This document shows positions 1 through 64,000 of a stretch of DNA of 64,000 nucleotides, piece after piece. The first letter of the stretch is position 1. Every line of letters begins with the position of its first letter. The DNA comes from Halocatena salina (GTDB lineage: Archaea; Halobacteriota; Halobacteria; Halobacteriales; Haloarculaceae). The notes beneath the pieces were generated by a model. The model searched no databases. It was not told where the DNA came from and saw only the letters and a program-made list of their open reading frames with translations. The stretch lies in assembly GCF_023115355.1 (NCBI RefSeq), contig NZ_CP096021.1:186001-250000 (forward strand). Direction: 5' to 3'. Both the position numbers and the translations under genes were made by a program.

Positions 1-1942
1 CCTCGTTGGAAACATCGGCGTCGGTGACCCGCTGCAGTAGGAGCCGGGAGTCAGGGCCCCAAAGACCCAGTGTACACTTCGAAGATTCCTCGACTGTGAC
101 CGAAACTGTGTCCGGTGCGTGCTCTTCTATCCAGGAACCGTGAATGCCCGGTGAGTTGCCGCCACCGGTTGTTACCATGTATTCGTTTTCGCCAAGGCGA
201 ACAACAGTGAGATCAGCAATGATAGTCCCGCCCTTGTTTAACATCGTCGTATACCGAACCTGCCCCGGTTCGATATCCATGTCGTTGCTGCAGATGTGCT
301 GTAGGAACTCGCCGGCGTTCTCCCCTTCGACCATGATTGAACTGAACGTCGTCATATCGAACATGGAGACGTTCTCACGGGTATGCAGGTGCTCGACAGC
401 TTCGATGGGGGACCGATTAACGCCCTGCCAGCCGACTTGTTCGGGTATCTGGTCCTCGTACTTCGAGACGAGCTCCTCGTTGTATTCGTACCACTGTGGG
501 GTCTCCCACCCGCCACTCTGGTAGCACTCCGCGCCGAGATCCAGTTGTTGCTGATAGAACGGACTGACCCGAAGGCCACGGTGCTCCTCCGGTTGCCACC
601 TCGGTTCGACGATGCTGTAGACCTGCTCGTACCGCTTGGCACCCCGGTCCGTGAAGTAGTCCTTCCCCCCGGCATGTGGCTCGAACCGTCGGACGTGGAT
701 GCCACTCGTATCGACCGGTCCCGATGGGAGACGCGGGACGCCGGTTTCCATCCACTCCGCAAGAATCCTCCCGTAGCCACTCGAGTGGGTCCACCAGATA
801 GCCAATCCGGTCCAGAGTCCCTCAACAGAGGCCGTTTCACCGATGACCGGCATCCCGTCAGGCGTGTAGACGAAGATACCGTTCTCGGTGACGCGGAACT
901 CTTTGTCCACCGTAGCAGGGAGGAGTTCGCTGAACGCCTGTTCGGGCGATTTATCTCGATTAGGATGGGTCGCCTTCGTCCAGTGTTCCTCCGTGAAACT
1001 GTGGACCGACGCTTGGCTCTCGTCGGAGTTCTTGCCCATCTCGTCGGGATCGACGACCAGCGACTCGTGGTTGTACGACCCGAGCCCGTAACCGTCACCG
1101 TGGGTTCGGAAGTACAGTGAGTTGTCCTGGTCGCGACCGACCGGCCGGTCCGGTGGCTGAGACATCGATTCGGTAATCGCCTTGTCACTAGGGATATCTA
1201 GGCCAGCAGTTGCGTCACCGCGTGGCGTGCGATCCCTAGGGAGTTCCTCGAGCGCTTCAGTGACCACGTACTGGTGTTCGACGGGCGTTATCGGGAGGTC
1301 GAGACCAGCCATCTGCCCGGTCTGGTACGCCCAGTTGTTTGTCGCGAGGACACACCGTTCGCACTCGATCCGTCCCTTGTCGGTGACGACGCTCTGCACT
1401 TCGCCGCCTGAGATCTCGATGTCGGTTACCTCGGTATTGCCGAAGAAATCCGCATCGGAGGCCTGCATATACCAGGTGAGTGCCTCCGTGCTGTCTACTC
1501 GTCCGTCGGTCGGCGAGTAGTAGCCACCCAGGATTTCGTCTTCATTGATAAGCGGAAGATGCTCCGTGACTTCCTCGGGTTCGAGGAGTTGTGGCTTGGG
1601 TAGTCCATACGACTCAGCCCATTCAACACGTCGTCTGAGGAAGTCCATTCGCTCCTCGGACCGCGCGAGTTCGATACCACCGACCTCCGTGTAGGCGCCA
1701 GCGTCCTTCAGGAGACGGCTCGTGTAATGAGCGGTTTTCGTCTGTATCTTCGACGGCGATGTTTGGAACATGATGCCCGGTGCGTGGGTGGACGACCCAC
1801 CGGTGATGGGAAGCGGTCCCTGATCGACGACGGCGATGTCTTCCGCACCGAGTTCGGTTAGATGGTAGGCGACGCTACAACCGACCGCACCAGCACCGAT
1901 GATAACTGTCTCGGCCTGAGTGAGGGAATCTTCTGTGCTCAT
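1..1942 (-). CDS. FAD-dependent oxidoreductase / GcvT-like protein, dimethylglycine (sarcosine) dehydrogenase family, C-terminus beyond window
   Basis: The reading frame is open from an ATG at 1940-1942 to the left window edge, so about 647 codons are visible and the 3' end is missing. The N-terminus has a Rossmann dinucleotide-binding motif (VIIGAGAVGCSVAYHL) followed by GGSSTHAPG, where the histidine matches the flavin-linking position of the dimethylglycine/sarcosine dehydrogenase family. From about residue 430 the protein becomes GcvT-like (aminomethyltransferase fold), the domain that passes the methyl carbon to tetrahydrofolate. It is a clear paralogue of the protein at 3318-5891 (shared SSxHAPGIMFQT and YSPTDG segments). 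It is probably cytoplasmic and oxidises N-methyl groups of glycine derivatives. The exact substrate (dimethylglycine, sarcosine or another N-methyl amine) cannot be read from the sequence. folD lies directly upstream on the same strand. Confidence 0.88.
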   Translation of the reverse strand, partial: MSTEDSLTQAETVIIGAGAVGCSVAYHLTELGAEDIAVVDQGPLPITGGSSTHAPGIMFQTSPSKIQTKTAHYTSRLLKDAGAYTEVGGIELARSEERMDFLRRRVEWAESYGLPKPQLLEPEEVTEHLPLINEDEILGGYYSPTDGRVDSTEALTWYMQASDADFFGNTEVTDIEISGGEVQSVVTDKGRIECERCVLATNNWAYQTGQMAGLDLPITPVEHQYVVTEALEELPRDRTPRGDATAGLDIPSDKAITESMSQPPDRPVGRDQDNSLYFRTHGDGYGLGSYNHESLVVDPDEMGKNSDESQASVHSFTEEHWTKATHPNRDKSPEQAFSELLPATVDKEFRVTENGIFVYTPDGMPVIGETASVEGLWTGLAIWWTHSSGYGRILAEWMETGVPRLPSGPVDTSGIHVRRFEPHAGGKDYFTDRGAKRYEQVYSIVEPRWQPEEHRGLRVSPFYQQQLDLGAECYQSGGWETPQWYEYNEELVSKYEDQIPEQVGWQGVNRSPIEAVEHLHTRENVSMFDMTTFSSIMVEGENAGEFLQHICSNDMDIEPGQVRYTTMLNKGGTIIADLTVVRLGENEYMVTTGGGNSPGIHGSWIEEHAPDTVSVTVEESSKCTLGLWGPDSRLLLQRVTDADVSNE

Positions 1943-2124
1943 ATATCTCACACTCCACTCCCACTGTCGCTTTCATAAGTGCAACGGTAACTTAAATACA
2001 CCCCGGGTAAATCGGGGAGTTTCATCCAGATATGACGCAAACACATCCGAAAAACACGGAACCACAGAATGTCGATTTCGTTACTAAATATTTCCTGTCG
2101 AGATTCGGACTCCCTTACAGGATG

Positions 2125-3018
2125 TCAGGGCAGATCGACGGCCACGTCCTCTTGGAGGGCGGCCGCCTTGATCGTGTTGTGAAGTAGCATAGAGATTGTG
2201 AGCGGGCCGACACCACCCGGAACCGGTGTAATCGCCGCTGCTTTCTTCTTGGCACTCTCGAACTCAACGTCACCGACAAGTTCGTATCCTTTCTCAGTGT
2301 CCGTGTCGACGCGATTGACGCCGACGTCAATGACGACTGCCTCCTCAGAAAGCATCGACTCGTCGATCAGTTCCGGGACGCCAGCAGCCGCGATGACGAT
2401 GTCCGCCTGACGAGTTTTGGCCGCGAGATCTTCCGTCCGAGAGTGACAGACAGTCACCGTTGCGTTGCCGTTCTCGGCCTTCTGGACCAGGAGATTCATC
2501 ATCGGTTTGCCGACGATGTTGGATCGGCCGACGATAACCACGTTCTTGCCCTCAGTGTCTACGTCTGCCGCTTCGAGGAGTTTTTGCACGCCGTGTGGCG
2601 TACATGGTTTGAATCGTGGATTTCCAGTAGTGAGTCGGCCGACGTTCTCGGGATGGAACCCGTCAACGTCGTGCAGCGGGTCGACCTGCTCCAGGACGGC
2701 ACTCTCGTCGACGTGGTCCGGAACCGGCATCTGGACGAGAATCCCGTGGACTGTCGGATCGGCGTTCAGTTCCTCAATGCGCTGCAAGAGCCGTTTCTCG
2801 GGCGCGTCGGCGGGAATTTCGATGTGAAACCCTTCGATACCGATATCGTCACAGGCCTGCTGTTTCATCGAGACATAGGTCTCGCTTGCGCCGTCGTCGC
2901 TCATCAGGACCGTCGCCAATCCCGGCGTGACATCGTTTTGCTCTAGCGTTTCGATACACGAGTGTAGTTCTGCTTTGATTCTGTCTGCAACCTTGTTCCC
3001 GTCGATATGGTTTGTCAT
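2125..3018 (-). CDS. folD: Bifunctional methylenetetrahydrofolate dehydrogenase / methenyltetrahydrofolate cyclohydrolase FolD
   Basis: This 297-residue protein is normal length for FolD. Visible family motifs are TYVSMKQQAC (tyrosine and catalytic lysine), GILVQMPVP, the NADP-binding VVIVGRSNIVGKPM and the C-terminal TPVPGGVGPLT. FolD oxidises 5,10-methylene-THF to methenyl-THF and hydrolyses it to 10-formyl-THF in the cytoplasm. I chose the ATG at 3016-3018 (MTNHIDGNKV); an upstream in-frame start would add 13 unconserved residues. It sits between two dimethylglycine dehydrogenase-like genes on the same strand. Those enzymes can generate methylene-THF from N-methyl groups, so FolD probably drains their product. 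The 299 bp between it and the upstream flavoprotein gene hold no recognisable gene. Confidence 0.96.
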   Translation of the reverse strand: MTNHIDGNKVADRIKAELHSCIETLEQNDVTPGLATVLMSDDGASETYVSMKQQACDDIGIEGFHIEIPADAPEKRLLQRIEELNADPTVHGILVQMPVPDHVDESAVLEQVDPLHDVDGFHPENVGRLTTGNPRFKPCTPHGVQKLLEAADVDTEGKNVVIVGRSNIVGKPMMNLLVQKAENGNATVTVCHSRTEDLAAKTRQADIVIAAAGVPELIDESMLSEEAVVIDVGVNRVDTDTEKGYELVGDVEFESAKKKAAAITPVPGGVGPLTISMLLHNTIKAAALQEDVAVDLP

Positions 3019-3317
3019 AGTCGAATGGAGCCACTGCGAGCTGAATTCGCCAGGCACTCGAAGAGGACGTATGGCTTACTCTTGGTATACCTGTCGAGAC
3101 GGCTTGCTCACAGCGTCCTCGTATACCGCCACATCTGGCAGGCTCATTAATTTAGGTACTGGCGGAGAGAATTACTTCGTGTGGTTAGAAGCGATCCTTC
3201 CTCCGATTCTGATAGAAGCCGAGAAAAGCACGTTTCAAAGTCGAACTATCTGCAGACCCAGGCTAGTGAGGCGGGTCAACAGCGGGAAAAGACGGGAGTA
3301 CAAGCCGTACGAATGTC

Positions 3318-5891
3318 TCAGTTGAGCAGCGGTTCCTCGCGAACCGTTGCGTCATAGCAGTCACCCTCATAGAGGATCTCGAGGTCCGTTCCAGGCTCTG
3401 CGTACTCCGGTGGGAGATACGTGTAGATGACGCAGGCCTCGACTGTATAGCCGTATTCGGCGCTGTGGATGTAGCTAATCGTTTCATCACCATCGAGCAC
3501 TGGACGGTGGGGGAGAACAGTAGCGTCCTCGTCGTCGAGGGTCAGACAGGCGACCTTGTGGTCGATGTTATCGTCCTCGGCTGCGGCCACAACCGCGTCC
3601 TTCCCGATGAAGTCGGTCTCAAGATCGACTGCCCAGCTGAGGTTCGTCTCATAGGGGTTGTGTTCGGTGTGCAGGTCCTCACCCCACAGTCGGAAGCCCT
3701 TCTCGATGCGCAGCGCATTTAGTGCGCCGTTGCCGTACGGTCGAATGTCGAACTCTTCGCCGGCATCCATGAGGTGTTCCCAGAGTCGTTCGCCGTACTC
3801 GGAGGGTGTGTACAGCTCCCAGCCGAGTTCGCCAGCATAGGACACCCGAAGCGCGGTGACAGGCACGTTCTTAATGAAGAACTGCTGGCTCGTGAAAAAC
3901 GGGAAGGAGTCATCGGAGAGGTCCACGTCGGTCACCTTCGACAGCACGTCGCGGGCGTGTGGACCGGTACAGACCATCGCTGCTAGACTGGAGGTGATGT
4001 CATTGACGATAACGTCGTCCGGAGACTGTTCGCGGACCCAGGCGACGTGGTTGTTTCCGACCTCACGACCGGTTGTCAAGAGTAGATAGCGATCATCGTC
4101 AACGCGGGTCACGGTGATATCCGCACGGACGCCGCCAGCCTCGTTACATATGAGCGTGTACCGGACATCTCCAACGTCGAGGTCCATGTCGTTCGTACAG
4201 AGCCGTTGGATGAACCCTCCGGCGTTCGCCCCGACGACCTCCATTTTGTTGAAGGAAGTCATGTCGTGGAGGCCGACCTTGTTGCGGACGTGGAGCGCCT
4301 CGGCGCCTTCGATGGGAGACCAATACTTGCTCTCCCACCCGTCCCGGTCCGGGATCTGGTCGCCATACTCGGCGAGCAGGTCGGCGTTGGATTCGAACCA
4401 ATGGGGTTCTTCCCAGCCGGCCTCGGCCCACAGTTCGGCGTCGAGTTCTTTGTGCGAGTGGTACATCGGGGTCCGGCGGATGTCACGCTGGTGGTCCGTC
4501 CACACCCACTTCGGGTGCATGATGTTGTAGACGATGCGGTACTCCTCGCCGCCGGTATCTCGGGCGAAGTCCCAGCTACCTTCGTGTTCGTCGAACCGGT
4601 TGACGTTGCAGTTCCGAAGGTCGATCGGTCCGTCGGATAGGCGCGGGACACCGTTTTCCATCCACTCGGCGAGCGCTTTCCCGGCACCGCCCGCGTGGGT
4701 GACCCAGATGGCGGCAGCGGTCCAGAGGCCGTCGTACTGCTGAACGGGACCCATCACCGGCAGACCGTTGGGTGACTCCGAAAACATCCCGTTATACTTA
4801 TGTTCGAGTTCCTTCTCCGCCGTGGCAGGCAGCAACTCGTCGCTCGCCTGTCGTGGTGCCTTGTCCGGACGGTCTGGGTGGGTGGCATTGTTCATGTGGT
4901 ACTCGGTAAACTCGTGGACCGAGCCCTGTTCGCTATCCTCTTCGTTGCCGCCAAGTTCCTGTGGATCCGGCACGATCGGCTCATGGTTGTACGAGCCGAT
5001 ACCATAGGAGTCACCGTGTGTCCGGAAGTACATCGCGTTGTCCTGATCGCGGAGGATTGGCCGATCTGGCCCCGCAAGCAAGCGGTCTGTCTTGTCACCG
5101 GAGACGCTCTTGTAGTTCTCGTACAGCGGGTGGTCGTTGACTTCGATTCGGTTGTCGGCGAGTTCCTCGAGCGGCTCGGTCATCGTATACTGATGCTCGA
5201 CAGGGGTCACCGGTAGATGGACGTCGAGTTTCTCACCGAGTTGGCGCGCCCAGATGTTCGTTGCGATGACGACGTCGTTGCATTCGACGGTCCCGTTCTC
5301 GGTGACGACCGCTTGTACCTGCCCGCCCTCAATATCGACATCGTGCGTCCGAGTGTGCGGAATGAACTTCACACCACGGTCCATTGCCTCACGAGCGAGC
5401 GCGGCACAGGCGACGACACCCGATACCTGTCCGTCGGTCGGCGAGTAGTACCCACCCTGGATTACGTCAGTATCGACATGTGGCAGTTTCTCTCCGACTT
5501 TTTCGGGCGAGAGGATCTCTGGATCCGGAATGCCCCAAGACTTAGCCCACTCGACGCGGCGTTGGAGATACTCCATACGTTCGTCGCTCCGTGCAACCTC
5601 GATGCCACCGACCTCGTTGTAGGCTTGGGTGCCGTCCGAATCTTCGAGAGCTGAATACAGTTGACGGCTGTAGCTGGCGAACTTCGAGAGGATCTTCGAC
5701 TCCGAGGTCTGGAACATGATACCTGGCGCGTGGCTGGAGGACCCACCAGTGGTTGGAAGCGGTCCCTGGTCGATGACAACCACGTCGTCTCGCCCGAGTT
5801 CGGTGAGCTGGTACGCTACATTGCATCCAACGATACCAGCACCAACGATAACGGTATCTGCCTGGGCTGGCAGGCTATCGTCTGCGTTCAT
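3318..5891 (-). CDS. Dimethylglycine/sarcosine dehydrogenase-like flavoprotein with GcvT domain
   Basis: This 857-residue protein has the full two-part architecture of the dimethylglycine dehydrogenase family. Residues about 10-400 are a D-amino-acid-oxidase-type FAD domain: Rossmann motif VIVGAGIVGCNVAY, then GGSSSHAPGIMF with the histidine used for covalent flavin attachment in this family. Residues about 430-850 are a GcvT-like folate-binding domain (for example LHDMTSFNKMEVVGANAG and SYAGELGWELY). The expected reaction is oxidative N-demethylation of a glycine derivative with transfer of the carbon to tetrahydrofolate. It is a paralogue of the partial protein at the left edge; having both suggests successive demethylation steps or two substrates. 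It is transcribed toward folD. Substrate assignment is inference. Confidence 0.92.
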   Translation of the reverse strand: MNADDSLPAQADTVIVGAGIVGCNVAYQLTELGRDDVVVIDQGPLPTTGGSSSHAPGIMFQTSESKILSKFASYSRQLYSALEDSDGTQAYNEVGGIEVARSDERMEYLQRRVEWAKSWGIPDPEILSPEKVGEKLPHVDTDVIQGGYYSPTDGQVSGVVACAALAREAMDRGVKFIPHTRTHDVDIEGGQVQAVVTENGTVECNDVVIATNIWARQLGEKLDVHLPVTPVEHQYTMTEPLEELADNRIEVNDHPLYENYKSVSGDKTDRLLAGPDRPILRDQDNAMYFRTHGDSYGIGSYNHEPIVPDPQELGGNEEDSEQGSVHEFTEYHMNNATHPDRPDKAPRQASDELLPATAEKELEHKYNGMFSESPNGLPVMGPVQQYDGLWTAAAIWVTHAGGAGKALAEWMENGVPRLSDGPIDLRNCNVNRFDEHEGSWDFARDTGGEEYRIVYNIMHPKWVWTDHQRDIRRTPMYHSHKELDAELWAEAGWEEPHWFESNADLLAEYGDQIPDRDGWESKYWSPIEGAEALHVRNKVGLHDMTSFNKMEVVGANAGGFIQRLCTNDMDLDVGDVRYTLICNEAGGVRADITVTRVDDDRYLLLTTGREVGNNHVAWVREQSPDDVIVNDITSSLAAMVCTGPHARDVLSKVTDVDLSDDSFPFFTSQQFFIKNVPVTALRVSYAGELGWELYTPSEYGERLWEHLMDAGEEFDIRPYGNGALNALRIEKGFRLWGEDLHTEHNPYETNLSWAVDLETDFIGKDAVVAAAEDDNIDHKVACLTLDDEDATVLPHRPVLDGDETISYIHSAEYGYTVEACVIYTYLPPEYAEPGTDLEILYEGDCYDATVREEPLLN

Positions 5892-6355
5892 AATTGTACA
5901 CTACCGGTTGTCATACGAGCACAAATATAACTATCGCTCACCCTGATTCCGACATAACTTGACGGATCCACGACGGATAGAGTTTTTACAGCGGACGTGC
6001 TTCACACCGATATCATTGTTAAATAGTCAAATATCAGTTATATCCCCTCCTACGTTCGCTTCAGGCGACGCTCCATCAGGATCGTTCCGAACTGCCTCTT
6101 CATCGCCAGAGAATCCCTACTCCCTGAAACACAAAGTAGCAATTCTAAATAATGTAGTGTCGATGTCCGGCACGGGTTGAGGCCATCGATATTACACGAC
6201 GCTCAGCCACATCTGAACTGAGCACAAATTTTCAGATTCCCATATAGAGACGCTTTACGGCTGGTTTTTCGCACCATGAAAAACGTCAGCGACGGTTATC
6301 CATTCATCGATAACGATAACCTATTTGAGGAGGACCTTACTTCTCCCACCTGGAG
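5892..6355. other. Intergenic, 464 bp, no gene recognised
   Basis: This divergent spacer between the flavoprotein gene (minus) and the GlcG-like gene (plus) is AT-richer than its surroundings. Short open frames here lack acidic composition or family resemblance. It should contain the promoters for both flanking genes; I could not single out a convincing TATA box. Confidence 0.6.
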
Positions 6356-6799
6356 ATGGTAGATTCCATTCCACTGCAGACGGCGAAAGAGCTGATAGAA
6401 GCGGCAGAGCAGAAAGCCGACGAGATCGACAATCCGATGGTGATTACGGTGGCGAACAGTGAGGGGAACCTCATCGCACAACACCGCATGGACGGTGGCT
6501 GGCTCGCCTCCGTGAGCATCTCGAAGAACAAGGCGTACACATCGGCAGCCCTCGAAATGGCGACCCACGAACTAGCAGAGCCCTCCGAACCAGGGAACTC
6601 CCTGTATGGCCTACAGACGACTGATGACAATCAGATCGTCATCTTCGGTGGCGGCTACCCGCTCGAAGAGGACGGTGAAGTTGTCGGTGCGGTCGGTGTC
6701 TCCGGCGGTGCCGTCGAGCAGGACCGTGAGGTCGCCGAAGCCGCTGTCGAGCAGTGGCACGAACTTGTCGAGGCTGACGCGATCGCTGTGGACGACTAA
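6356..6799 (+). CDS. GlcG/HbpS (DUF336) family protein
   Basis: This 147-residue protein matches the GlcG/HbpS family in length and pattern: N-terminal helix (LQTAKELIEAAEQKADE), then VITVANSEGNLIAQHRMDG, SISKNKAYTSAAL, and the closing GGGYPLEEDGEVVGAVGVSGG. Members include the haem-binding sensor HbpS and GlcG of the glycolate locus, and many sit in catabolic operons with unclear roles. No signal peptide is visible, so it should be cytoplasmic. The ATG at 6356 gives the conserved start; no longer frame is supported. It stands alone between a methylamine-type flavoprotein gene and a creatininase-family gene. A ligand cannot be assigned from sequence. Confidence 0.85.
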   Translation: MVDSIPLQTAKELIEAAEQKADEIDNPMVITVANSEGNLIAQHRMDGGWLASVSISKNKAYTSAALEMATHELAEPSEPGNSLYGLQTTDDNQIVIFGGGYPLEEDGEVVGAVGVSGGAVEQDREVAEAAVEQWHELVEADAIAVDD

Positions 6800-7094
6800 T
6801 CGGTAACTGCTGGTGGCGAAGACGTGGTGTCTCCTAGACGGTGAATGACGAAGCTCCAACTCGGATTTCCTCAACCCTTTCGGTATACTCGACCGTTTTC
6901 TTTCAGAGCTCACTCCGGTGTCAGTTCCAATGGCGAATTCGACCGGCCAGCGACTCGGTGCTCGGTCGAAGAATACCAGCGATGACAGAATCGACCGCAC
7001 AGACGAAACGGTCCGATCACACAGTGATTGGTCACCAGAGTTCACGAACAGTCATCGACGCCGAGATTACTGTTCGTCGTGAACTGCTGGAGGT

Positions 7095-7832
7095 CTACCA
7101 CTGTGAGAGCGCCTCCATATTACGCTCCGAGACAGTCTCCAACAGGCTCACCAGCGCGTCGCTCGCAGCGTCGAGGAGTTCCTCACCGAGGGCAGCGCTC
7201 GCCTCCCGTGGATCGCCGACGACGCCATTCTCGGTGAATTCGGCCGACTCGAACGCTAGGTTGACTCCGTGCTCCCAATCTCCCCACTGGTCGCCCCCTT
7301 TGGCCGCTGCGTCGTCGAGGCGATGCTCGTGGACGGTTCCCGGGGTCGCGTGCTGGAGCAACGAGGTTTCTAGCGGCCCACCGTGACCCATGCGAGACGA
7401 ATGCTCACCGACTGCCTCGAACCACGTGAAGGGAACGGCGTACGCGTCGTCGTTTCGAGTAATCGTCGCTGCGACCTCCCGGAGGGAAGCGATGTTACCA
7501 CCGTGACCGTTCACCAGAACGATACGATCGAAGCCGTGGAACGCAAGACTCCCAACGATATCACGGACGTACGCCCTGAAGGTCGATTCGGAAGTCCAAA
7601 GCGTCCCCGAAAACTGCCGGTGTTCTTCAGCAACACCTACGGGCACCGCGGGGGACACGATGATAGGGCCGTCGAATCGTTCCGCGGCCGACTCTGCGAC
7701 CGTCTCCGCATTGAGGGTATCCGTCCCTAGCGGAGCGTGTGGGCCATGCTGCTCCGTACTGCCGACCGGTACCATCGCGAGGGCAGTCTCTACGTCGTCT
7801 ACATCAGTCCAGGATACGCTCTCGAGGTGCAT
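7095..7832 (-). CDS. Creatininase-family amidohydrolase
   Basis: This 245-residue protein has the creatininase metal-site pattern: PVGSTEQHGPHAPLGTDT (Glu, His, Asp ligands), then VNGHGGN and EHSSRMGHGGPLETS further on. The family hydrolyses cyclic or linear amides with Zn or Mn; members include creatinine amidohydrolase, MftE-like peptidases and FAPy deformylases. I chose the ATG at 7830-7832 (MHLESVSW), because the longer frame adds 29 residues unlike the family. Creatinine breakdown yields sarcosine, which would suit the nearby sarcosine-type dehydrogenases, but no creatinase is present in the window, so this link is weak. The 295 bp between this gene and the GlcG-like gene show no gene I can support. 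Confidence 0.85.
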   Translation of the reverse strand: MHLESVSWTDVDDVETALAMVPVGSTEQHGPHAPLGTDTLNAETVAESAAERFDGPIIVSPAVPVGVAEEHRQFSGTLWTSESTFRAYVRDIVGSLAFHGFDRIVLVNGHGGNIASLREVAATITRNDDAYAVPFTWFEAVGEHSSRMGHGGPLETSLLQHATPGTVHEHRLDDAAAKGGDQWGDWEHGVNLAFESAEFTENGVVGDPREASAALGEELLDAASDALVSLLETVSERNMEALSQW

Positions 7833-8006
7833 ACACCCGCCTCTGTTCGGGGATATGCATAAATCGCTTTCTTCCTGCAGACGTACAATGCTCGGCATGT
7901 GAGTGATACAGTGTGGCAATCGAAACCATTACACACGTCCGACTGGTGTCGTCTCGTTGATATCTTTCCAGTTCCGACGTCACGGGGATCGTCCAGTGAT
8001 ATCCAC

Positions 8007-8579
8007 TCACGCGGAGACAATAGTGGTACAAAAATTCTCGACGATTCGCTCTCCAGCGTCCGTGAGAATACTTTCGGGGTGGAACTGTACGCCAAAGTGC
8101 GGGCGGTTAGTGTGTTCGACGCTCATCACGATGCTCCGGTCGTCGTCGGTGTAAGCTGTTTCGACCAGTACGTCCGGAAGGTCAGTGCGGTCGACCGCCA
8201 GCGAGTGGTACCGTCCCACCTTGAACGGGTCGGCGACGCCGTTGTAGAGGTCGGTGCCTTCGTGGGTCACGGCTGACGGTTTGCCGTGCACCACTTCGGG
8301 AGCGTAGCCAACCGAAGCGCCATGTGCAGCACAGAGTGCCTGATGCCCAAGGCATACACCGAGCGCCGGGTACGTCGGCTCGGCGAACACGTCTACTGAG
8401 ACACCAGCGTCTCGTGGACTCCCAGGACCGGGAGAGACGATGATTCCATCGGGGTCGAGGGTACGGATTCCCTCAACGTCGATCTCGTCGTTTCGCCGAA
8501 CCTCGACAGTGTCGAACTGGCCAACGTACTGGACCAGGTTGTACGCGAACGAATCGTAGTTGTCAATAATGAGAATCAT
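8007..8579 (-). CDS. Glutamine amidotransferase subunit, PabA/TrpG-like
   Basis: This 190-residue class I glutamine amidotransferase has the start [17 protein letters not shown], oxyanion loop [11 protein letters not shown], nucleophile [10 protein letters not shown] and the His-Glu end of the triad in FGVQFHPES. It supplies ammonia from glutamine to a chorismate-using partner. Its ATG overlaps the stop of the partner gene (ATGA, 4 bp), so the two are almost certainly translated together. PabA and TrpG cannot be separated by this subunit alone and some organisms share one protein. The folate setting of the neighbourhood favours PabA (4-amino-4-deoxychorismate, then p-aminobenzoate) but does not prove it. 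Confidence 0.9.
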
Positions 8580-10081
8580 TCGACATCCTCCACTGCGTCG
8601 GTCGCCGTCTCGACTGCGATCGACGCTCGTTCACCGAGCGCTTTATCGACAGCGGTCACCAGGGCCCGCGCCTTATCGAGCGTTTCATCGTATTCCCGTT
8701 CAGGAACCGAATCGTGAACGACACCACCGCCGACGCGGAGGCGATACTCGTCCTCGTGGTGAACGAGTGTCCGGATAGTCATGTTTAGCGTCGCTCGGCC
8801 GTTGAACCCGAAGATCCCGATGCTGCCGGTGTACGGCCCACGATATCCTGTTTCGGCTTCGTCGATTATCTTCATCGTCCGAGGTTTCGGCGCGCCAGTG
8901 ATAGTGCCGCCAGGAAACACCGCTGCGACGGCATCGGCCAGACTCGCGTCCGCCAGTTTGCGCCCTTCGACACGTGAAACGAGATGCATGACCTCGGAAT
9001 ACCGGTCGACGCGACGATACTCGGTCACGTCGACTGATCCGTAGGTGCTTACTTTCCCGAGGTCGTTTCGTTCCAGATCCACGAGCATCGCGTGCTCTGC
9101 TCGCTCTTTCTCGTCGTTTAGGAGATCGGCTTCGAGCTCCCGGTCCTCCTTGGGCGTGCATCCTCGTGGGCGAGTGCCTGCAATCGGTTCCGTGATGAGG
9201 TGATCGCCGTCGACCTCGAGCAGGAGTTCGGGGCTGGCACTGACGAGGTCAACTCCCGGAAACTCGAGTAATCCGGAGTAGGGTGCCGGGTTCACATTCC
9301 TGACCGCCTCGAAAACGTGGATGGGGTGCACTGCTGCTGGAGCGACGAGTCGGTGCGAGATGTTTGCCTGGAACGTGTCTCCATCGCGAATGTACTCCTG
9401 TACGTTCTGCACCCGATCGGCGTACTCGCGCAGACCGATCTCGCTTTCGAAGGTGGCGTGGTCAGCATTTGCTGGCCGGTCACTCACTTCCTTACTTCCG
9501 TGGAGTGTGGCCCGTGCCAGCGAGCATGCGCTCTCGCGCCCCTCGAGGTACGCCGTCGTCGGGTCATCGACGATGGGACAGGCCACCACACGAAGGATGA
9601 CCTCGTCATCTCTCGGTTCTTTCCAGGCCGCGACACGATCGAAAACGCCCAATTGCAGGCGCGGTAGGCGTTCGTCCGCGGTCGGCTCCGGTAGGTCTTC
9701 CAGTTCTCGAGCGACGTCGTATGAGAGCCAGCCGAAGGCGCCGCACGGATACGACACGTCACACTCGCCGCGGACCGACTGTTCGCGGCCGAGAACTGTC
9801 TCAATGGCGTCTAGCGTTGGGGAAGCATCAGTCCGTGACACCGCGTCTGCAGATACCTGGATGCGTTCGACGGGATCGACGCCGAAGTACCCCCATCCGG
9901 ACTGACCACCTGTCGTCTCCAGATAGAACCCATCAGTCGCACAGTCACGACAGCGACGATAGGCGGTAAACGGATCGGTGACAGTGACACGTACCTCGAC
10001 AGGTATCCGAGCACCAACTGGTGCCTCCGTAGCAGTTTCGACAAACGATTCCTCCGTGGTAACGATCTCTATGTCGCTCAT
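8576..10081 (-). CDS. Chorismate-binding enzyme, aminodeoxychorismate synthase (PabB) or anthranilate synthase (TrpE) component I
   Basis: This 501-residue protein has the complete chorismate-binding domain: [27 protein letters not shown], the [19 protein letters not shown] block and [18 protein letters not shown] and YTGSIG resemble PabB, whereas the alanine in PIAGT is more usual in TrpE (many PabB proteins have PIKGT), so the evidence is mixed. The tryptophan-feedback LLES motif is not seen in its usual form. I chose the ATG at 10079-10081 ([11 protein letters not shown]), because the longer frame adds 31 basic residues unlike a haloarchaeal protein. It overlaps the downstream amidotransferase gene by 4 bp. 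The absence of other trp genes and the one-carbon context lean toward folate synthesis. Confidence 0.88.
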
Positions 10082-10518
10082 TTTACGTACGTACCTCCAT
10101 GGAGTCGGCAGTGCTCGATTCCAGTTGCGTCTTCTGACAGGGAGAGCGAGGGTAAAAACTTGTGTGTGGCTCACTCGAAGGGGATACCATTGGAGGAGTA
10201 CATTGTGGATCGCGGCGAAGGCTGTGAGTCAGCTATCGGCTGATTCGAACGAACAGTAGTGGAAGAATCGGTGTCTGAAGAGCATGGTTCGGTATTTCAG
10301 CAGACAACACTACGCTTCGATAAGTGACTGCTCTCTCTGCCATAAACAGCGACGTGCGAATGCTCAATCATATTCCTCACGCGAGAGGAACATCCTCCAC
10401 TCACTCGAATCTAGTACTTTGGGTACTAGTCGGGAGTCCAACCCTCAACCAATATAAAGAGGTTCTATATTCCTCAGTTATGATTATGCACACAACTCAG
10501 TAATTGTGATTGAGTGTC
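10082..10518. other. Intergenic, 437 bp, with a probable promoter for the downstream regulator-like gene
   Basis: A TATA-like stretch (AATATAAAG, near 10450) lies about 60 bp before the ATG at 10519. It is preceded by the repeat-like sequence GTACTTTGGGTACTAGT near 10412-10428. I see no gene in the rest. Confidence 0.45.
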
Positions 10519-11745
10519 ATGGGAGCCACCACCTCGTTTCAGAAACTTACCCGGCTGATTCAGCAGTATGAATCAGACGGTGGATGCGTCAAACGTGTCG
10601 AAGCGGAGGCTACCGAGATGCAGACCGAGGCCGGGATGAACGTCACACTCGACGTTCCTGTGTCCCTGTGTTCGGTCGACGAATCGGAAACCACGACGGC
10701 GCCGACAGCAGCGACGATTACCGAGGATGGTGGTCTGCAGGTCGAATTCTCGTCCTCGGTCCTTCCGACATTAGACGACTACATCTCCGGAGACACGACG
10801 GTCAACACGGAGGCCGTTCGGATAGCTGATGACGGAACCGTCGTCACGACGTTCGCAGTTGTCTTCGGGACGGAGATGGAAGCGGGGCACGCCGACGCAG
10901 GATCCACGGATTCAGACTCGCAGGCACGTACGGTGGATAGAACCGACCAGGAGAACAGAACAACGGATAGTGCGTCGTACGAATCGACTCCCACTTCGGA
11001 GACTAGTGACAATGTGGCAGCCAAATCGAACGAAGTCGATCATCACGATCACGATCTCATCGCCGCTGGAACGGAAGACTCAGAGAACGACCAGACGGAA
11101 ATCGAGCGCAAACTCAAGGCTGCCCGAAACGAGAATCTCCAGCCGTACGACGACACGGAGTATCTCCAGTGTCTGTACGATTCCTTCGACACGTTCACCG
11201 AGATGACCGAGAACATCGAGATGGATGTCGCCTCGGAGACGGTGCGGCGATACATGACCGAAGCCGGAGTCCACAAACCGTCATCATACAATATTATTGA
11301 TGAGACTGATGAGGATGACGAAGAAGCGACCAACGTCGCATCAACGGATAGCCACGGTGGCTCAGACAAAACCGACGCTCAAACAGCCGCTAAGGGCGTA
11401 AATGACGATAATGGAACTGCAGGAGAATCGACAGCTGGAGAGGAATCCGACGTGGAGCCAGAGGACCCGATCGAGAGCGTCTTCAATAAACCGCTTGTCG
11501 CTGATGGCATCGGTCTGCCGGATGACATCGAAATCGAGGAGCTGGTGGACGCAATAGAGTCATCAATGACGGTACACCAGATGCAGCGCCAACTTGGACT
11601 CAGCCGAGAGCGGACGCAGAACGTACTAAGTGAACTGAACCTCCTCGATCTCGTCGTACGACGGATTGCACATGACCCAGACCGGGAAGTCTCACGCGTA
11701 GAAATCGCCGACCGGATTCGAAGTAGCGCGAGTAGCGCCTGCTGA
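10519..11745 (+). CDS. Acidic haloarchaeal protein with helix-turn-helix-like segments, putative regulator
   Basis: I do not recognise a named family. The 408-residue product (ATG at 10519; a TTG nine bases upstream is possible) has a folded N-terminal region of about 120 residues containing a beta-rich stretch. A long Asp/Glu/Ser/Thr linker follows. Next is a middle segment (YLQCLYDSFDTFTEMTENI, then ASETVRRYMTEAGVHKPSSY) that looks like an HTH recognition helix region. A second acidic linker leads to a C-terminal segment, TVHQMQRQLGLSRERTQNVL followed by LNLLDLVVRR, that again resembles a helix-turn-helix. Two putative DNA-binding units joined by disordered acidic linkers suggest a transcriptional regulator, possibly of the adjacent Rieske genes. 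No transmembrane segment is visible. Function is inference. Confidence 0.7.
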   Translation: MGATTSFQKLTRLIQQYESDGGCVKRVEAEATEMQTEAGMNVTLDVPVSLCSVDESETTTAPTAATITEDGGLQVEFSSSVLPTLDDYISGDTTVNTEAVRIADDGTVVTTFAVVFGTEMEAGHADAGSTDSDSQARTVDRTDQENRTTDSASYESTPTSETSDNVAAKSNEVDHHDHDLIAAGTEDSENDQTEIERKLKAARNENLQPYDDTEYLQCLYDSFDTFTEMTENIEMDVASETVRRYMTEAGVHKPSSYNIIDETDEDDEEATNVASTDSHGGSDKTDAQTAAKGVNDDNGTAGESTAGEESDVEPEDPIESVFNKPLVADGIGLPDDIEIEELVDAIESSMTVHQMQRQLGLSRERTQNVLSELNLLDLVVRRIAHDPDREVSRVEIADRIRSSASSAC

Positions 11746-12055
11746 CTGTGGTCAGCCCCTGTAACCGCTTCTTCACAGCGATATCGATGTGAACTTCTTT
11801 TAGTAGTACCCAATGGGGTTGTGTGCTCGCGCTGGGAAATCGGCTGGAAGAATGGTTTTCAGCCCCATGTGAGCCAGCGTGGTCACGAAATTTCTCTTGA
11901 CCACCCACAGCACGCCATCGTACTCACTTCTCTCGGATTCGTGTCCACGCGAGCTATCGCGGTTCAGCCGCTTACACGACTGAATCTTCACCGGTTTATA
12001 TTGATGTTCAGTATCACGGGTCAACTGTTTTTTATAACTGGTACCTAGGTAGTTT
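11746..12055. promoter_or_regulatory. Intergenic, 310 bp, promoter region of the first Rieske gene
   Basis: No gene is seen here. A TATA-like box (TTTATAAC, about 12030-12037) lies about 20-25 bp before the ATG at 12056, which is the spacing of a leaderless or nearly leaderless haloarchaeal transcript. The upstream part contains the end of the regulator-like gene and unremarkable sequence. Confidence 0.5.
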
Positions 12056-13189
12056 ATGACTCAGTGGGACGATTCCAAAGCGCAAGCAGTGAGTTCGGAC
12101 ATCACTGACGAATCAAACGCGTTGCCAGCGCGGTACTTCACCGGCCAGGACATCTTCGAGATGGAGAAAGAGACGGTGTTCGGTCAGTACTGGGTGTACG
12201 CCGGACACGCCAACTGCATCAAAGAGGCTGGCGAATACTTCACTCGGACTATCGGTGAGCGACAACTGATAATCGTTCGTGGTCACGATGGTAACATCAA
12301 AGCCTTCGACAACGTCTGTGCCCATCGCGGGTCGAAGATGGTCACGGACACACCAATGACCGACTCTGGCAACGCACGCCGAATCAAGTGCCCGTACCAC
12401 CTCTGGACCTACGATCTGGAGGGAGATCTCAAGAGTACGCCCAAGAGTTTCGAGGAGGCCAGCTTAAACCCAGACCTCGAGGACGAGGAGGTCCAGGAGT
12501 TCGATAGCAAGGAGAACGCCCTGAACGATGTGCACGTAGACAGCATCGGGCCGCTGATCTTCGTCAATCTGAGTGCCGATCCGATGTCACTCGACGAGCA
12601 GGCCGGCGTGATGAAAGACCGACTCGAGGCACTGCCACTCGGTGAGTACGAACACGCCAGTCGCATCGTCTCGGAGGTCGAGTGTAACTGGAAGGTCTTC
12701 AGCAGCAACTACTCCGAATGTGACCACTGTCAGGCCAACCACCAAGACTGGATCAAAGGAATCTCACTCAACGAGTCCGAACTCGAGGTCAACGACTACC
12801 ACTGGGTCCTTCACTACACCCACGACGAAGATGTCGACGATGAACTGCGTATCCACGACGAGCACGAAGCCCAGTTCCATTACTTCTGGCCGAACTTCAC
12901 GGTCAACATGTACGGAACCGCCGACGGCTACGGCACCTACATCATCGACCCGATCGATACCAACCGCTTCCAGCTCATTGCGGACTACTACTTCGAAGAT
13001 CCCGAGCTCTCGGAGGAAGAAGAGGCGTTCATCCGGACGAGCCGCCAACTCCAAGAAGAAGACTTTGAACTGGTCGAGCGACAGTGGGAAGGGCTCAAAA
13101 CCGGCGCACTCTCACAGGCCCAACTCGGGCCGAACGAGCACACGGTCCACAGGTTCCACCAACTCGCACAGCAAGCATACAACTCGTAA
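12056..13189 (+). CDS. Rieske-type non-haem iron oxygenase alpha subunit (glycine betaine / choline monooxygenase-like)
   Basis: This 377-residue protein has an intact Rieske domain with [2Fe-2S] ligands Cys88, His90, Cys112 and His115 (CAHRG and CPYHLW boxes). Its catalytic domain has probable mononuclear iron ligands His224 and His229 (SECDHCQANH), with Asp336 in EEDFELVERQWEGL as the likely third. Length and layout match GbcA/choline monooxygenase-type alpha subunits that oxidatively demethylate or hydroxylate quaternary ammonium compounds. The substrate is inferred from the neighbouring dimethylglycine dehydrogenase-like genes, not proven. A dedicated reductase (GbcB-like) is not in the window. 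It appears monocistronic, with its own TATA box. A near-identical but Rieske-less paralogue lies 800 bp downstream. Confidence 0.88.
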   Translation: MTQWDDSKAQAVSSDITDESNALPARYFTGQDIFEMEKETVFGQYWVYAGHANCIKEAGEYFTRTIGERQLIIVRGHDGNIKAFDNVCAHRGSKMVTDTPMTDSGNARRIKCPYHLWTYDLEGDLKSTPKSFEEASLNPDLEDEEVQEFDSKENALNDVHVDSIGPLIFVNLSADPMSLDEQAGVMKDRLEALPLGEYEHASRIVSEVECNWKVFSSNYSECDHCQANHQDWIKGISLNESELEVNDYHWVLHYTHDEDVDDELRIHDEHEAQFHYFWPNFTVNMYGTADGYGTYIIDPIDTNRFQLIADYYFEDPELSEEEEAFIRTSRQLQEEDFELVERQWEGLKTGALSQAQLGPNEHTVHRFHQLAQQAYNS

Positions 13190-13277
13190 ACAGTGCCTCG
13201 CATCCAGCGTCCATTCCCACGATAGGGAGGCCAAGAAGACGCTGGTGCCCACCACATAATCACAACATACCACCACC

Positions 13278-13637
13278 ATGAGTTCACAAGATCAAGAGCC
13301 GTACGTTGCTGCCTGCCCGAACTGTGACGTGACACGACAGACCGACGACCCAAACGAAGTCATCAACTTCTACCGGCGACATTACCGGGTCACCGGTCAC
13401 GACATCGAAATCGAGCACGCGGAGCCGGACCTCGACAACGCGGTCACGGCTAACGACCTCAAGGACGTTATCAGGGAACTTGAAGGCCAACACCGAAACG
13501 GCGTTCCAATGGGTGTTATCGCAGCGGTGATGAAAGAGCGCGGTCTGTCGGTGAAACAAACGCTGGACGAGATTCACGAACTACGAATGGGAGGCGGACT
13601 GTACGAGCCACAGGACGACCATCTAGCTGCATTCTGA
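13278..13637 (+). CDS. Small protein with N-terminal CxxC and MCM-type winged-helix-like C-terminus
   Basis: This 119-residue acidic protein starts at the ATG following CACCACC. The N-terminal half has a single AACPNCD (CxxC) motif, then FYRRHYRVTGHDIEIEH. The C-terminal half resembles the winged helix at the end of haloarchaeal MCM helicases: an IRELEGQH helix, then GVPMGVIAAVMKERGLS, then the closing GGGLYEPQDDHL, close to the usual GEVYEPxxDHLR ending. It may therefore be a DNA-binding regulator rather than an enzyme. It lies between the two Rieske paralogues on the same strand, 88 bp after the first. The MCM resemblance is from memory of the family and should be tested by profile search. 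Confidence 0.7.
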   Translation: MSSQDQEPYVAACPNCDVTRQTDDPNEVINFYRRHYRVTGHDIEIEHAEPDLDNAVTANDLKDVIRELEGQHRNGVPMGVIAAVMKERGLSVKQTLDEIHELRMGGGLYEPQDDHLAAF

Positions 13638-13984
13638 AGAGATACTGCCACTCCCTCAACGGTGTCAGTGACCAACCGCGAGTAGCATGCCCGTCACTCG
13701 ATCATCGCTGTTTTTCGAGTCTTCGCGCAACAACGTCTCGTCTACGTCGACCGATTCGATGGCGCGGACCAACCCTTCTTCCGGTACTTGCAGTCTTTGA
13801 GTTTCATGTTCGGGAGTCGCCGCTGATGGCCCAACTCCGGTTCGGCCTCATCGTGCGCTTCGACCCGCTCTGCTGAGACAGCGCCGAAATTAGTCGTTAG
13901 CGTGTGTGGGCCGATGGAGATCTTATAAAGATACTCTATATCACTGGTTAATTCTTTTTAGCAATTCGCTCAATCACCGAATGT
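13638..13984. other. Intergenic, 347 bp, no gene recognised; promoter of the second Rieske gene at its end
   Basis: No conserved frame is visible. AT-rich stretches at about 13920-13966 (CTTATAAAG, TCTATATC, TTTTTAG) precede the ATG at 13985 and are the likely promoter. The first 250 bp may be decayed coding sequence but I could not identify it. Confidence 0.4.
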
Positions 13985-14995
13985 ATGACTCAGTGGGATG
14001 CGTCCCAGACGAAAGCAGTGAGCTCAGATATCACGGAGAAATCGAATGCATTGCCAGCGCGGTACTTCACCGGCCAGGACATCTTCGAGATGGAGAAAGA
14101 GACGGTGTTCGGTCAGTACTGGGTGTACGCCGGACACGCCAACTGCATCAAAGAGGCTGGCGAATACTTCACTCGGACTATCGGTGGTCACGACCTGATC
14201 GTCGTCCGAGACGATGATGGGGGGATTAAGGCATTCAATAACTTCTCCCCGAATGATAACTCGGAGCTCGTGTCCGAAACGACGATGACCGACACAGAGA
14301 ATCTTGACACCACTGAACTCACTGAACTAGACGACGTACACGTAGACAGCATCGGGCCGCTGATCTTCGTCAATCTGAGTGCCGATCCGATGTCACTCGA
14401 TGAGCAGGCCGGCGTGATGAAAGACCGACTCAAGGCACTGCCACTCGGTGAGTACGAACACGCCAGTCGCATCGTCTCGGAGGTCGAGTGTAACTGGAAG
14501 GTCTTCAGCAGCAACTACTCCGAGTGTGACCACTGTCAGGCCAACCACCAAGACTGGATCAAAGGAATCTCGCTCAACGAGTCCGAACTCGAGGTCAACG
14601 ACTACCATTGGGTCCTTCACTACACCCACGCACAGGACGTCGACGATGAACTGCGTATCCACGACGAGCACGAAGCCCAGTTCCATTACTTCTGGCCGAA
14701 CTTCACGGTCAACATGTACGGAACCGCCGATGGCTACGGCACCTACATCATTGACCCGATCGATACCAACCGCTTCCAGCTCATTGCGGACTACTACTTC
14801 GAAGATCCCGAGCTCTCGGAGGAAGAAGAGGCGTTCATCCGGACGAGCCGCCAACTCCAAGAAGAGGACTTCGAACTGGTCGAGCGACAGTGGGAAGGGC
14901 TCAAAACCGGCGCACTCTCACAGGCCCAACTCGGACCGAACGAGCACACGGTCCACAGGTTCCACCAACTCGCACAGCAAGCGTACAACTCGTAA
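13985..14995 (+). CDS. Rieske oxygenase paralogue that has lost the Rieske [2Fe-2S] ligands
   Basis: This 336-residue open frame is nearly identical to the oxygenase at 12056-13189 in its first about 67 residues and in its whole catalytic domain. It keeps the probable iron ligands (equivalents His183, His188, Asp295). Between residues about 68 and 117 the Rieske core is rewritten: Cys88 becomes Ser, His90 becomes Asn, and the second Cys-His pair lies in a 41-residue deletion. It therefore cannot bind the cluster. The frame is intact and has its own AT-rich promoter. It could be a non-catalytic or partner subunit: Rieske oxygenases are trimers in which electrons cross from one subunit's Rieske cluster to the next subunit's iron. 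It could also be a recently disabled duplicate. The flanking identity suggests recent duplication or gene conversion. Confidence 0.85.
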   Translation: MTQWDASQTKAVSSDITEKSNALPARYFTGQDIFEMEKETVFGQYWVYAGHANCIKEAGEYFTRTIGGHDLIVVRDDDGGIKAFNNFSPNDNSELVSETTMTDTENLDTTELTELDDVHVDSIGPLIFVNLSADPMSLDEQAGVMKDRLKALPLGEYEHASRIVSEVECNWKVFSSNYSECDHCQANHQDWIKGISLNESELEVNDYHWVLHYTHAQDVDDELRIHDEHEAQFHYFWPNFTVNMYGTADGYGTYIIDPIDTNRFQLIADYYFEDPELSEEEEAFIRTSRQLQEEDFELVERQWEGLKTGALSQAQLGPNEHTVHRFHQLAQQAYNS

Positions 14996-15755
14996 ATCCT
15001 AGAGTGTGCTGCGCCTATAACACAGCTCCAACCGCTGTTTCTCCTTAGTGAGGTCGCTTTTCCTCGGTTGCTTTTTCGCGTTGTGAACGTGCGTTCCACA
15101 ATTTCCGGCTGGATTTCATGTCGTTACGGATCCGATACCAGTCAATAGAGAAGTCGCCAGGTCGGTGCGTGCCGCTTCCACCTATGGTTCCAACTGCATG
15201 TTCGAAAAGTACGTGGTCCCCTCGAAGGACGACGGGAGCTCAGTTAGTAACAGTTCGTCGGCCCGCAGGAGGAACCGATGATCCCGTTCTCGGCGACTGC
15301 GGCAATGAGTCGATCTTCATGTAGTTGATAGAGCAGGTGGCTGCTTCCCCGTTTCTTTCAATACGACTGGGTGTATTCGACCAACTCACGTTGGTTTTGC
15401 GGGACAGAGAGTCGTACCTGGATCTTTCGGAACTGATAGCTCAATCAGTGTCGACTGACTTGACTGCTCACAAAAACGAGTATCCTGGTGACGAGTTTGA
15501 CCACAGTGGTACTGTCGTTCGACATGTTGTGTGATTCGATAGGCGGCACTCACCCACCCGTTCGAATTTGGGATGCAGTAGGGGTGTGCAGTCCGTAATC
15601 GCCTTTTCAGTAGAAACATGAATACTAAAATATCCAATATTTTGAAAGCGTATTGTTGAATTTATCTATCACTTCGAAATATGAGTTCTTTTGAAAGCCA
15701 ACGAGACCCGGGATATAAATAGCGGCCATCCACAGAACTGAGTGGAGTACGAACA
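14996..15755. other. Intergenic, 760 bp, no supportable gene
   Basis: Several short frames on both strands have neither haloarchaeal amino acid bias nor a family match. On the minus strand, around 15270-15540, there are short readable pieces broken by stops, which suggests a decayed small gene. I could not name it. The last 45 bp are the promoter of the formaldehyde dehydrogenase gene. Confidence 0.4.
15714..15720 (+). promoter_or_regulatory. TATA box for the formaldehyde dehydrogenase gene
   Basis: TATAAAT lies 36 bp before the ATG at 15756, preceded by GC-rich ACCCGGGA, a plausible BRE. A short GGAG at 15743-15746 could act as a ribosome binding site. Confidence 0.55.
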
Positions 15756-16919
15756 ATGTCCATGAATGCAGTTGTCTACAAAGGCAAACAAGAGGTAGCT
15801 GTGGAAGAAGTCGAAACGCCCCAGATCGAACATCCAAACGATGTCGTCATCGATATCACGACGACATGTATCTGTGGATCCGATCTGCACATGTACGAGG
15901 GTCGGACGGCCGCGGAGCCAGGAATCGTATTCGGCCACGAGAACATGGGTACCGTAGAGGAGGTCGGCGAGGCCGTCAGCGACCTCGAAATCGGTGACCG
16001 CGTCGTCGCACCGTTCAACGTCGCCTGCGGTTTCTGTGAGAACTGTGAGAACGGATACACGGGCTTCTGTACGAACGTCAATCCCGGGTTTGCCGGTGGT
16101 GCCTACGGATACGTCGCTATGGGCCCATATCAGGGTGGGCAGGCTGAGAAACTCCGCATCCCGTACGCTGATTTCAACGCGCTCAAACTGCCGGACGGGC
16201 GGGAACACGAAGACTCGTTCGCACTGCTCGCGGATATCTTCCCGACAGGCTGGCACGGCACGGAACTCGCCAATCTCGAATCCGGTGACTCGGTCGCTAT
16301 CTACGGCGCTGGTCCGGTCGGTCTGATGGCTGCCTACAGCGCCAAGCTCAAGGGTGCTGCCGAGATTTATGTCGTCGATCGCGTCCCCAGCCGTCTCACA
16401 CTTGCCGAGGAACACTGTGACGCCACCCCGATCAACTTTGAGGAAGGTGACCCGGTTGAGCAGATCAAAGAGATTCACGGCAGCGGTGTCGACAAGGGTG
16501 TCGATGCAGTCGGTTACCAGGCAATCGATCCGGACAAGGAAGCTGACGACGCGTACGACCCTGCCCGCGAAAATCCAGCTGTCGTCATCAATAACCTCAT
16601 TCGGACAGTCCGGCCGACTGGTGAACTCGGCATACCCGGTCTCTACGTCCCTGACGACCCCGGTGCCCCCGACGAGATGGCCGCACAGGGCCGTCTCGGC
16701 ATCGATTTCGGTCTCCTCTTTGAGAAAGGCCAGGCCCTCGGCACTGGCCAATGTAACGTTAAGGAGTACAACCGCAAACTCCGCGATATGATAATCGAAG
16801 GTCGTGCCGACCCGAGTTGGGTTGTCTCCCACCGTGTCGACCTCGAAGACGCGCCCGGGATGTACGAAAAGTTCGACAACCGCGAAGCGGGCGTCACGAA
16901 GGTGCTACTGGAACCTTAA
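15756..16919 (+). CDS. Glutathione-independent, zinc-dependent formaldehyde dehydrogenase
   Basis: This 387-residue medium-chain alcohol dehydrogenase belongs to the Pseudomonas-type formaldehyde dehydrogenase/dismutase branch. Visible marks are the catalytic zinc region TTCICGSDLHMYEGR and GHENMG, the structural zinc cysteines CGFCENCENGYTGFC, the branch-typical NPGFAGGAYGYVAMGPYQGGQAE, the NAD-binding GAGPVGLMAAYSA and the late VKEYNRKLRDMI. It oxidises formaldehyde to formate using a tightly held NAD and needs no thiol cofactor. It fits between formaldehyde-releasing demethylases upstream and the formate dehydrogenase operon downstream. A second ATG two codons in is an alternative start. 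Relatives sometimes accept other aldehydes, so substrate is inferred from family and context. Confidence 0.92.
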   Translation: MSMNAVVYKGKQEVAVEEVETPQIEHPNDVVIDITTTCICGSDLHMYEGRTAAEPGIVFGHENMGTVEEVGEAVSDLEIGDRVVAPFNVACGFCENCENGYTGFCTNVNPGFAGGAYGYVAMGPYQGGQAEKLRIPYADFNALKLPDGREHEDSFALLADIFPTGWHGTELANLESGDSVAIYGAGPVGLMAAYSAKLKGAAEIYVVDRVPSRLTLAEEHCDATPINFEEGDPVEQIKEIHGSGVDKGVDAVGYQAIDPDKEADDAYDPARENPAVVINNLIRTVRPTGELGIPGLYVPDDPGAPDEMAAQGRLGIDFGLLFEKGQALGTGQCNVKEYNRKLRDMIIEGRADPSWVVSHRVDLEDAPGMYEKFDNREAGVTKVLLEP

Positions 16920-16987
16920 CGGCAGTCGAGTCTCGAAACTCAGTTTCAGCCGATACTCCTTTGCTGGTTAGCCGAGTATCGTTTTCT

Positions 16988-17149
16988 ATGTGCCAATACT
17001 GTAGTTACCGATACCACGACGGCTGGACCCAGTTGTTGGAGTACGACGAGGTTTACCAGACAGGCGTCAGTGGCGAATCGGAAGCCACCTATGGCTTCCA
17101 CGAATCGTGGGACAAACTCAGAGAAGAGGTTGGCTTCGGTGCGACCTGA
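16988..17149 (+). CDS. Small hypothetical protein with CxxC motif
   Basis: This 53-residue frame starts MCQYCSYRYHDGW and is acidic and aromatic-rich (YDEVYQTGVSGESEATYGFHESW), unlike the basic shadow frames nearby. A single CxxC suggests metal or redox chemistry, but no family is recognised. It ends one base before the convergent CobW-type gene and follows the formaldehyde dehydrogenase by 68 bp. Moderate belief that it is a real gene rests on composition only. Confidence 0.45.
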   Translation: MCQYCSYRYHDGWTQLLEYDEVYQTGVSGESEATYGFHESWDKLREEVGFGAT

Positions 17150-18271
17150 TCAGGTGGACTCGCGGGGAAACGGATCGTCAGAATACTCCTCCGCTCGTTC
17201 GTCCATTGTTATCAGGCATTCATCAAGTTCTTCGGTCAACGTGGCCTCATCGAGGTCGCGGCCGATGAACACGAGTCGCGTCTCTGGTTTCTCATCCCCC
17301 CACTGACCGATGGGACCTGCCTGCACCGATGGTCCTGCCTGACTGACGCCGAGAACCGTCTCGGGACGACTCGCGACCCACGCGAACCCCTTCGCACGAA
17401 CGACGTTCCCTTGCCAGACATCAAGCCAAGCGTCGAGTCGGTTCGGATGGAACGGACGGGCTCGACGATAGACGAAGGACTCGACGTTGTGAGCTGTCGC
17501 TGACGAGACGGTATCGTCGTGGGTATGGCTGTGGACGTGGTCCTCCTTGGCCCCATCGCCTGCGAGGGTCCGTTTCCAGCCCTGGTGGTATTTCGCCGCT
17601 TGGAAATTAAAGCGCCCCGTATCGAGAACCTGACTCGGATCGATCTCGCTGTAGGTCGTCCGATGGAGGCGAGCACGTGGCTGTAATTCTCGAATCGCGG
17701 CTTCGACGGCATTCAGCGCCTCATCGGGAACCATATCGCACTTGTTCAGCAACAGCACGTCACAGAACTCGACCTGTTCTACGAGTACCTCCGTTAATGG
17801 CCGTTCAGGATCGGGAGCAGCATCTGGAAGCGATTCCTCAGGGTCGAACGATTTCCAGAATCCGTAGGCATCGATGACCGAAACGGTGGTATCCAGTCGG
17901 AGTCGGTCTGGTAGACGGTCCCCGTCCGACTCCTCAGTCAATGCTCTCGCGATTGGGAGAGGTTCGCTGATTCCCGAGGCCTCGACGACGAGGTAGTCGA
18001 ACGAACGTTCCTCCGCCAACCGTGTCACCTCGGTCACCAGATCGTCTTGCAGCTGACAGCAGATGCACCCATTCGAGAGGTCGATAACGCTATCGTCCGT
18101 CTCAGACGCGAGTAACTCCGCGTCGACGTTCACTTCACCCATGTCGTTGACAAGGACGGCAATCTTTCTCCCACCCGGGTCGTCAAGGAGTCGATTGACT
18201 AATGTCGTTTTCCCTGCCCCAAGTGGGCCACTGATGACTGTGATCGGTATTTCCACCGTGGACGTATCCAT
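17150..18271 (-). CDS. CobW/COG0523-family GTP-dependent metallochaperone
   Basis: This 373-residue protein has Walker A SGPLGAGKTTLVNRLL, the diagnostic metal-binding GCICC (NGCICCQLQDD), the Walker B-like YLVVEASGISEP, and LLNKCD as the NKxD guanine motif. A His-rich linker (DHVHSHTHDD) precedes the C-terminal CobW domain (VYRRARPFHPNRLDAWL, AKGFAWVASR). COG0523 proteins move zinc, cobalt or other metals to client enzymes using GTP. The client is unknown; the adjacent zinc formaldehyde dehydrogenase is one candidate by position only. It is transcribed away from the formate dehydrogenase operon, so the 305-bp spacer beyond its start is a divergent promoter region. Confidence 0.92.
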   Translation of the reverse strand: MDTSTVEIPITVISGPLGAGKTTLVNRLLDDPGGRKIAVLVNDMGEVNVDAELLASETDDSVIDLSNGCICCQLQDDLVTEVTRLAEERSFDYLVVEASGISEPLPIARALTEESDGDRLPDRLRLDTTVSVIDAYGFWKSFDPEESLPDAAPDPERPLTEVLVEQVEFCDVLLLNKCDMVPDEALNAVEAAIRELQPRARLHRTTYSEIDPSQVLDTGRFNFQAAKYHQGWKRTLAGDGAKEDHVHSHTHDDTVSSATAHNVESFVYRRARPFHPNRLDAWLDVWQGNVVRAKGFAWVASRPETVLGVSQAGPSVQAGPIGQWGDEKPETRLVFIGRDLDEATLTEELDECLITMDERAEEYSDDPFPREST

Positions 18272-18576
18272 GATGTGTGATGCTTCGTGAGAAACAGTAA
18301 TGAATGCTGGGCTCAGTCCACTCGAAACGAGTACAGAAATGTAGAGACGGTCATTTCACGAATTCCTGTTTTTGAGAACTCGAGAAATGGATATATTGAC
18401 ATATTGTGCCCGACTCGATTGGACGAATGATAGTTCCCTTTACCCAGTTCCCCCGGCTCATTCCTCGAATACGAAGGCGGTCCCACCAAGCGCAACAGGT
18501 AATGTGACACACCGATACAATTTGGAAACCATTTTGCTACTCTGGAAAAATACATCACGTATGCAAGGTACGGAGG
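18272..18576. promoter_or_regulatory. Divergent promoter region, CobW gene (minus) / formate dehydrogenase operon (plus)
   Basis: No gene is seen. Immediately before the operon ATG (18577) is CGGAGGATG, a ribosome binding site (GGAGG, 18572-18576) touching the start codon. An AT-rich AAAAATACAT lies at 18546-18555. TATA-like ATGGATATATTGACAT occurs around 18387-18402. Confidence 0.45.
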
Positions 18577-20076
18577 ATGACTGAACACGTCCTTGAGGCA
18601 TCGCCAGTCCTGCGGGTTGCGGGGCGTAATTCGAGGGATGAGGTGCTGAATGTCGCCACGTCAGCGGCGTCACTCCCTGTCGTAGCAGTCGGGTCAACCG
18701 GGCTCTCTGCTCTCGAGCCGCTCGTACTCGCAACACAGAACAGGCAGACAGCGTTCTATGAGTCGTGCACTCCCCAACGTGCGGCCGATCTTGCTGACAC
18801 GCTCGATAACGGCGAACTCGACATTGAGGATGCCGACGCTGTCATCGAACACGCTTCAACGCCCACCCGTCTCCCAATCCCCGACCGATCACCGCTTGGG
18901 GTCGGCACACGGACCGTGTTGGGTCGGTGTGGTTGGCTTCGACCGACATGCCCGAATGACTACCGGGCATCTGGTGGCTTCGAGACGCTTACCGCGGATG
19001 GCGAGACCGTGGTCGGCGCGGCACGCAGGGTCACTGGACGTGGCTGGGGTGACGCTATGGCAGATACCTCTGTCGGTGACTCGTGGAAGCGCGTTATCGA
19101 TGCAGATGGCGATCCAGCAGTCGTCGTCAACGCTCACGGGACGCCCAGTGACAGACTCTTATTGGAGTCACTCCCGTTCCTTCCGCTCGAAGGGGCGCTC
19201 GCCGCGGCGCAGATCGTCGACGCGAGCGATGTCATCATCTATCTCTCGGAGGCCGACAACCAGGCGCACGAGCGCGTCACTGCGGCCATCGAAAACCTAC
19301 CGCAGACGAACGCGGCGGTGCACGCCGTGACAGGACCGGATGAGTATCGCGCTGCCGAGCCAACGATGGCACTCGAAGCCATCGAGGGAAGCCAGCGGCT
19401 GGAAGCGCGTCTTCGACCACCCCAACCAGATATCGAGGGGATATACGGTCGACCCACGCTCGTTCATACACCACGGACGCTCGCACAGATCGTCCACGCA
19501 ACATCGGGGGCTGCCCCCACGCGCATCGTGACGATCCGCGGTGATGTCCAGCATGAAGCGACGGTCGAACTCCCTGCGGATGGATCGCTCGCAACTGCAC
19601 GCGAGGCCGTCACCGTTGATGGTACATTTAAGTGTGCATGTGTCGGTGGCCAGTTCGGCGGCCTGACACCGGATCTGGATATTGCCCCGACACCGGACGC
19701 GCTCGGTGCTGCCGGTGTCGGAACGGAGGGCGTTATCGATGTGCTCAACGAAGATCAATGTCTCGTCGCCTATATCGGCGAGCAATCGCGGTTTGCACAG
19801 GACGAAAACTGCGGGCGCTGTGTCCCCTGCCGTGAGGGAACGGTGCAACTAACAGATCTCCTCCGTGAGGTGTACGATGGCTCGTTCCGACCAGACGCCA
19901 TCGAAGAACTGCTCCGTGTCATAGAGTCTTCGAGCATTTGCGCATTCGGCCGTGATGCGACGCGACCTGTCGCAACGGGGCTTGACCACTTTGAAGACGA
20001 GTTCGCAGTCCATGCCGGCGGACAGTGTCCAACAGGAACCTGCACCACTGAACTACAACACGAGGTATCCCAATGA
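18577..20076 (+). CDS. NuoF-like (51 kDa-type) subunit of formate dehydrogenase, with degenerate FMN/NADH site
   Basis: The 499-residue product aligns in order with NuoF/HoxF/FdhB subunits. The C-terminal half ends with the SLBB-like region and the N3-type [4Fe-4S] site (CGRCVPCREGT, then ESSSICAFGRDA). A short ferredoxin-like tail (CPTGTC) follows. The FMN and NADH loops are altered: where family members have GRGGAGFPTGxKW this has GRGWGDAMADTSVGDSWKRV, and the usual CNADEGEPG is VNAHGTPSDR. Flavin binding and NADH use are therefore doubtful, and it may serve as an Fe-S electron relay. It is the first gene of a tight operon; its stop overlaps the next start (ATGA). A strong GGAGG precedes its ATG. 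Confidence 0.85.
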   Translation: MTEHVLEASPVLRVAGRNSRDEVLNVATSAASLPVVAVGSTGLSALEPLVLATQNRQTAFYESCTPQRAADLADTLDNGELDIEDADAVIEHASTPTRLPIPDRSPLGVGTRTVLGRCGWLRPTCPNDYRASGGFETLTADGETVVGAARRVTGRGWGDAMADTSVGDSWKRVIDADGDPAVVVNAHGTPSDRLLLESLPFLPLEGALAAAQIVDASDVIIYLSEADNQAHERVTAAIENLPQTNAAVHAVTGPDEYRAAEPTMALEAIEGSQRLEARLRPPQPDIEGIYGRPTLVHTPRTLAQIVHATSGAAPTRIVTIRGDVQHEATVELPADGSLATAREAVTVDGTFKCACVGGQFGGLTPDLDIAPTPDALGAAGVGTEGVIDVLNEDQCLVAYIGEQSRFAQDENCGRCVPCREGTVQLTDLLREVYDGSFRPDAIEELLRVIESSSICAFGRDATRPVATGLDHFEDEFAVHAGGQCPTGTCTTELQHEVSQ

Positions 20077-21011
20077 GCTCCGAATTCACACGTACCGACG
20101 TACCACCACTAACTGAAGCAATACAACCGGGAACGGCGACTGATCCCACAATCGGGAGCACTGACACAGCGACCGTGACCGTTGACGGCCATGAGGTAAC
20201 GCTGGAAGAAGGAGCTACCGTACTTGATGCCGTTACAGCTGTCGATACCAACGAGGATGTTCCAGCCCTCTGTTCATACGACCGAGAGGACAACATCGGT
20301 CCACGAAGTGAGTGTCGCACTTGTATGGTCGAGACGGATGACCACGGTCTTGTCCCGTCGTGTAGCTTCCCCGCTGAGGACGGACTGAACGTCAAAACCG
20401 ATGCTACGGCGGCGACTGAGGCCCGTGACGTCAACCTTGATCTTGTTCTGTCGAACCATAATCTGCGATGTACGACTTGTGGGAAGAATGGTCGCTGTGA
20501 ACTGCAAGACGCTGCCATTGCCACTGACGTTGAGGAACCCCGCTATGGCGTCCTCGATGACCGCGACGCCTACGAACCGATCGACGATTCCTCCTCGTTC
20601 ATCCAGATCGACCGCAACAAGTGTATTCTCTGTAATCGGTGTGTTGAAGCCTGTAACGATGTCCAGGTTGAAGGCGTCCTCCACATGGAAGGCAGCGGTC
20701 AGGACACCCGTATCGGCTTCCAGAACGGGGCGGAAACAATGGCGGACTCGACGTGTGTCTCCTGTGGCCATTGCGTGACCGTCTGTCCGACTGGCTCACT
20801 GGTCGAGAAAGGGATTGAAGATGCGGCGACACTCCCAATCCCCGGATTCACCCAGAAGAACAGTATCGGACAATCGTTCGAATCGACAGATGAGAATAAG
20901 GAACCGATGACGCCAATGAAACAAGATGACCGGTCAGAAACGAATGGGCCGACGAGCACAAATACCGCTGGCGAGTCGGAGTCAGAGTCGGAGTTGGAGG
21001 ACTGGCCATGA
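20073..21011 (+). CDS. NuoG-N-terminal/FdhA-type iron-sulfur subunit of formate dehydrogenase
   Basis: This 312-residue electron-transfer protein has a plant-type [2Fe-2S] domain (ALCSYDREDN, SECRTCMVE, VPSCSFP), then the His/Cys-ligated [4Fe-4S] box (CTTCGKNGRCELQ). Two ferredoxin-type [4Fe-4S] motifs follow (CILCNRCVEACNDVQ and CVSCGHCVTVCPTGSL). This is the layout found before the molybdopterin domain in soluble formate dehydrogenases and NuoG, here encoded as a separate gene. The acidic C-terminal tail of about 60 residues is a haloarchaeal extension. It overlaps both neighbours by 4 bp, so the three subunits are co-translated and probably form one complex in the cytoplasm. Confidence 0.92.
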   Translation: MSSEFTRTDVPPLTEAIQPGTATDPTIGSTDTATVTVDGHEVTLEEGATVLDAVTAVDTNEDVPALCSYDREDNIGPRSECRTCMVETDDHGLVPSCSFPAEDGLNVKTDATAATEARDVNLDLVLSNHNLRCTTCGKNGRCELQDAAIATDVEEPRYGVLDDRDAYEPIDDSSSFIQIDRNKCILCNRCVEACNDVQVEGVLHMEGSGQDTRIGFQNGAETMADSTCVSCGHCVTVCPTGSLVEKGIEDAATLPIPGFTQKNSIGQSFESTDENKEPMTPMKQDDRSETNGPTSTNTAGESESESELEDWP

Positions 21012-23278
21012 GTGACGAGACGAATGGCGTCGCCAGCTACATGCAGCAGGCAAAAGAGCAGGCACTCAAGAACGTCGAACACATCGCCGAGGATGTTGCC
21101 GCCGGCACCATGCCAGAGGGCAAACTGTTCGACATCGCGCGGTCAATCAGCGACAAACGTCTTGAGGAACTGACCGTCGACACGACCACCTGTGGGTACT
21201 GTGCAGTCGGCTGTCGGTTTGACGTGTACTCAGATGGGAACGAAGTCCTCGCCACACGACCCGCTAACCCTGAAAAGACTCCCGTGAACGGTATCTCAAC
21301 CTGCGTGAAGGGAAAGTTTAGTTACGGCTTTGTGAACGCCAATGATCGCCTTACGAAACCGCTTGTCCGCAATGAGAACGGCGAGTTCCGAACGGCGTCC
21401 TGGGACGAAGCCTACGAGCGTGTCGTGGAGGGATTCGAGGACATTACGGACAACTATGGTGGTGAGGCGCTGTCAGTCATCGCTTCCTCGAAAGCGACGA
21501 ACGAGGAGAACTACCTCATGGGGAAGTTCGCTCGGCAGGTTCTGGGGACGAACACTGTCGACAACTGTAATCGGCTCTGTCACTCATCGACGGTCACAGG
21601 ACTCGCAAAGACGTTCGGTTACGGAGCAGCGTCTGTGAGCATCGAGGATCTTGAAACGACCGATTGCTATCTTATCACGGGATCAAATACGACCGAGGCA
21701 CACCCTGTCATCGGTACTCGCATCAAGCAAAACGTCCGTGACGGCAGCGACCTCATCGTGTTCGACCCGCGTGAAGTCCCGATCGCCGAATACGCCACGC
21801 AATACACGCAGGTTAATCCTGGGTATGACGCCGTCTGGATCAACGGTCTCATTCGGCATATCATCGAGAATGACCTCCACGACGAGGCGTTCATTGAGGA
21901 ACGGGCAACGGGGTTCGAAGACATGAAAGAGGCGGTGCAGGAGTTTACGCCCGAACGTGTCGAAGAGATTACAGGCGCCCCCGCAGCGGAGATCAAGGCT
22001 GCCGCAGAAACGATCGCGACTGCCGACACATGCGTGTTCGGCTGGGCGCTCGGCATCACCGAACACTCCCACGGCACGGAGAATGTCACAGCATTGGCGA
22101 ACCTTGCCGCGATCACGGGTAACGTCGGCAAACGAGGGGCGGGCGTCTCTCCGTTCCGGGGCCAGAACAACGTGCAAGGTGGCGGCGGTGACATGGGACC
22201 GCTTCCCGACAACCTTCCTGGCTACCAGAAAATCGAGAATGACGATGTCCGCGAGACGTTCGAAGACGCCTGGAATTGTGATATCTCGGCCGATCGCGGT
22301 TACTACACGACGGAGATGTTCCACGCGGCAGATGCCGGAGAGCTCCGCGGAATGTACTGCATCGGTGAGAACCCCGCACTCTCCGAGCCCGGAAAAGGAC
22401 ATGGCGAGACAGTCTTAGAGAACATAGACTTCCTCGTCGTACAGGATCTTTTCTTGAATGAAACCGCAAAGTACGCGGATGTTGTCCTACCGGCGTGTTC
22501 GTTCCTCGAGAAAGAAGGAACGTTCACGAACACGGACCGGACCGTCCAGAAGGTGAACCCAGTCATCGAGTCGCGTGGCGACTCGAAGCCGGACTGGGTG
22601 ATCTTACAGGACCTCGCGAATCGACTGGGTCGCGAATGGGACTACGAAAACACCGCCGAAATCATGGAGGAGATACGCCAGCTGACTCCGATCTATGGCG
22701 GCATCACCCAGGAACGCGTCGAGCGTGAGGGGGGTATCCAGTGGCCGTGTTTCAATCTCGACCACCCCGGTACGCAACGCCTCTATACGGAGGCGTTCAA
22801 CACCGAAGATGGGAACGCTCACCTCAAGCCGATTGGCTACAGTGAGCCGATGGAGACACCAGATGACACCTATCCGCTGACGCTCACAACCGGTCGCGTC
22901 CTCTATCAGTACCACACAGGCACGATGACGCACCGAGATGAGGGTATCATGACGTACAACTCACAGAACTTCGTCGAGATCAACCCAGAGACCGCGGCGA
23001 ACTACGACATTGCGGATGGGGATCCGGTCTGCATCGAGTCGCGCCGCGGCGAAATTACTGTACCAGCACAGGTGACCGATCGCGTCGGGACGGACACCGT
23101 ATTCGTGCCGATGCATTTCGCGGAAAACGCAGTGAACGAGTTAACAGATGCTGAACGTCTCGATCCAGAGGCTAAGACGCCGGAGTTCAAGGTATCAGCA
23201 GTCTGCATCAGGCCCGTAGAGAGCAGTGCAGAAGAGTCTCACAAAACGAATATTGAGCCAGCTTCGGGGGATGATTGA
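21008..23278 (+). CDS. Formate dehydrogenase catalytic subunit (molybdopterin oxidoreductase)
   Basis: This 756-residue enzyme has the N-terminal [4Fe-4S] cluster Cys62, Cys65, Cys69 and Cys99 (TTCGYCAVGCRFD, then STCVKGK). The bis-pterin-guanine-dinucleotide domains follow, with catalytic Cys191-His192 in NCNRLCHSSTV, the pair that marks formate dehydrogenases. Other family blocks are LANLAAITGNVGKRGAGVSPFRGQNNVQG and, near the C-terminus, GRVLYQYHTGTMTHR. It oxidises formate to CO2. About 60 residues precede the cluster, an extension without a visible export signal, so the enzyme is probably cytoplasmic. Electrons pass to the Fe-S subunits encoded just upstream. Mo versus W cannot be told. 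It is followed one base later by a DUF1641 gene. Confidence 0.94.
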   Translation: MSDETNGVASYMQQAKEQALKNVEHIAEDVAAGTMPEGKLFDIARSISDKRLEELTVDTTTCGYCAVGCRFDVYSDGNEVLATRPANPEKTPVNGISTCVKGKFSYGFVNANDRLTKPLVRNENGEFRTASWDEAYERVVEGFEDITDNYGGEALSVIASSKATNEENYLMGKFARQVLGTNTVDNCNRLCHSSTVTGLAKTFGYGAASVSIEDLETTDCYLITGSNTTEAHPVIGTRIKQNVRDGSDLIVFDPREVPIAEYATQYTQVNPGYDAVWINGLIRHIIENDLHDEAFIEERATGFEDMKEAVQEFTPERVEEITGAPAAEIKAAAETIATADTCVFGWALGITEHSHGTENVTALANLAAITGNVGKRGAGVSPFRGQNNVQGGGGDMGPLPDNLPGYQKIENDDVRETFEDAWNCDISADRGYYTTEMFHAADAGELRGMYCIGENPALSEPGKGHGETVLENIDFLVVQDLFLNETAKYADVVLPACSFLEKEGTFTNTDRTVQKVNPVIESRGDSKPDWVILQDLANRLGREWDYENTAEIMEEIRQLTPIYGGITQERVEREGGIQWPCFNLDHPGTQRLYTEAFNTEDGNAHLKPIGYSEPMETPDDTYPLTLTTGRVLYQYHTGTMTHRDEGIMTYNSQNFVEINPETAANYDIADGDPVCIESRRGEITVPAQVTDRVGTDTVFVPMHFAENAVNELTDAERLDPEAKTPEFKVSAVCIRPVESSAEESHKTNIEPASGDD

Positions 23279-23279
23279 G

Positions 23280-24014
23280 ATGGCAGATCCTACAACGACC
23301 GTTCCAGAGGCGGCGATGAACCGATCGTCAGACCGGCCCAAAGAAGGAGAACAAGCGCTTCGTGCAGTCATCGAAGAATACGGCGACGACTACGCGGCCG
23401 CTGCCGAGTACACGGACGAACTAGAGAATATTCTCGAGACGGCACTACTCGTGCTCGCGAGCGCCGACGATGAGGAAGTCGAATATTTGACAGATTCAAT
23501 GATAACGCTCGTTGAAGCAGCGGACGCCGTCTCAACCGATGGCACCGTGGCACTCGCGGAAGGGATCGGCGAGAACACCGGTGAACTTTCGGAACTCCTC
23601 GACGCGGTTTGTCGCCTCCAGCACCACGGTCATGTCAATATGTTCGTTCGTATTGCAGAGACGCTCTCGGCGTCGCTCGACGAGGAAGAAGCAGAAGAAC
23701 TTGCTGTCGCGCTCGGTGACAACGGATCGGAGGCCGCAGCGGCTATCGACTCCATGATGGAACTCCAGCGTGAGGGCCATCTCGATAATCTCGTGGAGTT
23801 GTCGAGGACACTGTCTGCCCTCGAGGTCGACGAATCGACAGTGACCGGCCTGAACAGGGTGCTGAACGCCGTCGGGGAGGCCGAACAGGAACCGAAACCG
23901 GTTGGCCTGTTCGGGCTCATTCGCTCACTCGGCCGGCGCGATGTGCGCACAGGTCTCGGCTACATTGTGACCGTGCTGAAGGCGCAGGGACGCCGACTCA
24001 GGAAAGACGTCTGA
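23280..24014 (+). CDS. DUF1641 family protein of formate dehydrogenase operon
   Basis: The 244-residue, mostly helical protein matches the DUF1641 pattern, with repeated helices of the type LAEGIGENTGELSELLDAVCRLQ and the closing GLFGLIRSLGRRDVRTGLGYIV. DUF1641 proteins are often encoded beside NAD-type formate dehydrogenases; their biochemical role is not established, with assembly or regulation proposed. I chose the ATG at 23280, one base after the preceding stop; an upstream in-frame start inside the formate dehydrogenase gene is unlikely. No metal motif or membrane segment is visible. It sits between two molybdopterin catalytic subunits, so it could serve either. Confidence 0.85.
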   Translation: MADPTTTVPEAAMNRSSDRPKEGEQALRAVIEEYGDDYAAAAEYTDELENILETALLVLASADDEEVEYLTDSMITLVEAADAVSTDGTVALAEGIGENTGELSELLDAVCRLQHHGHVNMFVRIAETLSASLDEEEAEELAVALGDNGSEAAAAIDSMMELQREGHLDNLVELSRTLSALEVDESTVTGLNRVLNAVGEAEQEPKPVGLFGLIRSLGRRDVRTGLGYIVTVLKAQGRRLRKDV

Positions 24015-24021
24015 AAAAGAG

Positions 24022-25968
24022 ATGACTGACCAACCCGATCGATCAATCAACGAGACCGAAACGGTGTGCCCACTCTGTGCGGTGGGTTGTCGCCTTACAC
24101 ACGGCGATGGCGACCGTGCGGAGGGCTGTGAGGGACCAGCAAATCCGAACGGCCGCCTCTGTGCGAAGGGAGCGACAGCGTTCGAAGCTGTTCGTGATGA
24201 CGACCGACTCACGACGCCACTCGTGCGCCGCGACGATGGCCTCGTCCCGACCGATTGGTCGACAGCACTTGATCGGGTGGTCAACGATTTCGAGACCGTG
24301 TGCGACGCCAGCGGATCGGATGCACTCGCGTTCTTCGGCGCACCACGTTGTACAAACGAAGAGAATTACCTCCTTCAGAAACTCGCCCGATCACTCGGAA
24401 CGAACAACGTTGATAACCGTGCACGGCTCTGTCACGCCTCAGCGGCGACCGCACTCGAAAGCCGCTTTGGCTGGCCGGCTTCGACAAATTGCCTCACCGA
24501 TCTGACGGACGCCGACCTTCTTCTTGTCGTCGGTGCGAACCCAGCTATTCAACAACCCGTAGCGTTCGACGCGTTCGTCCGCCCGGCCGTTGCCGATGGG
24601 ACGACACTCGTTGATATCGATCCTCGGCAGAACGAGACGACACGCATTGCCGATCAGCATATCACTCCTCGGCCTGGCACCGACGCGCTGTGTTTCCACC
24701 TTGTCTGTGCGCTTCTTGTCGAACACGAATATGTCGACACGTCATTTGTCAATAATCGTACGAGTGACTACGAGACGTTCAAGGCAGCTCTCGCTAACAT
24801 CGATATCGACGAAGGCCAGCAGACAACTGGTGTTGACAGTGAGACGCTTATTGCTCTTGTCGATCGCATCGGGACGGCTGACCGGATTACTGTTATCGGG
24901 GGAACGGGCATCGAAGACGGTGGTGATGAAACCACGACGACGGACGCGCTGCTTAACATGCTGTTGCTCACTGGCAATGTCGGACGGCCGGGAACGGGAT
25001 TCATGCTCCTTCGTGGACTAAACAACGAACAGGGGGCTGTTGACATGGGCTGTCGGCCCGACATACTTCCTGGTCACCAGTCGGTTACGGACGATGCCGC
25101 ACGGCGCCGGGTTGCGGACGTATGGAATACTGAACCTCCGTCTCACCCTGGACGTAACGAGTATGAGGCGCTCGATGCGTTCGGTACTACTGTTCATGGA
25201 GCGCTCGTGGTTGGTGAGAATCCGGCGATCGAAAAACGCGATGCCGACTGGGTGGCACACCAGCTAGATGCGCTGGAGACACTCGTCCTTCTCGATGTAT
25301 TCCCAAGCGAGACGATGCAACACGCCGACGTTGTCCTCCCAGCAGCGGTCGGTCTGGAGAAGGCAGGAACAATAACGAATCTCGATCGACGGGTGCAGCG
25401 GCTATCGGTCACTGCGTCACCGCCTGGCATGGCCCGGACAGACTATGCAATTTTGGCGGCACTGGGCGAACAGCTCGTCGGAGACGGATTCGCACCCGTC
25501 GATCCGGAGACGGCCTTTGACGAACTCCAGGCGGTGAATCCGTTGTACGATGGGTTCTCTGATACGGTTGGCGAGTGCTGGCCGGTGGGCAACGATGATG
25601 GTCTTTACACCGACGGGTTCGCGACCCACGATAGCAAGGCACCATTTGTACCCCTCGATCCGGCGGTTACGTCACCAGCTGACGACGAACTCGTACTCAT
25701 CGTTGGTAGTCGAGCCGGTGGCTTCGACACCGAGTACACGGTTGACAATCGGGTACGGCTGAACGTGAATGATGCGACGATGCGAGAAATCGAAGAGGGC
25801 GACCATGTCGTTGTCGCCACTGGTGACATCACGGTTACCACAACGGCCGCTGTCGGTGATGCTGTCCGCGAAGGAACAGCGTACCTCCACGCGGACGTGG
25901 CCGATCCACTCGTTCGGTCAGCGTCGGGATCTCCCACCGTCACCGTTACACTCGCTAAGGATGTTTAA
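24022..25968 (+). CDS. Second formate dehydrogenase-like molybdopterin catalytic subunit
   Basis: This 648-residue paralogue of the gene at 21008 has cluster cysteines Cys16, Cys19, Cys23 and Cys47 (VCPLCAVGCRLT, then LCAKG) and catalytic Cys137-His138 in NRARLCHASAATA. It also has GNVGRPGTGFMLLRGLNNEQGAVDMG, which parallels the paralogue's RGQNNVQGGGGDMG block. It is about 110 residues shorter, mostly because it lacks the long N-terminal extension and has a shorter C-terminal domain. The operon position, 7 bp after DUF1641, implies co-expression. It may be an alternative catalytic subunit sharing the upstream Fe-S proteins, or it may act on another substrate. The conserved Cys-His pair favours formate. 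Confidence 0.88.
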   Translation: MTDQPDRSINETETVCPLCAVGCRLTHGDGDRAEGCEGPANPNGRLCAKGATAFEAVRDDDRLTTPLVRRDDGLVPTDWSTALDRVVNDFETVCDASGSDALAFFGAPRCTNEENYLLQKLARSLGTNNVDNRARLCHASAATALESRFGWPASTNCLTDLTDADLLLVVGANPAIQQPVAFDAFVRPAVADGTTLVDIDPRQNETTRIADQHITPRPGTDALCFHLVCALLVEHEYVDTSFVNNRTSDYETFKAALANIDIDEGQQTTGVDSETLIALVDRIGTADRITVIGGTGIEDGGDETTTTDALLNMLLLTGNVGRPGTGFMLLRGLNNEQGAVDMGCRPDILPGHQSVTDDAARRRVADVWNTEPPSHPGRNEYEALDAFGTTVHGALVVGENPAIEKRDADWVAHQLDALETLVLLDVFPSETMQHADVVLPAAVGLEKAGTITNLDRRVQRLSVTASPPGMARTDYAILAALGEQLVGDGFAPVDPETAFDELQAVNPLYDGFSDTVGECWPVGNDDGLYTDGFATHDSKAPFVPLDPAVTSPADDELVLIVGSRAGGFDTEYTVDNRVRLNVNDATMREIEEGDHVVVATGDITVTTTAAVGDAVREGTAYLHADVADPLVRSASGSPTVTVTLAKDV

Positions 25969-25994
25969 GCACGTTCTCTTCCGATTGGGGCGGT

Positions 25995-26677
25995 GTTCAG
26001 ATAAGGATGAAGTGTGAGGCGGTTCGTTTTCTGAGTGATCTATGCCCGAAAACGACCGCCTCAACAGTTGTTTGGACGACATCGCCTTGGATTTTATGGA
26101 GCGAGAAGCAACACCGCAACTTCTGATGAAACTCGGTATTCAGCTCCATCTCACAGGATTATCGCTTTCGAATACCGTGTCTATTCCTGATGTATTTGGT
26201 GTTGAACGGGCTCGTTCGACCGTTCACATTGGGTTCATAAGGCCGATCTACAGCCCGAGGGTGGGCAAAGCCCGGATCACGTTGCGGTTGACGAGACTGT
26301 GATCCAACTCAATGACGAGCAGTATTGGCTGTACGCAGCGGTTGATCCAGACACAAATGAATTGCTCCATACAACCCTTGAACCGACCACAAACACGGTT
26401 ATTGCTCATTCATTTCTCACTGAACTCAGCGAGAAACATGATGTTGATACTGCTGTGTTCTCGTTGATGGGTCTCACCCATTACAAAATGCATATCAGCG
26501 ACACGGCTTCGATTTCAGATACGAACGCCATGGAAACCGGAACAGTGTCGGAAGTGTCTTTTATGATGTAAAACAACATACCTACTCGTTCTCAAACTGC
26601 TTCAGCGATGCCAACGCAGACACTGCTGACAAGTGGCTCAGATCGTTCACTTTCGCATGGAATCAGCTTATCTGAAC
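25995..26677 (+). mobile_element. Decayed IS6-family insertion sequence bounded by 11-bp inverted repeats
   Basis: GTTCAGATAAG at 25995-26005 is repeated in inverse orientation (CTTATCTGAAC) at 26667-26677, on either side of a broken IS6-type transposase gene. Outer ends may extend a few bases further; no clear target duplication was found. Confidence 0.7.
26042..26664 (+). pseudogene. IS6-family transposase, frameshifted
   Basis: Three pieces in different frames reconstruct one haloarchaeal IS6-type transposase. The first starts MPENDRLNSCLDDIALDF and runs through the N-terminal HTH region. The second has QPEGG and VDETVIQLNDEQYWLYAAVDPDTNELLH, containing the first catalytic Asp region. The third has FSNCFSNADA and FTFAWNQLI at the end. 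At least two frameshifts (about 26235 and about 26480) and a lost middle DDE segment mean it cannot make an active transposase. Confidence 0.75.
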
Positions 26678-26708
26678 GCTACGCCGTGAAGGCGATCAAT
26701 ACTATTAC

Positions 26709-26834
26709 ATGGTGCTCTCACAGCACACACAACAGCCATCTTTCTTGGCGTTCATGCTGCGGGTGGGCCCATTTCTTGGTGCCGTTGGTCTCGGGACGCT
26801 CGCTGGATATCTCACCCTCACCACTGAAGACTAA
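26709..26834 (+). CDS. Possible 41-residue membrane peptide, or remnant
   Basis: The frame starts MVLSQHTQQPSFLAF and has one hydrophobic segment (LGAVGLGTLAGYL) ending LTTED. It lies in debris just outside the insertion sequence and may be the tail of a lost membrane protein gene. No family is recognised. Confidence 0.25.
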   Translation: MVLSQHTQQPSFLAFMLRVGPFLGAVGLGTLAGYLTLTTED

Positions 26835-27059
26835 TGGCCGCCAGCACTGACAGTTACGGTGACGACATATTCGGGTAGTGTCAGATAGTTCACTCGTGAG
26901 CGGGACAGTCTCCCGCCGATGTACCAATGTGCACCCATCACTCGCCCAGTCACGCGGCAGATCGATCTGTGGTCACCCTGCCGACACCGCCTCGCCGATC
27001 GATTCGGCTCTTCCGGCCTCACACGCTTACTAGCTTTTTGCGTAGAACGTATGCTCATC

Positions 27060-27660
27060 CGGCCCACTGCTCAGTCTCCAGCACATCGTCAACGGGTTCC
27101 TGTTTCACTGAGTGGGAAAAACCTCCGCAAATAACTAGTCGACATCCTACCAGCTCACAGCACGCCTTATCAAGAAGATTCGTGGCGGAGCCAAGAAACC
27201 GAGCGGCATCGATCAACAATCGATGTTTGATCTCCTGTACGATGAACTCTGTGACCTCAACGAGACAATCATCATCGTTATCGACGAGATTGATTCTATT
27301 AGGAGAATGACGACCTTCTGTACGAGCTTCCACGCGCACGGAAAAACGGGCACTTTGAGGACCAGTGGATCTCTGTCATCGGTATCAGCAACGATCTGGA
27401 ATTTCGGGATAATCTTTCTCCGAAAGTCAAGGATTCGCTGTACGATTCAGAGATAAAGTTCGCACCATACAACGCCAACCAGCTCACGAGTATTTTGGAA
27501 CGACGAGCTGAACGAGCATTCATCGGCGATGTCCTCGACAATGACGTCATCCCACTCTGTTCGGCTTTTGCAGCCCAGGACGAAGGCAGTGCTCGGCAGG
27601 CAATCCGACTGCTGTACAAAGCCGGAGAATTAGCGCTAAACAACAATGACGAAAAAGGAG
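27060..27660 (+). pseudogene. orc1/cdc6 replication initiator, frameshifted remnant
   Basis: Fragments in several frames follow the order of haloarchaeal Orc1/Cdc6. VGKTSANN (Walker A, near 27114) is followed by YQLTARLIKKIRGGAKK, then FDLLYDELCDLNETIIIVIDEID (Walker B). After a frameshift come ISVIGISNDLEF, then DNLSPKVKDSLYDSEIKFAP (sensor region) and SILERRAERAF. The last piece is AAQDEGSARQAIRLLYKAGELA. In-frame stops and shifts at about 27130, 27305 and 27400 disable it, and the C-terminal winged helix is absent. Such genes often mark plasmid or secondary replicon ancestry. Confidence 0.75.
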
Positions 27661-27798
27661 CTGCTGCGACGCTACACAGTCCCACCGGACGCGATCAACT
27701 ACGGTGGTGGAAACGTGATCGCAGCCCGCGTCTACGACGGCAACAGCGGCGTCGGTCTCCACGACGATCCACTGGGACCGATCGTCGCCACGGAGTGA
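27646..27798 (+). pseudogene. C-terminal fragment of a carbohydrate-active enzyme (jelly-roll segment)
   Basis: A 50-codon frame starts MTKKELLRRYTVPPDAINYG and continues with NVIAARVYDGNSGVGLHDDP. This resembles the sugar-binding jelly-roll strands of GH2-type or esterase proteins (YxVPxxxxxxGxNVIAVRVYD). It overlaps the end of the orc1/cdc6 remnant in another frame, so the junction is an old recombination point. The rest of the enzyme is missing. Confidence 0.5.
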
Positions 27799-28094
27799 GA
27801 ACCGATCCTCCCTCTTTTCGAAGGTGAACAACGGCGATCGATTCGACCAAGCGACCAAATCACCATCGGACTTATCAAGCACTGGAGAACCTGCCGCCAG
27901 TTCAAGCGCTCAAACAGGTAGGCTTGATCTAGCAGTGCCTCTATTTCAATACTTGCTTATTTTATGGAGTGTTCGATAGGATTAGAAGACGAAACCTTCG
28001 ACAGGGTGAGAAGAGTGGTAAAACTATTCGAGTACCTGGGCTGTGGCCCAGTCGGCGTGATCGTAGTAATTGGCCCGTCGGTAGTTACGAGTAA

Positions 28095-28175
28095 GGTGAG
28101 AAGATCCCGACTGATGGAACCGTCATCGACGGACAGTCAGCGGTCGACGAATCGATGGTCACCGCCTTTGTCGTG
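28095..28175 (+). pseudogene. Sliver of a heavy-metal P-type ATPase (actuator domain)
   Basis: The frame reads GEKIPTDGTVIDGQSAVDES followed by MVTA. This matches the actuator-domain region around the TGES loop of CopA/ZntA-type ATPases, where DGxxxDGxSxVDESMVTGES is usual. It breaks just before GES. Nothing else of the ATPase is present. Confidence 0.55.
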
Positions 28176-28231
28176 AAGCGGGAGATTTTCGACATGGAAC
28201 ATCGGCAATTCCCCGCTTCAACTCCTTTGAG

Positions 28232-31200
28232 TTAGCGACTCGAATCGACGCCGTCTAGCGATTCACCAGAACCATCTTGTTGGAAATTCACCCAGTTGCG
28301 GGGGAGCCGTCGTTTGCTCAGCTCCATCGGCGATTCTGCGTCGTCATTCGCATGGTCTGGCGGCCCATCTCGTTTCTCTCCATCATCGTTCGCGTGTTCA
28401 GGTGGACCAGTACGCTTGCCCGCAAACGGCCTGAATCCAATAAGAAAGGTCATCGGATCGACATCTACTTGGTACTGTGACAGTGTTTGTGCTGGTGTGC
28501 CACCAACGCCCGCGACCGCGTGGTCAAGATGGACAGTGGTAACGTCTTCTTTTTCTTTCAGTTCGTAGACGTGGTCCGCTTCGGCAAGATTCTTGTACTG
28601 GTCGAGATTGACGTTCATCTCCGGCTGGCCGAAAGAGACTAGCCCGACTCCGTCATCGTTTGTGAGTGCCGTCCAGCGAGTATCCGTTTTGTTGCCGTTG
28701 TCTGATGGTGGCTGGTAGGGAACGAACTGATCGGCGACGCTCCCTGTATAAACACCGATCTCGGCCCCCCACTTCCGGTCGGGGTACGTCTCGTGCGGGC
28801 CACGACCATACCACTCAAACTGATCGAGGGTGTTCGGGACATCCATCGTTACGCCAATCCGAGGAAGCCAATGACTAATGGCATCCACGAGCGCTTGGTT
28901 CGGCTCCACATCGACGCCAAGAAGGATATCTCCACTTCCGAAGATCTTGTAACGGTACTGGGTGTTGAAGCCAGCATCGCTTGTGTTCCCCGAAACAAAG
29001 CTTTCGACCGCAACGTGGGCTACTGAGTCTTCGGCCTGCACAGCTTCAACGGACTCTACCTCGTGTTGAAGATTGTCGAGTCCGATATCGTACCACTCAT
29101 TCGATTCCGCAGCACCCCATTCTTGGATTTCGTTCTGGATGGGTGCTCGGAAGAAATCGAGGAGCGGGCCAGCACTCACCACCTCCGTCCCGTTGTAAGT
29201 CCCCGACGAAAGCGTCCCCTGGTCCTTACTGAGGACGTATTCGAAGTCATCGCCAGCGACAGTGATCTGCCTGCCGTCGTCGCTGACCGAAAGCCCTGGG
29301 AGTTCATCGATTTGTATCGTCGATGGCTCGGGAACGTCAAAGGGCACCTTCAGCTGATCGAACGCGAGCTGGTGGCCAGCATCCGCCCACTTCGTGTCCT
29401 CTGTCGTCTTGAAGCGGAGCGTGAGCCAGTACTCAACCCCCGGTTCCAGTTCCGGTTTACTGAATGGAATACTCACTACTGCGCTTTCATCAGGTGCGAT
29501 ATCAGTCGATAGGTTTCCGTTTTGGAGGATCTCATCGTCCGCTCGAAGCTCCCACGTCGTATCAAGCGTATTCAGATTAGCGAAGTGGAGGTGGTTGGTG
29601 ATTCTAACCTCACCGTTGATGAGATCCACAGCGGTGACGCCAACCGGTTGGTGGGCCTTTTTCAACTGTTCGAGACTCGGTTGCGGGACTCGATCCGCTG
29701 AAATAACACCGTTCAAACAGAACGGGTTGTCGTCATAGAATCTATACTCGGTTGTTTCACCGTCAGCTTGTGTTGTTCGGTGGACGGCTTGGTTAACCCA
29801 ATCCCAAACGAACCCACCTTGGAAGCGGTCATATTCGTCGTATTGCCGGAGTACCGGATCTTGCGTGTACTGCTTGAAATCCATCCAGAGAACCGCGCTG
29901 TTCGGCGGTGAACTATCACTTACCGCGCTTTTGACCTCCGAGTTCGATAACGCTCGATTATACACTCTGATCTGACTGATCGACGCGTCCGTGTACCGGT
30001 TCTCCTGAGCGTTGTAGCCGATCGTAGCCGGATAGTCATAGTTCTCTGGCTTTAACGTCGAGGCATCGTGGGATTCTTCGGCAAGAAGCTCACCGTCGAC
30101 CAAGAGTTTCAGGGTGGAATTCGTTGCAACACCGACAACATCATGATAGCTGTCCGTCCAGTCATCAGGCACCGGCACATTAAGGGTCTGCCAACTGTTG
30201 TTTCGGTCATAGATGAAGAACTGGAGTTTCGGCACTGTGTCACCCGGTATGATCTTTAGGGCGTACTGCTGATCACCACGTGCAATGTATGGATCGTCGT
30301 TTTGGATATCTTTGTCCTTAACGCGGGCCCATACCGTGAATCCCGGTTCGCTGAAATCGAGACTCGAGTCTTCACCCACATTAATATAACCGTCGTTATC
30401 AAGGATTACCGCCCCGTTGTCCTCCTCAACGATCTGCAGGTCACCGACCAATGTCCCGTCGTTACTGGCACTAGATTGATCCGTGAAGATCGTCTCCGTG
30501 ACGGTTCTGTGATCGGGCTGTATCCATTTCCAAAAATCATGGAATAAACCGCCACTATTGCCCATTGCGTGAGCGTACTCGCCCATAATGATCGGTTTGC
30601 CCTCCGAATTTGCTTCTATCGCCGCTTTCATACCATCTGGCGAAGGGTAGCGCGGTCCGATGATTGGCGCATATGGGGCATCTCCGCCGAAACCGCTTCC
30701 AAAGCCGCCACTGTTGTCTTGATGGTAGAGGAACCGAGTGGGATCGATACCAGTGCCTGCGTCGCCGTCGTTGTCCTCATCCTCGCCTGTTATATACTCA
30801 GCCATCTCGTAGTGTACATTATGGAGACCGGCTTCGTTGCCGGTGCTCCACGTGAAGATACAGGGCCGGTTTTTGTCACACTGGATCATCCGCCGGAACC
30901 GCTCAAGCGCCTGTGCATCCCAGTTGTCGGTCTGCCCGAGCAGGTTTGTGTTCCAGTGGGTCTCTACGTTCAGTTCGTCCTGGACGTAGAGGCCGTACTC
31001 ATCGGCGAGGTAGTACACTGACGGATCCCGCGGGTAGTGCGAACACCGGAGGGCGTTCACATTGTGCCTCTTCATCAGGCTGAAATCTTTTTTGACCGTC
31101 TCTATGGGCACGTATCGTCCATGGTCTGGGTGGTGCTCATGGCTGTTTACTCCACGGATGTTGACCGGTTGCCCGTTGACGTGGATCTTGTTATCCTTGA

Positions 31201-32392
31201 TTGTGAACTCGCGGAAGCCAACAGGTTCAAACATCGCCTCGGCGGTTGATCCGCCAGTCACATGCTCGAGTACGAGCGTATAGAGCGTGGGATCTTCGGC
31301 TGACCATTTCTCCAGTTCGGTGACGGTAGTCTCCGCCGAGAGAGTCACACCCTCAGGACCGACCAGCCCCGATGTCTCAAAGCTTGACACTTTCGCGTTA
31401 TCTGTGCCGAAGAGATGCCCTCGAAGCGTATGATGACCCTGATTTGTTCCAGTGTAGTTAGCCAGTTCAGCGTCCACCCGAAGCGTGGCGTCCTCGAAGT
31501 CGTCATCAAGATTAGTCCGAACGAAAAAATCACGAAGATGAACCTGTGGTGTTGAATAGAGGTAGACTGATCGGTAGATCCCCGAAAACCGGAACATATC
31601 CTGCGTCTCGAGCGCTTCACCATCAGAGAACCGATACACTTGAACTGTGAGGGTGTGTTCGGACCCGGACGAAATATTGTCTGTGATGTCGAATTCGGTG
31701 GCCGTCATCGAGCCCTGGTTATAGCCGATGTAGGTGTCATCAATCCATACGAAGAATGCTTGCTTCACACCCTCGAAATGGAGGAATGTTTCTCGACCAT
31801 CCCAGCCATTTGGGACGCTGAATTCCCGGCGGTACGTCCCGACTGGGTTGTAGTCATTAGGGACTTCTGGTGGAGTCGTGTTCGTTGCTTCGTCGATCCC
31901 TGTCCACGTCAGTGGGGTATTTAAATAGACGAACTGGTCGTAGCCCTGCGTCTGCCAACAACTTGGAACGGTGATCGTGTCCCAATCGATATCCGCGTAC
32001 GAATCAGGCACATCTGCAGGTTTCTTATACCAAACAAAATCCCAGTTTCCATTCAGTAACCGAAAGTTAGAGGATTCGTTTAAACGGGATTCGAGTTCGG
32101 TGAAAGGTGTATTAGCGTCACGCGCGGCCGACACCGAGTTGAAGGGAATAGCCGTGTGGACGTGTGGCGGTTCTTGGTTTTCCTTGAACACGCTGGGGGC
32201 CTCGATATATTCTGAGAGATTCGAGATCGTGCCGGGATTGCTGGATGATGATGGTACTGCAGTTGCTGTCGTGAAGACAGTCGACGTGATTCCGGTGAGT
32301 CCCGTGAAGCCAGCAGCTTGAAGAAACCGACGTCGATTCGTCTGGAGCGTACTATTCGCCTGATCTGTGTAACTGGATATTTCTTGACCCAT
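28232..32392 (-). CDS. Exported GH2 beta-galactosidase-like enzyme with LamG domain inserted in the catalytic barrel
   Basis: This 1386-residue protein has a Tat signal (NRRRFLQAAGFTG, residues 19-31). GH2 domains follow: a jelly-roll at about 100-290, an Ig-like domain, and a TIM barrel with acid/base Glu520 in TGNEAG and nucleophile Glu605 in MGEYAHAMGN. A LamG/concanavalin-like domain (about 632-842; FSEPGFTVWARV, YTDASISQIRVYNRAL) is inserted after the nucleophile and before QGGFVWDWVNQ. The C-terminal beta-galactosidase small-chain domain has FEWYGRGPHETYPDRK. The tail carries a near-duplicate (GPPEHANDDGEKRD, GPPDHANDDAES). It should act outside the cell on beta-galactosides of a polymer. 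Fine specificity is unknown. Confidence 0.9.
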   Translation of the reverse strand: MGQEISSYTDQANSTLQTNRRRFLQAAGFTGLTGITSTVFTTATAVPSSSSNPGTISNLSEYIEAPSVFKENQEPPHVHTAIPFNSVSAARDANTPFTELESRLNESSNFRLLNGNWDFVWYKKPADVPDSYADIDWDTITVPSCWQTQGYDQFVYLNTPLTWTGIDEATNTTPPEVPNDYNPVGTYRREFSVPNGWDGRETFLHFEGVKQAFFVWIDDTYIGYNQGSMTATEFDITDNISSGSEHTLTVQVYRFSDGEALETQDMFRFSGIYRSVYLYSTPQVHLRDFFVRTNLDDDFEDATLRVDAELANYTGTNQGHHTLRGHLFGTDNAKVSSFETSGLVGPEGVTLSAETTVTELEKWSAEDPTLYTLVLEHVTGGSTAEAMFEPVGFREFTIKDNKIHVNGQPVNIRGVNSHEHHPDHGRYVPIETVKKDFSLMKRHNVNALRCSHYPRDPSVYYLADEYGLYVQDELNVETHWNTNLLGQTDNWDAQALERFRRMIQCDKNRPCIFTWSTGNEAGLHNVHYEMAEYITGEDEDNDGDAGTGIDPTRFLYHQDNSGGFGSGFGGDAPYAPIIGPRYPSPDGMKAAIEANSEGKPIIMGEYAHAMGNSGGLFHDFWKWIQPDHRTVTETIFTDQSSASNDGTLVGDLQIVEEDNGAVILDNDGYINVGEDSSLDFSEPGFTVWARVKDKDIQNDDPYIARGDQQYALKIIPGDTVPKLQFFIYDRNNSWQTLNVPVPDDWTDSYHDVVGVATNSTLKLLVDGELLAEESHDASTLKPENYDYPATIGYNAQENRYTDASISQIRVYNRALSNSEVKSAVSDSSPPNSAVLWMDFKQYTQDPVLRQYDEYDRFQGGFVWDWVNQAVHRTTQADGETTEYRFYDDNPFCLNGVISADRVPQPSLEQLKKAHQPVGVTAVDLINGEVRITNHLHFANLNTLDTTWELRADDEILQNGNLSTDIAPDESAVVSIPFSKPELEPGVEYWLTLRFKTTEDTKWADAGHQLAFDQLKVPFDVPEPSTIQIDELPGLSVSDDGRQITVAGDDFEYVLSKDQGTLSSGTYNGTEVVSAGPLLDFFRAPIQNEIQEWGAAESNEWYDIGLDNLQHEVESVEAVQAEDSVAHVAVESFVSGNTSDAGFNTQYRYKIFGSGDILLGVDVEPNQALVDAISHWLPRIGVTMDVPNTLDQFEWYGRGPHETYPDRKWGAEIGVYTGSVADQFVPYQPPSDNGNKTDTRWTALTNDDGVGLVSFGQPEMNVNLDQYKNLAEADHVYELKEKEDVTTVHLDHAVAGVGGTPAQTLSQYQVDVDPMTFLIGFRPFAGKRTGPPEHANDDGEKRDGPPDHANDDAESPMELSKRRLPRNWVNFQQDGSGESLDGVDSSR

Positions 32393-32545
32393 TGGTTAGA
32401 TCTTGTACGTTATCCGCATTCCACTTATTTTCTGTAAACTAATTACACGGTTGCACTTCTAGGCCATATACTTTACTATTTGAAAATTATATGATATATC
32501 TAGATCGCAATCACATATTTATAAATTGATTATTTCGGGTGTTGG

Positions 32546-33285
32546 GTGAATTGCTGTTCCCCCCTCTGGCTCGGTGTGCCCGTCTGTGTCGGGCTCGGAG
32601 TGACTATCAGAGTACAGGTCAGGAGGGGGTCGGCATCATCGGTAATCGACATCTGCATCGTTGGACTCCTCCTTTTGTCCACCGTTTCCGGTACGTTCGC
32701 CGCCAGTACTCTCGGGCAAGCGACGATGGCCGACAGCCAATCGATCGACCAACTCCGAGACACGGATCCAACCCATCCCCGTATCCTTCCCGAAAGTGTC
32801 GCCGATCGCTACGCTTCGAACACGCTGGACTTCCCCAAATACCAGACCTCTGATGGAGACAGTACCATCCACAACGGCACTCCTCTCTGGTCGTATGCGC
32901 TCTCACCGGATGGGACCTGGAATCAGCTGACGAAACAGCAACAGTACCGTTATGTTCGACATGACGAGCCAGAACGCGGCAGTGTCGACGACCACAGGAG
33001 ATCTCAAGAAAGGCATCAGTAGGCCTTCTACAACGATTATCAATGGCATCTTCTCAAACACGGCAAGTACCTTGCCAACTACGAGGATCCGTTCATGGTC
33101 GTTCACGAGGGCCACCAATACGTCGCAGTGCCCTACACCGAATCCCAGTTCCACTGGCTCCCTCCCTCCACACGACGCCCACATGGAGTGGCGTGATGCT
33201 CATCAACGATACAGGAGAGATCACCGATCTCACACCGAAAGAAGTCCGCCAACACCCGGTATTAGACGACCCACACCTCGCATGA
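32546..33285 (+). pseudogene. Frameshifted gene for a membrane-anchored haloarchaeal protein of unknown function
   Basis: Three frames in sequence look like one protein. The first has a hydrophobic segment (VGLLLLSTVSGTFAAS), then RILPESVADRYASNTLDFPK and NGTPLWSYALSPDGTWNQL. The second has MFDMTSQNAAVSTTTGDLKKG. The third, after more shifts, has YQWHLLKHGKYLANYEDPF, VVHEGHQYVAVPY and TWSGVMLINDTGEITDLTP. Frameshifts at about 32945, 33025 and 33165 break it. I do not recognise the family. Confidence 0.55.
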
Positions 33286-33579
33286 CGAGGAAATAAACTC
33301 GCTTCTGTTCCAGGAGACGGAAACAAGCAACCGTTTTTGACCCGTAGGATGTTTTGTGGATCATAGTTTTGATTCACGTGTCCTGTCAAGACCGCAGGCG
33401 TCCCTCCGAACCGACGAGCAGCACATTGGTCGGCGTCCTTTGCCATGTCCAGGGAACGACCGTTCGAACGATAACTATGCCACACCGTTCGGTGATGACG
33501 GACGCACCCGAACAGGGCGTCCGTTAGCCACGCCGTAGCAGGATCTCGCTTGCATTACAGTTGTAATCCTGTAATTAGA

Positions 33580-34235
33580 ATGCTGTCGATCCGCTCGAAC
33601 CGGAGAGCTGGCTCGTGCTGAGCGTTCGTCGGCTATCGGTGCAGTGTATTCTACGTCGGTTGGGACTCGTGTGAGATACGGGACTCGTCGTCAAGGACGG
33701 GACCGAATACAGGATGTCGCTCCGATTTTTGGAGTTCGGGGACAGACTCAGGAACGTGATCACAGCCGTTGGAGAGGGACTGGCGAGATGACGAACATGG
33801 CCGTGCGGGAGGGCAACGAACTGGTCGTCGTCCATATGTCGGAAAGGGACAACGCGATCGAAAAACAGACACCTGTCGGAAAGCGCAACCATCTCCACTG
33901 CACGGGATTGGGCAAGGCAGTACTGGCCGAACCCTCCAAAGAGCAGGTCCACAGAATCGTCGGCAACGTTGGTCTCCCAGCATCGACCTCGAACACGATC
34001 ACCGGTAGGGAGGGGTTATTTGATGCTCTCAAAAACATACGGCAACAGGGGTACGCGCGGGACGCAGAGGAGTTGTACGAGGGAGTCTACTGCATTGTGA
34101 CATCAGTCAAGAAGGGTGACGATCTTGCCGGCGCAATCAGTGTGACTGGACACCGGTGCGTCGGTTCAGTAACGAACAGTATCAAGCAGATCTCAGGCGC
34201 TCCCTGCTCGAAGCGGCGAGCGTCATCGAGCTGAA
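33580..34235 (+). pseudogene. IclR-family transcriptional regulator, broken
   Basis: The effector-binding half is readable: NMAVREGNELVVVHMSERDN, TPVGKRNHLHCTGLGKAVLA, GREGLFDALKNIRQQGYARD and DDLAGAISVTGH. All parallel the intact IclR protein at 55216. The DNA-binding half is scattered over other frames: ELARAERSSAIGAVYSTSVG near 33604, then LVVKDGTEYRMSLRFLEFG near 33680. At least two frameshifts lie before codon 60 of the effector half. It probably once controlled the adjacent GH2/BNR genes. Confidence 0.7.
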
Positions 34236-34411
34236 TCTGAAATTCCATAGCTAGGTTCGAGTTGCTTGTTCTTCCGTTGATTACAATAGTGCGATCGTAC
34301 TTCCCGACGAGGCAGCGTTTCATCTACGCTCGATCGAATTCACTATAATCAAAAATCTGACCACCAGTGTTCGACCCCGACCGGAAACGCACTGCGGAAA
34401 AAGAACTGGCC

Positions 34412-34813
34412 TCAGACGTCGTTGCGAATCGCCAGTTCGAGCGTTATGGCGGTGACTCGGGCGTTGGAAACACAAAGCCGGGCGGTCCCACCGTTACAAT
34501 CAGCAGGGACTTTCGACCACCCGGTCGTGCGGATGCCGGTTCCTTCCTCGACAGTCGCGCTGTCGCTGTACTGGATCGAATCGCCCGACGGATCCGAGAG
34601 GGCGATCCGAACCGCGCCGTCTCCAGCATCGCTCGCGGGTTCCAACTGCGCAGTGACCCTGACGTACAGCGGCGTTGCCGGCGTCGCGCGCGTGATTTCA
34701 AGCGCGGTCGGCGTGGTGGTGAAGTCGTCGCTCTCGCGTGTCACTGGTGGAACCTCTTGGAGTCCGGTGGCGTCGACCGTAACCATGTGGGCGAGCGGTT
34801 CGTCCATCATTCC
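34412..34813 (-). CDS. Jelly-roll-like module, translationally coupled to or split from the BNR protein
   Basis: This frame of about 130 residues begins at the ATGs at 34811-34813 or 34808-34810 (MMDEPLAHMVTVD), overlapping the stop of the upstream BNR gene as ATGATG/TGA. Its content, TALEITRATPATPLYVRVTA and later SATVEEGTGIRTTGWSKVPA, repeats the pattern of the upstream protein's last module (VALAITETTVPATPVYARAI, then TEVTGEHQTGTTEWTKVTQA). The two are therefore tandem copies of one beta-sandwich module, now in different frames. It may be the lost C-terminus of the BNR protein after a one-base frameshift, or a real coupled gene. It has no signal peptide of its own, which favours the frameshift view. 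Confidence 0.5.
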   Translation of the reverse strand, partial: GMMDEPLAHMVTVDATGLQEVPPVTRESDDFTTTPTALEITRATPATPLYVRVTAQLEPASDAGDGAVRIALSDPSGDSIQYSDSATVEEGTGIRTTGWSKVPADCNGGTARLCVSNARVTAITLELAIRNDV

Positions 34814-36693
34814 GATGCACCTCGCGTAGGAGCGACCGTGTTCTCGTACGGCGTTGGATCGTGGTATCCTAGTTGTAGGTTCACAGCAGACACCTGTACT
34901 GACGACTTGTTCGGACTCGCCACTTGTGCGGTGATGACTCCCGCCCGGAAAGCCTGTGTTACTTTGGTCCACTCGGTTGTACCGGTCTGGTGTTCCCCGG
35001 TGACCTCGGTGGACTCGCCGTGCGTCGTGCCGTGTTTCCCATCGATTTTTACCCGGACAGCAGCCAATCCGTCTGCAGACTCGATCGTAGCGATCGCCCT
35101 TGCGTAGACCGGTGTCGCTGGAACGGTCGTCTCAGTGATCGCGAGCGCAACGCTCGTATCCTCGAACGACGTGCCATCCGCGATTACCGGACCATTAGCT
35201 AGTCCGGTCGAGACGTACGTGGTCAGTTCGTCCGGTTTCTCACTCGAAAGGGAGATCGATCGGTGCGTACGGTCGAGCGTATCGACGTCGACGTCAGTGA
35301 TTCCGAGCAGAGAGTGCGTACTCCACGGAACGTCTCCGACGTTCTGTTGGTGGTCGACGAAGCTCAGGACGCGATCTGTTCGCCAACGATGGGGATCGAT
35401 GTGAACGTCGCTCCACGCCACATTGCGCTTGTAGAGGACGGACGTCTGCCACTCGCCGTCGAGTTTCTCGACCAGTAGCGGCCAGCTTCCGTTCTCGAAA
35501 TCCCGCGTGAGGATGTGTACGTCGCCGTCGTCACCGACGACGATCCCCATTCGACCGATCGGCGAGGCGACCACGCCAGGTCCGCCGAGGCGGACGTTGG
35601 TCGTCCGATCCGTCGCGGCTTCGGTGACCCACTCACCGTCGTCCAGAGAGGCGTGAAACACTTGGGTGAAGTCGTTCTCGTCGTCACGGTAGTATGCAAC
35701 GTGTGGCGCGTTGTTTCGCGGATCGTAGCTCGCCCACCCCTGATTGATGAGATTGCTGTTTTCGGGGATCGGATCGACGATTTCAGCCGAACCGTACGTG
35801 ATCGGGAGATCATACCGCGATCCGTCGCTTTTCTCCCACGTCTCACTACCGTCGGTGCTGCGGGCGTACGATAGATCTCCGTTCGTCTGGACGTTCCCCG
35901 TCTCCCGCCAACAGAAGAAGTAGTGGAGCATCCCGTCGTCGGACTGAACGAGGTTCCACATGTAGGAGTTATACTCGTTTCCGTTCCACGCGCCGTCGAT
36001 CAGCGGGTGGTGCACCGGTTCCCACGCTTCTGCACGAGGATTCCACCGATTCAGTATCCAGTTCCCAGCGCCGGACTGTCCATCGCGGTAGCCCGCGAGA
36101 AGAGTTCCGTCGAGCAGCCGCGTGAACTCAAGGTAGGTGACGCTCGACTCGTTCTGTCCGGTCATCCCTTCCCGCTCGGCACCGAACAAACCGATATCTT
36201 CGGGATGCGTGCTCCGCCGCCAGCGGATCGTCGAATCACGAGTGTTGTAGCTGAGGAAGACGTGCCCGTCGGGACCGATTCCAACGCTCGGCGTCCAGTG
36301 ACCGTTGCGCGCGTCGATCTCGATACCAGTTCGGTTCCGTTCCCACTCCCCGTCAGGAAGATCGCGTGCAGTGACGACCAGTTGGCCAGCGTGCGTCCAG
36401 TACGCGTAGTACTGTCGCCCCTCGTGCGTTTTCAGCCGTGGCATAAACGGGGGGGTGTCGGTCTGGGCGTTACCCAAGCCATGGTTGGTGAGGTCGTACC
36501 TAGTGAGTGCACTCGCGAAACCGGCGTTCGTCACCTCTCCGGTTGCACCCGCCATCACGCTGTCAGTTCCGACCAGCCCGGATACTCCAAGTGCTCCGAT
36601 CGCCTTGAGGTACTCGCGTCGATCGACGTTGCGGAATTCCTGACGTGGTTCGTCTTCGCTGCTGTGTTCGTCTAAATTCGAGTTAGCTGTCAT
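34807..36693 (-). CDS. Exported BNR-type beta-propeller protein, putative polysaccharide lyase or hydrolase
   Basis: The 628-residue product starts at the ATG 36691-36693 (MTANSNLDEH) and has a Tat signal (DRREYLKAIGALGVSG). Residues about 60-480 form a beta-propeller of the BNR_4 type, with blocks WTPSVGIGPDGHVFLSYNTR, YNSYMWNLVQSDDGMLHYFF and INQGWASYDPRNNAPHVAYY. A C-terminal beta-sandwich module of about 100 residues follows. This fold class includes polysaccharide lyases such as the PL24/PL25 ulvan lyases, but I cannot confirm catalytic residues, so lyase activity is a guess. It is probably secreted. Its stop overlaps a further module in another frame. Two overlapping palindromes sit just before its start. 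Confidence 0.8.
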   Translation of the reverse strand: MTANSNLDEHSSEDEPRQEFRNVDRREYLKAIGALGVSGLVGTDSVMAGATGEVTNAGFASALTRYDLTNHGLGNAQTDTPPFMPRLKTHEGRQYYAYWTHAGQLVVTARDLPDGEWERNRTGIEIDARNGHWTPSVGIGPDGHVFLSYNTRDSTIRWRRSTHPEDIGLFGAEREGMTGQNESSVTYLEFTRLLDGTLLAGYRDGQSGAGNWILNRWNPRAEAWEPVHHPLIDGAWNGNEYNSYMWNLVQSDDGMLHYFFCWRETGNVQTNGDLSYARSTDGSETWEKSDGSRYDLPITYGSAEIVDPIPENSNLINQGWASYDPRNNAPHVAYYRDDENDFTQVFHASLDDGEWVTEAATDRTTNVRLGGPGVVASPIGRMGIVVGDDGDVHILTRDFENGSWPLLVEKLDGEWQTSVLYKRNVAWSDVHIDPHRWRTDRVLSFVDHQQNVGDVPWSTHSLLGITDVDVDTLDRTHRSISLSSEKPDELTTYVSTGLANGPVIADGTSFEDTSVALAITETTVPATPVYARAIATIESADGLAAVRVKIDGKHGTTHGESTEVTGEHQTGTTEWTKVTQAFRAGVITAQVASPNKSSVQVSAVNLQLGYHDPTPYENTVAPTRGASE

Positions 36694-36695
36694 CG

Positions 36696-36719
36696 TACCA
36701 TATGGTAGGTGACTACCAT
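36696..36719. promoter_or_regulatory. Overlapping palindromes just upstream of the BNR gene start
   Basis: A perfect 12-bp palindrome (TACCATATGGTA, 36696-36707) overlaps an inverted repeat with 7-bp arms (ATGGTAG, 4-base loop, CTACCAT; 36702-36719). Both lie within 26 bp of the start codon, downstream of an AT-rich promoter-like stretch (about 36745-36778). They could be an operator or mutually exclusive 5' leader hairpins. Confidence 0.4.
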
Positions 36720-36841
36720 CATCTGATTTCGGATCGTCTGCATTAACAGTATTGATTATTATTGACAAATATATTGGAAGCGATAGCCGATCCTTCCGAC
36801 TGGTGTCGTTCCCGACGATCACCATCCCCTTCTGACGGGCG

Positions 36842-39800
36842 TCAGAGGGGGTTGAATCGCCACTCCTGATGGTCGCCGGATGTCCATTCGGTCTGGACGA
36901 CGCTGGCACCGTTTTCCGTCGATCCATCGCTCACGGCGAGAACGTAGCCGCTGTTGATATTCTCGATGCGATAGGTATCATCGTCGGTTTCGACCACCCG
37001 CCAGCGCTGTTCGTCGCCGCCGTCCCAGTCCCCCTGGACGACGTTCGCGCCGTCGTCGGTCGAGGCGCTATCGACGGCCAGCACCTTGCGGCTTTGAACG
37101 TTGACGAAGCGGTACGTGTCGTCGTCGGCCTGTGGCCGGTTGCCCGAGGAACGTTGTTCTTCGCTGTCGCCAGAAGCCGAATGCTTCTGGCTGCTAACCG
37201 AGCTTCGCTCGGTGATGTCGTCGTTCCGGACGGCAGCCCACTGTTGGTTACCGTTCGTCTGGTACCGCCACTGGAGAACGTTCGCGCCGTTCTGGTCGAT
37301 GCTGTCTGCGGTCACATCCATCGCTTTGTGGCTGTTGACGTTCTCGATCCAGTAGGACCTTTCCTGGATCGGTCCCGATTCGCCCGGATCCGGTGGTCCC
37401 GAAAACGGTAAACTGCGTTTGCTCAACTGGAGCGGATCCTCGCTCGCGTCGAACGGCCGGAACGCGTAGACGAACGCGTGCTCGGTCGGATCAATGCGGT
37501 ATGGGGGTCGCGTGCCGTTCGGGATTCCACCAACGCCGCTGACGGCGTAATCGACATTGAAGACGACGCCGTCAGCTGGCTGGAGCTGGTAGTGGTGATC
37601 GGCTTCCCGCATATTCGTGAACGCTTGGACGCTGACGTTCATCAGCTCCGTTCCTGGCAGATCGTGAACCAACAAGCCGACGCCGCTGCCGTCCGTGAGG
37701 GCGGCGTACCGGGTGTCACACTTGTTGCCGTAGTCGCCAGGCGGTAGGTACGGCTCGAACTGGTCGGCGACGGACCCGGTGTAGCGACCAACGCGCTGGT
37801 GTCGCTTCTTGTCCGGATAACTTTCGCCCGGCCCGCGGCCGTACCACTCGAACTGGTCAAACTCCTCGGGCATCAGTACCTGAAGACCGAGCCGCGGCAC
37901 GTACGAGGTGAGGGCTACCATCAGGTCAACGTTCGGCTCGACCGCCAGGCGGACGACGACGTCGCCGCTCCCGAGCACGTGGTACCGGTAGGTCGTCGTG
38001 AACGCCGCGCCGTTGCCATCGGCGGAGTCGACGGTTTTGACGTCGATCCGGATCGCCGAATCGTCCGGTTGGCTCACTTCGGTCGACTGTACGGACGCCG
38101 TCATCTCGTCTAACCCCGCAGCGACGAAATCATCGGCCTCCGTGTGGCCCCAGCTCGAGGTCTCGTTCGGCCGCACTGGCTCACGCCAGGCGTTGAGCTG
38201 TGGCCCCCTCTCAAGGAGTTCGTTGCCGTTGCGCTGGAAGGACGTGAAGCGACCGGCGCTCGTGTCGAAGACGTAGGTAAAGCCCGATCCCGCGACGACC
38301 ACTTCCGACTCGTTGCTCGTGTAGGAGACCGATTCCATCTCCGAGAGCGCGACCGCTGGATCGTCGGGAACGTCCCACGGGATCTCGAACTGCTCGAAGG
38401 CGACCTCGTGTCCGGCAGGGGCCCAGTCCGTCTCCGAAGTGCGCTTGACGCTCACGTCTAAGAAGTAGTCTGCTCCGGCCTGAAGCTCCGGCCGATCGAA
38501 CCCCACGTCGATCGGCCGCGTCTCGCCGGGCGGGACGTCGAGATCAAGCGTTCCGTGCTGGATGACAGTGTCGTCCTCCGTAAGCTCCCACTCGACATCG
38601 AACGCGTCGAGGTTCGTGAAGTGATACTGGTTGCTAATCTCAAGCGTTCCCTCCGCAAGTTCGTTCGCCGAGAACCTGACGAACTGGTAGCTCTTTTTCA
38701 TCACGTCGATCGTCGGGAGCGTGTACCGGTCGTCGTGGATCGTCCCGGACGGCGCATGGTGTGTCGTCCCGTATGGAGCGCTCCAGAAATGCTCCACCAC
38801 CTCGAAGTCGAGCCACAGCCGCGTCGAATCGTCGGGGGACTCGGCGTCTATCTCGTCGGGTGATAAGGCCCGCTCGAAGATGCGCACCGAATCGATAGTG
38901 AGGGCGGCGTAGCGATCGGGACGCTCCGTGTTGTGGCCGACGGCGACCCGGTAGCGGTTGCTGTGGATCCTCCCGGCGTAGGACGTCGCGGCGAGTTCGG
39001 TGCCATCGACGTACAGTCGGAGCGCGGCCCCGTCGTAGACACCCGTCACCGCGTGCCAACTCTCCGACCAGCCGCTTGGAAGCGCCGCCGTGACGCTGTG
39101 GTGGGTCGAGCCATCGTGGACCACGAATTCGAGATCGCCGCCGTTGAACCGCAGCGCGTACTGTGATTCGCCCTTCGTTACGATGGGATCATAGCCCTCC
39201 GAGGGTGTGGTTCCGTACACGACCGCCTCGACCGTGATCTCGCCGGTGATGTCGATCCGATCGTCGTCGTTCGCGTCGATCCAATCGTCGCTCCCGTCGA
39301 GATCGAGCGCGGTACCGCTCGGACCCGACGTGGTCGAGGGCCCGCCCCTGATCATCGCGGTCTGTCCGGCGATGGACTGGTCGTTGACAGCGCCACGTCG
39401 GTGGGGTTCGGTCAGCACGCCGTCGTCCGTCGGTGGCGTCGTCGAGTTGAGCGAGTGGTGGTTCCACATCCAGACGTAGCCGCCTGCGATCTGGTCGTGC
39501 TCGTGGATCACGTCGCCAAAGTCCGGGAGCAGCCCGCCCGCGTTCCCTTCCACGGGAGCGTACTCACCCATCGCGATCGGCTCCACGAGATCGCCGTCCT
39601 CGGCCATCTCCGCGACGTCTTCGGGAGTCGACCAGCGGATACCGTTCAGATCGGCGAACGGCGCGGTCCCGCCGAAGCCGGCGCCGTAGCCGCCCCCGTT
39701 GTCCTGGTGGGTGAGGTGTCGCGTCCCGTCGCGTTCCCGAACGTACTCCGCCATGAATTCGTGCGCCGGTCCCTCACCAGCCTCGTTTCCGGTCGACCAG

Positions 39801-42046
39801 ACGTCGATCGAGGTGAAGTTCTTATCGCGTTCGACCATACGATAGAACCGATCGAAGAAGGACGGATCGAACCGGTAATCGTCCTCGACGAGCGACTGAT
39901 TCCCGTGAACCTCAGCGTTGACCTCATCCTGAATGTAGATACCGTACTCGTCTGCGAGCCGATAGAAGTCGGGTCGGTGGGGGTAGTGTGACGTACGGAG
40001 AGCGTTGACGTTGTGTTGCTTTGCGAGTTCGATTTCCTTGCGTACTCGCTCCAACGGGGCGTGGCGACCGTGGTCGAGACTTAGCGAGTGACAGTTCGTT
40101 CCCGCCAGCGTCACTCGTTTGCCGTTGACGTGAATCGCATCGCCGGTACCGTCCGCGGCGGGCTGGATCTCGAATTTCCTGAACCCCACCTTCTCGACCA
40201 GCGCTTCGACAGTCTTCGAACCGTTCGGGAGGAGTTCAAGCCCCAGCGTGTAAAGCGATGGCTCTTCGGCCGACCACGTCTCTACGTCCCGGAGGTCCAT
40301 CGTGATCGGCGAGGCGGATCCGGACTGGATCTCCTCGAAGTCGAGCCACAGCCGCGTCGAGTGGCTCGGCACAGTTCGTTCGCTTGCGATCTCGCCAGCG
40401 GAGAGCGCGCGGTCGTAGATCCGGACGGAGTCGATGGTGACGTCGCCGTACTTGGATTGGGTGTCGTGGGCGATACCGACGCTAGCGTCCGTGCTCCGAA
40501 TCCCTCCGGAGTGCGACGCCGTCCCGACCTCGTTGCCGTCGATGTACAGACGGAGCGTGGATCCGTCATAGACGCCAGCAATCCGGTGCCAACCGGTCCA
40601 GTGATCGGATGCTGCCGTGACGCTGTGGCGGGTCGAGCCGTCGTGGACCGCGAACTGTGGGGTACCCTTCTCCAACCGCAGCGCGTACTGGGAGTCACCC
40701 TTGGCGACGATCGGGACGGTATCCGCGGAGCGCTCGGAGAGTTTGACGACGGCTTCGACAGTGATAGAACCGGTTACGTCGAGGCTAGCGTCGTTTCCAG
40801 CGTCGACCCAGTCTTCGCTTCCGTCGAAATCGAGCGCGGTGCCGTAGAAGCCGTTCACGCGCTTCGGATCGCCCTCGATCGTCGCGTCGTTGGCTTCGCG
40901 GGACAGGTCGTGGACGCCGTCAGTGGAATCGCTGTCGAGCGAGACGACACTTCCGGAGCGAACTGTGATGCGCTGCTCGGCGGTTCGAATCTCGGTGTCG
41001 GACGGATCGTACAGATGCGCACGAAGCATCACGTTCCGTCGTGTTCGACTGTTCCCGCTGTCTCCCTTTTCTTCCGGCGGGCCACGGCTAGGGCGGCGCT
41101 CGTCCGAGTAGTTGGCGATGGCGACGTCGATCTCCAGCGTCCCATCGGTGTACGTCGAATCGAGGTCGGAGTCGATGTTGACGTCCCGGATACACACGTC
41201 GGGCTTTGAGTACACCAGAACATCTCGGAATATTCCGGCAAAGCGCCACATGTCTTGCTGTTCGAGGTACGTCCCGTCGGTCCAGCGGACGACTTGGATC
41301 GTAACCGTGTTCGTCCCGGATTGTACCGCGTCGGTAACGTTGAACTCGCCGGGAGTCATCGAACCCTGCTTATATCCGACGTAGTCGTCGTTCACCCACA
41401 CGAAATAGCCCGCCTTCGCGGCGCCGATCTCGAGAAACGTCTGCCGGTCGGCGGTCCACCCATCGGGGATGGGGAACTCCCGCTTGTAGGTGCCGACCCG
41501 GTTGTTACTGGTGGGAACGTTCGGCGGATCGTTGGGTTCGAATCCAGTCCCTGAAGCGTGATACTCCAGATCGCCGTAACCGTCCATCTGCCAGGTGTGG
41601 GGGACGTACACCGACTCCCACTCGTGGGAGTTCGACGTATCGGTGGCAGCCCCATCGAGGCTGTCGCCGATATGGAACTTCCACGCCCCGTTGAGCGATT
41701 GTACGTATTTGGATTCGAGCCACTGTTCGGTGAGAAACGCTCGGCGGCGCTCGGCGTCACGCGCGGCCGACAGCGACGCGTACGGCATCGTCGGCGCGTG
41801 GGGCGGCTCGACGTTTTCACCGACCACCTGTGGATCTTCGATGTACTCGCTCCAGTTGACGCTGCCGGGCGACGGAGTGGAACCGTCGGCGAGCGCAGCC
41901 TGCGAGACGTCGGTGGCGTTCCCCAGTACGGCACTGCCCAGCAGCGAACCACCCACCACCTGCATCAGCTGCCGGCGCGTGAGACCGGCGTCGCTGACGG
42001 ACGGAGCTGACCCCTCCCCACCGCTCTCAGGTTCCCCGTCCATCAT
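36842..42046 (-). CDS. Exported GH2 beta-galactosidase-like enzyme with two LamG domains and a ricin-type lectin
   Basis: This 1734-residue protein has a Tat signal (LTRRQLMQVVGGSLLGSAVL, residues 22-41). Domain order: GH2 jelly-roll about 110-290; Ig-like domain interrupted by LamG-1 at about 368-572; TIM barrel with acid/base Glu755 (TGNEAG) and nucleophile Glu828 (MGEYAPVEGN); LamG-2 inserted in the barrel's late part at about 885-1082; beta-galactosidase small-chain domain with FEWYGRGPGESYPDKK. The C-terminal beta-trefoil (about 1510-1734) has ricin-type repeats ending QQW, QRW and QEW. The two LamG copies are similar (SQYALRL / SQYALRF, DSVRIYDRALS / DSVRIFERALS). It is probably secreted and polymer-binding, acting on beta-galactoside chains. 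The ricin region contains a hairpin-rich insertion. Confidence 0.9.
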   Translation of the reverse strand: MMDGEPESGGEGSAPSVSDAGLTRRQLMQVVGGSLLGSAVLGNATDVSQAALADGSTPSPGSVNWSEYIEDPQVVGENVEPPHAPTMPYASLSAARDAERRRAFLTEQWLESKYVQSLNGAWKFHIGDSLDGAATDTSNSHEWESVYVPHTWQMDGYGDLEYHASGTGFEPNDPPNVPTSNNRVGTYKREFPIPDGWTADRQTFLEIGAAKAGYFVWVNDDYVGYKQGSMTPGEFNVTDAVQSGTNTVTIQVVRWTDGTYLEQQDMWRFAGIFRDVLVYSKPDVCIRDVNIDSDLDSTYTDGTLEIDVAIANYSDERRPSRGPPEEKGDSGNSRTRRNVMLRAHLYDPSDTEIRTAEQRITVRSGSVVSLDSDSTDGVHDLSREANDATIEGDPKRVNGFYGTALDFDGSEDWVDAGNDASLDVTGSITVEAVVKLSERSADTVPIVAKGDSQYALRLEKGTPQFAVHDGSTRHSVTAASDHWTGWHRIAGVYDGSTLRLYIDGNEVGTASHSGGIRSTDASVGIAHDTQSKYGDVTIDSVRIYDRALSAGEIASERTVPSHSTRLWLDFEEIQSGSASPITMDLRDVETWSAEEPSLYTLGLELLPNGSKTVEALVEKVGFRKFEIQPAADGTGDAIHVNGKRVTLAGTNCHSLSLDHGRHAPLERVRKEIELAKQHNVNALRTSHYPHRPDFYRLADEYGIYIQDEVNAEVHGNQSLVEDDYRFDPSFFDRFYRMVERDKNFTSIDVWSTGNEAGEGPAHEFMAEYVRERDGTRHLTHQDNGGGYGAGFGGTAPFADLNGIRWSTPEDVAEMAEDGDLVEPIAMGEYAPVEGNAGGLLPDFGDVIHEHDQIAGGYVWMWNHHSLNSTTPPTDDGVLTEPHRRGAVNDQSIAGQTAMIRGGPSTTSGPSGTALDLDGSDDWIDANDDDRIDITGEITVEAVVYGTTPSEGYDPIVTKGESQYALRFNGGDLEFVVHDGSTHHSVTAALPSGWSESWHAVTGVYDGAALRLYVDGTELAATSYAGRIHSNRYRVAVGHNTERPDRYAALTIDSVRIFERALSPDEIDAESPDDSTRLWLDFEVVEHFWSAPYGTTHHAPSGTIHDDRYTLPTIDVMKKSYQFVRFSANELAEGTLEISNQYHFTNLDAFDVEWELTEDDTVIQHGTLDLDVPPGETRPIDVGFDRPELQAGADYFLDVSVKRTSETDWAPAGHEVAFEQFEIPWDVPDDPAVALSEMESVSYTSNESEVVVAGSGFTYVFDTSAGRFTSFQRNGNELLERGPQLNAWREPVRPNETSSWGHTEADDFVAAGLDEMTASVQSTEVSQPDDSAIRIDVKTVDSADGNGAAFTTTYRYHVLGSGDVVVRLAVEPNVDLMVALTSYVPRLGLQVLMPEEFDQFEWYGRGPGESYPDKKRHQRVGRYTGSVADQFEPYLPPGDYGNKCDTRYAALTDGSGVGLLVHDLPGTELMNVSVQAFTNMREADHHYQLQPADGVVFNVDYAVSGVGGIPNGTRPPYRIDPTEHAFVYAFRPFDASEDPLQLSKRSLPFSGPPDPGESGPIQERSYWIENVNSHKAMDVTADSIDQNGANVLQWRYQTNGNQQWAAVRNDDITERSSVSSQKHSASGDSEEQRSSGNRPQADDDTYRFVNVQSRKVLAVDSASTDDGANVVQGDWDGGDEQRWRVVETDDDTYRIENINSGYVLAVSDGSTENGASVVQTEWTSGDHQEWRFNPL
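37126..37215. repeat. Hairpin-rich, in-frame insertion inside the ricin domain coding region
   Basis: This 90-bp segment is built of consecutive inverted repeats: CGGCC-TGT-GGCCG (37126-37138), GCCAGAAGC-5 nt-GCTTCTGGC (37169-37191) and ACCGAGC-TTC-GCTCGGT (37197-37213), with a weaker GAAC-GTT-GTTC between. It is flanked by direct repeats TGTCGTCGT (37117-37125 and 37216-37224). The repeat-to-repeat distance is 99 bp, so the reading frame is kept. The encoded Ser/Glu/Gln-rich loop interrupts the expected trefoil spacing. It looks like a MITE- or REP-like insertion. Confidence 0.6.
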
Positions 42047-42292
42047 CGTTTCCCAGCCTGCGCCTCATTCTTGCTTTCCTGTCCAGTACAAACGACATCA
42101 TTGCTGCTATACTTCCACATTGTCATAACTCCATCTACCATTGATTTATTAGAACAATATAAATATTTTGTATAGTGAAATTATTGGACGTTTCGTTGAG
42201 ATCATCGTCGATAGACGTTGCTCGAACTGCCGTCGTCGGTCTGGTCGCCGTTTCTGTCTTTACAGGGGTACAGCTCCGCAACGTCGGTTGGG

Positions 42293-43981
42293 TCAGTCTG
42301 ACGATCCCTCGTCCAGTAGCTCCTGGACGCGCCAATAGGCGTCCTTCGGCCGCCGGAACTCGCTGACGATCCCCTTATTGTTCTTCGTTTTCGGGCGTTC
42401 CATCGCTTTTCTCGGGTCGGTTCGCGTATCGCAGTACTGCCAAACGGTCCAGCCCGTGACGTACTCGGCGTCACGGAACGTAGCGATGGCCTCCGAGAGG
42501 AGGTCCGCTTGATACCGCTCGCTCCACTTTTGGGCGTTCCAGGTTCGTTCGCCTTCGATCGCACCGGCTCCGAACTCCGAGACGAGAATCGGTTTGTCCG
42601 GGTGTCGGTCCCGGACGTCCGCGAGGAACTCTTTCCAGTTCCGGTCGTCGGCGTACCAGCCCCAGTAGGCGTTGAGGCACACAAAGTCGACGTGTTGGAG
42701 ACAGCGGTCCTCGTGGCCGCGCCAATTCGTATTCGAGGCCAGCGTCACCGGTCTGGAGTCGTCGCGCTCGCGTGCGACCTCGGCAAGACGCTGCGTGGCG
42801 TCGACGACGCCGTCCTGGTGGTTGTAACACTCGTTGTGGAGGCTCCAAGCCACGACCGCTGGGTGATGACGGTCGCGCTCGATCATCTCAGTGAGCATCC
42901 GCTCGCCCCGTTCGAGGACTGAATCGCGGGCGAACGCCTCTTCGTCGTACTGCCAGTACGGAATCTCTTCGACGACGAGGACACCGCGCTCGTCACAGTA
43001 ATCGAGAAACCGGGGATGGTTCGGATAATGAGCGGTTCGGACAGCGTTGCACCCAGCCCGTTCGATGCGGTCGAGGTCCGATTCCATTACCGTCGGCGGG
43101 ACGGCGTGTCCCCAGTCCGGGTGGTCCTCGTGTCGGTTGACGCCCGCCACGTCGACCGGTTCGCCGTTGCATCGGATCGAGGTTTCGGTAACCGAGACGG
43201 TACGGAACCCGATACGATCCCTGTGGTCGTCCTCGACGCCGTCCTCGTCGGTGAGCGTCACCGCCACGTCGTAGAGCTTCGGACGGTCGAGCGTCCAGCG
43301 CTCGATGTCTAACCCCAACTGGAGGGTATGGACCGATTCGCCAGTCGGCGCGACGGCGGTCGCTTCGGCCCTCGCGTCTCCCACGCTCACCGACAGGTCG
43401 ATGTCGGACTCGGCTTCGCTGTTCCGGACAGCAACAGCCGCCGAGACGCTTGCTTCGGTGCCGTCGAGATCGTACCGGATCGTCACGTCATCGACGGAGA
43501 CGGAGGGGATCGTTTCGAGGAACGCTTCACGGGTTATCCCGCCGTAGGGAAACCAATCCGCCCCGGGAAGCGGAATGCTGGTCGCCGTGCGCGAGTTATC
43601 GACGCGCACGACAATCTCGTGGTTGCCAGCGGCCATACCCGCGAGGTGGGTCTCGAACGGCGTGTATCCGCCGTAGTGGGCGGCGACCCTGTCCCCGTCC
43701 ACCCAGACGGTCGCCTCGTGGGCGACGCCGGCGAAGTGAAGGCGGACAGCGGCATCTGCGGGGAGGCGGAACGTTCGTCGATACCACGCAGGACCCTCGT
43801 AATCGTAGTATTCGGGCGTCGTGTTCCAGGTGCCGGGTACCTGCTGGGTGTCGGCGTCGTCCGGAAACGCCTCGAAGTACGCTCGCTGCTCGCCCACATC
43901 GTTCGGGTCGGGAACGAACTCCCACCGCCCACCTAGCGACTGTTGTCGACGATTGACGGACGTTTCAAACGCTCGGTGCAT
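42293..43981 (-). CDS. GH2 family enzyme, beta-glucuronidase-like, cytoplasmic
   Basis: The 562-residue protein is the standard length of compact GH2 beta-glucuronidases. A jelly-roll (about 15-160) includes YEGPAWYRRTF and WVDGDRVAAHYGGYTPFE. An Ig-like domain and TIM barrel follow, with NRHEDHPDWG, acid/base Glu384 (SLHNECYN) and nucleophile Glu469 (VSEFGAGAIEG). Near the end, PKTKNNKGIV carries an Asn-x-Lys pair (Asn534, Lys536), the motif that grips the glucuronate carboxylate in known beta-glucuronidases. No signal peptide is present, so it should act on imported oligosaccharides. It is the last gene of the ABC-transporter operon, 2 bp after the ATPase gene. Confidence 0.88.
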   Translation of the reverse strand: MHRAFETSVNRRQQSLGGRWEFVPDPNDVGEQRAYFEAFPDDADTQQVPGTWNTTPEYYDYEGPAWYRRTFRLPADAAVRLHFAGVAHEATVWVDGDRVAAHYGGYTPFETHLAGMAAGNHEIVVRVDNSRTATSIPLPGADWFPYGGITREAFLETIPSVSVDDVTIRYDLDGTEASVSAAVAVRNSEAESDIDLSVSVGDARAEATAVAPTGESVHTLQLGLDIERWTLDRPKLYDVAVTLTDEDGVEDDHRDRIGFRTVSVTETSIRCNGEPVDVAGVNRHEDHPDWGHAVPPTVMESDLDRIERAGCNAVRTAHYPNHPRFLDYCDERGVLVVEEIPYWQYDEEAFARDSVLERGERMLTEMIERDRHHPAVVAWSLHNECYNHQDGVVDATQRLAEVARERDDSRPVTLASNTNWRGHEDRCLQHVDFVCLNAYWGWYADDRNWKEFLADVRDRHPDKPILVSEFGAGAIEGERTWNAQKWSERYQADLLSEAIATFRDAEYVTGWTVWQYCDTRTDPRKAMERPKTKNNKGIVSEFRRPKDAYWRVQELLDEGSSD

Positions 43982-43983
43982 GA

Positions 43984-45108
43984 CTAGAACTGTGTTTGGG
44001 TCGCGCTGACGTCGTCAGTTTTCGTCTCGAGAGACCGACCGGACTGGGCGTCGAAGAGGTACAGGGCCTCGTTCGCAAAGCTCAGTCCGACCGTCTCACC
44101 GGGATCGGGACGAACGGACGTGTCCGTCCGAGCTACGATCTCCCTGTCCCCGAGGTGGCCGTAGATAAAGTTCTCGTTACCCATCTTCTCGACGACGGAC
44201 ACGGTCAGCACGTCGCCGCGCTCGTCGATAGCAAGATCCTCGGGACGGATGCCCAACCGCACGCGCGAGCGGTCACCGATCTCGTGGCCGGTGTATTCGT
44301 GCGTGAACCCGCCCGGACCAGTGAGCCGCTTCCCGTCGACAGCCACGTCGAGAAGATTGATGCTCGGACTCCCGATGAAATCCGCGACGAACTCGTTGAC
44401 TGGATTTCGGTAGAGCTGTTCGGGAACGTCGACCTGCTGGAGCACGCCGCCGTCGAGAACCGCGATGCGGTCGCCCATGGCCATGGCTTCGGTCTGGTCG
44501 TGGGTGACGTAGATCGTCGTGACGCCGAGATCGTTCTGGAGTTCCTGGATCTCGGTTCTCATCTCGGCTCGCAGTTTGGCATCGAGGTTCGACAGCGGTT
44601 CGTCCATGAGGAACACCCCCGGCTCGCGGACGATCGACCGTCCGAGAGCAACGCGTTGTTGCTGGCCTCCAGAAAGCTCTCCGGGCTTTTTCGCGAGGAG
44701 ATCGTCGATGCCCATCGTTTCCGCCGCCTCGGTCACACGGGCGTCGATTTCGGCACTTGACAGCTTCGAGGAGAGTTTGAGACCGAAGCCCATGTTCTCT
44801 TCGACGGTCATGTGAGGGTACAGCGCATAATTCTGGAACACCATCGCCACGTCGCGGTCACGAGGCCGGCGGGCGTTGACGATCTCGCCGTCGAACCGTA
44901 TCTCCCCCTGTGTCGCGTTGTCTAGGCCAGCGATGCACCGCAGCGTGGTCGACTTCCCACAACCAGACGGCCCGACCAAGACGATGAACTCGCCGTCGGC
45001 TATCTCCAAATCGATGCCGTCGACCGCGACTATCTCTCCGTCCTCGGCGTCGCGTTGTCCGCTCGCTTCGAACGTCTTTACAAGATCATTGATGGTTATT
45101 TTTGTCAT
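43984..45108 (-). CDS. ABC transporter ATP-binding protein, MalK/UgpC family (sugar import)
   Basis: This 374-residue ATPase has Walker A GPSGCGKST, signature LSGGQQQRVALGRSI, Walker B VFLMDEPLSNLD and the switch histidine in YVTHDQTEA. A C-terminal TOBE/MalK regulatory domain follows (RVRLGIRPEDLAI, EKMGNENFIYG). The start is the ATG at 45106-45108 (MTKITINDLV); a much longer upstream frame is an artefact overlapping the permease gene. It energises the import complex formed with the two adjacent permeases and the binding lipoprotein. MalK-type proteins often serve oligosaccharide importers. Gene order in the operon (lipoprotein, permease, permease, ATPase, beta-glucuronidase) is compact, with gaps of 1-5 bp or overlaps. 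Confidence 0.95.
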   Translation of the reverse strand: MTKITINDLVKTFEASGQRDAEDGEIVAVDGIDLEIADGEFIVLVGPSGCGKSTTLRCIAGLDNATQGEIRFDGEIVNARRPRDRDVAMVFQNYALYPHMTVEENMGFGLKLSSKLSSAEIDARVTEAAETMGIDDLLAKKPGELSGGQQQRVALGRSIVREPGVFLMDEPLSNLDAKLRAEMRTEIQELQNDLGVTTIYVTHDQTEAMAMGDRIAVLDGGVLQQVDVPEQLYRNPVNEFVADFIGSPSINLLDVAVDGKRLTGPGGFTHEYTGHEIGDRSRVRLGIRPEDLAIDERGDVLTVSVVEKMGNENFIYGHLGDREIVARTDTSVRPDPGETVGLSFANEALYLFDAQSGRSLETKTDDVSATQTQF

Positions 45109-45113
45109 AGTGT

Positions 45114-45965
45114 TCACTCCTTGACTGCCCCCGCTAAGATTCCCCGTACGAAATGTCGCTGTAGTGCGAGGAAGACCACGAACATCGGGACGATCGCAAG
45201 CACTGCGGCGATCAACAGCTGGTCGTAGGCGATCTGTTCTTGACCCATGATCTTCGTGATGGCGACGGGAATCGTGAACTTCTCTTGTTGGAGCACGACG
45301 AGGGGCCAGAGGAACAGGTTCCACTGGAAGAGAAACAGGATGACCGCGAGCGCGGCCATCGAGGACTTCATCGTCGGAAGCGCGACTCGGTAGTACAGTT
45401 GGAACTCCGATGCACCATCCATCCGGGCCGCTTCGAGCAGCGAGTCGGGGATCGACTGCATCGACTGGCGCATGAAGAAGATCCCGATCGGGTACGCCGC
45501 CCATGGCAGGATCACGGCCCAGTAACTGTTCGCTAGCCCGATGTTCGACACAAGCAGGAACAGCGGGACGACGAGCAGGTTGATGGGAATGATGAGCGTT
45601 GCCAGAATCCCCAGAAACAGCGGCTCCTTGAACCGAAAGTCGTATTTGGCGAACGCGAAGCCTGCCATTGAGCAGAAGATCAGAGCCAGCCCCGTGTACA
45701 CGACAGCGATGAGGACGCTGTTGAAGATGCTCAGATAGAAGTCGACGTCCGGACGGGCCGCGAGCGTCCTCGCGTTCTCCAAGAAGTGCGTCCCGGGGAT
45801 GAGACGCGGGAGACCGCTGCCGGCGCTGGCGATGATCGCGGACTCGGGCAGCGTCGACGCCACTAACAGCCAGTAGATCGGTACCAACATGAACATCGTC
45901 ACGAGGATCAGAAAGCCATACCCCGCGAACCGCCAGATTGCTTCGGCTTTGAGTTCGTCGTGCAT
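45114..45965 (-). CDS. Carbohydrate ABC transporter permease, MalG type
   Basis: This 283-residue membrane protein has about six transmembrane helices (first LILVTMFMLVPIYWLLVAST; others around VLIAVVYTGLALIFCSMAGF and LIIPINLLVVPLFLL). The cytoplasmic EAA loop EAARMDGASEFQLYYRVALP contacts the ATPase. It pairs with the MalF-type permease encoded 1 bp upstream to form the membrane channel for oligosaccharide import. The N-terminus is short and cytoplasmic, as in CUT1 MalG-type subunits. Confidence 0.93.
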   Translation of the reverse strand: MHDELKAEAIWRFAGYGFLILVTMFMLVPIYWLLVASTLPESAIIASAGSGLPRLIPGTHFLENARTLAARPDVDFYLSIFNSVLIAVVYTGLALIFCSMAGFAFAKYDFRFKEPLFLGILATLIIPINLLVVPLFLLVSNIGLANSYWAVILPWAAYPIGIFFMRQSMQSIPDSLLEAARMDGASEFQLYYRVALPTMKSSMAALAVILFLFQWNLFLWPLVVLQQEKFTIPVAITKIMGQEQIAYDQLLIAAVLAIVPMFVVFLALQRHFVRGILAGAVKE

Positions 45966-45966
45966 C

Positions 45967-46953
45967 TCAGCTCACCTTGAATTGGAGGAGAGAAAGTGAC
46001 ATGATGATCACTACGAGCGCGACCGTGAGGGCGCTTCCGTAGCCGAGTTCCAGGTTCTGGAACGCGACTTGGTAGATGTAGTACGCGATCGTCCGAGTTT
46101 CGGTGATCGGCGCGCCGGACTGGATGACGATGGTCGGCTCCGCGAACTTCTTGAAGCCCCCGATCGTGGACGTCACGAACACGAACAGCATGATCGGCTT
46201 GAGCTGGGGGAGTGTTACGTATCTAAATTTTTGTATCTTCGTCGCGCCATCGATCTCGGCCGCCTCGTAGAGCGAATCGGAGATAGTCTGAAGCCCTGCC
46301 AGGATGATGATCATGTTGTATCCGGTCCAGCGCCAGACTGACATGAACGCGATGAGATTTCGCGACCAAAACCCGTTCGAAAGCCACGCTACCGGATCGA
46401 GACCGACGGCTCGGAACATCGCATCGGCCAATCCGCCCTCAGTAACGAGCACGATGAAGATGACTGAATAGGCAACGGTGTTCGCCGACACCGGAAGCAG
46501 GAGGACGCTCCGAAACGCGTCCTTGAACCGGGTGAAGCCCGCGTTCAGTACGAGCGCGAGACCGAGCGCGAGCGACACCATGATCGGCATCTGAACCACG
46601 AAGATGACGACGGTGTTGGTGATGGCCTGGTGGAAGACCTGGTCGGTCAGCATCCGCTCGTAGTGTTCCAACCCGACGAACCGCAGATTCGCCATCTCTG
46701 GAACGACGAGCTGGTACGTCCCGAGATCGAGCACGAAAATCGGTTCCATCGACACGCCCTGAAACACGAAAAACGACAGGTAGATCGTGTAGAACACTGG
46801 AATCGCCAGAAACACGCCGAAAAGAACGAAGAAGGGACTCAGAAAGACGAACGGCGTGCCAGGGATCGGCGGCAGTAGATCCTTCAGTCGTTCGCGCTTG
46901 TACCGAACCTGGTCGACGAGCTCGACTGTGAGATCCGAACGCATCTCAGGCAA
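45967..46953 (-). CDS. Carbohydrate ABC transporter permease, MalF/UgpA type
   Basis: The 328-residue permease has an N-terminal cytoplasmic stretch rich in charged residues, then six or more transmembrane helices starting FVFLSPFFVLFGVFLAIPVF. The EAA loop is EAAEIDGATKIQKFRYVTLP. It belongs to CUT1-type sugar importers and pairs with the MalG-type permease downstream. Its start overlaps the stop of the binding-protein gene by 8 bp, which suggests translational coupling. Confidence 0.93.
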   Translation of the reverse strand: MPEMRSDLTVELVDQVRYKRERLKDLLPPIPGTPFVFLSPFFVLFGVFLAIPVFYTIYLSFFVFQGVSMEPIFVLDLGTYQLVVPEMANLRFVGLEHYERMLTDQVFHQAITNTVVIFVVQMPIMVSLALGLALVLNAGFTRFKDAFRSVLLLPVSANTVAYSVIFIVLVTEGGLADAMFRAVGLDPVAWLSNGFWSRNLIAFMSVWRWTGYNMIIILAGLQTISDSLYEAAEIDGATKIQKFRYVTLPQLKPIMLFVFVTSTIGGFKKFAEPTIVIQSGAPITETRTIAYYIYQVAFQNLELGYGSALTVALVVIIMSLSLLQFKVS

Positions 46954-48241
46954 CCTCGCGTCCGGTTCGGGATGATACGGTGGTCACCACGTTTTCGAGC
47001 GCACTCTGTGGGTCTTTGTCTCCGTTCACGACGGTTCTGAGCTCCGGGTTGAGAACATCCATGAACGCAGGGGAGTCGATGGTGTACCGGTACGGCGGGA
47101 TGTTCGTCGCCTGCTCCATCCACAGCTCGCCGAGCTTCTGGCCGCCGAAAAATTCGTTTGGCTGGCCGAACACCGGCCGCTCCCACGCTGGCTCGTACGC
47201 ACCGAAGTTACCCTGACTCTCGTACAGGTTGACGAGCTCGTCGGCGTCCGCCACCGTGTTGTTCGCGAAGTGAAACGCCCGTTTCGCTTTCGCCTCGCTG
47301 ACCTGCTTCGAGATCACGAGTCCGGAGCCACCACGGTTGCTCGCCCGAGGACCGCCCGTCTCGAACGCTGGCAGCCGCATCATCCGCCAGCTCCCGGCTG
47401 TCTCCGAGAGCGAAGTCCTCAGTGTGCTCGTGAACCACGCGCCGGTACAGTATCCGGTGATGCTGCCGTTTTTGAACCCGGCAAACCACTGTTGGCTCCA
47501 GTTTGCGGTACTGTTCGTGAGTCCGGCTTCACCGAGGCGGTCAAGGAGGCGAATGACCCGCAACGCTTTCTCGTTGTCGAAGGCGATCCGACCCTCTTCG
47601 TCGAACTCCATTCCACCGAGCTGACGGTACAACATCCGCCAGTAGAGATCGATGGCGGCTCCCGGCAGCGAGAGTAGGGCGACGTCATCAGGGAGCTTCT
47701 TCCCTTCCTCGATGAGCTGGTCCCACGTCTCGATGTCGTCGTTCAGACCGTGCTCGTCCCAAACGTCTTTCCGATAGAAGAGGTTCGCTGGACCGATGTC
47801 GTAGGGAATCTCGTAGATTTTCTCGTCTGTGCTGACGACCTCCCAGATCCACGATGGGTACTTCTCTCGGAGACCGGCCTCCTCGATCCAGTCCGAAAGA
47901 TCGCGTAGCCCACCAGTGTCGGCGACCTGCTTCAGCGAGGCGTACTCGATCAGCGATAGCGCTGGCGCACCGGTCCCGGAGAGGAGGCGCGTCTGGAGCG
48001 TGTTGATGACTTCCTCATAGCCCATGTTGGTGTGCTGAATGGAGACGCCCGTCTCTGCCTCGTACCGGTTCATGTGGCCTTGCCAACTGTCACTCATCTC
48101 CCAGAAAGCGAACGAGTCGGCCATCGAGCCGGAGTCATCAGTCGCTGGATCCGAACGGATACAGCCAGCGATGCTCACAATGCCAAGACTACTGAGAGCT
48201 TTCAGTACGTTCCGTCGTCTACGGTACTGTGACTCATCCAT
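46946..48241 (-). CDS. ABC transporter substrate-binding lipoprotein (sugar type)
   Basis: The 431-residue protein has a Tat-type N-terminus (RRRRNVLKALSSLGIVSI) ending in lipobox SIAGC with Cys27, so it should be exported folded and lipid-anchored outside the membrane. Mature sequence fits family 1 sugar-binding proteins: WEMSDSWQGHMNRYEAETGV, YEEVINTLQTRLLSG, SYGT-like ligand loops, and a C-terminal YRYTIDSPAFMDVLNPELRT. It delivers oligosaccharides to the two permeases. The ligand is unknown; the clustered enzymes suggest uronic-acid-containing oligosaccharides. It is the first gene of the minus-strand operon, divergent from the GH88 gene across a 141-bp promoter region. Confidence 0.93.
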   Translation of the reverse strand: MDESQYRRRRNVLKALSSLGIVSIAGCIRSDPATDDSGSMADSFAFWEMSDSWQGHMNRYEAETGVSIQHTNMGYEEVINTLQTRLLSGTGAPALSLIEYASLKQVADTGGLRDLSDWIEEAGLREKYPSWIWEVVSTDEKIYEIPYDIGPANLFYRKDVWDEHGLNDDIETWDQLIEEGKKLPDDVALLSLPGAAIDLYWRMLYRQLGGMEFDEEGRIAFDNEKALRVIRLLDRLGEAGLTNSTANWSQQWFAGFKNGSITGYCTGAWFTSTLRTSLSETAGSWRMMRLPAFETGGPRASNRGGSGLVISKQVSEAKAKRAFHFANNTVADADELVNLYESQGNFGAYEPAWERPVFGQPNEFFGGQKLGELWMEQATNIPPYRYTIDSPAFMDVLNPELRTVVNGDKDPQSALENVVTTVSSRTGREVA

Positions 48242-48329
48242 GTGTATTGTGAACTTACGATATAACTATAAATAACTTTCGTCGAGCTGGTGGATTCAGT
48301 TCGAAACGAAATCAGAAAGATACAACACT

Positions 48330-48357
48330 GTTGATGAATTCAACGATGGCTTTATGC
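48330..48357 (+). promoter_or_regulatory. Inverted repeat and TATA-like element before the GH88 gene
   Basis: GTTGA-TGAAT-TCAAC (48330-48344) lies about 5 bp before GCTTTATG (48350-48357), which is about 26 bp before the ATG at 48383. This is the layout of a repressor or activator site next to a TATA box. The minus-strand operon's own AT-rich promoter (ATAACTATAAATAAC) is at 48260-48274. Confidence 0.45.
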
Positions 48358-48382
48358 GCTTCGGTAGAAGAGTCTGGTTCAC

Positions 48383-49591
48383 ATGGCACGCACGCCGACC
48401 GCGGTAGTGACGGAAATCGCCGACCGGGATCAACCGAATCGGTACTCCGAGCGACCCACGATTGATCACGAGGATCTCGATCGGGCGCTTTCGGACGCGA
48501 TCGATAAGATCGATGCCAACCTCGATGCGTTCTACGACCGGTTCCCCGAACCGTCGAGCGACGATCTCGTTTACGCAGCAACGGACAACATGGACGGCTG
48601 GACAACCTCCTTCTGGACGGGGCTGTGCTGGCTCGCCTACGAGGTGACTGGGGAACAACGGTTTCGGGACGCGGCCGAGGCACAGCTGGAAACGTTCGAA
48701 CGCCGGTTAGACGTGGGTGAGATCAAAACCCACGATCTGGGGTTTCTCTACATGCTTTCTGCGGTCGCTGGCCACCGGCTCACTGGCAACGGGCGCTACC
48801 GGTCGCTCGCGCTCACCGCCGCGGATCGTCTTGTCGACCGGTTCTGGGAGTCTCCCGGTCTCATCCAGGCGTGGGGCGACCACGAGACCGCCGAGGACAC
48901 GTGGGAGCGAGGCCGGATGATCGTGGACACGATGATGAACCTTCCGCTGCTGTTCTGGGCCACGGAAGCCACGAGCGATCCACAGTACGCCTCCCTTGCG
49001 GTGACGCACGCTCGCACGAACGCAGAGCACATCGTCAGAGCGGACGGCTCGACCTACCACACCTTCAAATGCGATGTGGAAAGCGGAGACCCGGTCGGCG
49101 GAGAGACAGCCCAGGGCTACGAGGCCAGTTCTTGCTGGTCCCGCGGCCAGACGTGGGCGATCTACGGATACGCGCTCGCCGCCGACTACGCCGACGAGGG
49201 TGCCTACGCCGAACTGTCCGCGAAGCTTGCTAACTACTATCTCGACCGTCTCGAAGACGACCACGTTCCATTATGGGACTTCGACGCCCCGACCGAACTG
49301 GACGCGCGGGACTCGTCGGCCGCAGCCATCGCGGCCTGCGGTCTCGACGAGCTCGCCCGTCAACTCCCGCTCGCAGACGACCGAGCGCGTGGCTACGAGA
49401 ACGCCGCCCTCGAGACCCTCGGAAGCCTCACAGAGAGCTACACGACGGACGGGCATGCCTCGAACGGGCTACTGACCGATGGGGCCTACGATCCCTCGGA
49501 CGGCGACTATGAGGAGTGTTGCATCTGGGGCGATTACTTCTACGTGGAGGGACTCGTTCGGGCAACCGAGCACTGGTCTCGCTACTGGTGA
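48383..49591 (+). CDS. GH88 unsaturated uronyl hydrolase
   Basis: This 402-residue (alpha/alpha)6-barrel enzyme has the two aspartates of the family in recognisable blocks: THDLGFLYM (Asp118) and VDTMMNLPLLFWA (Asp182). It also has MDGWTTSFWTGLCWLAYE, SSCWSRGQTWAIYGYA and ARDSSAAAIAACGL. GH88 enzymes hydrate the 4,5-unsaturated uronic acid left at the non-reducing end by polysaccharide lyases and release it; GH105 relatives do so on rhamnogalacturonan fragments. No signal peptide is visible, so it works in the cytoplasm on imported lyase products. It is the expected partner of the PL11 lyase at 60310. A TATA-like element and inverted repeat lie directly upstream; the transcript is probably leaderless. 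Confidence 0.93.
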   Translation: MARTPTAVVTEIADRDQPNRYSERPTIDHEDLDRALSDAIDKIDANLDAFYDRFPEPSSDDLVYAATDNMDGWTTSFWTGLCWLAYEVTGEQRFRDAAEAQLETFERRLDVGEIKTHDLGFLYMLSAVAGHRLTGNGRYRSLALTAADRLVDRFWESPGLIQAWGDHETAEDTWERGRMIVDTMMNLPLLFWATEATSDPQYASLAVTHARTNAEHIVRADGSTYHTFKCDVESGDPVGGETAQGYEASSCWSRGQTWAIYGYALAADYADEGAYAELSAKLANYYLDRLEDDHVPLWDFDAPTELDARDSSAAAIAACGLDELARQLPLADDRARGYENAALETLGSLTESYTTDGHASNGLLTDGAYDPSDGDYEECCIWGDYFYVEGLVRATEHWSRYW

Positions 49592-49661
49592 GCAGTGGCG
49601 TCCCTACCGACGGTCGTGTGGATACTGTGTCCCGAATCGGCAGGGCATCGCGGCACTTATC

Positions 49662-49690
49662 TTGCCGAAATGGCAATGTATTTATTTATA
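49662..49690 (+). promoter_or_regulatory. Inverted repeat and TATA box before the DUF2264 gene
   Basis: TTGCC-GAAAT-GGCAA (49662-49676) is followed within 5 bp by TTTATTTATA (49681-49690), 20 bp before the ATG at 49710. The 5-5-5 repeat next to a TATA box mirrors the arrangement before the GH88 gene, though the arm sequences differ. Confidence 0.5.
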
Positions 49691-49709
49691 GATTCGACAT
49701 ACGTAGCGT

Positions 49710-51560
49710 ATGAATCCGGTAGCGGACAATCCGCTTCAGGCCCGCGAGGATTTCGAACGGGCCGTCGAACAACTGTTCGAGCCGCTCATCGCCCACTTCA
49801 GTTCCGGAAAAGCGAGGGTCAGGCCGACCGCATCCGGCGCTCACTTTCCGGACGTGTCGGCCGAGCTGGAGGGGTTCGCGCGGCCGCTGTGGGGGATCGT
49901 CCCGCTGGGCGTTCACAGGGAGTTCGATCGCTGGTCGCTGTTCCGGCGGGGGCTCGTCAACGGCACCGACCCGTCCCACGAGGAGTACTGGGGAGAGGCG
50001 GACGATTACTCCCAAAAGCACGTCGAGATGGCCGCCATCGGCGTCGGGCTCATGATGACACCCGAACACCTCTGGGAGCCGCTGTCCGACGCCGAGCAGG
50101 AACGGTTGGTCGCGTGGCTGAACGGGATCAACGACGCCCAACTCCACGACTGTAACTGGCTGTTCTTCCGCGTCATGGTGAACGTGGGACTTCGATCGGT
50201 CGGTGCGCGCCACGACTGGGCGTTCACGCAGTCGTCACTCGACAGACTGGAGTCGTTCCACCACGGTAACGGCTGGTACACCGACGGACCGGAGGACGAG
50301 GGGAGTCCGATCGACTACTATCTGCCGTGGGCCATGCATTTTTACGGGCTCGTCTACGCGACGTGCGCCGATGCGGACCCGGACAGGGCAGACCGATTCC
50401 GAAACCGGGCCGAAGCGTTCGCAACCAGTCACCTCCATTGGTTCGACGACGATGGCCGGGCGCTCCCGTACGGGCGAAGCCTAACCTACCGTTTCGCGCA
50501 GGCCGCGTTCTGGGGCGGGCTGGCGTTTGCCGGTCTCAATCCGCTTCCGTGGGGTGTCATCAGGGGCGTCTGGGCGCGCAACGTCAGGTGGTGGCTGAAC
50601 CAGCCGATCTTCACCGACGGGGGACTCCTATCGGTCGGCTACCGGTATCCCACGTTGAAGCTGTCGGAGCCGTACAACTCACCAAACTCCCCGTACTGGG
50701 CGATGAAGGCGTTTCTTCCGCTCGCACTCGAACCGGACCACCCCTTCTGGCAGGCCGAGGAGCAGCCGCTACCGGACCTCCCCGAACGAGTCGTTCAACC
50801 CCACGCAGGGAAAGTAATCTGTCGGGACGACCACCTCGTTGCCCTCTCGCTCCCCCAAGACAGCGTCCACGGGCGCGAGAAATACACGAAGTTCGCGTAT
50901 TCGACGGAGTTCGGTTTCTCTGTCGCTGGTCGAACACCCGGTCCGGGACGGGCGGGACACGACAGCTCCCTGGCTCTCAGTCTTGACGGTGAACAGTTCA
51001 AGATCCCCTCCTCGAGCGCGGGGACACTAGTGGATGGATCGACGCTCACGTCGCGGTGGGAACCGTGGGACGACGTGAGCGTCGAGACGTGGCTGGCACC
51101 AGCACCAGCGGGACACGTGCGCGTTCACCACCTCGAGACCGCACGGACGGTCCACGCCGAGGAAGGTGGGTTCGCACTCGACCGGACGGGCGACGACGAC
51201 GCGTCGGCGTTCTCCCACGATACCCACGGCACAACGGCGCTCGCAACGTATCCAAACGGCGTGAGTGGGATCTCCGATCTGGTTGCCGAGCGCACGCCAG
51301 CAGTCGTGTCGGAGGGACCGAACACGAATCTCGTTCACCCACGAACGGTTGTACCGACGCTGCGAGAAACGTACGAACCCGGCGAACAGTGGATCGCGTC
51401 AGCCGTTATGGCCAGCCCGGACCCCACGGCTGACTGGGAACCGCTCCCGGAACTCGCCGCTACTGAAGAGGGAATCACGATCGAAACGCACGCAGGCGAT
51501 CGACTCCTCGACTGCACGGCGGGCGATTGGCATAACGGCAGAGCATCCAAAGAAATATGA
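49710..51560 (+). CDS. DUF2264 family protein, probable carbohydrate-active enzyme
   Basis: The 616-residue protein matches DUF2264. A helical N-terminal toroid has EGFARPLWGIVPL, HVEMAAIGVGLMM, NWLFFRVMVNVGLR and GNGWYTDGPEDEGSPIDYYL followed by PWAMHFYG. A C-terminal beta-rich domain has YTKFAYSTEFGFSVAGR and WEPWDDVSVETWLAPAP. DUF2264 genes are common in polysaccharide loci; I recall some being assigned beta-glucuronidase activity (GH154), but I am not certain of that. No export signal is present, so it is likely cytoplasmic and acts on imported oligosaccharides with GH88 and the GH2 glucuronidase. Its stop overlaps the next start (ATGA, 4 bp). Confidence 0.88.
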   Translation: MNPVADNPLQAREDFERAVEQLFEPLIAHFSSGKARVRPTASGAHFPDVSAELEGFARPLWGIVPLGVHREFDRWSLFRRGLVNGTDPSHEEYWGEADDYSQKHVEMAAIGVGLMMTPEHLWEPLSDAEQERLVAWLNGINDAQLHDCNWLFFRVMVNVGLRSVGARHDWAFTQSSLDRLESFHHGNGWYTDGPEDEGSPIDYYLPWAMHFYGLVYATCADADPDRADRFRNRAEAFATSHLHWFDDDGRALPYGRSLTYRFAQAAFWGGLAFAGLNPLPWGVIRGVWARNVRWWLNQPIFTDGGLLSVGYRYPTLKLSEPYNSPNSPYWAMKAFLPLALEPDHPFWQAEEQPLPDLPERVVQPHAGKVICRDDHLVALSLPQDSVHGREKYTKFAYSTEFGFSVAGRTPGPGRAGHDSSLALSLDGEQFKIPSSSAGTLVDGSTLTSRWEPWDDVSVETWLAPAPAGHVRVHHLETARTVHAEEGGFALDRTGDDDASAFSHDTHGTTALATYPNGVSGISDLVAERTPAVVSEGPNTNLVHPRTVVPTLRETYEPGEQWIASAVMASPDPTADWEPLPELAATEEGITIETHAGDRLLDCTAGDWHNGRASKEI

Positions 51561-52393
51561 AGAGTGCTCATGACTTCCAATTCATGTGTGGTTTACCAGC
51601 CATTGGGCTTGGGACGTGGCAGAACACCGACTGGGAGACCTGTATCGATAGCGTTAGCACCGCGCTGGAAGCGGGCTATCGCCACGTCGACACCGCTCAG
51701 TACTACGGCAACGAGGAAATGGTCGGAGAGGGGATCGCTCAAGCGGACGTTCCTCGTGACGAGATCGTCGTTGCGACCAAGGTTCACGCCGAAAAGTTCG
51801 GTCTCGCGTACGAGGAGGTGATCGAGGGACTGGAGGTCAGTCTCGACCGGCTCGGACTCGATTCCCTCGACCTGCTGTACGTTCATTGGCCCGTCGGAAA
51901 CTACGACGCCCCAGAGACGATGTCGGCGTTCGACGAACTCCTCGACCGCGGACTCATAGACCACGTGGGCGTCTGTAACTTCAGCATCGAACTGCTCGAG
52001 GAAGCCCGCGATCACCTTGAATCACCGCTGTTCGTCCATCAGGCAGAAACACACCCGCTTCTCCCACGGGACGATCTCATTGCACACGCCCAGAAACACG
52101 GCTACCACTACGTCGCGTACTCTCCACTCGCCCGCGGGAGCGTCTTCGATATCCCCGAAATACGGGACGTCGCCGAGAGACACGGCGTCAGTCCGGCACA
52201 GGTCAGCCTCGCGTGGCTCCTCCAGAAGGACAACGTCGCTGCCATCCCCAAAGCATCAGGCGAAGGCCACATCCGGGACAATCTCCGAGCGCTGGATCTC
52301 GAGCTCACGACCGACGACGTCGATCGAATCGACGACATCGATCGAACCAAGCGCTTCGTCGAACGTCAGGGCGCTCCCTGGTTGGACGAGTAA
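51557..52393 (+). CDS. Aldo/keto reductase
   Basis: The 278-residue protein has the AKR catalytic tetrad: Asp45 and Tyr50 (DTAQYYGNEE), Lys75 (VATKVHAEK) and His110 (YVHWPVGNY). The NADPH-binding end IPKASGEGHIRDNL is also present. It reduces aldehydes or ketones with NAD(P)H in the cytoplasm. The 4-bp overlap with the DUF2264 gene ties it to polysaccharide breakdown. A plausible substrate is the keto-deoxyuronate (DEHU-type) formed after GH88 releases unsaturated uronate, because no KduI/KduD homologue is seen in the window. That substrate is inference. Confidence 0.92.
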   Translation: MKSAHDFQFMCGLPAIGLGTWQNTDWETCIDSVSTALEAGYRHVDTAQYYGNEEMVGEGIAQADVPRDEIVVATKVHAEKFGLAYEEVIEGLEVSLDRLGLDSLDLLYVHWPVGNYDAPETMSAFDELLDRGLIDHVGVCNFSIELLEEARDHLESPLFVHQAETHPLLPRDDLIAHAQKHGYHYVAYSPLARGSVFDIPEIRDVAERHGVSPAQVSLAWLLQKDNVAAIPKASGEGHIRDNLRALDLELTTDDVDRIDDIDRTKRFVERQGAPWLDE

Positions 52394-52431
52394 TCGGTAC
52401 CAGGGAACCCATTGCTACGCACGACAGACAC

Positions 52432-52440
52432 GTTTATAAT
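52432..52440 (+). promoter_or_regulatory. TATA box of the LarA-like gene
   Basis: GTTTATAAT lies about 22 bp before the ATG at 52462, which implies a leaderless transcript separate from the aldo/keto reductase operon. Confidence 0.5.
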
Positions 52441-52461
52441 GAAATCCATTGACCACTACGT

Positions 52462-53811
52462 ATGAGCACAGGCGATAATGAGCCGCCAGCGCGCCACCTT
52501 TCAGTTTCCGAAGAGACGATTCTTGAAGCATGTGGTGACCTACCGCTCCCAGCGATGGGGATCATCGAGCAGGTGTGGGAGACGGATCCGATTCCACCGC
52601 GTGAGATCAGCGAGCAGGCAGGGCGTGCCGTCTCAGACCTCCCGCTCGGGGACGTACCGGAGGGAGAAACGGTGGCGCTCGGCGTCGGCAGCCGCGGCAT
52701 TGCAAACCTCTCAGAGATCGTTGCAGGCGTCGTTTCGGTCCTCTCCGAGGCCGGCTACAACCCGTTCGTCTTTCCAGCGATGGGTAGCCACGGCGGCGCA
52801 ACGGGCGAAGGCCAGCGAGAGATGCTGAACGATCTCGGCGTGACTGAATCGGCGGTCGGCTGTGAGATCCGGTCGAGCATGGAGGTGGTCGAGGTCGGGC
52901 GAACGCAGGACCGGGACGTCCCGGTCGTCGCCGACGCTACTGCCGTGAACGCGGACGCCATCGTTCCGATCAACCGCGTCAAACCCCACACGGACTTCGA
53001 TGGCCCTGTTGAGAGCGGGCTTTCGAAGATGCTCGTCATCGGGATGGGCAAGCAACGCGGCGCGAAAATCGCCCACGAGTGGGCCGTCGACTGGTCGTTC
53101 CGACGGATGATCCCCGAGATGGCCGGCCAACTCCTCGACTCGCTCCGGATCGTCGGCGGCGTCGCCATTGTCGAGGATCAACACGACGATACGACGCTCA
53201 TCGAGGGCGTCCCACCGAGTGGCTTCCTCGATCGGGAGGCGGAGCTGCTCGAGATGGCCTACAACCGGATGCCGGAACTCCCGTTCGACGACCTCGATCT
53301 CGTGGTGTTCGACCGGCAGGGCAAGGACATCAGCGGGCAAGGAATGGACACGAACGTCATCGGTCGGCGCTCGTTCGCCATCAACGAGCCCGCTCCCGAA
53401 CGACCAGACATCAAGCGCATCTACACCCGCGGGCTGACGGAGACGACCCACGGCAACGCGATGGGCGTTGGGTCTGCCGACGTCGTTCACGAGGACGTCG
53501 CCGCCGAACTGAACGCCTCGACGACGCTTATCAACGCGCTCACGGCCAGCACCATTCGCGGCGTGAAACTTCCGCCAGTCGTCGAGACCGACCGCGCAGG
53601 GATGGTCGCCGCGTTGTCGACCATCGGCGTCGTCGGGACTGACACTGTTCGTGTCCTCCGAGCGCCCGACACCATGCATCTCCATCGGCTCTACGCGTCG
53701 ACAGCGTTAGTCGAGGAAGCCCGCGACCGAGATGATCTGCGCGTCGTCAAGGAGCCTTCGTCGATCGCGTTCACCGACGGTCGGTTCTCGGCTCCGTCGC
53801 TGCACGAGTGA
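52462..53811 (+). CDS. LarA-like (nickel-pincer-type) isomerase domain protein
   Basis: The 449-residue protein resembles the DUF2088/LarA-like families: an N-terminal DUF2088-type part ending VFPAMGSHGGATGEGQREML, then PINRVKPHTDFDGPVESGLS, KMLVIGMGKQRGA and AIVEDQHDDT. The C-terminal half has TNVIGRRSFAINEPAPERPD and TETTHGNAMGVGSADVV. LarA enzymes racemise or epimerise 2-hydroxyacids with a nickel-pincer nucleotide. The His and Lys residues in these blocks are candidates for cofactor contacts, but I cannot align them to LarA with certainty. Its position between an aldo/keto reductase and a Gfo/Idh-type dehydrogenase suggests epimerisation of a sugar acid. The cofactor genes larB, larC and larE are not in the window. 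Confidence 0.78.
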   Translation: MSTGDNEPPARHLSVSEETILEACGDLPLPAMGIIEQVWETDPIPPREISEQAGRAVSDLPLGDVPEGETVALGVGSRGIANLSEIVAGVVSVLSEAGYNPFVFPAMGSHGGATGEGQREMLNDLGVTESAVGCEIRSSMEVVEVGRTQDRDVPVVADATAVNADAIVPINRVKPHTDFDGPVESGLSKMLVIGMGKQRGAKIAHEWAVDWSFRRMIPEMAGQLLDSLRIVGGVAIVEDQHDDTTLIEGVPPSGFLDREAELLEMAYNRMPELPFDDLDLVVFDRQGKDISGQGMDTNVIGRRSFAINEPAPERPDIKRIYTRGLTETTHGNAMGVGSADVVHEDVAAELNASTTLINALTASTIRGVKLPPVVETDRAGMVAALSTIGVVGTDTVRVLRAPDTMHLHRLYASTALVEEARDRDDLRVVKEPSSIAFTDGRFSAPSLHE

Positions 53812-53998
53812 CGCGCTGGGGAATGCTGTCCTCTCATCTGCTGCAGAACAGCGACTAAAACTGACAGCATACTCGAAGATTTATTAGGGTCGGTGCTGAT
53901 GAGCTAGTCACAGCCATCGACGAGGGCACTGTCGGCAGCGTTGGGCAGTGTCCGCGAACGAGCGGCGGTTTACTGCCAGCCGACGGAGACAACCAACT

Positions 53999-55096
53999 AT
54001 GACATACAGAGCAGGTATCATCGGAACGGGCGGGATCGCAGGCATGGGTATTCTCGGAATGCACGACGAGGAGGCCATCGGCACGGAAAAAATCGACGCA
54101 AGTCACGCCGGCGGCTACGCCAGCACCGACGAGATAGAGCTCGTCGCTGTCGCAGACATCGACGAGGAAACCCTCACCACGTTCGGGGACGCGTGGGAAA
54201 TCCCCTCTGATCGTCAGTATCTCGGTCACGAGTCGATGCTCGCCGAGGAGGATCTCGACGTCGTCTCCGTCTGTACGCCGTCGTTTCTCCATCACCGACA
54301 CACGATCGACGCCGCACAGTCCGCTGCCGCCCCCGACGTCATCTGGTGTGAGAAACCCATCGCATCCTGCGTCAGCGCCGCCGAGGAGATGGTCGCGGTC
54401 TGTGAGGAAACGGGGACTGAACTGGTCGTCAACCACTCGTTTCGGTTCACCGACAAGCTCCAGCGTCTACACGATCTCGTTCACGGGCAGAACGTACTGG
54501 GTGACGTCGTCTCCGTGAGTACCCAGTACCGGATGGAGTTGATGCGCAACGCTACCCACGTTCTGGACACGCTCGTGTACCTCCTCGACGCGCGCCCAAA
54601 GCAGGTCGGCGGCTACATCACCGGTGAGAACGAGGCCGTCGAGTCGCTCGACGTCGGACAAAACGTCGTCGACACCGCTGGCGGGGGTCACATCGTTATG
54701 GACGACGGCTCGTTCGTCACCGTCGACTGTACGATTCCACGGGACATCTCCTCGATGACGCTGCACTTCATCGGAACCGGAGGCAAACTGTACATGAACA
54801 ACGACGACGGTGAGTGGCGATACTGGTCGCTTGAGGACGGCGAGCACGTCGAGCAGTCACTGCCCGGCATCGATGGCGCATGGACATGGGACGACGATTA
54901 CAAACGGTCGTTTGCGAACGCGGCGACCCACGTCCGAGATCTGCTGAACGGCGAGGACGAGAACTACTCGCCGGGCGTAGAAGCCACCCGGTCGCTCGAA
55001 ATCATCGTCGGGTTCTACCTCTCTCACTACACCAGTTCGACGGTGAATGTTCCTCTGGCACAGCCGCTCCGAGAGATATCCATCACATCGTGGTGA
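53999..55096 (+). CDS. Gfo/Idh/MocA-family NAD(P)-dependent oxidoreductase
   Basis: This 365-residue protein has the N-terminal Rossmann motif RAGIIGTGGIAGMG, the family EKP signature WCEKPIASC, and the C-terminal alpha/beta domain with MRNATHVLDTLVYLL (catalytic-type His). The family oxidises or reduces sugars, inositols and sugar acids. The start is the ATG at 53999 (MTYRAGIIG); an upstream GTG would add 17 basic residues. A TATA-like ATTTATTAGG lies about 110 bp upstream. Its place between the LarA-like isomerase and the IclR regulator makes it part of the same catabolic block. The substrate is unknown. Confidence 0.9.
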   Translation: MTYRAGIIGTGGIAGMGILGMHDEEAIGTEKIDASHAGGYASTDEIELVAVADIDEETLTTFGDAWEIPSDRQYLGHESMLAEEDLDVVSVCTPSFLHHRHTIDAAQSAAAPDVIWCEKPIASCVSAAEEMVAVCEETGTELVVNHSFRFTDKLQRLHDLVHGQNVLGDVVSVSTQYRMELMRNATHVLDTLVYLLDARPKQVGGYITGENEAVESLDVGQNVVDTAGGGHIVMDDGSFVTVDCTIPRDISSMTLHFIGTGGKLYMNNDDGEWRYWSLEDGEHVEQSLPGIDGAWTWDDDYKRSFANAATHVRDLLNGEDENYSPGVEATRSLEIIVGFYLSHYTSSTVNVPLAQPLREISITSW

Positions 55097-55146
55097 TCCC
55101 TGTCGGAGTGGGTAATCGGACGATCGTGAGCGGTTCGCGATCACTC

Positions 55147-55169
55147 CAGTGTAACTGAACAGTACACTG
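55147..55169. promoter_or_regulatory. Perfect inverted repeat before the IclR gene, probable operator
   Basis: CAGTGTA (55147-55153) and its exact complement TACACTG (55163-55169) are separated by 9 bp. They lie just upstream of a TATA-like GATTTATTA (about 55184-55192) and the ATG at 55216. This geometry suits a dimeric regulator, probably autoregulation by IclR. Confidence 0.5.
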
Positions 55170-55215
55170 CTTATTCTGGAATAGATTTATTATCCCCGGA
55201 CATGTGCCATCGTCC

Positions 55216-55983
55216 ATGTCCGATCAACAAAACTCCAACGCCGTCAAGACGGCCCAGACCACCTTCGCAATACTCGAAGAGCTGAAACAGCGAAACGAAG
55301 CGACGGTGACAGAGCTGACCGACGCCTTCGACCTCTCGAAGAGCAGTATCCACAACTACCTCAGCACGCTCGAACGGGAAGGGTACGTCGTGAAAGAGGA
55401 TAACACCTATCGAGTGGGGTTGCGACTGCTCGATCTCGGAGGGCACGCACTCCATACGGAACGCATATACGACGTCGCAAAGGACGAAGTGACCGCACTG
55501 GCCGAGGAGACGGGTGAACTGGCGAACCTCCTCGTAGAGGAACACGGACGGGGAACGTATCTTTATCGTGCGCACGGAGACGACGCTGTCAAGACCGATT
55601 CGTACATCGGCCAGCGGGTCTATCTGCACAACACCGCGCTCGGAAACGCTATTCTCGCGCATCTCCCCCGCGCACGTGTGACCGAGATCATCGACCGGCA
55701 TGGGCTGCCAGCGACGACAGAGAACACTATTACCGACAGAGACGAGCTTTTTGCGCGTCTCGACCGCATCCGAGAGGAGAAGGTCGCCTTCGACGACGAG
55801 GCGCGCGTGAAAGGCCTCCGCTGCGTTGCGGTTCCCATCGTCAACAACAACGCCACCGTCGAGGGAGCGATCAGCGTCTCCGGCCCGACCAGTCGTTTTC
55901 AGGGACAACGGTTCCGGGAAGACCTCCCTGCCACGCTCAAGAGCGTGGCCAACGTCATCGAGCTGAATATCACCTACACGTGA
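55216..55983 (+). CDS. IclR-family transcriptional regulator
   Basis: The 255-residue protein has an N-terminal winged helix (ATVTELTDAFDLSKSSIHNY, then LSTLEREGYVVKEDNTYRVG) and a C-terminal IclR effector domain (TGELANLLVEEHGRGTYLYR, VYLHNTALGNAILAHLPRAR, LRCVAVPIVNNNATVEGAIS). Haloarchaeal IclR proteins control sugar and sugar-acid catabolism, for example xylose and pentose genes. This intact copy is the natural candidate to regulate the polysaccharide locus. The ATG at 55216 is preferred; a GTG four codons earlier is possible. A broken paralogue lies at 33580-34235. Confidence 0.93.
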   Translation: MSDQQNSNAVKTAQTTFAILEELKQRNEATVTELTDAFDLSKSSIHNYLSTLEREGYVVKEDNTYRVGLRLLDLGGHALHTERIYDVAKDEVTALAEETGELANLLVEEHGRGTYLYRAHGDDAVKTDSYIGQRVYLHNTALGNAILAHLPRARVTEIIDRHGLPATTENTITDRDELFARLDRIREEKVAFDDEARVKGLRCVAVPIVNNNATVEGAISVSGPTSRFQGQRFREDLPATLKSVANVIELNITYT

Positions 55984-56758
55984 CTCGACATACCCAACGC
56001 CGTCCGGCTTCTCGGGACTGTATCTAGCGATTCTACGCAGTGATTCAGTTTAACGATATCACCGGCGATGGTGGGTCTCTTCTTACTATCTATGCGACGA
56101 TATTCTGTAATACTGTATATAATTTAGTATAATTGAGTAGAAGTCAGTATAATTGTCAGCTACGAATCGCCCGATCTACCGCTGTCCGATCGGGTGCCGT
56201 GTGGTTCTGATGGCGAATAATGATCTTCGGTTGCTCCTACTCGGTGGGCTGCGTCATCCATTACGTACGTACTGTTGTAACGGGCATGTAGTTCGGTTCG
56301 CGAGGACACCGATCAGTCATGACGGGTTGTACGAACTGCAGATGATCCACACGGCACTTTGGGACCACGGAGGATGGATCCACTCGAAGCCATCGGTGTC
56401 GGACGGATTGCCACGCTCAGTACACCGAGGAGTGTGCCCAGTTCGTTGGCGTACCGCTCCTCGAAGACGCCCGACGCTCTACCGAACGTATTAGTATAGC
56501 ATAATATCTTATCATCATATATAGACTCGATCAGACACGTTATCCTGCCCGCGGCGAATAGTACCGCCATGATTGAGAGCTGGTGATCGGCTGTGTAGAT
56601 CGGATTCGCCCTAGCGAGAATCATTCCGGACATCATGTCTGAAATGTGAATGAATTCGAGACTCTTCAACCAGTCTACCATCGAAATGAGCGAGGCCCGA
56701 ACGCTGGTTGTCACGTACTTGGAAATGACCACTTCCGGCTGAACCCTCGGTGTGAGCA
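55984..56758. other. 775 bp without a supportable gene
   Basis: An AT-rich run (about 56095-56150, repeated TATAAT/AGTATAATT units) follows the IclR gene and may be its terminator region or a relic. Beyond it, plus-strand pieces such as MDPLEAIGVGRIATLSTPRS (near 56374) appear in mixed frames and look like decayed coding sequence of unknown type. Confidence 0.4.
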
Positions 56759-56915
56759 TCAGTCCTCCTCAATGATCCCAACCGTTCCCCGTGTGCCATC
56801 GATCCGTACCTGCTGTCCGGTCTCGATACGACGCATCGTTTCAGATACTGACACCACCCCCGGTAGCCTGTATTCGCGTGCAACGAGCGCGCTGTGACTC
56901 AGCCGCCCCCTACCT
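56759..56915 (-). pseudogene. C-terminal fragment of a PEP-utilising (mobile) domain
   Basis: The frame reads LSHSALVAREYRLPGVVSVS, then ETMRRIETGQQVRIDGTRGT, VGIIEED and a stop. This matches the phosphohistidine domain end of PEP synthase / PEP-utilising proteins (GGxLSHxAIVAREYGIPAVVG). Upstream, NDVEVGGG in another frame continues the match, so a frameshift separates the two. The rest of the gene is absent. Confidence 0.55.
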
Positions 56916-57141
56916 CGACGTCGTTGAGGATCGGTTCGAACTGTACCTCGCCCACGGTGTCACTGCTGTCGACGAGGTGCCATCGGTGATCCAACGCATC
57001 AGTGAAGAGATCGGCGTCGCGTCCGCCCCGAACCGGTCGGCTCCACGGGTCGTGATCGTTCGCGCCCGACTCAACATGACTATTACCTTACCCATGATGA
57101 CAGTAGGTGTACGATCGCCACCGCGCTATCATTCGCGTATT

Positions 57142-57309
57142 ATGGACCAAAGCACATCCGCCATCGACACGGGGATGGACATGTTCGACGCGACGGGCGA
57201 AGAGATCGGCATGGTCGCCACCATCGAGGACGACGTGGCGTACGTCGACTTCGACCCCGGCCTCACCGACGAGATGCTCGACACCGTCGACGACGGCGTC
57301 CACCTCTAG
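57142..57309 (+). CDS. Short acidic PRC-barrel-like protein, possibly truncated
   Basis: This 55-residue product starts MDQSTSAIDTGMDMFDATGE and continues IGMVATIEDDVAYVDFDPGL. The MDMFDxxGExIGMVAxxEDDxAYVDPDPGLT pattern occurs in haloarchaeal PRC-barrel-like proteins. It ends soon after that block, so the usual second half seems deleted. Acidic composition supports real coding history. Function unknown. Confidence 0.5.
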   Translation: MDQSTSAIDTGMDMFDATGEEIGMVATIEDDVAYVDFDPGLTDEMLDTVDDGVHL

Positions 57310-57508
57310 GGCGATCACTGACACCCGATAGGAGAGTAAGCAGTGCTCGGAGAAGCGCTGAGGATGTCGATCTCAGTTGGATCTGATTGTCCCCACTCTT
57401 ATTCGAGAATGAGAGAACCGGATTGAGAACAATTGGGCCTTGTTTCGACACTCAAGACAACGGCTCACTCTGGCAGATTAACGACCTTCAGACACAGAAC
57501 CAAGTAGT

Positions 57509-57640
57509 GTGTCCTCTCGTCTTTCCCGTTTCACAGACCGCCTCGTAGCGTTGGCAAAACGCGCTGTCTCTGGCGATCTCGCTACAGCAGTCAAGAAGGA
57601 TGATGGCGGCTACGCTGATTGGGTCGTCGTCGTGATCCAC
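57509..57640 (+). mobile_element. N-terminal fragment of an IS5-type haloarchaeal transposase
   Basis: The frame reads SRLSRFTDRLVALAKRAVSG, then DLATAVKKDDGGYADWVVVV and IHG. It resembles the start of IS5-family transposases of haloarchaea, in which IHG is followed by LREYLD. Here the match stops abruptly at IHG and unrelated sequence follows. No terminal repeats were identified. Confidence 0.5.
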
Positions 57641-57882
57641 GGCACGCGATGGGGCACAAACACACAGTCAGATGCGAATTTACTCGACATGGACGCACGT
57701 ATTCGACGCTCGGACTGGCATATTTTTTCCTCACGTACGGCGGCGACTACGAACGATAGCGGCCACGAATACGCCGGGACTTTTGACCGGATTGCTCCCG
57801 AAGGAGACGATCATCGAGTGGAACGTTCGCCAGCGTTGTCTACACCAACATGATTATGGCACTCGCTAACGGACAGTACATA

Positions 57883-58047
57883 ATGAAACTCGGGAGCACC
57901 TGCCCCACCTGTGGGGAGCGAGTCGACGAAACGATCCGGTGCCGGGAGTGTGGGCGCGGGCTCCACAGCCGCTGTGCAGACTATCATCTGACCTTCGACT
58001 GTCAACGCTGTGGCGATGAGCTCTGGATCGGTGCTGTTGAATTGTGA
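57883..58047 (+). CDS. Small zinc-finger protein with C4HC3 (PHD/RING-like) spacing
   Basis: The 54-residue protein (ATG at 57883, MKLGSTCPTCGERVDE) has ligands in the order CPTC, CREC, GLHSRC and CQRC. That is Cys-x2-Cys, 9 residues, Cys-x2-Cys, 4 residues, His-x2-Cys, 8 residues, Cys-x2-Cys, the order of a cross-brace C4HC3 finger. Three of the pairs are CxxCG knuckles, as in the small zinc-finger proteins known from Haloferax. A longer frame from 57850 adds 11 residues that look like debris of a neighbouring enzyme. It lies in a decayed region, yet is intact. Role unknown; protein or nucleic-acid binding is possible. Confidence 0.6.
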   Translation: MKLGSTCPTCGERVDETIRCRECGRGLHSRCADYHLTFDCQRCGDELWIGAVEL

Positions 58048-58095
58048 CCTCGCCACGGAGATACCGACCCTCGTGCAAGTTCGCTTATCCCGAGC

Positions 58096-58760
58096 GTGGG
58101 GAACGCAGTGGCTGAGACGGTGATATATGGTGTGGTTCTGGGAGGGAACCTGCTTGCCGACAGTGATCCATATCACGGTGACACCGGCAACTGGAGCAGC
58201 TATGAGTCCTTCGTCGACCGAGTCGTGGATGACGTGAATGCAAAGGAATGGATCGTTCACGGATTCAAACGAACCCGGCTACGATCTGTTTTGGCCCCGC
58301 TCGACGGCGCAGTGCGGCGAGATGTGGCAACGGGGTGTCCAGCGAATTCGATTCCAAGATCCTAACGCACGTATCGTCGGTCCGGGGTACACACTACGTG
58401 AGTAGTTGGATCAACAGTTGGCTCGGCATGACGATAGAGAGCGGAACCGAGCCGGACATCCTCAACTGGCACGATCTCCAAACCGGGGATGACGCGGTTA
58501 CAGCCGCCCCCCGCTCGCTCCTGTCGGAGAAAGGACTGACCGATGTAGCGTTCGAAATCAACGAGTACGTTCCGTCAAATAAGGAAAATCCAGGCTACAA
58601 CACCTGGGACTTGGCACGTATCGAGAAATCGAATGTGACTATGCCGCGCTGACGAACTGCACGTACTGCTGTGACACTGAGGCGCTTTGTGCGACCCTCA
58701 CCCAGGACGGCACACAAGATCACCCGCGACTAATCTCGATGAACAACCCCGGCGAACCGA
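58096..58760 (+). pseudogene. Clan-A-type glycoside hydrolase (GH39-like), frameshifted
   Basis: Pieces in several frames read as one barrel enzyme. First come LADSDPYHGDTGNWSSYESF and VDRVVDDVNAKE. Then EMWQRGVQRIRFQDPNARIV and GPGYTLRE (after a WNEP-like stretch that is garbled). Later are PDILNWHDLQTGDDAVTAAP, LSEKGLTDVAFEINEYVPSN and ENPGYNTWDLARIEKSNV, followed by YAAL, CDTEALCATLTQDGTQDHPR and MNNPGEPI. At least three frameshifts disable it. The EINEY block may hold the nucleophile. Exact family is uncertain. Confidence 0.6.
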
Positions 58761-59219
58761 TCGCCAACGAAGACTGTATTTCTTTCCATTATTTTATATT
58801 ATCAAATGTTATTTAAAGGAAAATAGAATATTTGATATAATGAGATATTATTTCGGTACGGAGACGTACCCCGGAGGCGATTGGCGTGTTTGAGTTGATG
58901 CAGCGTCATCCACGAACGCGCCTCGCCACTGTAATCTGTTATGTTTAAGTGGGTGTTACGAATGCACGCATGTAATGAACGCCTCTGCCGGTGGCATCCC
59001 GGAGAAAGTCGTAATCCTCCTTGCGGTTCGACAGACAAACAGACGTCGGGTCCCGACTGATCTAGCCGGACTTACGTCGTTTGATCGCACTGGCGGCCTG
59101 CTTTTTTGGTGATTATTTGAGCGTCGACAGCCCGGTTCGTTTGATATTTACGAATAGTAACCGGTGACACTACGGGTGTTTTGATCCAGTTCCGTCTGGC
59201 AGAGCAGTCACGCCGTGCG
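58761..59219. other. 459 bp intergenic, no gene recognised
   Basis: An AT-rich stretch (58775-58850) follows the glycoside hydrolase remnant. A short plus-strand frame near 58976 (MNASAGGIPEKVVILLAVRQ, then TNRRRVPTDLAGL) could be the start of a small HTH protein. It stops after about 45 codons and I cannot support it as a gene. Confidence 0.35.
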
Positions 59220-59669
59220 TCAGCGACGCCAGTAGTTTGTCCAGTCCGTCGTGATCGTATGATAATACTTCAACACTGTTATCACGGGTGACGTCGCGGT
59301 CTCTGCGTCACAATCTATCACGTGGAGGAGTTCGGTGCGGTCGGCATGAGTCTCGATGAATGTCATAAGATCACCACCATCCACTTCGAACCACCCTGTA
59401 TCGAACTCGAATCCGAACGCGTCGCCGCTTCGGTGATGAGTGTCCTGAGGGCGTACGATCGTCCACGGACCTGGGTACCATTCCCGTACCGACATCGTCA
59501 TCGGTGAGTAAGCGGTAAGCGTTCCGATTTCGCTATCGAAGGGATCGAGGCCAGCATTCTGCATAACCCTGTACAACAACTGCTGGTTGGCATACTCGGC
59601 TAACTCCCGCAAGCTATAACGATCATCAGACTCGGCGAACCAGTAGTCTTCAAGATGGTCGACTCGCAT
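59220..59669 (-). CDS. RdfA-like N-terminal domain protein (149 aa), function uncertain
   Basis: The start MRVDHLEDYWFAESDDRYSL then RELAEYANQQLLYRVMQNAG resembles the haloarchaeal rod-determining-factor (RdfA) family, which has LW..R.SLRDLADYFNxxLLxxAL..AGM. The second half (TAYSPMTMSVREWYPGPWTI, then FIETHADRTELLHVIDC) does not follow that family as I know it, so it may be a fusion or a divergent member. The start is the ATG at 59667-59669. No signal or membrane segment is visible. It lies alone between a glycoside hydrolase remnant and a ricin fragment. Confidence 0.45.
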   Translation of the reverse strand: MRVDHLEDYWFAESDDRYSLRELAEYANQQLLYRVMQNAGLDPFDSEIGTLTAYSPMTMSVREWYPGPWTIVRPQDTHHRSGDAFGFEFDTGWFEVDGGDLMTFIETHADRTELLHVIDCDAETATSPVITVLKYYHTITTDWTNYWRR

Positions 59670-59779
59670 CACGCTGGGAATCGGACGATGATGACAGTCG
59701 TTAGATGGTCTGTGTGGGAATCCCGAGGAGCTGTTCGATCTCGTCTGGTGAAGAACCGTCAGCGAGAACACATACTGTG

Positions 59780-59918
59780 AAGGGAACGGCGGTAGCGGTG
59801 GCCCCACCTCAACAGGGACGTACTACGTCACGAACGTCAACAGCGGCAAAGTGATGGATGTCGAGGGATCCTCCTCCAACGGCGGCGGCAACCAGCGCTG
59901 GTACTTCGAAGCCGTGTA
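59780..59918 (+). pseudogene. C-terminal ricin-type lectin fragment of a lost secreted enzyme
   Basis: The frame reads GNGGSGGPTSTGTYYVTNVN, then SGKVMDVEGSSSNGGGNQRW, YFEAV and a stop. It closely matches the lectin of the PL11 lyase 2.5 kb downstream (STGTYQITNVNSGKALDV, NQRWYFDSV) but keeps only one shortened repeat. It looks like the residue of a deletion between duplicated lectin regions. Confidence 0.6.
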
Positions 59919-60309
59919 GAGCACAACCCACGCTTCGATGGCCACTGCAGCGGACGGTTGCAATTGGGAAATGCAGTGATCGTCACTTTTGGATTTGCGC
60001 CAGCTAGGAACTGTCCGCTCCCGCCCGCAGTCGTCGCCGAGATTCTGCTGTCGCGGGATTGCTATTTCGAATGAATACCACGCCACATTGGCAGAAATAT
60101 AAAAGATACATCATAAATGAAAATAATTAAGTAGTAACTATTTATATTTTAGACAACACGCATTGGATCAGGGAAAAGGCGATATGGTACATGACCACGG
60201 GGATGTGGATTCGTGGGAGACGGGTTGTGAGTCTTTGTCGCCTCTGGTCTGTGGAGGCATCGCCTTCGAAAGAGGTCGAACAGCGACTGAACCGATTTGC
60301 GAACGGTAC
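59919..60309. promoter_or_regulatory. Upstream region of the PL11 gene, 391 bp
   Basis: No gene is seen. An AT-rich block ends in TTTATATTTT (60141-60150), a probable TATA box, leaving a leader of about 140 nt if the ATG at 60310 is used. A start at 60184 (MVHDHGDVDS) would be nearer but gives an N-terminus unlike a Tat signal region. Confidence 0.45.
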
Positions 60310-62724
60310 ATGACAACAATGGATGACAACACACGCGATGTGGAACATGGAATTGATAGGACGAACGAGCAACCGGAGCCCGATCTCGATCTGCTGGGAT
60401 CGATCCGGCGTCGGACGTTCCTCGGTGGGATGGCGTCCGGCGCAGCGATGCTGGCTGGGGTGGGGAACGTGAGCGCCGCAGCAGCGGATCCGCGGGAGGT
60501 GGAGGCCCTGGACAGAGGAGTGGTCGCAGTCCAGACCAACGAGGGCGTGCTGGTTCGCTGGCGCCTGCTGGGGACGGACCCTAACGGGATTGGTTTCAAC
60601 CTCTATCGCGACGGCCAGCAGGTGAACAGCTCGCTGATCACCGGGAGCACGAACTACGTCGACCCGAACGGTTCGACGGGGTCGACCTACACCGTAGCGC
60701 CGGTGATCGACGGCACCGAGCAGACGGAGTCCGACCCGGCGGACGTCTGGCAGGACAACTACATCGACATCCCGCTGAACAGTCCAGGAGACAACTACCA
60801 CCCGAACGACTGCAGCGTTGGCGATCTGACCGGCGACGGGAGCTACGACATCGTCGTCAAGTGGTCGGGCACGACTAAGGACAACGCCCAGGATGGATAC
60901 ACGGACCCCCACATCTTCGACGCGTACACGCTTGAGGGCGAGCACCTCTGGCGAATCGATCTGGGCATCAACGTGCGGGCCGGCGCGCATTACGCGCCCT
61001 TCCTCGTCTACGACTTCGACGGCGACGGGATCGCAGAGTTCGTCGTCAGGACGGCGGACGGGACGACGGACGACGCCGGTACCGTGATCGGTGATCCGAA
61101 CGCCGACTGGCGCAACGACTCGGGCCGGATTCTCGAAGGGACGGAGTACATGACGGTGTTCGACGGCGCGACCGGCGAGGAGATCGTCACCACCGACTTC
61201 CGGCCCGCCAGGGGCGACATCTGCCGCTGGGGCGACTGTTATGGCAATCGCGGAGACCGCTTCCTCGCCGGCGTCGCGTACCTCAACGGCCAGTACCCCA
61301 GCATCGTCATGGCGCGGGGGTACTACGAACTGACCGAACTCGCCGCGTTCGACTTCCGGGACGGCGGACTCTCTCAGCGGTGGTTCTTCAGTAGCGGTGA
61401 TTCCGGTAACGAGGGTTACGGCGGCCAGGGGGCACACAGCCTGAGCATCGCGGACGTCGACGACGACGGGTTCGACGAGATCATCTACGGCGCCGCCGTG
61501 ATCGACCACGACGGTACCGGGCTACACACGACGGGTTTCAACCACGGCGACGCGCTCCACTGTAGTGACTTCGTCCCCTCGCGTGACGGTCAGGAAATCT
61601 TCATGCCCCACGAGTGGGGCGGGATGGGCGCGACGATGCGCGACGCCGAGACGGGCGAGCTGCTCTGGAACGTCGATAACGACGACGACGTCGCCCGCGG
61701 CGTGGCCGCCAACATCGACTCGATGCACCCAGGCGCAGAGGCCTGGGCGTCGAACGGTATCGGTTTCCGCGAGGGCGGATCTGGGGACTGGATCTCCGAC
61801 GCGCCTGGGTCGTACAACTTCGTGACCTGGTGGACGGGCGACCTCCAGCGGGAACTCACGGATCACGACTGGCAGGGCGACGGTATCGGCTATCCCAAGT
61901 TGGACAAGTGGGATTCTGACGCCCAGCAACTCAATCGGGTCGAGGACTTCCCAGGGACGCTCTCGAACAACTGGACGAAGGGCAACCCCTGCCTCCAGGC
62001 CGACATCCTCGGCGACTGGCGCGAGGAGGTCATCTGGCGACGCGACGACGACCAGGCGCTGCGCCTGTTCGTGACGCCCTTCGAGACGAACCACCGGCTG
62101 TACACGCTGATGCACGACACGCAGTACCGGACGGCTGTTGCCTGGCAGAACGTGGCATACAACCAGCCGCCCCATCCCAGCTTCTTCGTCGGCGAGAACA
62201 TGGACGCGCCGCCGACTCCGAACATCGTGGCCGTGGGTGACGGGAACGGTGGTGATGGGGGCGATGACGACGACAACGGTGGGTCGACCGGTCCCATCTC
62301 GACAGGGACTTATCAGATCACGAACGTTAACAGCGGCAAGGCGTTGGACGTCGCGGACTCCTCGACCGATGACGGTGCCAACGTTCAGCAGTACGACTAC
62401 TGGGGCGGCGAGAATCAGCAGTGGTACGTCGAGGAGACCAGCGACGGCTCCTACCGGATCGAGAACGTTAACAGCGGCAAAGTGATGGACGTCGATGCCG
62501 CCTCGACCGACGACGGCGCCAACGTCCTCCAGTGGGCCGACAGCGGTAGCGCCAACCAGCGCTGGTGGATCTGGGAGGACGCCGCCGGCGAGTACGTCAT
62601 CGAGAACGTCAACAGCGGCAAGATCGCCGACGTCGATGCCGCCTCGACCGACGACGGCGCCAACGTCCTCCAGTGGGCCGACAACGGTGGCGCCAACCAG
62701 CGCTGGTACTTCGATTCCGTCTAG
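60310..62724 (+). CDS. Exported PL11 rhamnogalacturonan lyase with C-terminal ricin-type lectin
   Basis: The product has 804 residues from ATG 60310 (MTTMDDNTRD; MDDNT three codons on is equivalent). A Tat signal (SIRRRTFLGGMASGAAMLAG) is followed by the PL11 eight-bladed propeller: RGVVAVQTNEGVLVRWRLLG, YHPNDCSVGDLTGDGSYDIV, FLVYDFDGDGIAEFVVRTAD, WGDCYGNRGDRFLAGVAYLN, LQADILGDWREEVIWR and LYTLMHDTQYRTAVAWQN. DxDxDG-type loops suggest calcium binding. A Gly/Asp linker leads to a ricin B-type lectin of three repeats ending QQW, QRW and QRW. PL11 cleaves rhamnogalacturonan I by beta-elimination, leaving unsaturated galacturonate that GH88/GH105-type enzymes remove. Secreted, polymer-binding. 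Confidence 0.95.
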   Translation: MTTMDDNTRDVEHGIDRTNEQPEPDLDLLGSIRRRTFLGGMASGAAMLAGVGNVSAAAADPREVEALDRGVVAVQTNEGVLVRWRLLGTDPNGIGFNLYRDGQQVNSSLITGSTNYVDPNGSTGSTYTVAPVIDGTEQTESDPADVWQDNYIDIPLNSPGDNYHPNDCSVGDLTGDGSYDIVVKWSGTTKDNAQDGYTDPHIFDAYTLEGEHLWRIDLGINVRAGAHYAPFLVYDFDGDGIAEFVVRTADGTTDDAGTVIGDPNADWRNDSGRILEGTEYMTVFDGATGEEIVTTDFRPARGDICRWGDCYGNRGDRFLAGVAYLNGQYPSIVMARGYYELTELAAFDFRDGGLSQRWFFSSGDSGNEGYGGQGAHSLSIADVDDDGFDEIIYGAAVIDHDGTGLHTTGFNHGDALHCSDFVPSRDGQEIFMPHEWGGMGATMRDAETGELLWNVDNDDDVARGVAANIDSMHPGAEAWASNGIGFREGGSGDWISDAPGSYNFVTWWTGDLQRELTDHDWQGDGIGYPKLDKWDSDAQQLNRVEDFPGTLSNNWTKGNPCLQADILGDWREEVIWRRDDDQALRLFVTPFETNHRLYTLMHDTQYRTAVAWQNVAYNQPPHPSFFVGENMDAPPTPNIVAVGDGNGGDGGDDDDNGGSTGPISTGTYQITNVNSGKALDVADSSTDDGANVQQYDYWGGENQQWYVEETSDGSYRIENVNSGKVMDVDAASTDDGANVLQWADSGSANQRWWIWEDAAGEYVIENVNSGKIADVDAASTDDGANVLQWADNGGANQRWYFDSV

Positions 62725-63700
62725 GCATCGATCACGATTCGTCTCCGCGCGTCGACGGGCATTTCGATGGATCGAGTCGACGGGCGTCGAGCCGAGCGAT
62801 TCCTCGTCGAAACGACTATCTGCCCGGAGAGAAGTCGTGGTATGGCCGTCGACGTCGACGACGAGTCCGCGATCGAGACCGGACGCACCGATCGAATCGT
62901 ATCGGTTGATCGCCCCTGCCGTCGATGCGCTCCGATCGTCGTTCTCCCTGCAGTTGGCCAGCGACCGGAGCCGCGTTCATCATGGTTGGGTACGTGATCC
63001 ACACCGGCGTCTGGCCCGCGGTTCTGGCCGTCTGGGGAGTGGCGACCTTCCCATTACGATCAACACATCCGCATTCGGAACGATCTGGACCGCCGCGTCG
63101 GGGTTGCGTCGATCAGTTCTCCCATCGGAAAGGTCGACGTCACCGACGGATTACCTCCACTACAGGCCGAGCGTCGAGATGGGTTCCCACTCGGACACCA
63201 TGATGGCGGTCCCTAGAAACATCAGCGACGCCAATCATGTCTAACACTCATTATATGCAGCCAGTCCTATGTTGACGTGCACGAGTGAAACCATCACACG
63301 ACAGCACCAATGATCGCTTTCATCGAAGCAGTAGGATCCATCACCTGTCTGTGTTTCCATGTACAACTCGGAAATGGGGGATGACCTTGAGCCGGTTAGA
63401 GTGATTAAGCGTTGTGATAGAATCTTGGCAGCTTGGCCACCTACAAATTGTTCTTGGCCAGTTACTATTCCATGCTGTATACAGCACAACAGGGTGGTTA
63501 CCCTCAAGACAGAAGTGACGGTACCGGCGTCGGGGACCCCTGAGATGTGCCCGAACCAGTCTGTCACAGGCTTATGCCATATCGATAGTTGATATATCGA
63601 CAATACATTCCGGGTCGGAGAGACATACTGCCACAACGTCCGAGGCAAATCGATATGACCGTCAGTTCATTCCTGATCAGCTAGTGTAGAATAATATAGT
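62725..63700. other. About 975 bp without a supportable gene
   Basis: Frames here lack conserved motifs. A hydrophobic plus-strand stretch near 62974-63050 (AAFIMVGYVIHTGVWPAVLA) could be a membrane-protein relic. Other short pieces (for example HIRIRNDLDRRVGVASISSP near 63068) have haloarchaeal flavour but no identity. No RNA gene was recognised. Confidence 0.4.
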
Positions 63701-64000
63701 ACTTTCGTTACAATTTCATGAGCTGTGCTGATAGCGTTCGTAGTTCGGTCTCCTCGTTGAGTGCTGCCAGCCAGCGGTCGAGTGCGCTAAAAATGGGTTC
63801 TCGTCGCCTGCTTTGGCTGTCAGGGCTTCAACAACGCAAAATTCGGAAGAAGCAAGGATATAGAAGATGTCCATAGTGGCGTTCGCTGACCCAAGATCGG
63901 GGTCGATAGTGGTGCCTGTTCGTAGTGCTCTTTCGCTTCCTCTACCGCGTTGTACTTATGTGCTAGGAGGTTCGCGTAGTTGTAGTGAACTTGGGTAAAC
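63701..64000 (-). pseudogene. TPR-like protein fragment at the right window edge
   Basis: Reading in from the right edge: FTQVHYNYANLLAHKYNAVE then EAKEHYEQA, a tetratricopeptide-repeat pattern (A8, G/A, Y positions). The match continues only after a frameshift (IDPDLGSANATMDIFYILAS), then ends at a stop near 63715. The gene begins outside the window, so whether it is a pseudogene or simply misread at the edge is open. Confidence 0.4.

Follow-up and report, generated by a model that had tools for sequence, protein, structure and literature searches.

The locus raises the question of whether a Rieske oxygenase that has lost its [2Fe-2S] cluster is a working enzyme subunit or a duplicate in decay. 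The window, a stretch of 64,000 nucleotides from Halocatena salina, carries two tandem oxygenase genes, and both reading frames were confirmed at the coordinates used here. The partner oxygenase, F (12056–13189, + strand, 377 aa), is a group V, GbcA/CntA-like protein with intact Rieske [2Fe-2S] and mononuclear-iron domains, and S (13985–14995, + strand, 336 aa) is a Rieske-less paralogue with its catalytic domain, 2-His-1-Asp triad and bridging Glu intact. In Pfam, the Rieske model matches F in full (65 bits), and the Ring_hydroxyl_A domain of F is complete too; S matches the catalytic domain PF00848 with 68 bits, and its Rieske match is of half length and below threshold.

Metal sites and promoter element of the two genes

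The cluster-binding segment of F (12317–12400, + strand) holds C88, H90, C112 and H115, and all four ligands (CxH...CxxH) are present in every F copy and absent from every S copy. Compared with F, S has Ser for C88 and Asn for H90, while C112 and H115 fall inside a 41-residue deletion; what remains of the Rieske domain in S (codons 67–117, 14183–14335, + strand) has not been homogenised with F. The catalytic site is retained as N-Y178-S-E180-C181-D-H183-C184-QAN-H188 together with D295. The first of these segments, NYSECDHCQANH (14513–14548, + strand), contains Tyr178, the bridging Glu180, the Cys181/Cys184 pair and the iron ligands His183 and His188, and EEDFELVE (14861–14884, + strand) supplies the third ligand, Asp295, so that the 2-His-1-carboxylate site (H183, H188, D295) is met in S, as it also is in the F of the window. 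The best solved-structure match for both proteins is CntA (6y8j; E = 1e-40 for F and 7e-30 for S), placing the pair close to CntA/YeaW and GbcA, and S has equivalents of CntA Tyr203, Glu205, Cys206/Cys209 and the 2-His-1-Asp triad. In CntA, Tyr203 makes a π-cation contact with the quaternary ammonium and Glu205 is the bridging residue; Tyr178 and Glu180 of S align with these two positions, and the group V marks of S, Tyr178 and the Cys-X-X-Cys pair, are invariant in 12 aligned copies. The iron ligands and bridging Glu of S are likewise invariant. CntA differs in being a homotrimer of one polypeptide that carries both centres, whereas here there is a second, Rieske-less subunit gene.

A shared promoter element, TATCACNGGTNAANNNTTTTT, lies 44 bp before F (12012–12032, + strand) and 46 bp before S (13939–13959, + strand). 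Allowing up to one mismatch, it occurs exactly twice in the 4.0-Mb genome, before F and S alone, and a reversed control pattern has no match in the same 4.0 Mb. A looser form (the core, with up to two mismatches) precedes 18 of the 20 S genes and all 21 F genes, nearly always at −47. The preliminary description, made from sequence alone, had proposed that S keeps the catalytic domain and its probable iron ligands, lacks all four [2Fe-2S] ligands and has its own promoter-like sequence; all of this held, the element being found 5' of F as well as of S.

The order putative regulator, F, HVO_B0008-family gene, S, formaldehyde-dehydrogenase-like gene and cobW is kept in several genera. The HVO_B0008-family protein (13278–13637, + strand, 119 aa) adjoins F in nearly all pair loci and, where the two genes are in tandem, separates F from S. 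An acidic protein of 411 aa (10510–11745, + strand), a relative of which precedes F in most pair loci, has no Pfam or NCBIfam match, and its C terminus looks helix-turn-helix-like by eye; it is a candidate for the regulator that acts on the −47 element. A creatininase-family gene also lies near the pair (7095–7919), with a relative near F at four other loci (L013, L016, L118 and L120).

An old pair homogenised by gene conversion

In a scan with one genome per species, relatives were found at 46 loci. In all, S was present in 20 genomes spanning nine or more haloarchaeal genera. Copies of exactly 336 aa come from Halogranum, Halostagnicola, Halegenticoccus, Haladaptatus, Natronococcus, Natronorubrum, Natronolimnohabitans and one Natrialbaceae MAG; the Natrinema and Haloterrigena copies are damaged by assembly. 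Nineteen of the 20 extracted S genes encode exactly 336 aa and the twentieth is interrupted by an assembly gap; all 20 have Ser at position 88, none contains a stop, and the 41-residue deletion is common to every clean copy. A sample of 394 genomes from the order contains 16 with S, in eight genus codes; in all 16 the contig that carries S also encodes a Rieske-bearing partner. About 50 further genomes have a single intact form alone. A 394-genome sample of the phylum showed no S beyond the haloarchaea. The pair is absent from all six same-genus genomes examined; even so, the presence of S in 20 genomes, always with the partner, rules out a strain-specific oddity, an outcome that the preliminary description had named as one that would refute its reading.

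The DNA of the two genes is a mosaic, which that description overlooked. A run of 136 bp in S (14051–14186, + strand), 5' of the Rieske segment, is identical to F 12122–12257 (no run as long in 5000 permutations). It is followed by about 150 bp at 57% identity and then by a catalytic block of 657 bp (14336–14992, + strand, against F 12530–13186) that is 97% identical in nucleotides and 99% in amino acids, with 15 codon differences, 12 of them synonymous. Both near-identical stretches are gene-conversion tracts. All genomes with an intact pair repeat this pattern: S and its own F are 88–98% identical in the catalytic block and 50–63% in the Rieske segment, with identity falling at the edges of that segment. 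Copies with assembly scars, namely those of Haloterrigena salina (L024, L049, L050) and Natrinema (L014, L016), were excluded from both the block trees and the selection analysis.

In the tree of the Rieske block all S sequences lie on one side of a single branch (bootstrap 100, SH-aLRT 99), and the Rieske loss therefore happened once. On the catalytic-block tree, which covers intact pairs, the label S must change 11 times and in most genomes S groups with the F of its own genome; the data reject monophyly of S (p-AU 3.7e-6, lnL difference 809). Because the catalytic blocks pair by genome while the Rieske segments of S form one clade, gene conversion must homogenise the rest of the genes. S and F are thus old paralogues whose conversion tracts end at the Rieske segment. 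A recent duplication was considered and rejected, as the S Rieske segments are one old clade and the near-identity comes from conversion. No conversion that returns the Rieske segment to S, or removes that of F, was seen to persist, and from this sparing of the segment we infer selection for the difference itself.

At several loci, F and S lie about 12–15 kb apart in inverted orientation, or are scrambled by assembly, with N-runs and duplicated ends (Halostagnicola L010/L013, Natrinema L014/L016 and Haloterrigena salina L024/L049/L050); such scrambling is expected of near-identical repeats. In Haloarcula amylovorans (L015:6001–8575) F is followed directly by the dehydrogenase gene, without the HVO_B0008-family gene or S, and these two may have been deleted by recombination between the F/S direct repeats.

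Selection and reciprocal loss of metal sites

Six genomes (L017, L019, L021, L022, L023 and L115; Natronococcus and one Natrialbaceae MAG) contain a partner with a perfect Rieske domain and no iron site. In each, other residues stand in place of NYSECDHCQANH, a four-residue deletion common to all six is present, EEDFELVE is degenerate and the bridging Glu is absent; these partners form one clade (support 1.000). S then holds the sole iron site of the pair, and no chain has both centres. Five of the six genomes were searched whole and none has another close family copy, one of them having one distant relative at 34% identity. That the two metal centres are divided between two proteins in these genomes is shown at the level of sequence, and we regard it as the decisive observation; the pair there probably works only together, association and activity being inferred. 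One genome of the genus Natronococcus (G339, locus L114) still has an intact partner, and the loss of the iron site is therefore recent relative to the pair. This partner (L114:11573–12706) reads CEGNH in place of CQANH beside the iron ligands, possibly an early step of site loss.

Selection was estimated by pairwise codon maximum likelihood on three or four pairs per group, with the caveats that pairs are few, codon frequencies were pooled, some dS values are near or above 1 and kappa was fixed in one run. The catalytic block of S has a dN/dS of 0.05 in the Natronococcus type and 0.025–0.035 in the others (likelihood-ratio statistics of 182 and 580 against a dN/dS of 1), and the Rieske remnant of S has values of 0.13–0.15 and 0.27–0.37, respectively. 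For F the picture is reversed in the iron-less group: the Rieske block is at 0.024 (0.06–0.07 in the others) and the catalytic block at 0.16, against 0.022–0.025 for intact partners (2ΔlnL 44.4). The former catalytic domain of the iron-less partner is thus relaxed about six-fold and the strongest constraint on any block is that on its Rieske domain, the two blocks of F differing within this group with a 2ΔlnL of 23.1. Constraint therefore tracks the surviving metal site in each protein, albeit on few pairs. The iron-less domain still lies below 1, perhaps as expected of a remaining scaffold.

Structure prediction adds little for S. Its AlphaFold2 model is poor (mean pLDDT 50, shallow alignment) and confident only at residues ~50–140 (80–92, β strands); the β-sandwich base of the Rieske domain may persist without its cluster-binding part. 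A Foldseek search with this model gave a TM of 0.3 and was set aside as evidence. The model of the iron-less partner (pLDDT 69) matches the CntA fold with a TM of ~0.7.

A proposed heteromeric oxygenase, its rivals and its likely substrate

The ligand losses and retentions, the single origin of S, the selection pattern, the shared promoter element and the reciprocal loss are shown by these data. The reading that we favour, with a probability of roughly 0.72, is that S functions as a catalytic subunit in a heteromeric, two-gene group V Rieske oxygenase formed with F; here association, expression, electron path and substrate are inferred. In CntA the distance from cluster to iron is 44 Å within a subunit and 12.2 Å between subunits, and mutants of the bridging Glu are dead (PMC7948474). 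Since electron transfer in the family runs between subunits, a clusterless subunit can still be catalytic beside a cluster-bearing neighbour. By analogy, F and S would assemble as the head-to-tail ring typical of Rieske oxygenases, probably a trimer; the Rieske cluster of F would take up electrons and pass them over the interface, by way of the bridging Glu180, to the mononuclear iron of a neighbouring S; in the genome of the window the cluster of F would also feed the iron of another F. At the S iron, O2 would then be activated and a quaternary amine oxidised; the likeliest reaction is removal of a methyl group from glycine betaine, which would release formaldehyde. On this arithmetic F2S would have two of three interfaces productive, FS2 one and S3 none, and with the Natronococcus proteins any mixed trimer would have exactly one. 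In evolutionary terms, S would have arisen once, when one tandem copy lost the cluster-binding part of its Rieske domain; in most lineages F would have stayed whole while gene conversion kept the catalytic domains alike, and in the Natronococcus lineage F would then have lost its iron site, making the heteromer obligatory, with F as electron relay and S as the site of catalysis.

The simplest rival, which the preliminary description itself offered, is that S is a decaying duplicate that resembles F through gene conversion alone. In its favour, the Rieske segment of S evolves faster (dN/dS 0.13–0.37) than that of F, and conversion between the genes is strong. Against it stand the one fixed length without stops in 20 genomes, the conserved promoter element that S has of its own, and the expectation that random conversion should restore or spread the Rieske segment, which is not seen. 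Moreover, the catalytic domain of the Natronococcus-type F has itself decayed, so conversion cannot explain an S block at 0.05. Decay is all but excluded. Also very unlikely is a catalytic S that works without F and whose iron is reduced directly by a ferredoxin, a reductase or another Rieske protein. Other Rieske-domain proteins do exist in this genome, and NdmC is fed by the Rieske domain of the reductase NdmD (PMC4408171), which shows that proteins other than a sister oxygenase can be the donor. However, all 16 sampled genomes with S also have F, S shares the private promoter element of F and is its close neighbour in most loci, and an F Rieske domain that remains highly conserved after catalysis is lost must serve an acceptor, of which S is the obvious one. 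We give equally little weight to a non-catalytic S, one with a structural or regulatory role that adjusts how many active sites a ring contains. S duplicates the active site of F almost exactly in the window genome (99% of amino acids in the block), and so brings no new specificity, and fewer clusters per ring would alter electron supply; yet its iron ligands, bridging Glu and Cys pair are invariant and in the Natronococcus type they form the sole iron site of the pair.

Among the earlier claims, then, decay after duplication failed, given the conservation and the dN/dS values; relaxed selection with dN/dS near 1, which had been named as a possible refutation, was not found, the catalytic block lying at 0.025–0.05. 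The idea of a mixed oligomer, with association still inferred, is strengthened by the loss of the partner's iron site. The heteromeric reading leaves one matter unsettled, as F alone could suffice in the window genome and catalysis alone does not explain the benefit of S there. S could be kept beside a whole F because it changes the supply of electrons, because it leaves a docking site open for the reductase, or through a neutral ratchet. A specialised S active site is an unlikely reason in this genome, the catalytic block being 99% identical.

The preliminary description knew of no two-gene oxygenase of this type in haloarchaea. This held: no archaeal precedent or earlier description of such a pair was found in the open-access literature searched, although two-chain cases exist elsewhere. 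In the caffeine N7-demethylase of Pseudomonas, NdmC/NdmD/NdmE, NdmC is a non-haem-iron oxygenase without a Rieske centre, the cluster being on another protein (PMC4408171); that system has its Rieske domain on the reductase NdmD, as a fusion, and also needs the GST-like NdmE, whereas the haloarchaeal pair has the Rieske domain on a paralogous oxygenase subunit, is archaeal and has another predicted substrate. The chlorophyllide a oxygenase (CAO) of Micromonas is, like the proposed enzyme, one Rieske oxygenase from two chains; it is active when purified and has been proposed to be a heterodimer or a trimer of dimers (PMC9615114). It is a eukaryotic algal enzyme of another Rieske subfamily. One of its chains reportedly keeps the Rieske centre and the other the iron (Kunugi et al. 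2013), a split of one centre per chain that is unmet in the window, where F has both, and met in the six Natronococcus-type genomes. The haloarchaeal pair thus appears to be a further independent split, archaeal and within group V, with intermediate stages preserved. On a bolder reading, to which we lean only slightly, three living stages lead from homomer to obligate heteromer: a single intact gene; an intact gene with a Rieske-less one, as in the window, where gene conversion homogenises all but the lost domain; and a Rieske-only with an iron-only gene, as in Natronococcus. Inter-subunit electron transfer has so far been inferred from structures and mutants, and here evolution seems to have mixed the subunits; if the reading is true, this is a natural complementation experiment that proves such transfer and documents the complementary degeneration of a redox enzyme. 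The living intermediates bring a long-standing question within direct reach of experiment: whether adaptive division of labour or a neutral ratchet turns a homomeric enzyme into an obligate heteromer. For annotators, the short form should not be labelled a pseudogene.

The best NCBIfam model for both proteins is GbcA (NF058607, equivalog; F 141.6 bits, S 81.3 bits), and the substrate is uncertain because these scores are far below the cut-off of 670 bits. From homology and gene context, we infer that demethylation of glycine betaine is the likeliest reaction, with choline or carnitine possible; the pair is thus a predicted glycine-betaine oxygenase of several haloarchaea. A dedicated reductase gene was not identified, nor was a reductase-Rieske fusion seen among the neighbours examined. 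Conserved near S is a zinc dehydrogenase (15756–16919, + strand), nearest to glutathione-independent formaldehyde dehydrogenases but below the model cut-off. An FAD oxidoreductase fused to a GcvT-type domain (3318–5891, − strand), like dimethylglycine and sarcosine oxidases, is the probable next demethylation step. A formate-dehydrogenase cluster (18577–25968, + strand) encodes NuoF-like, Fe-S, Fdh-alpha, DUF1641 and second molybdopterin proteins. FolD is also in the window and a BCCT transporter lies immediately upstream of it; at L119 an IclR regulator, an Fe-alcohol dehydrogenase, a betaine-aldehyde-dehydrogenase-like gene and a BCCT transporter lie between S and F. Elsewhere in the window, 28232–32392 encodes a LacZ-type β-galactosidase of 1386 aa with an inserted LamG/concanavalin-like domain.
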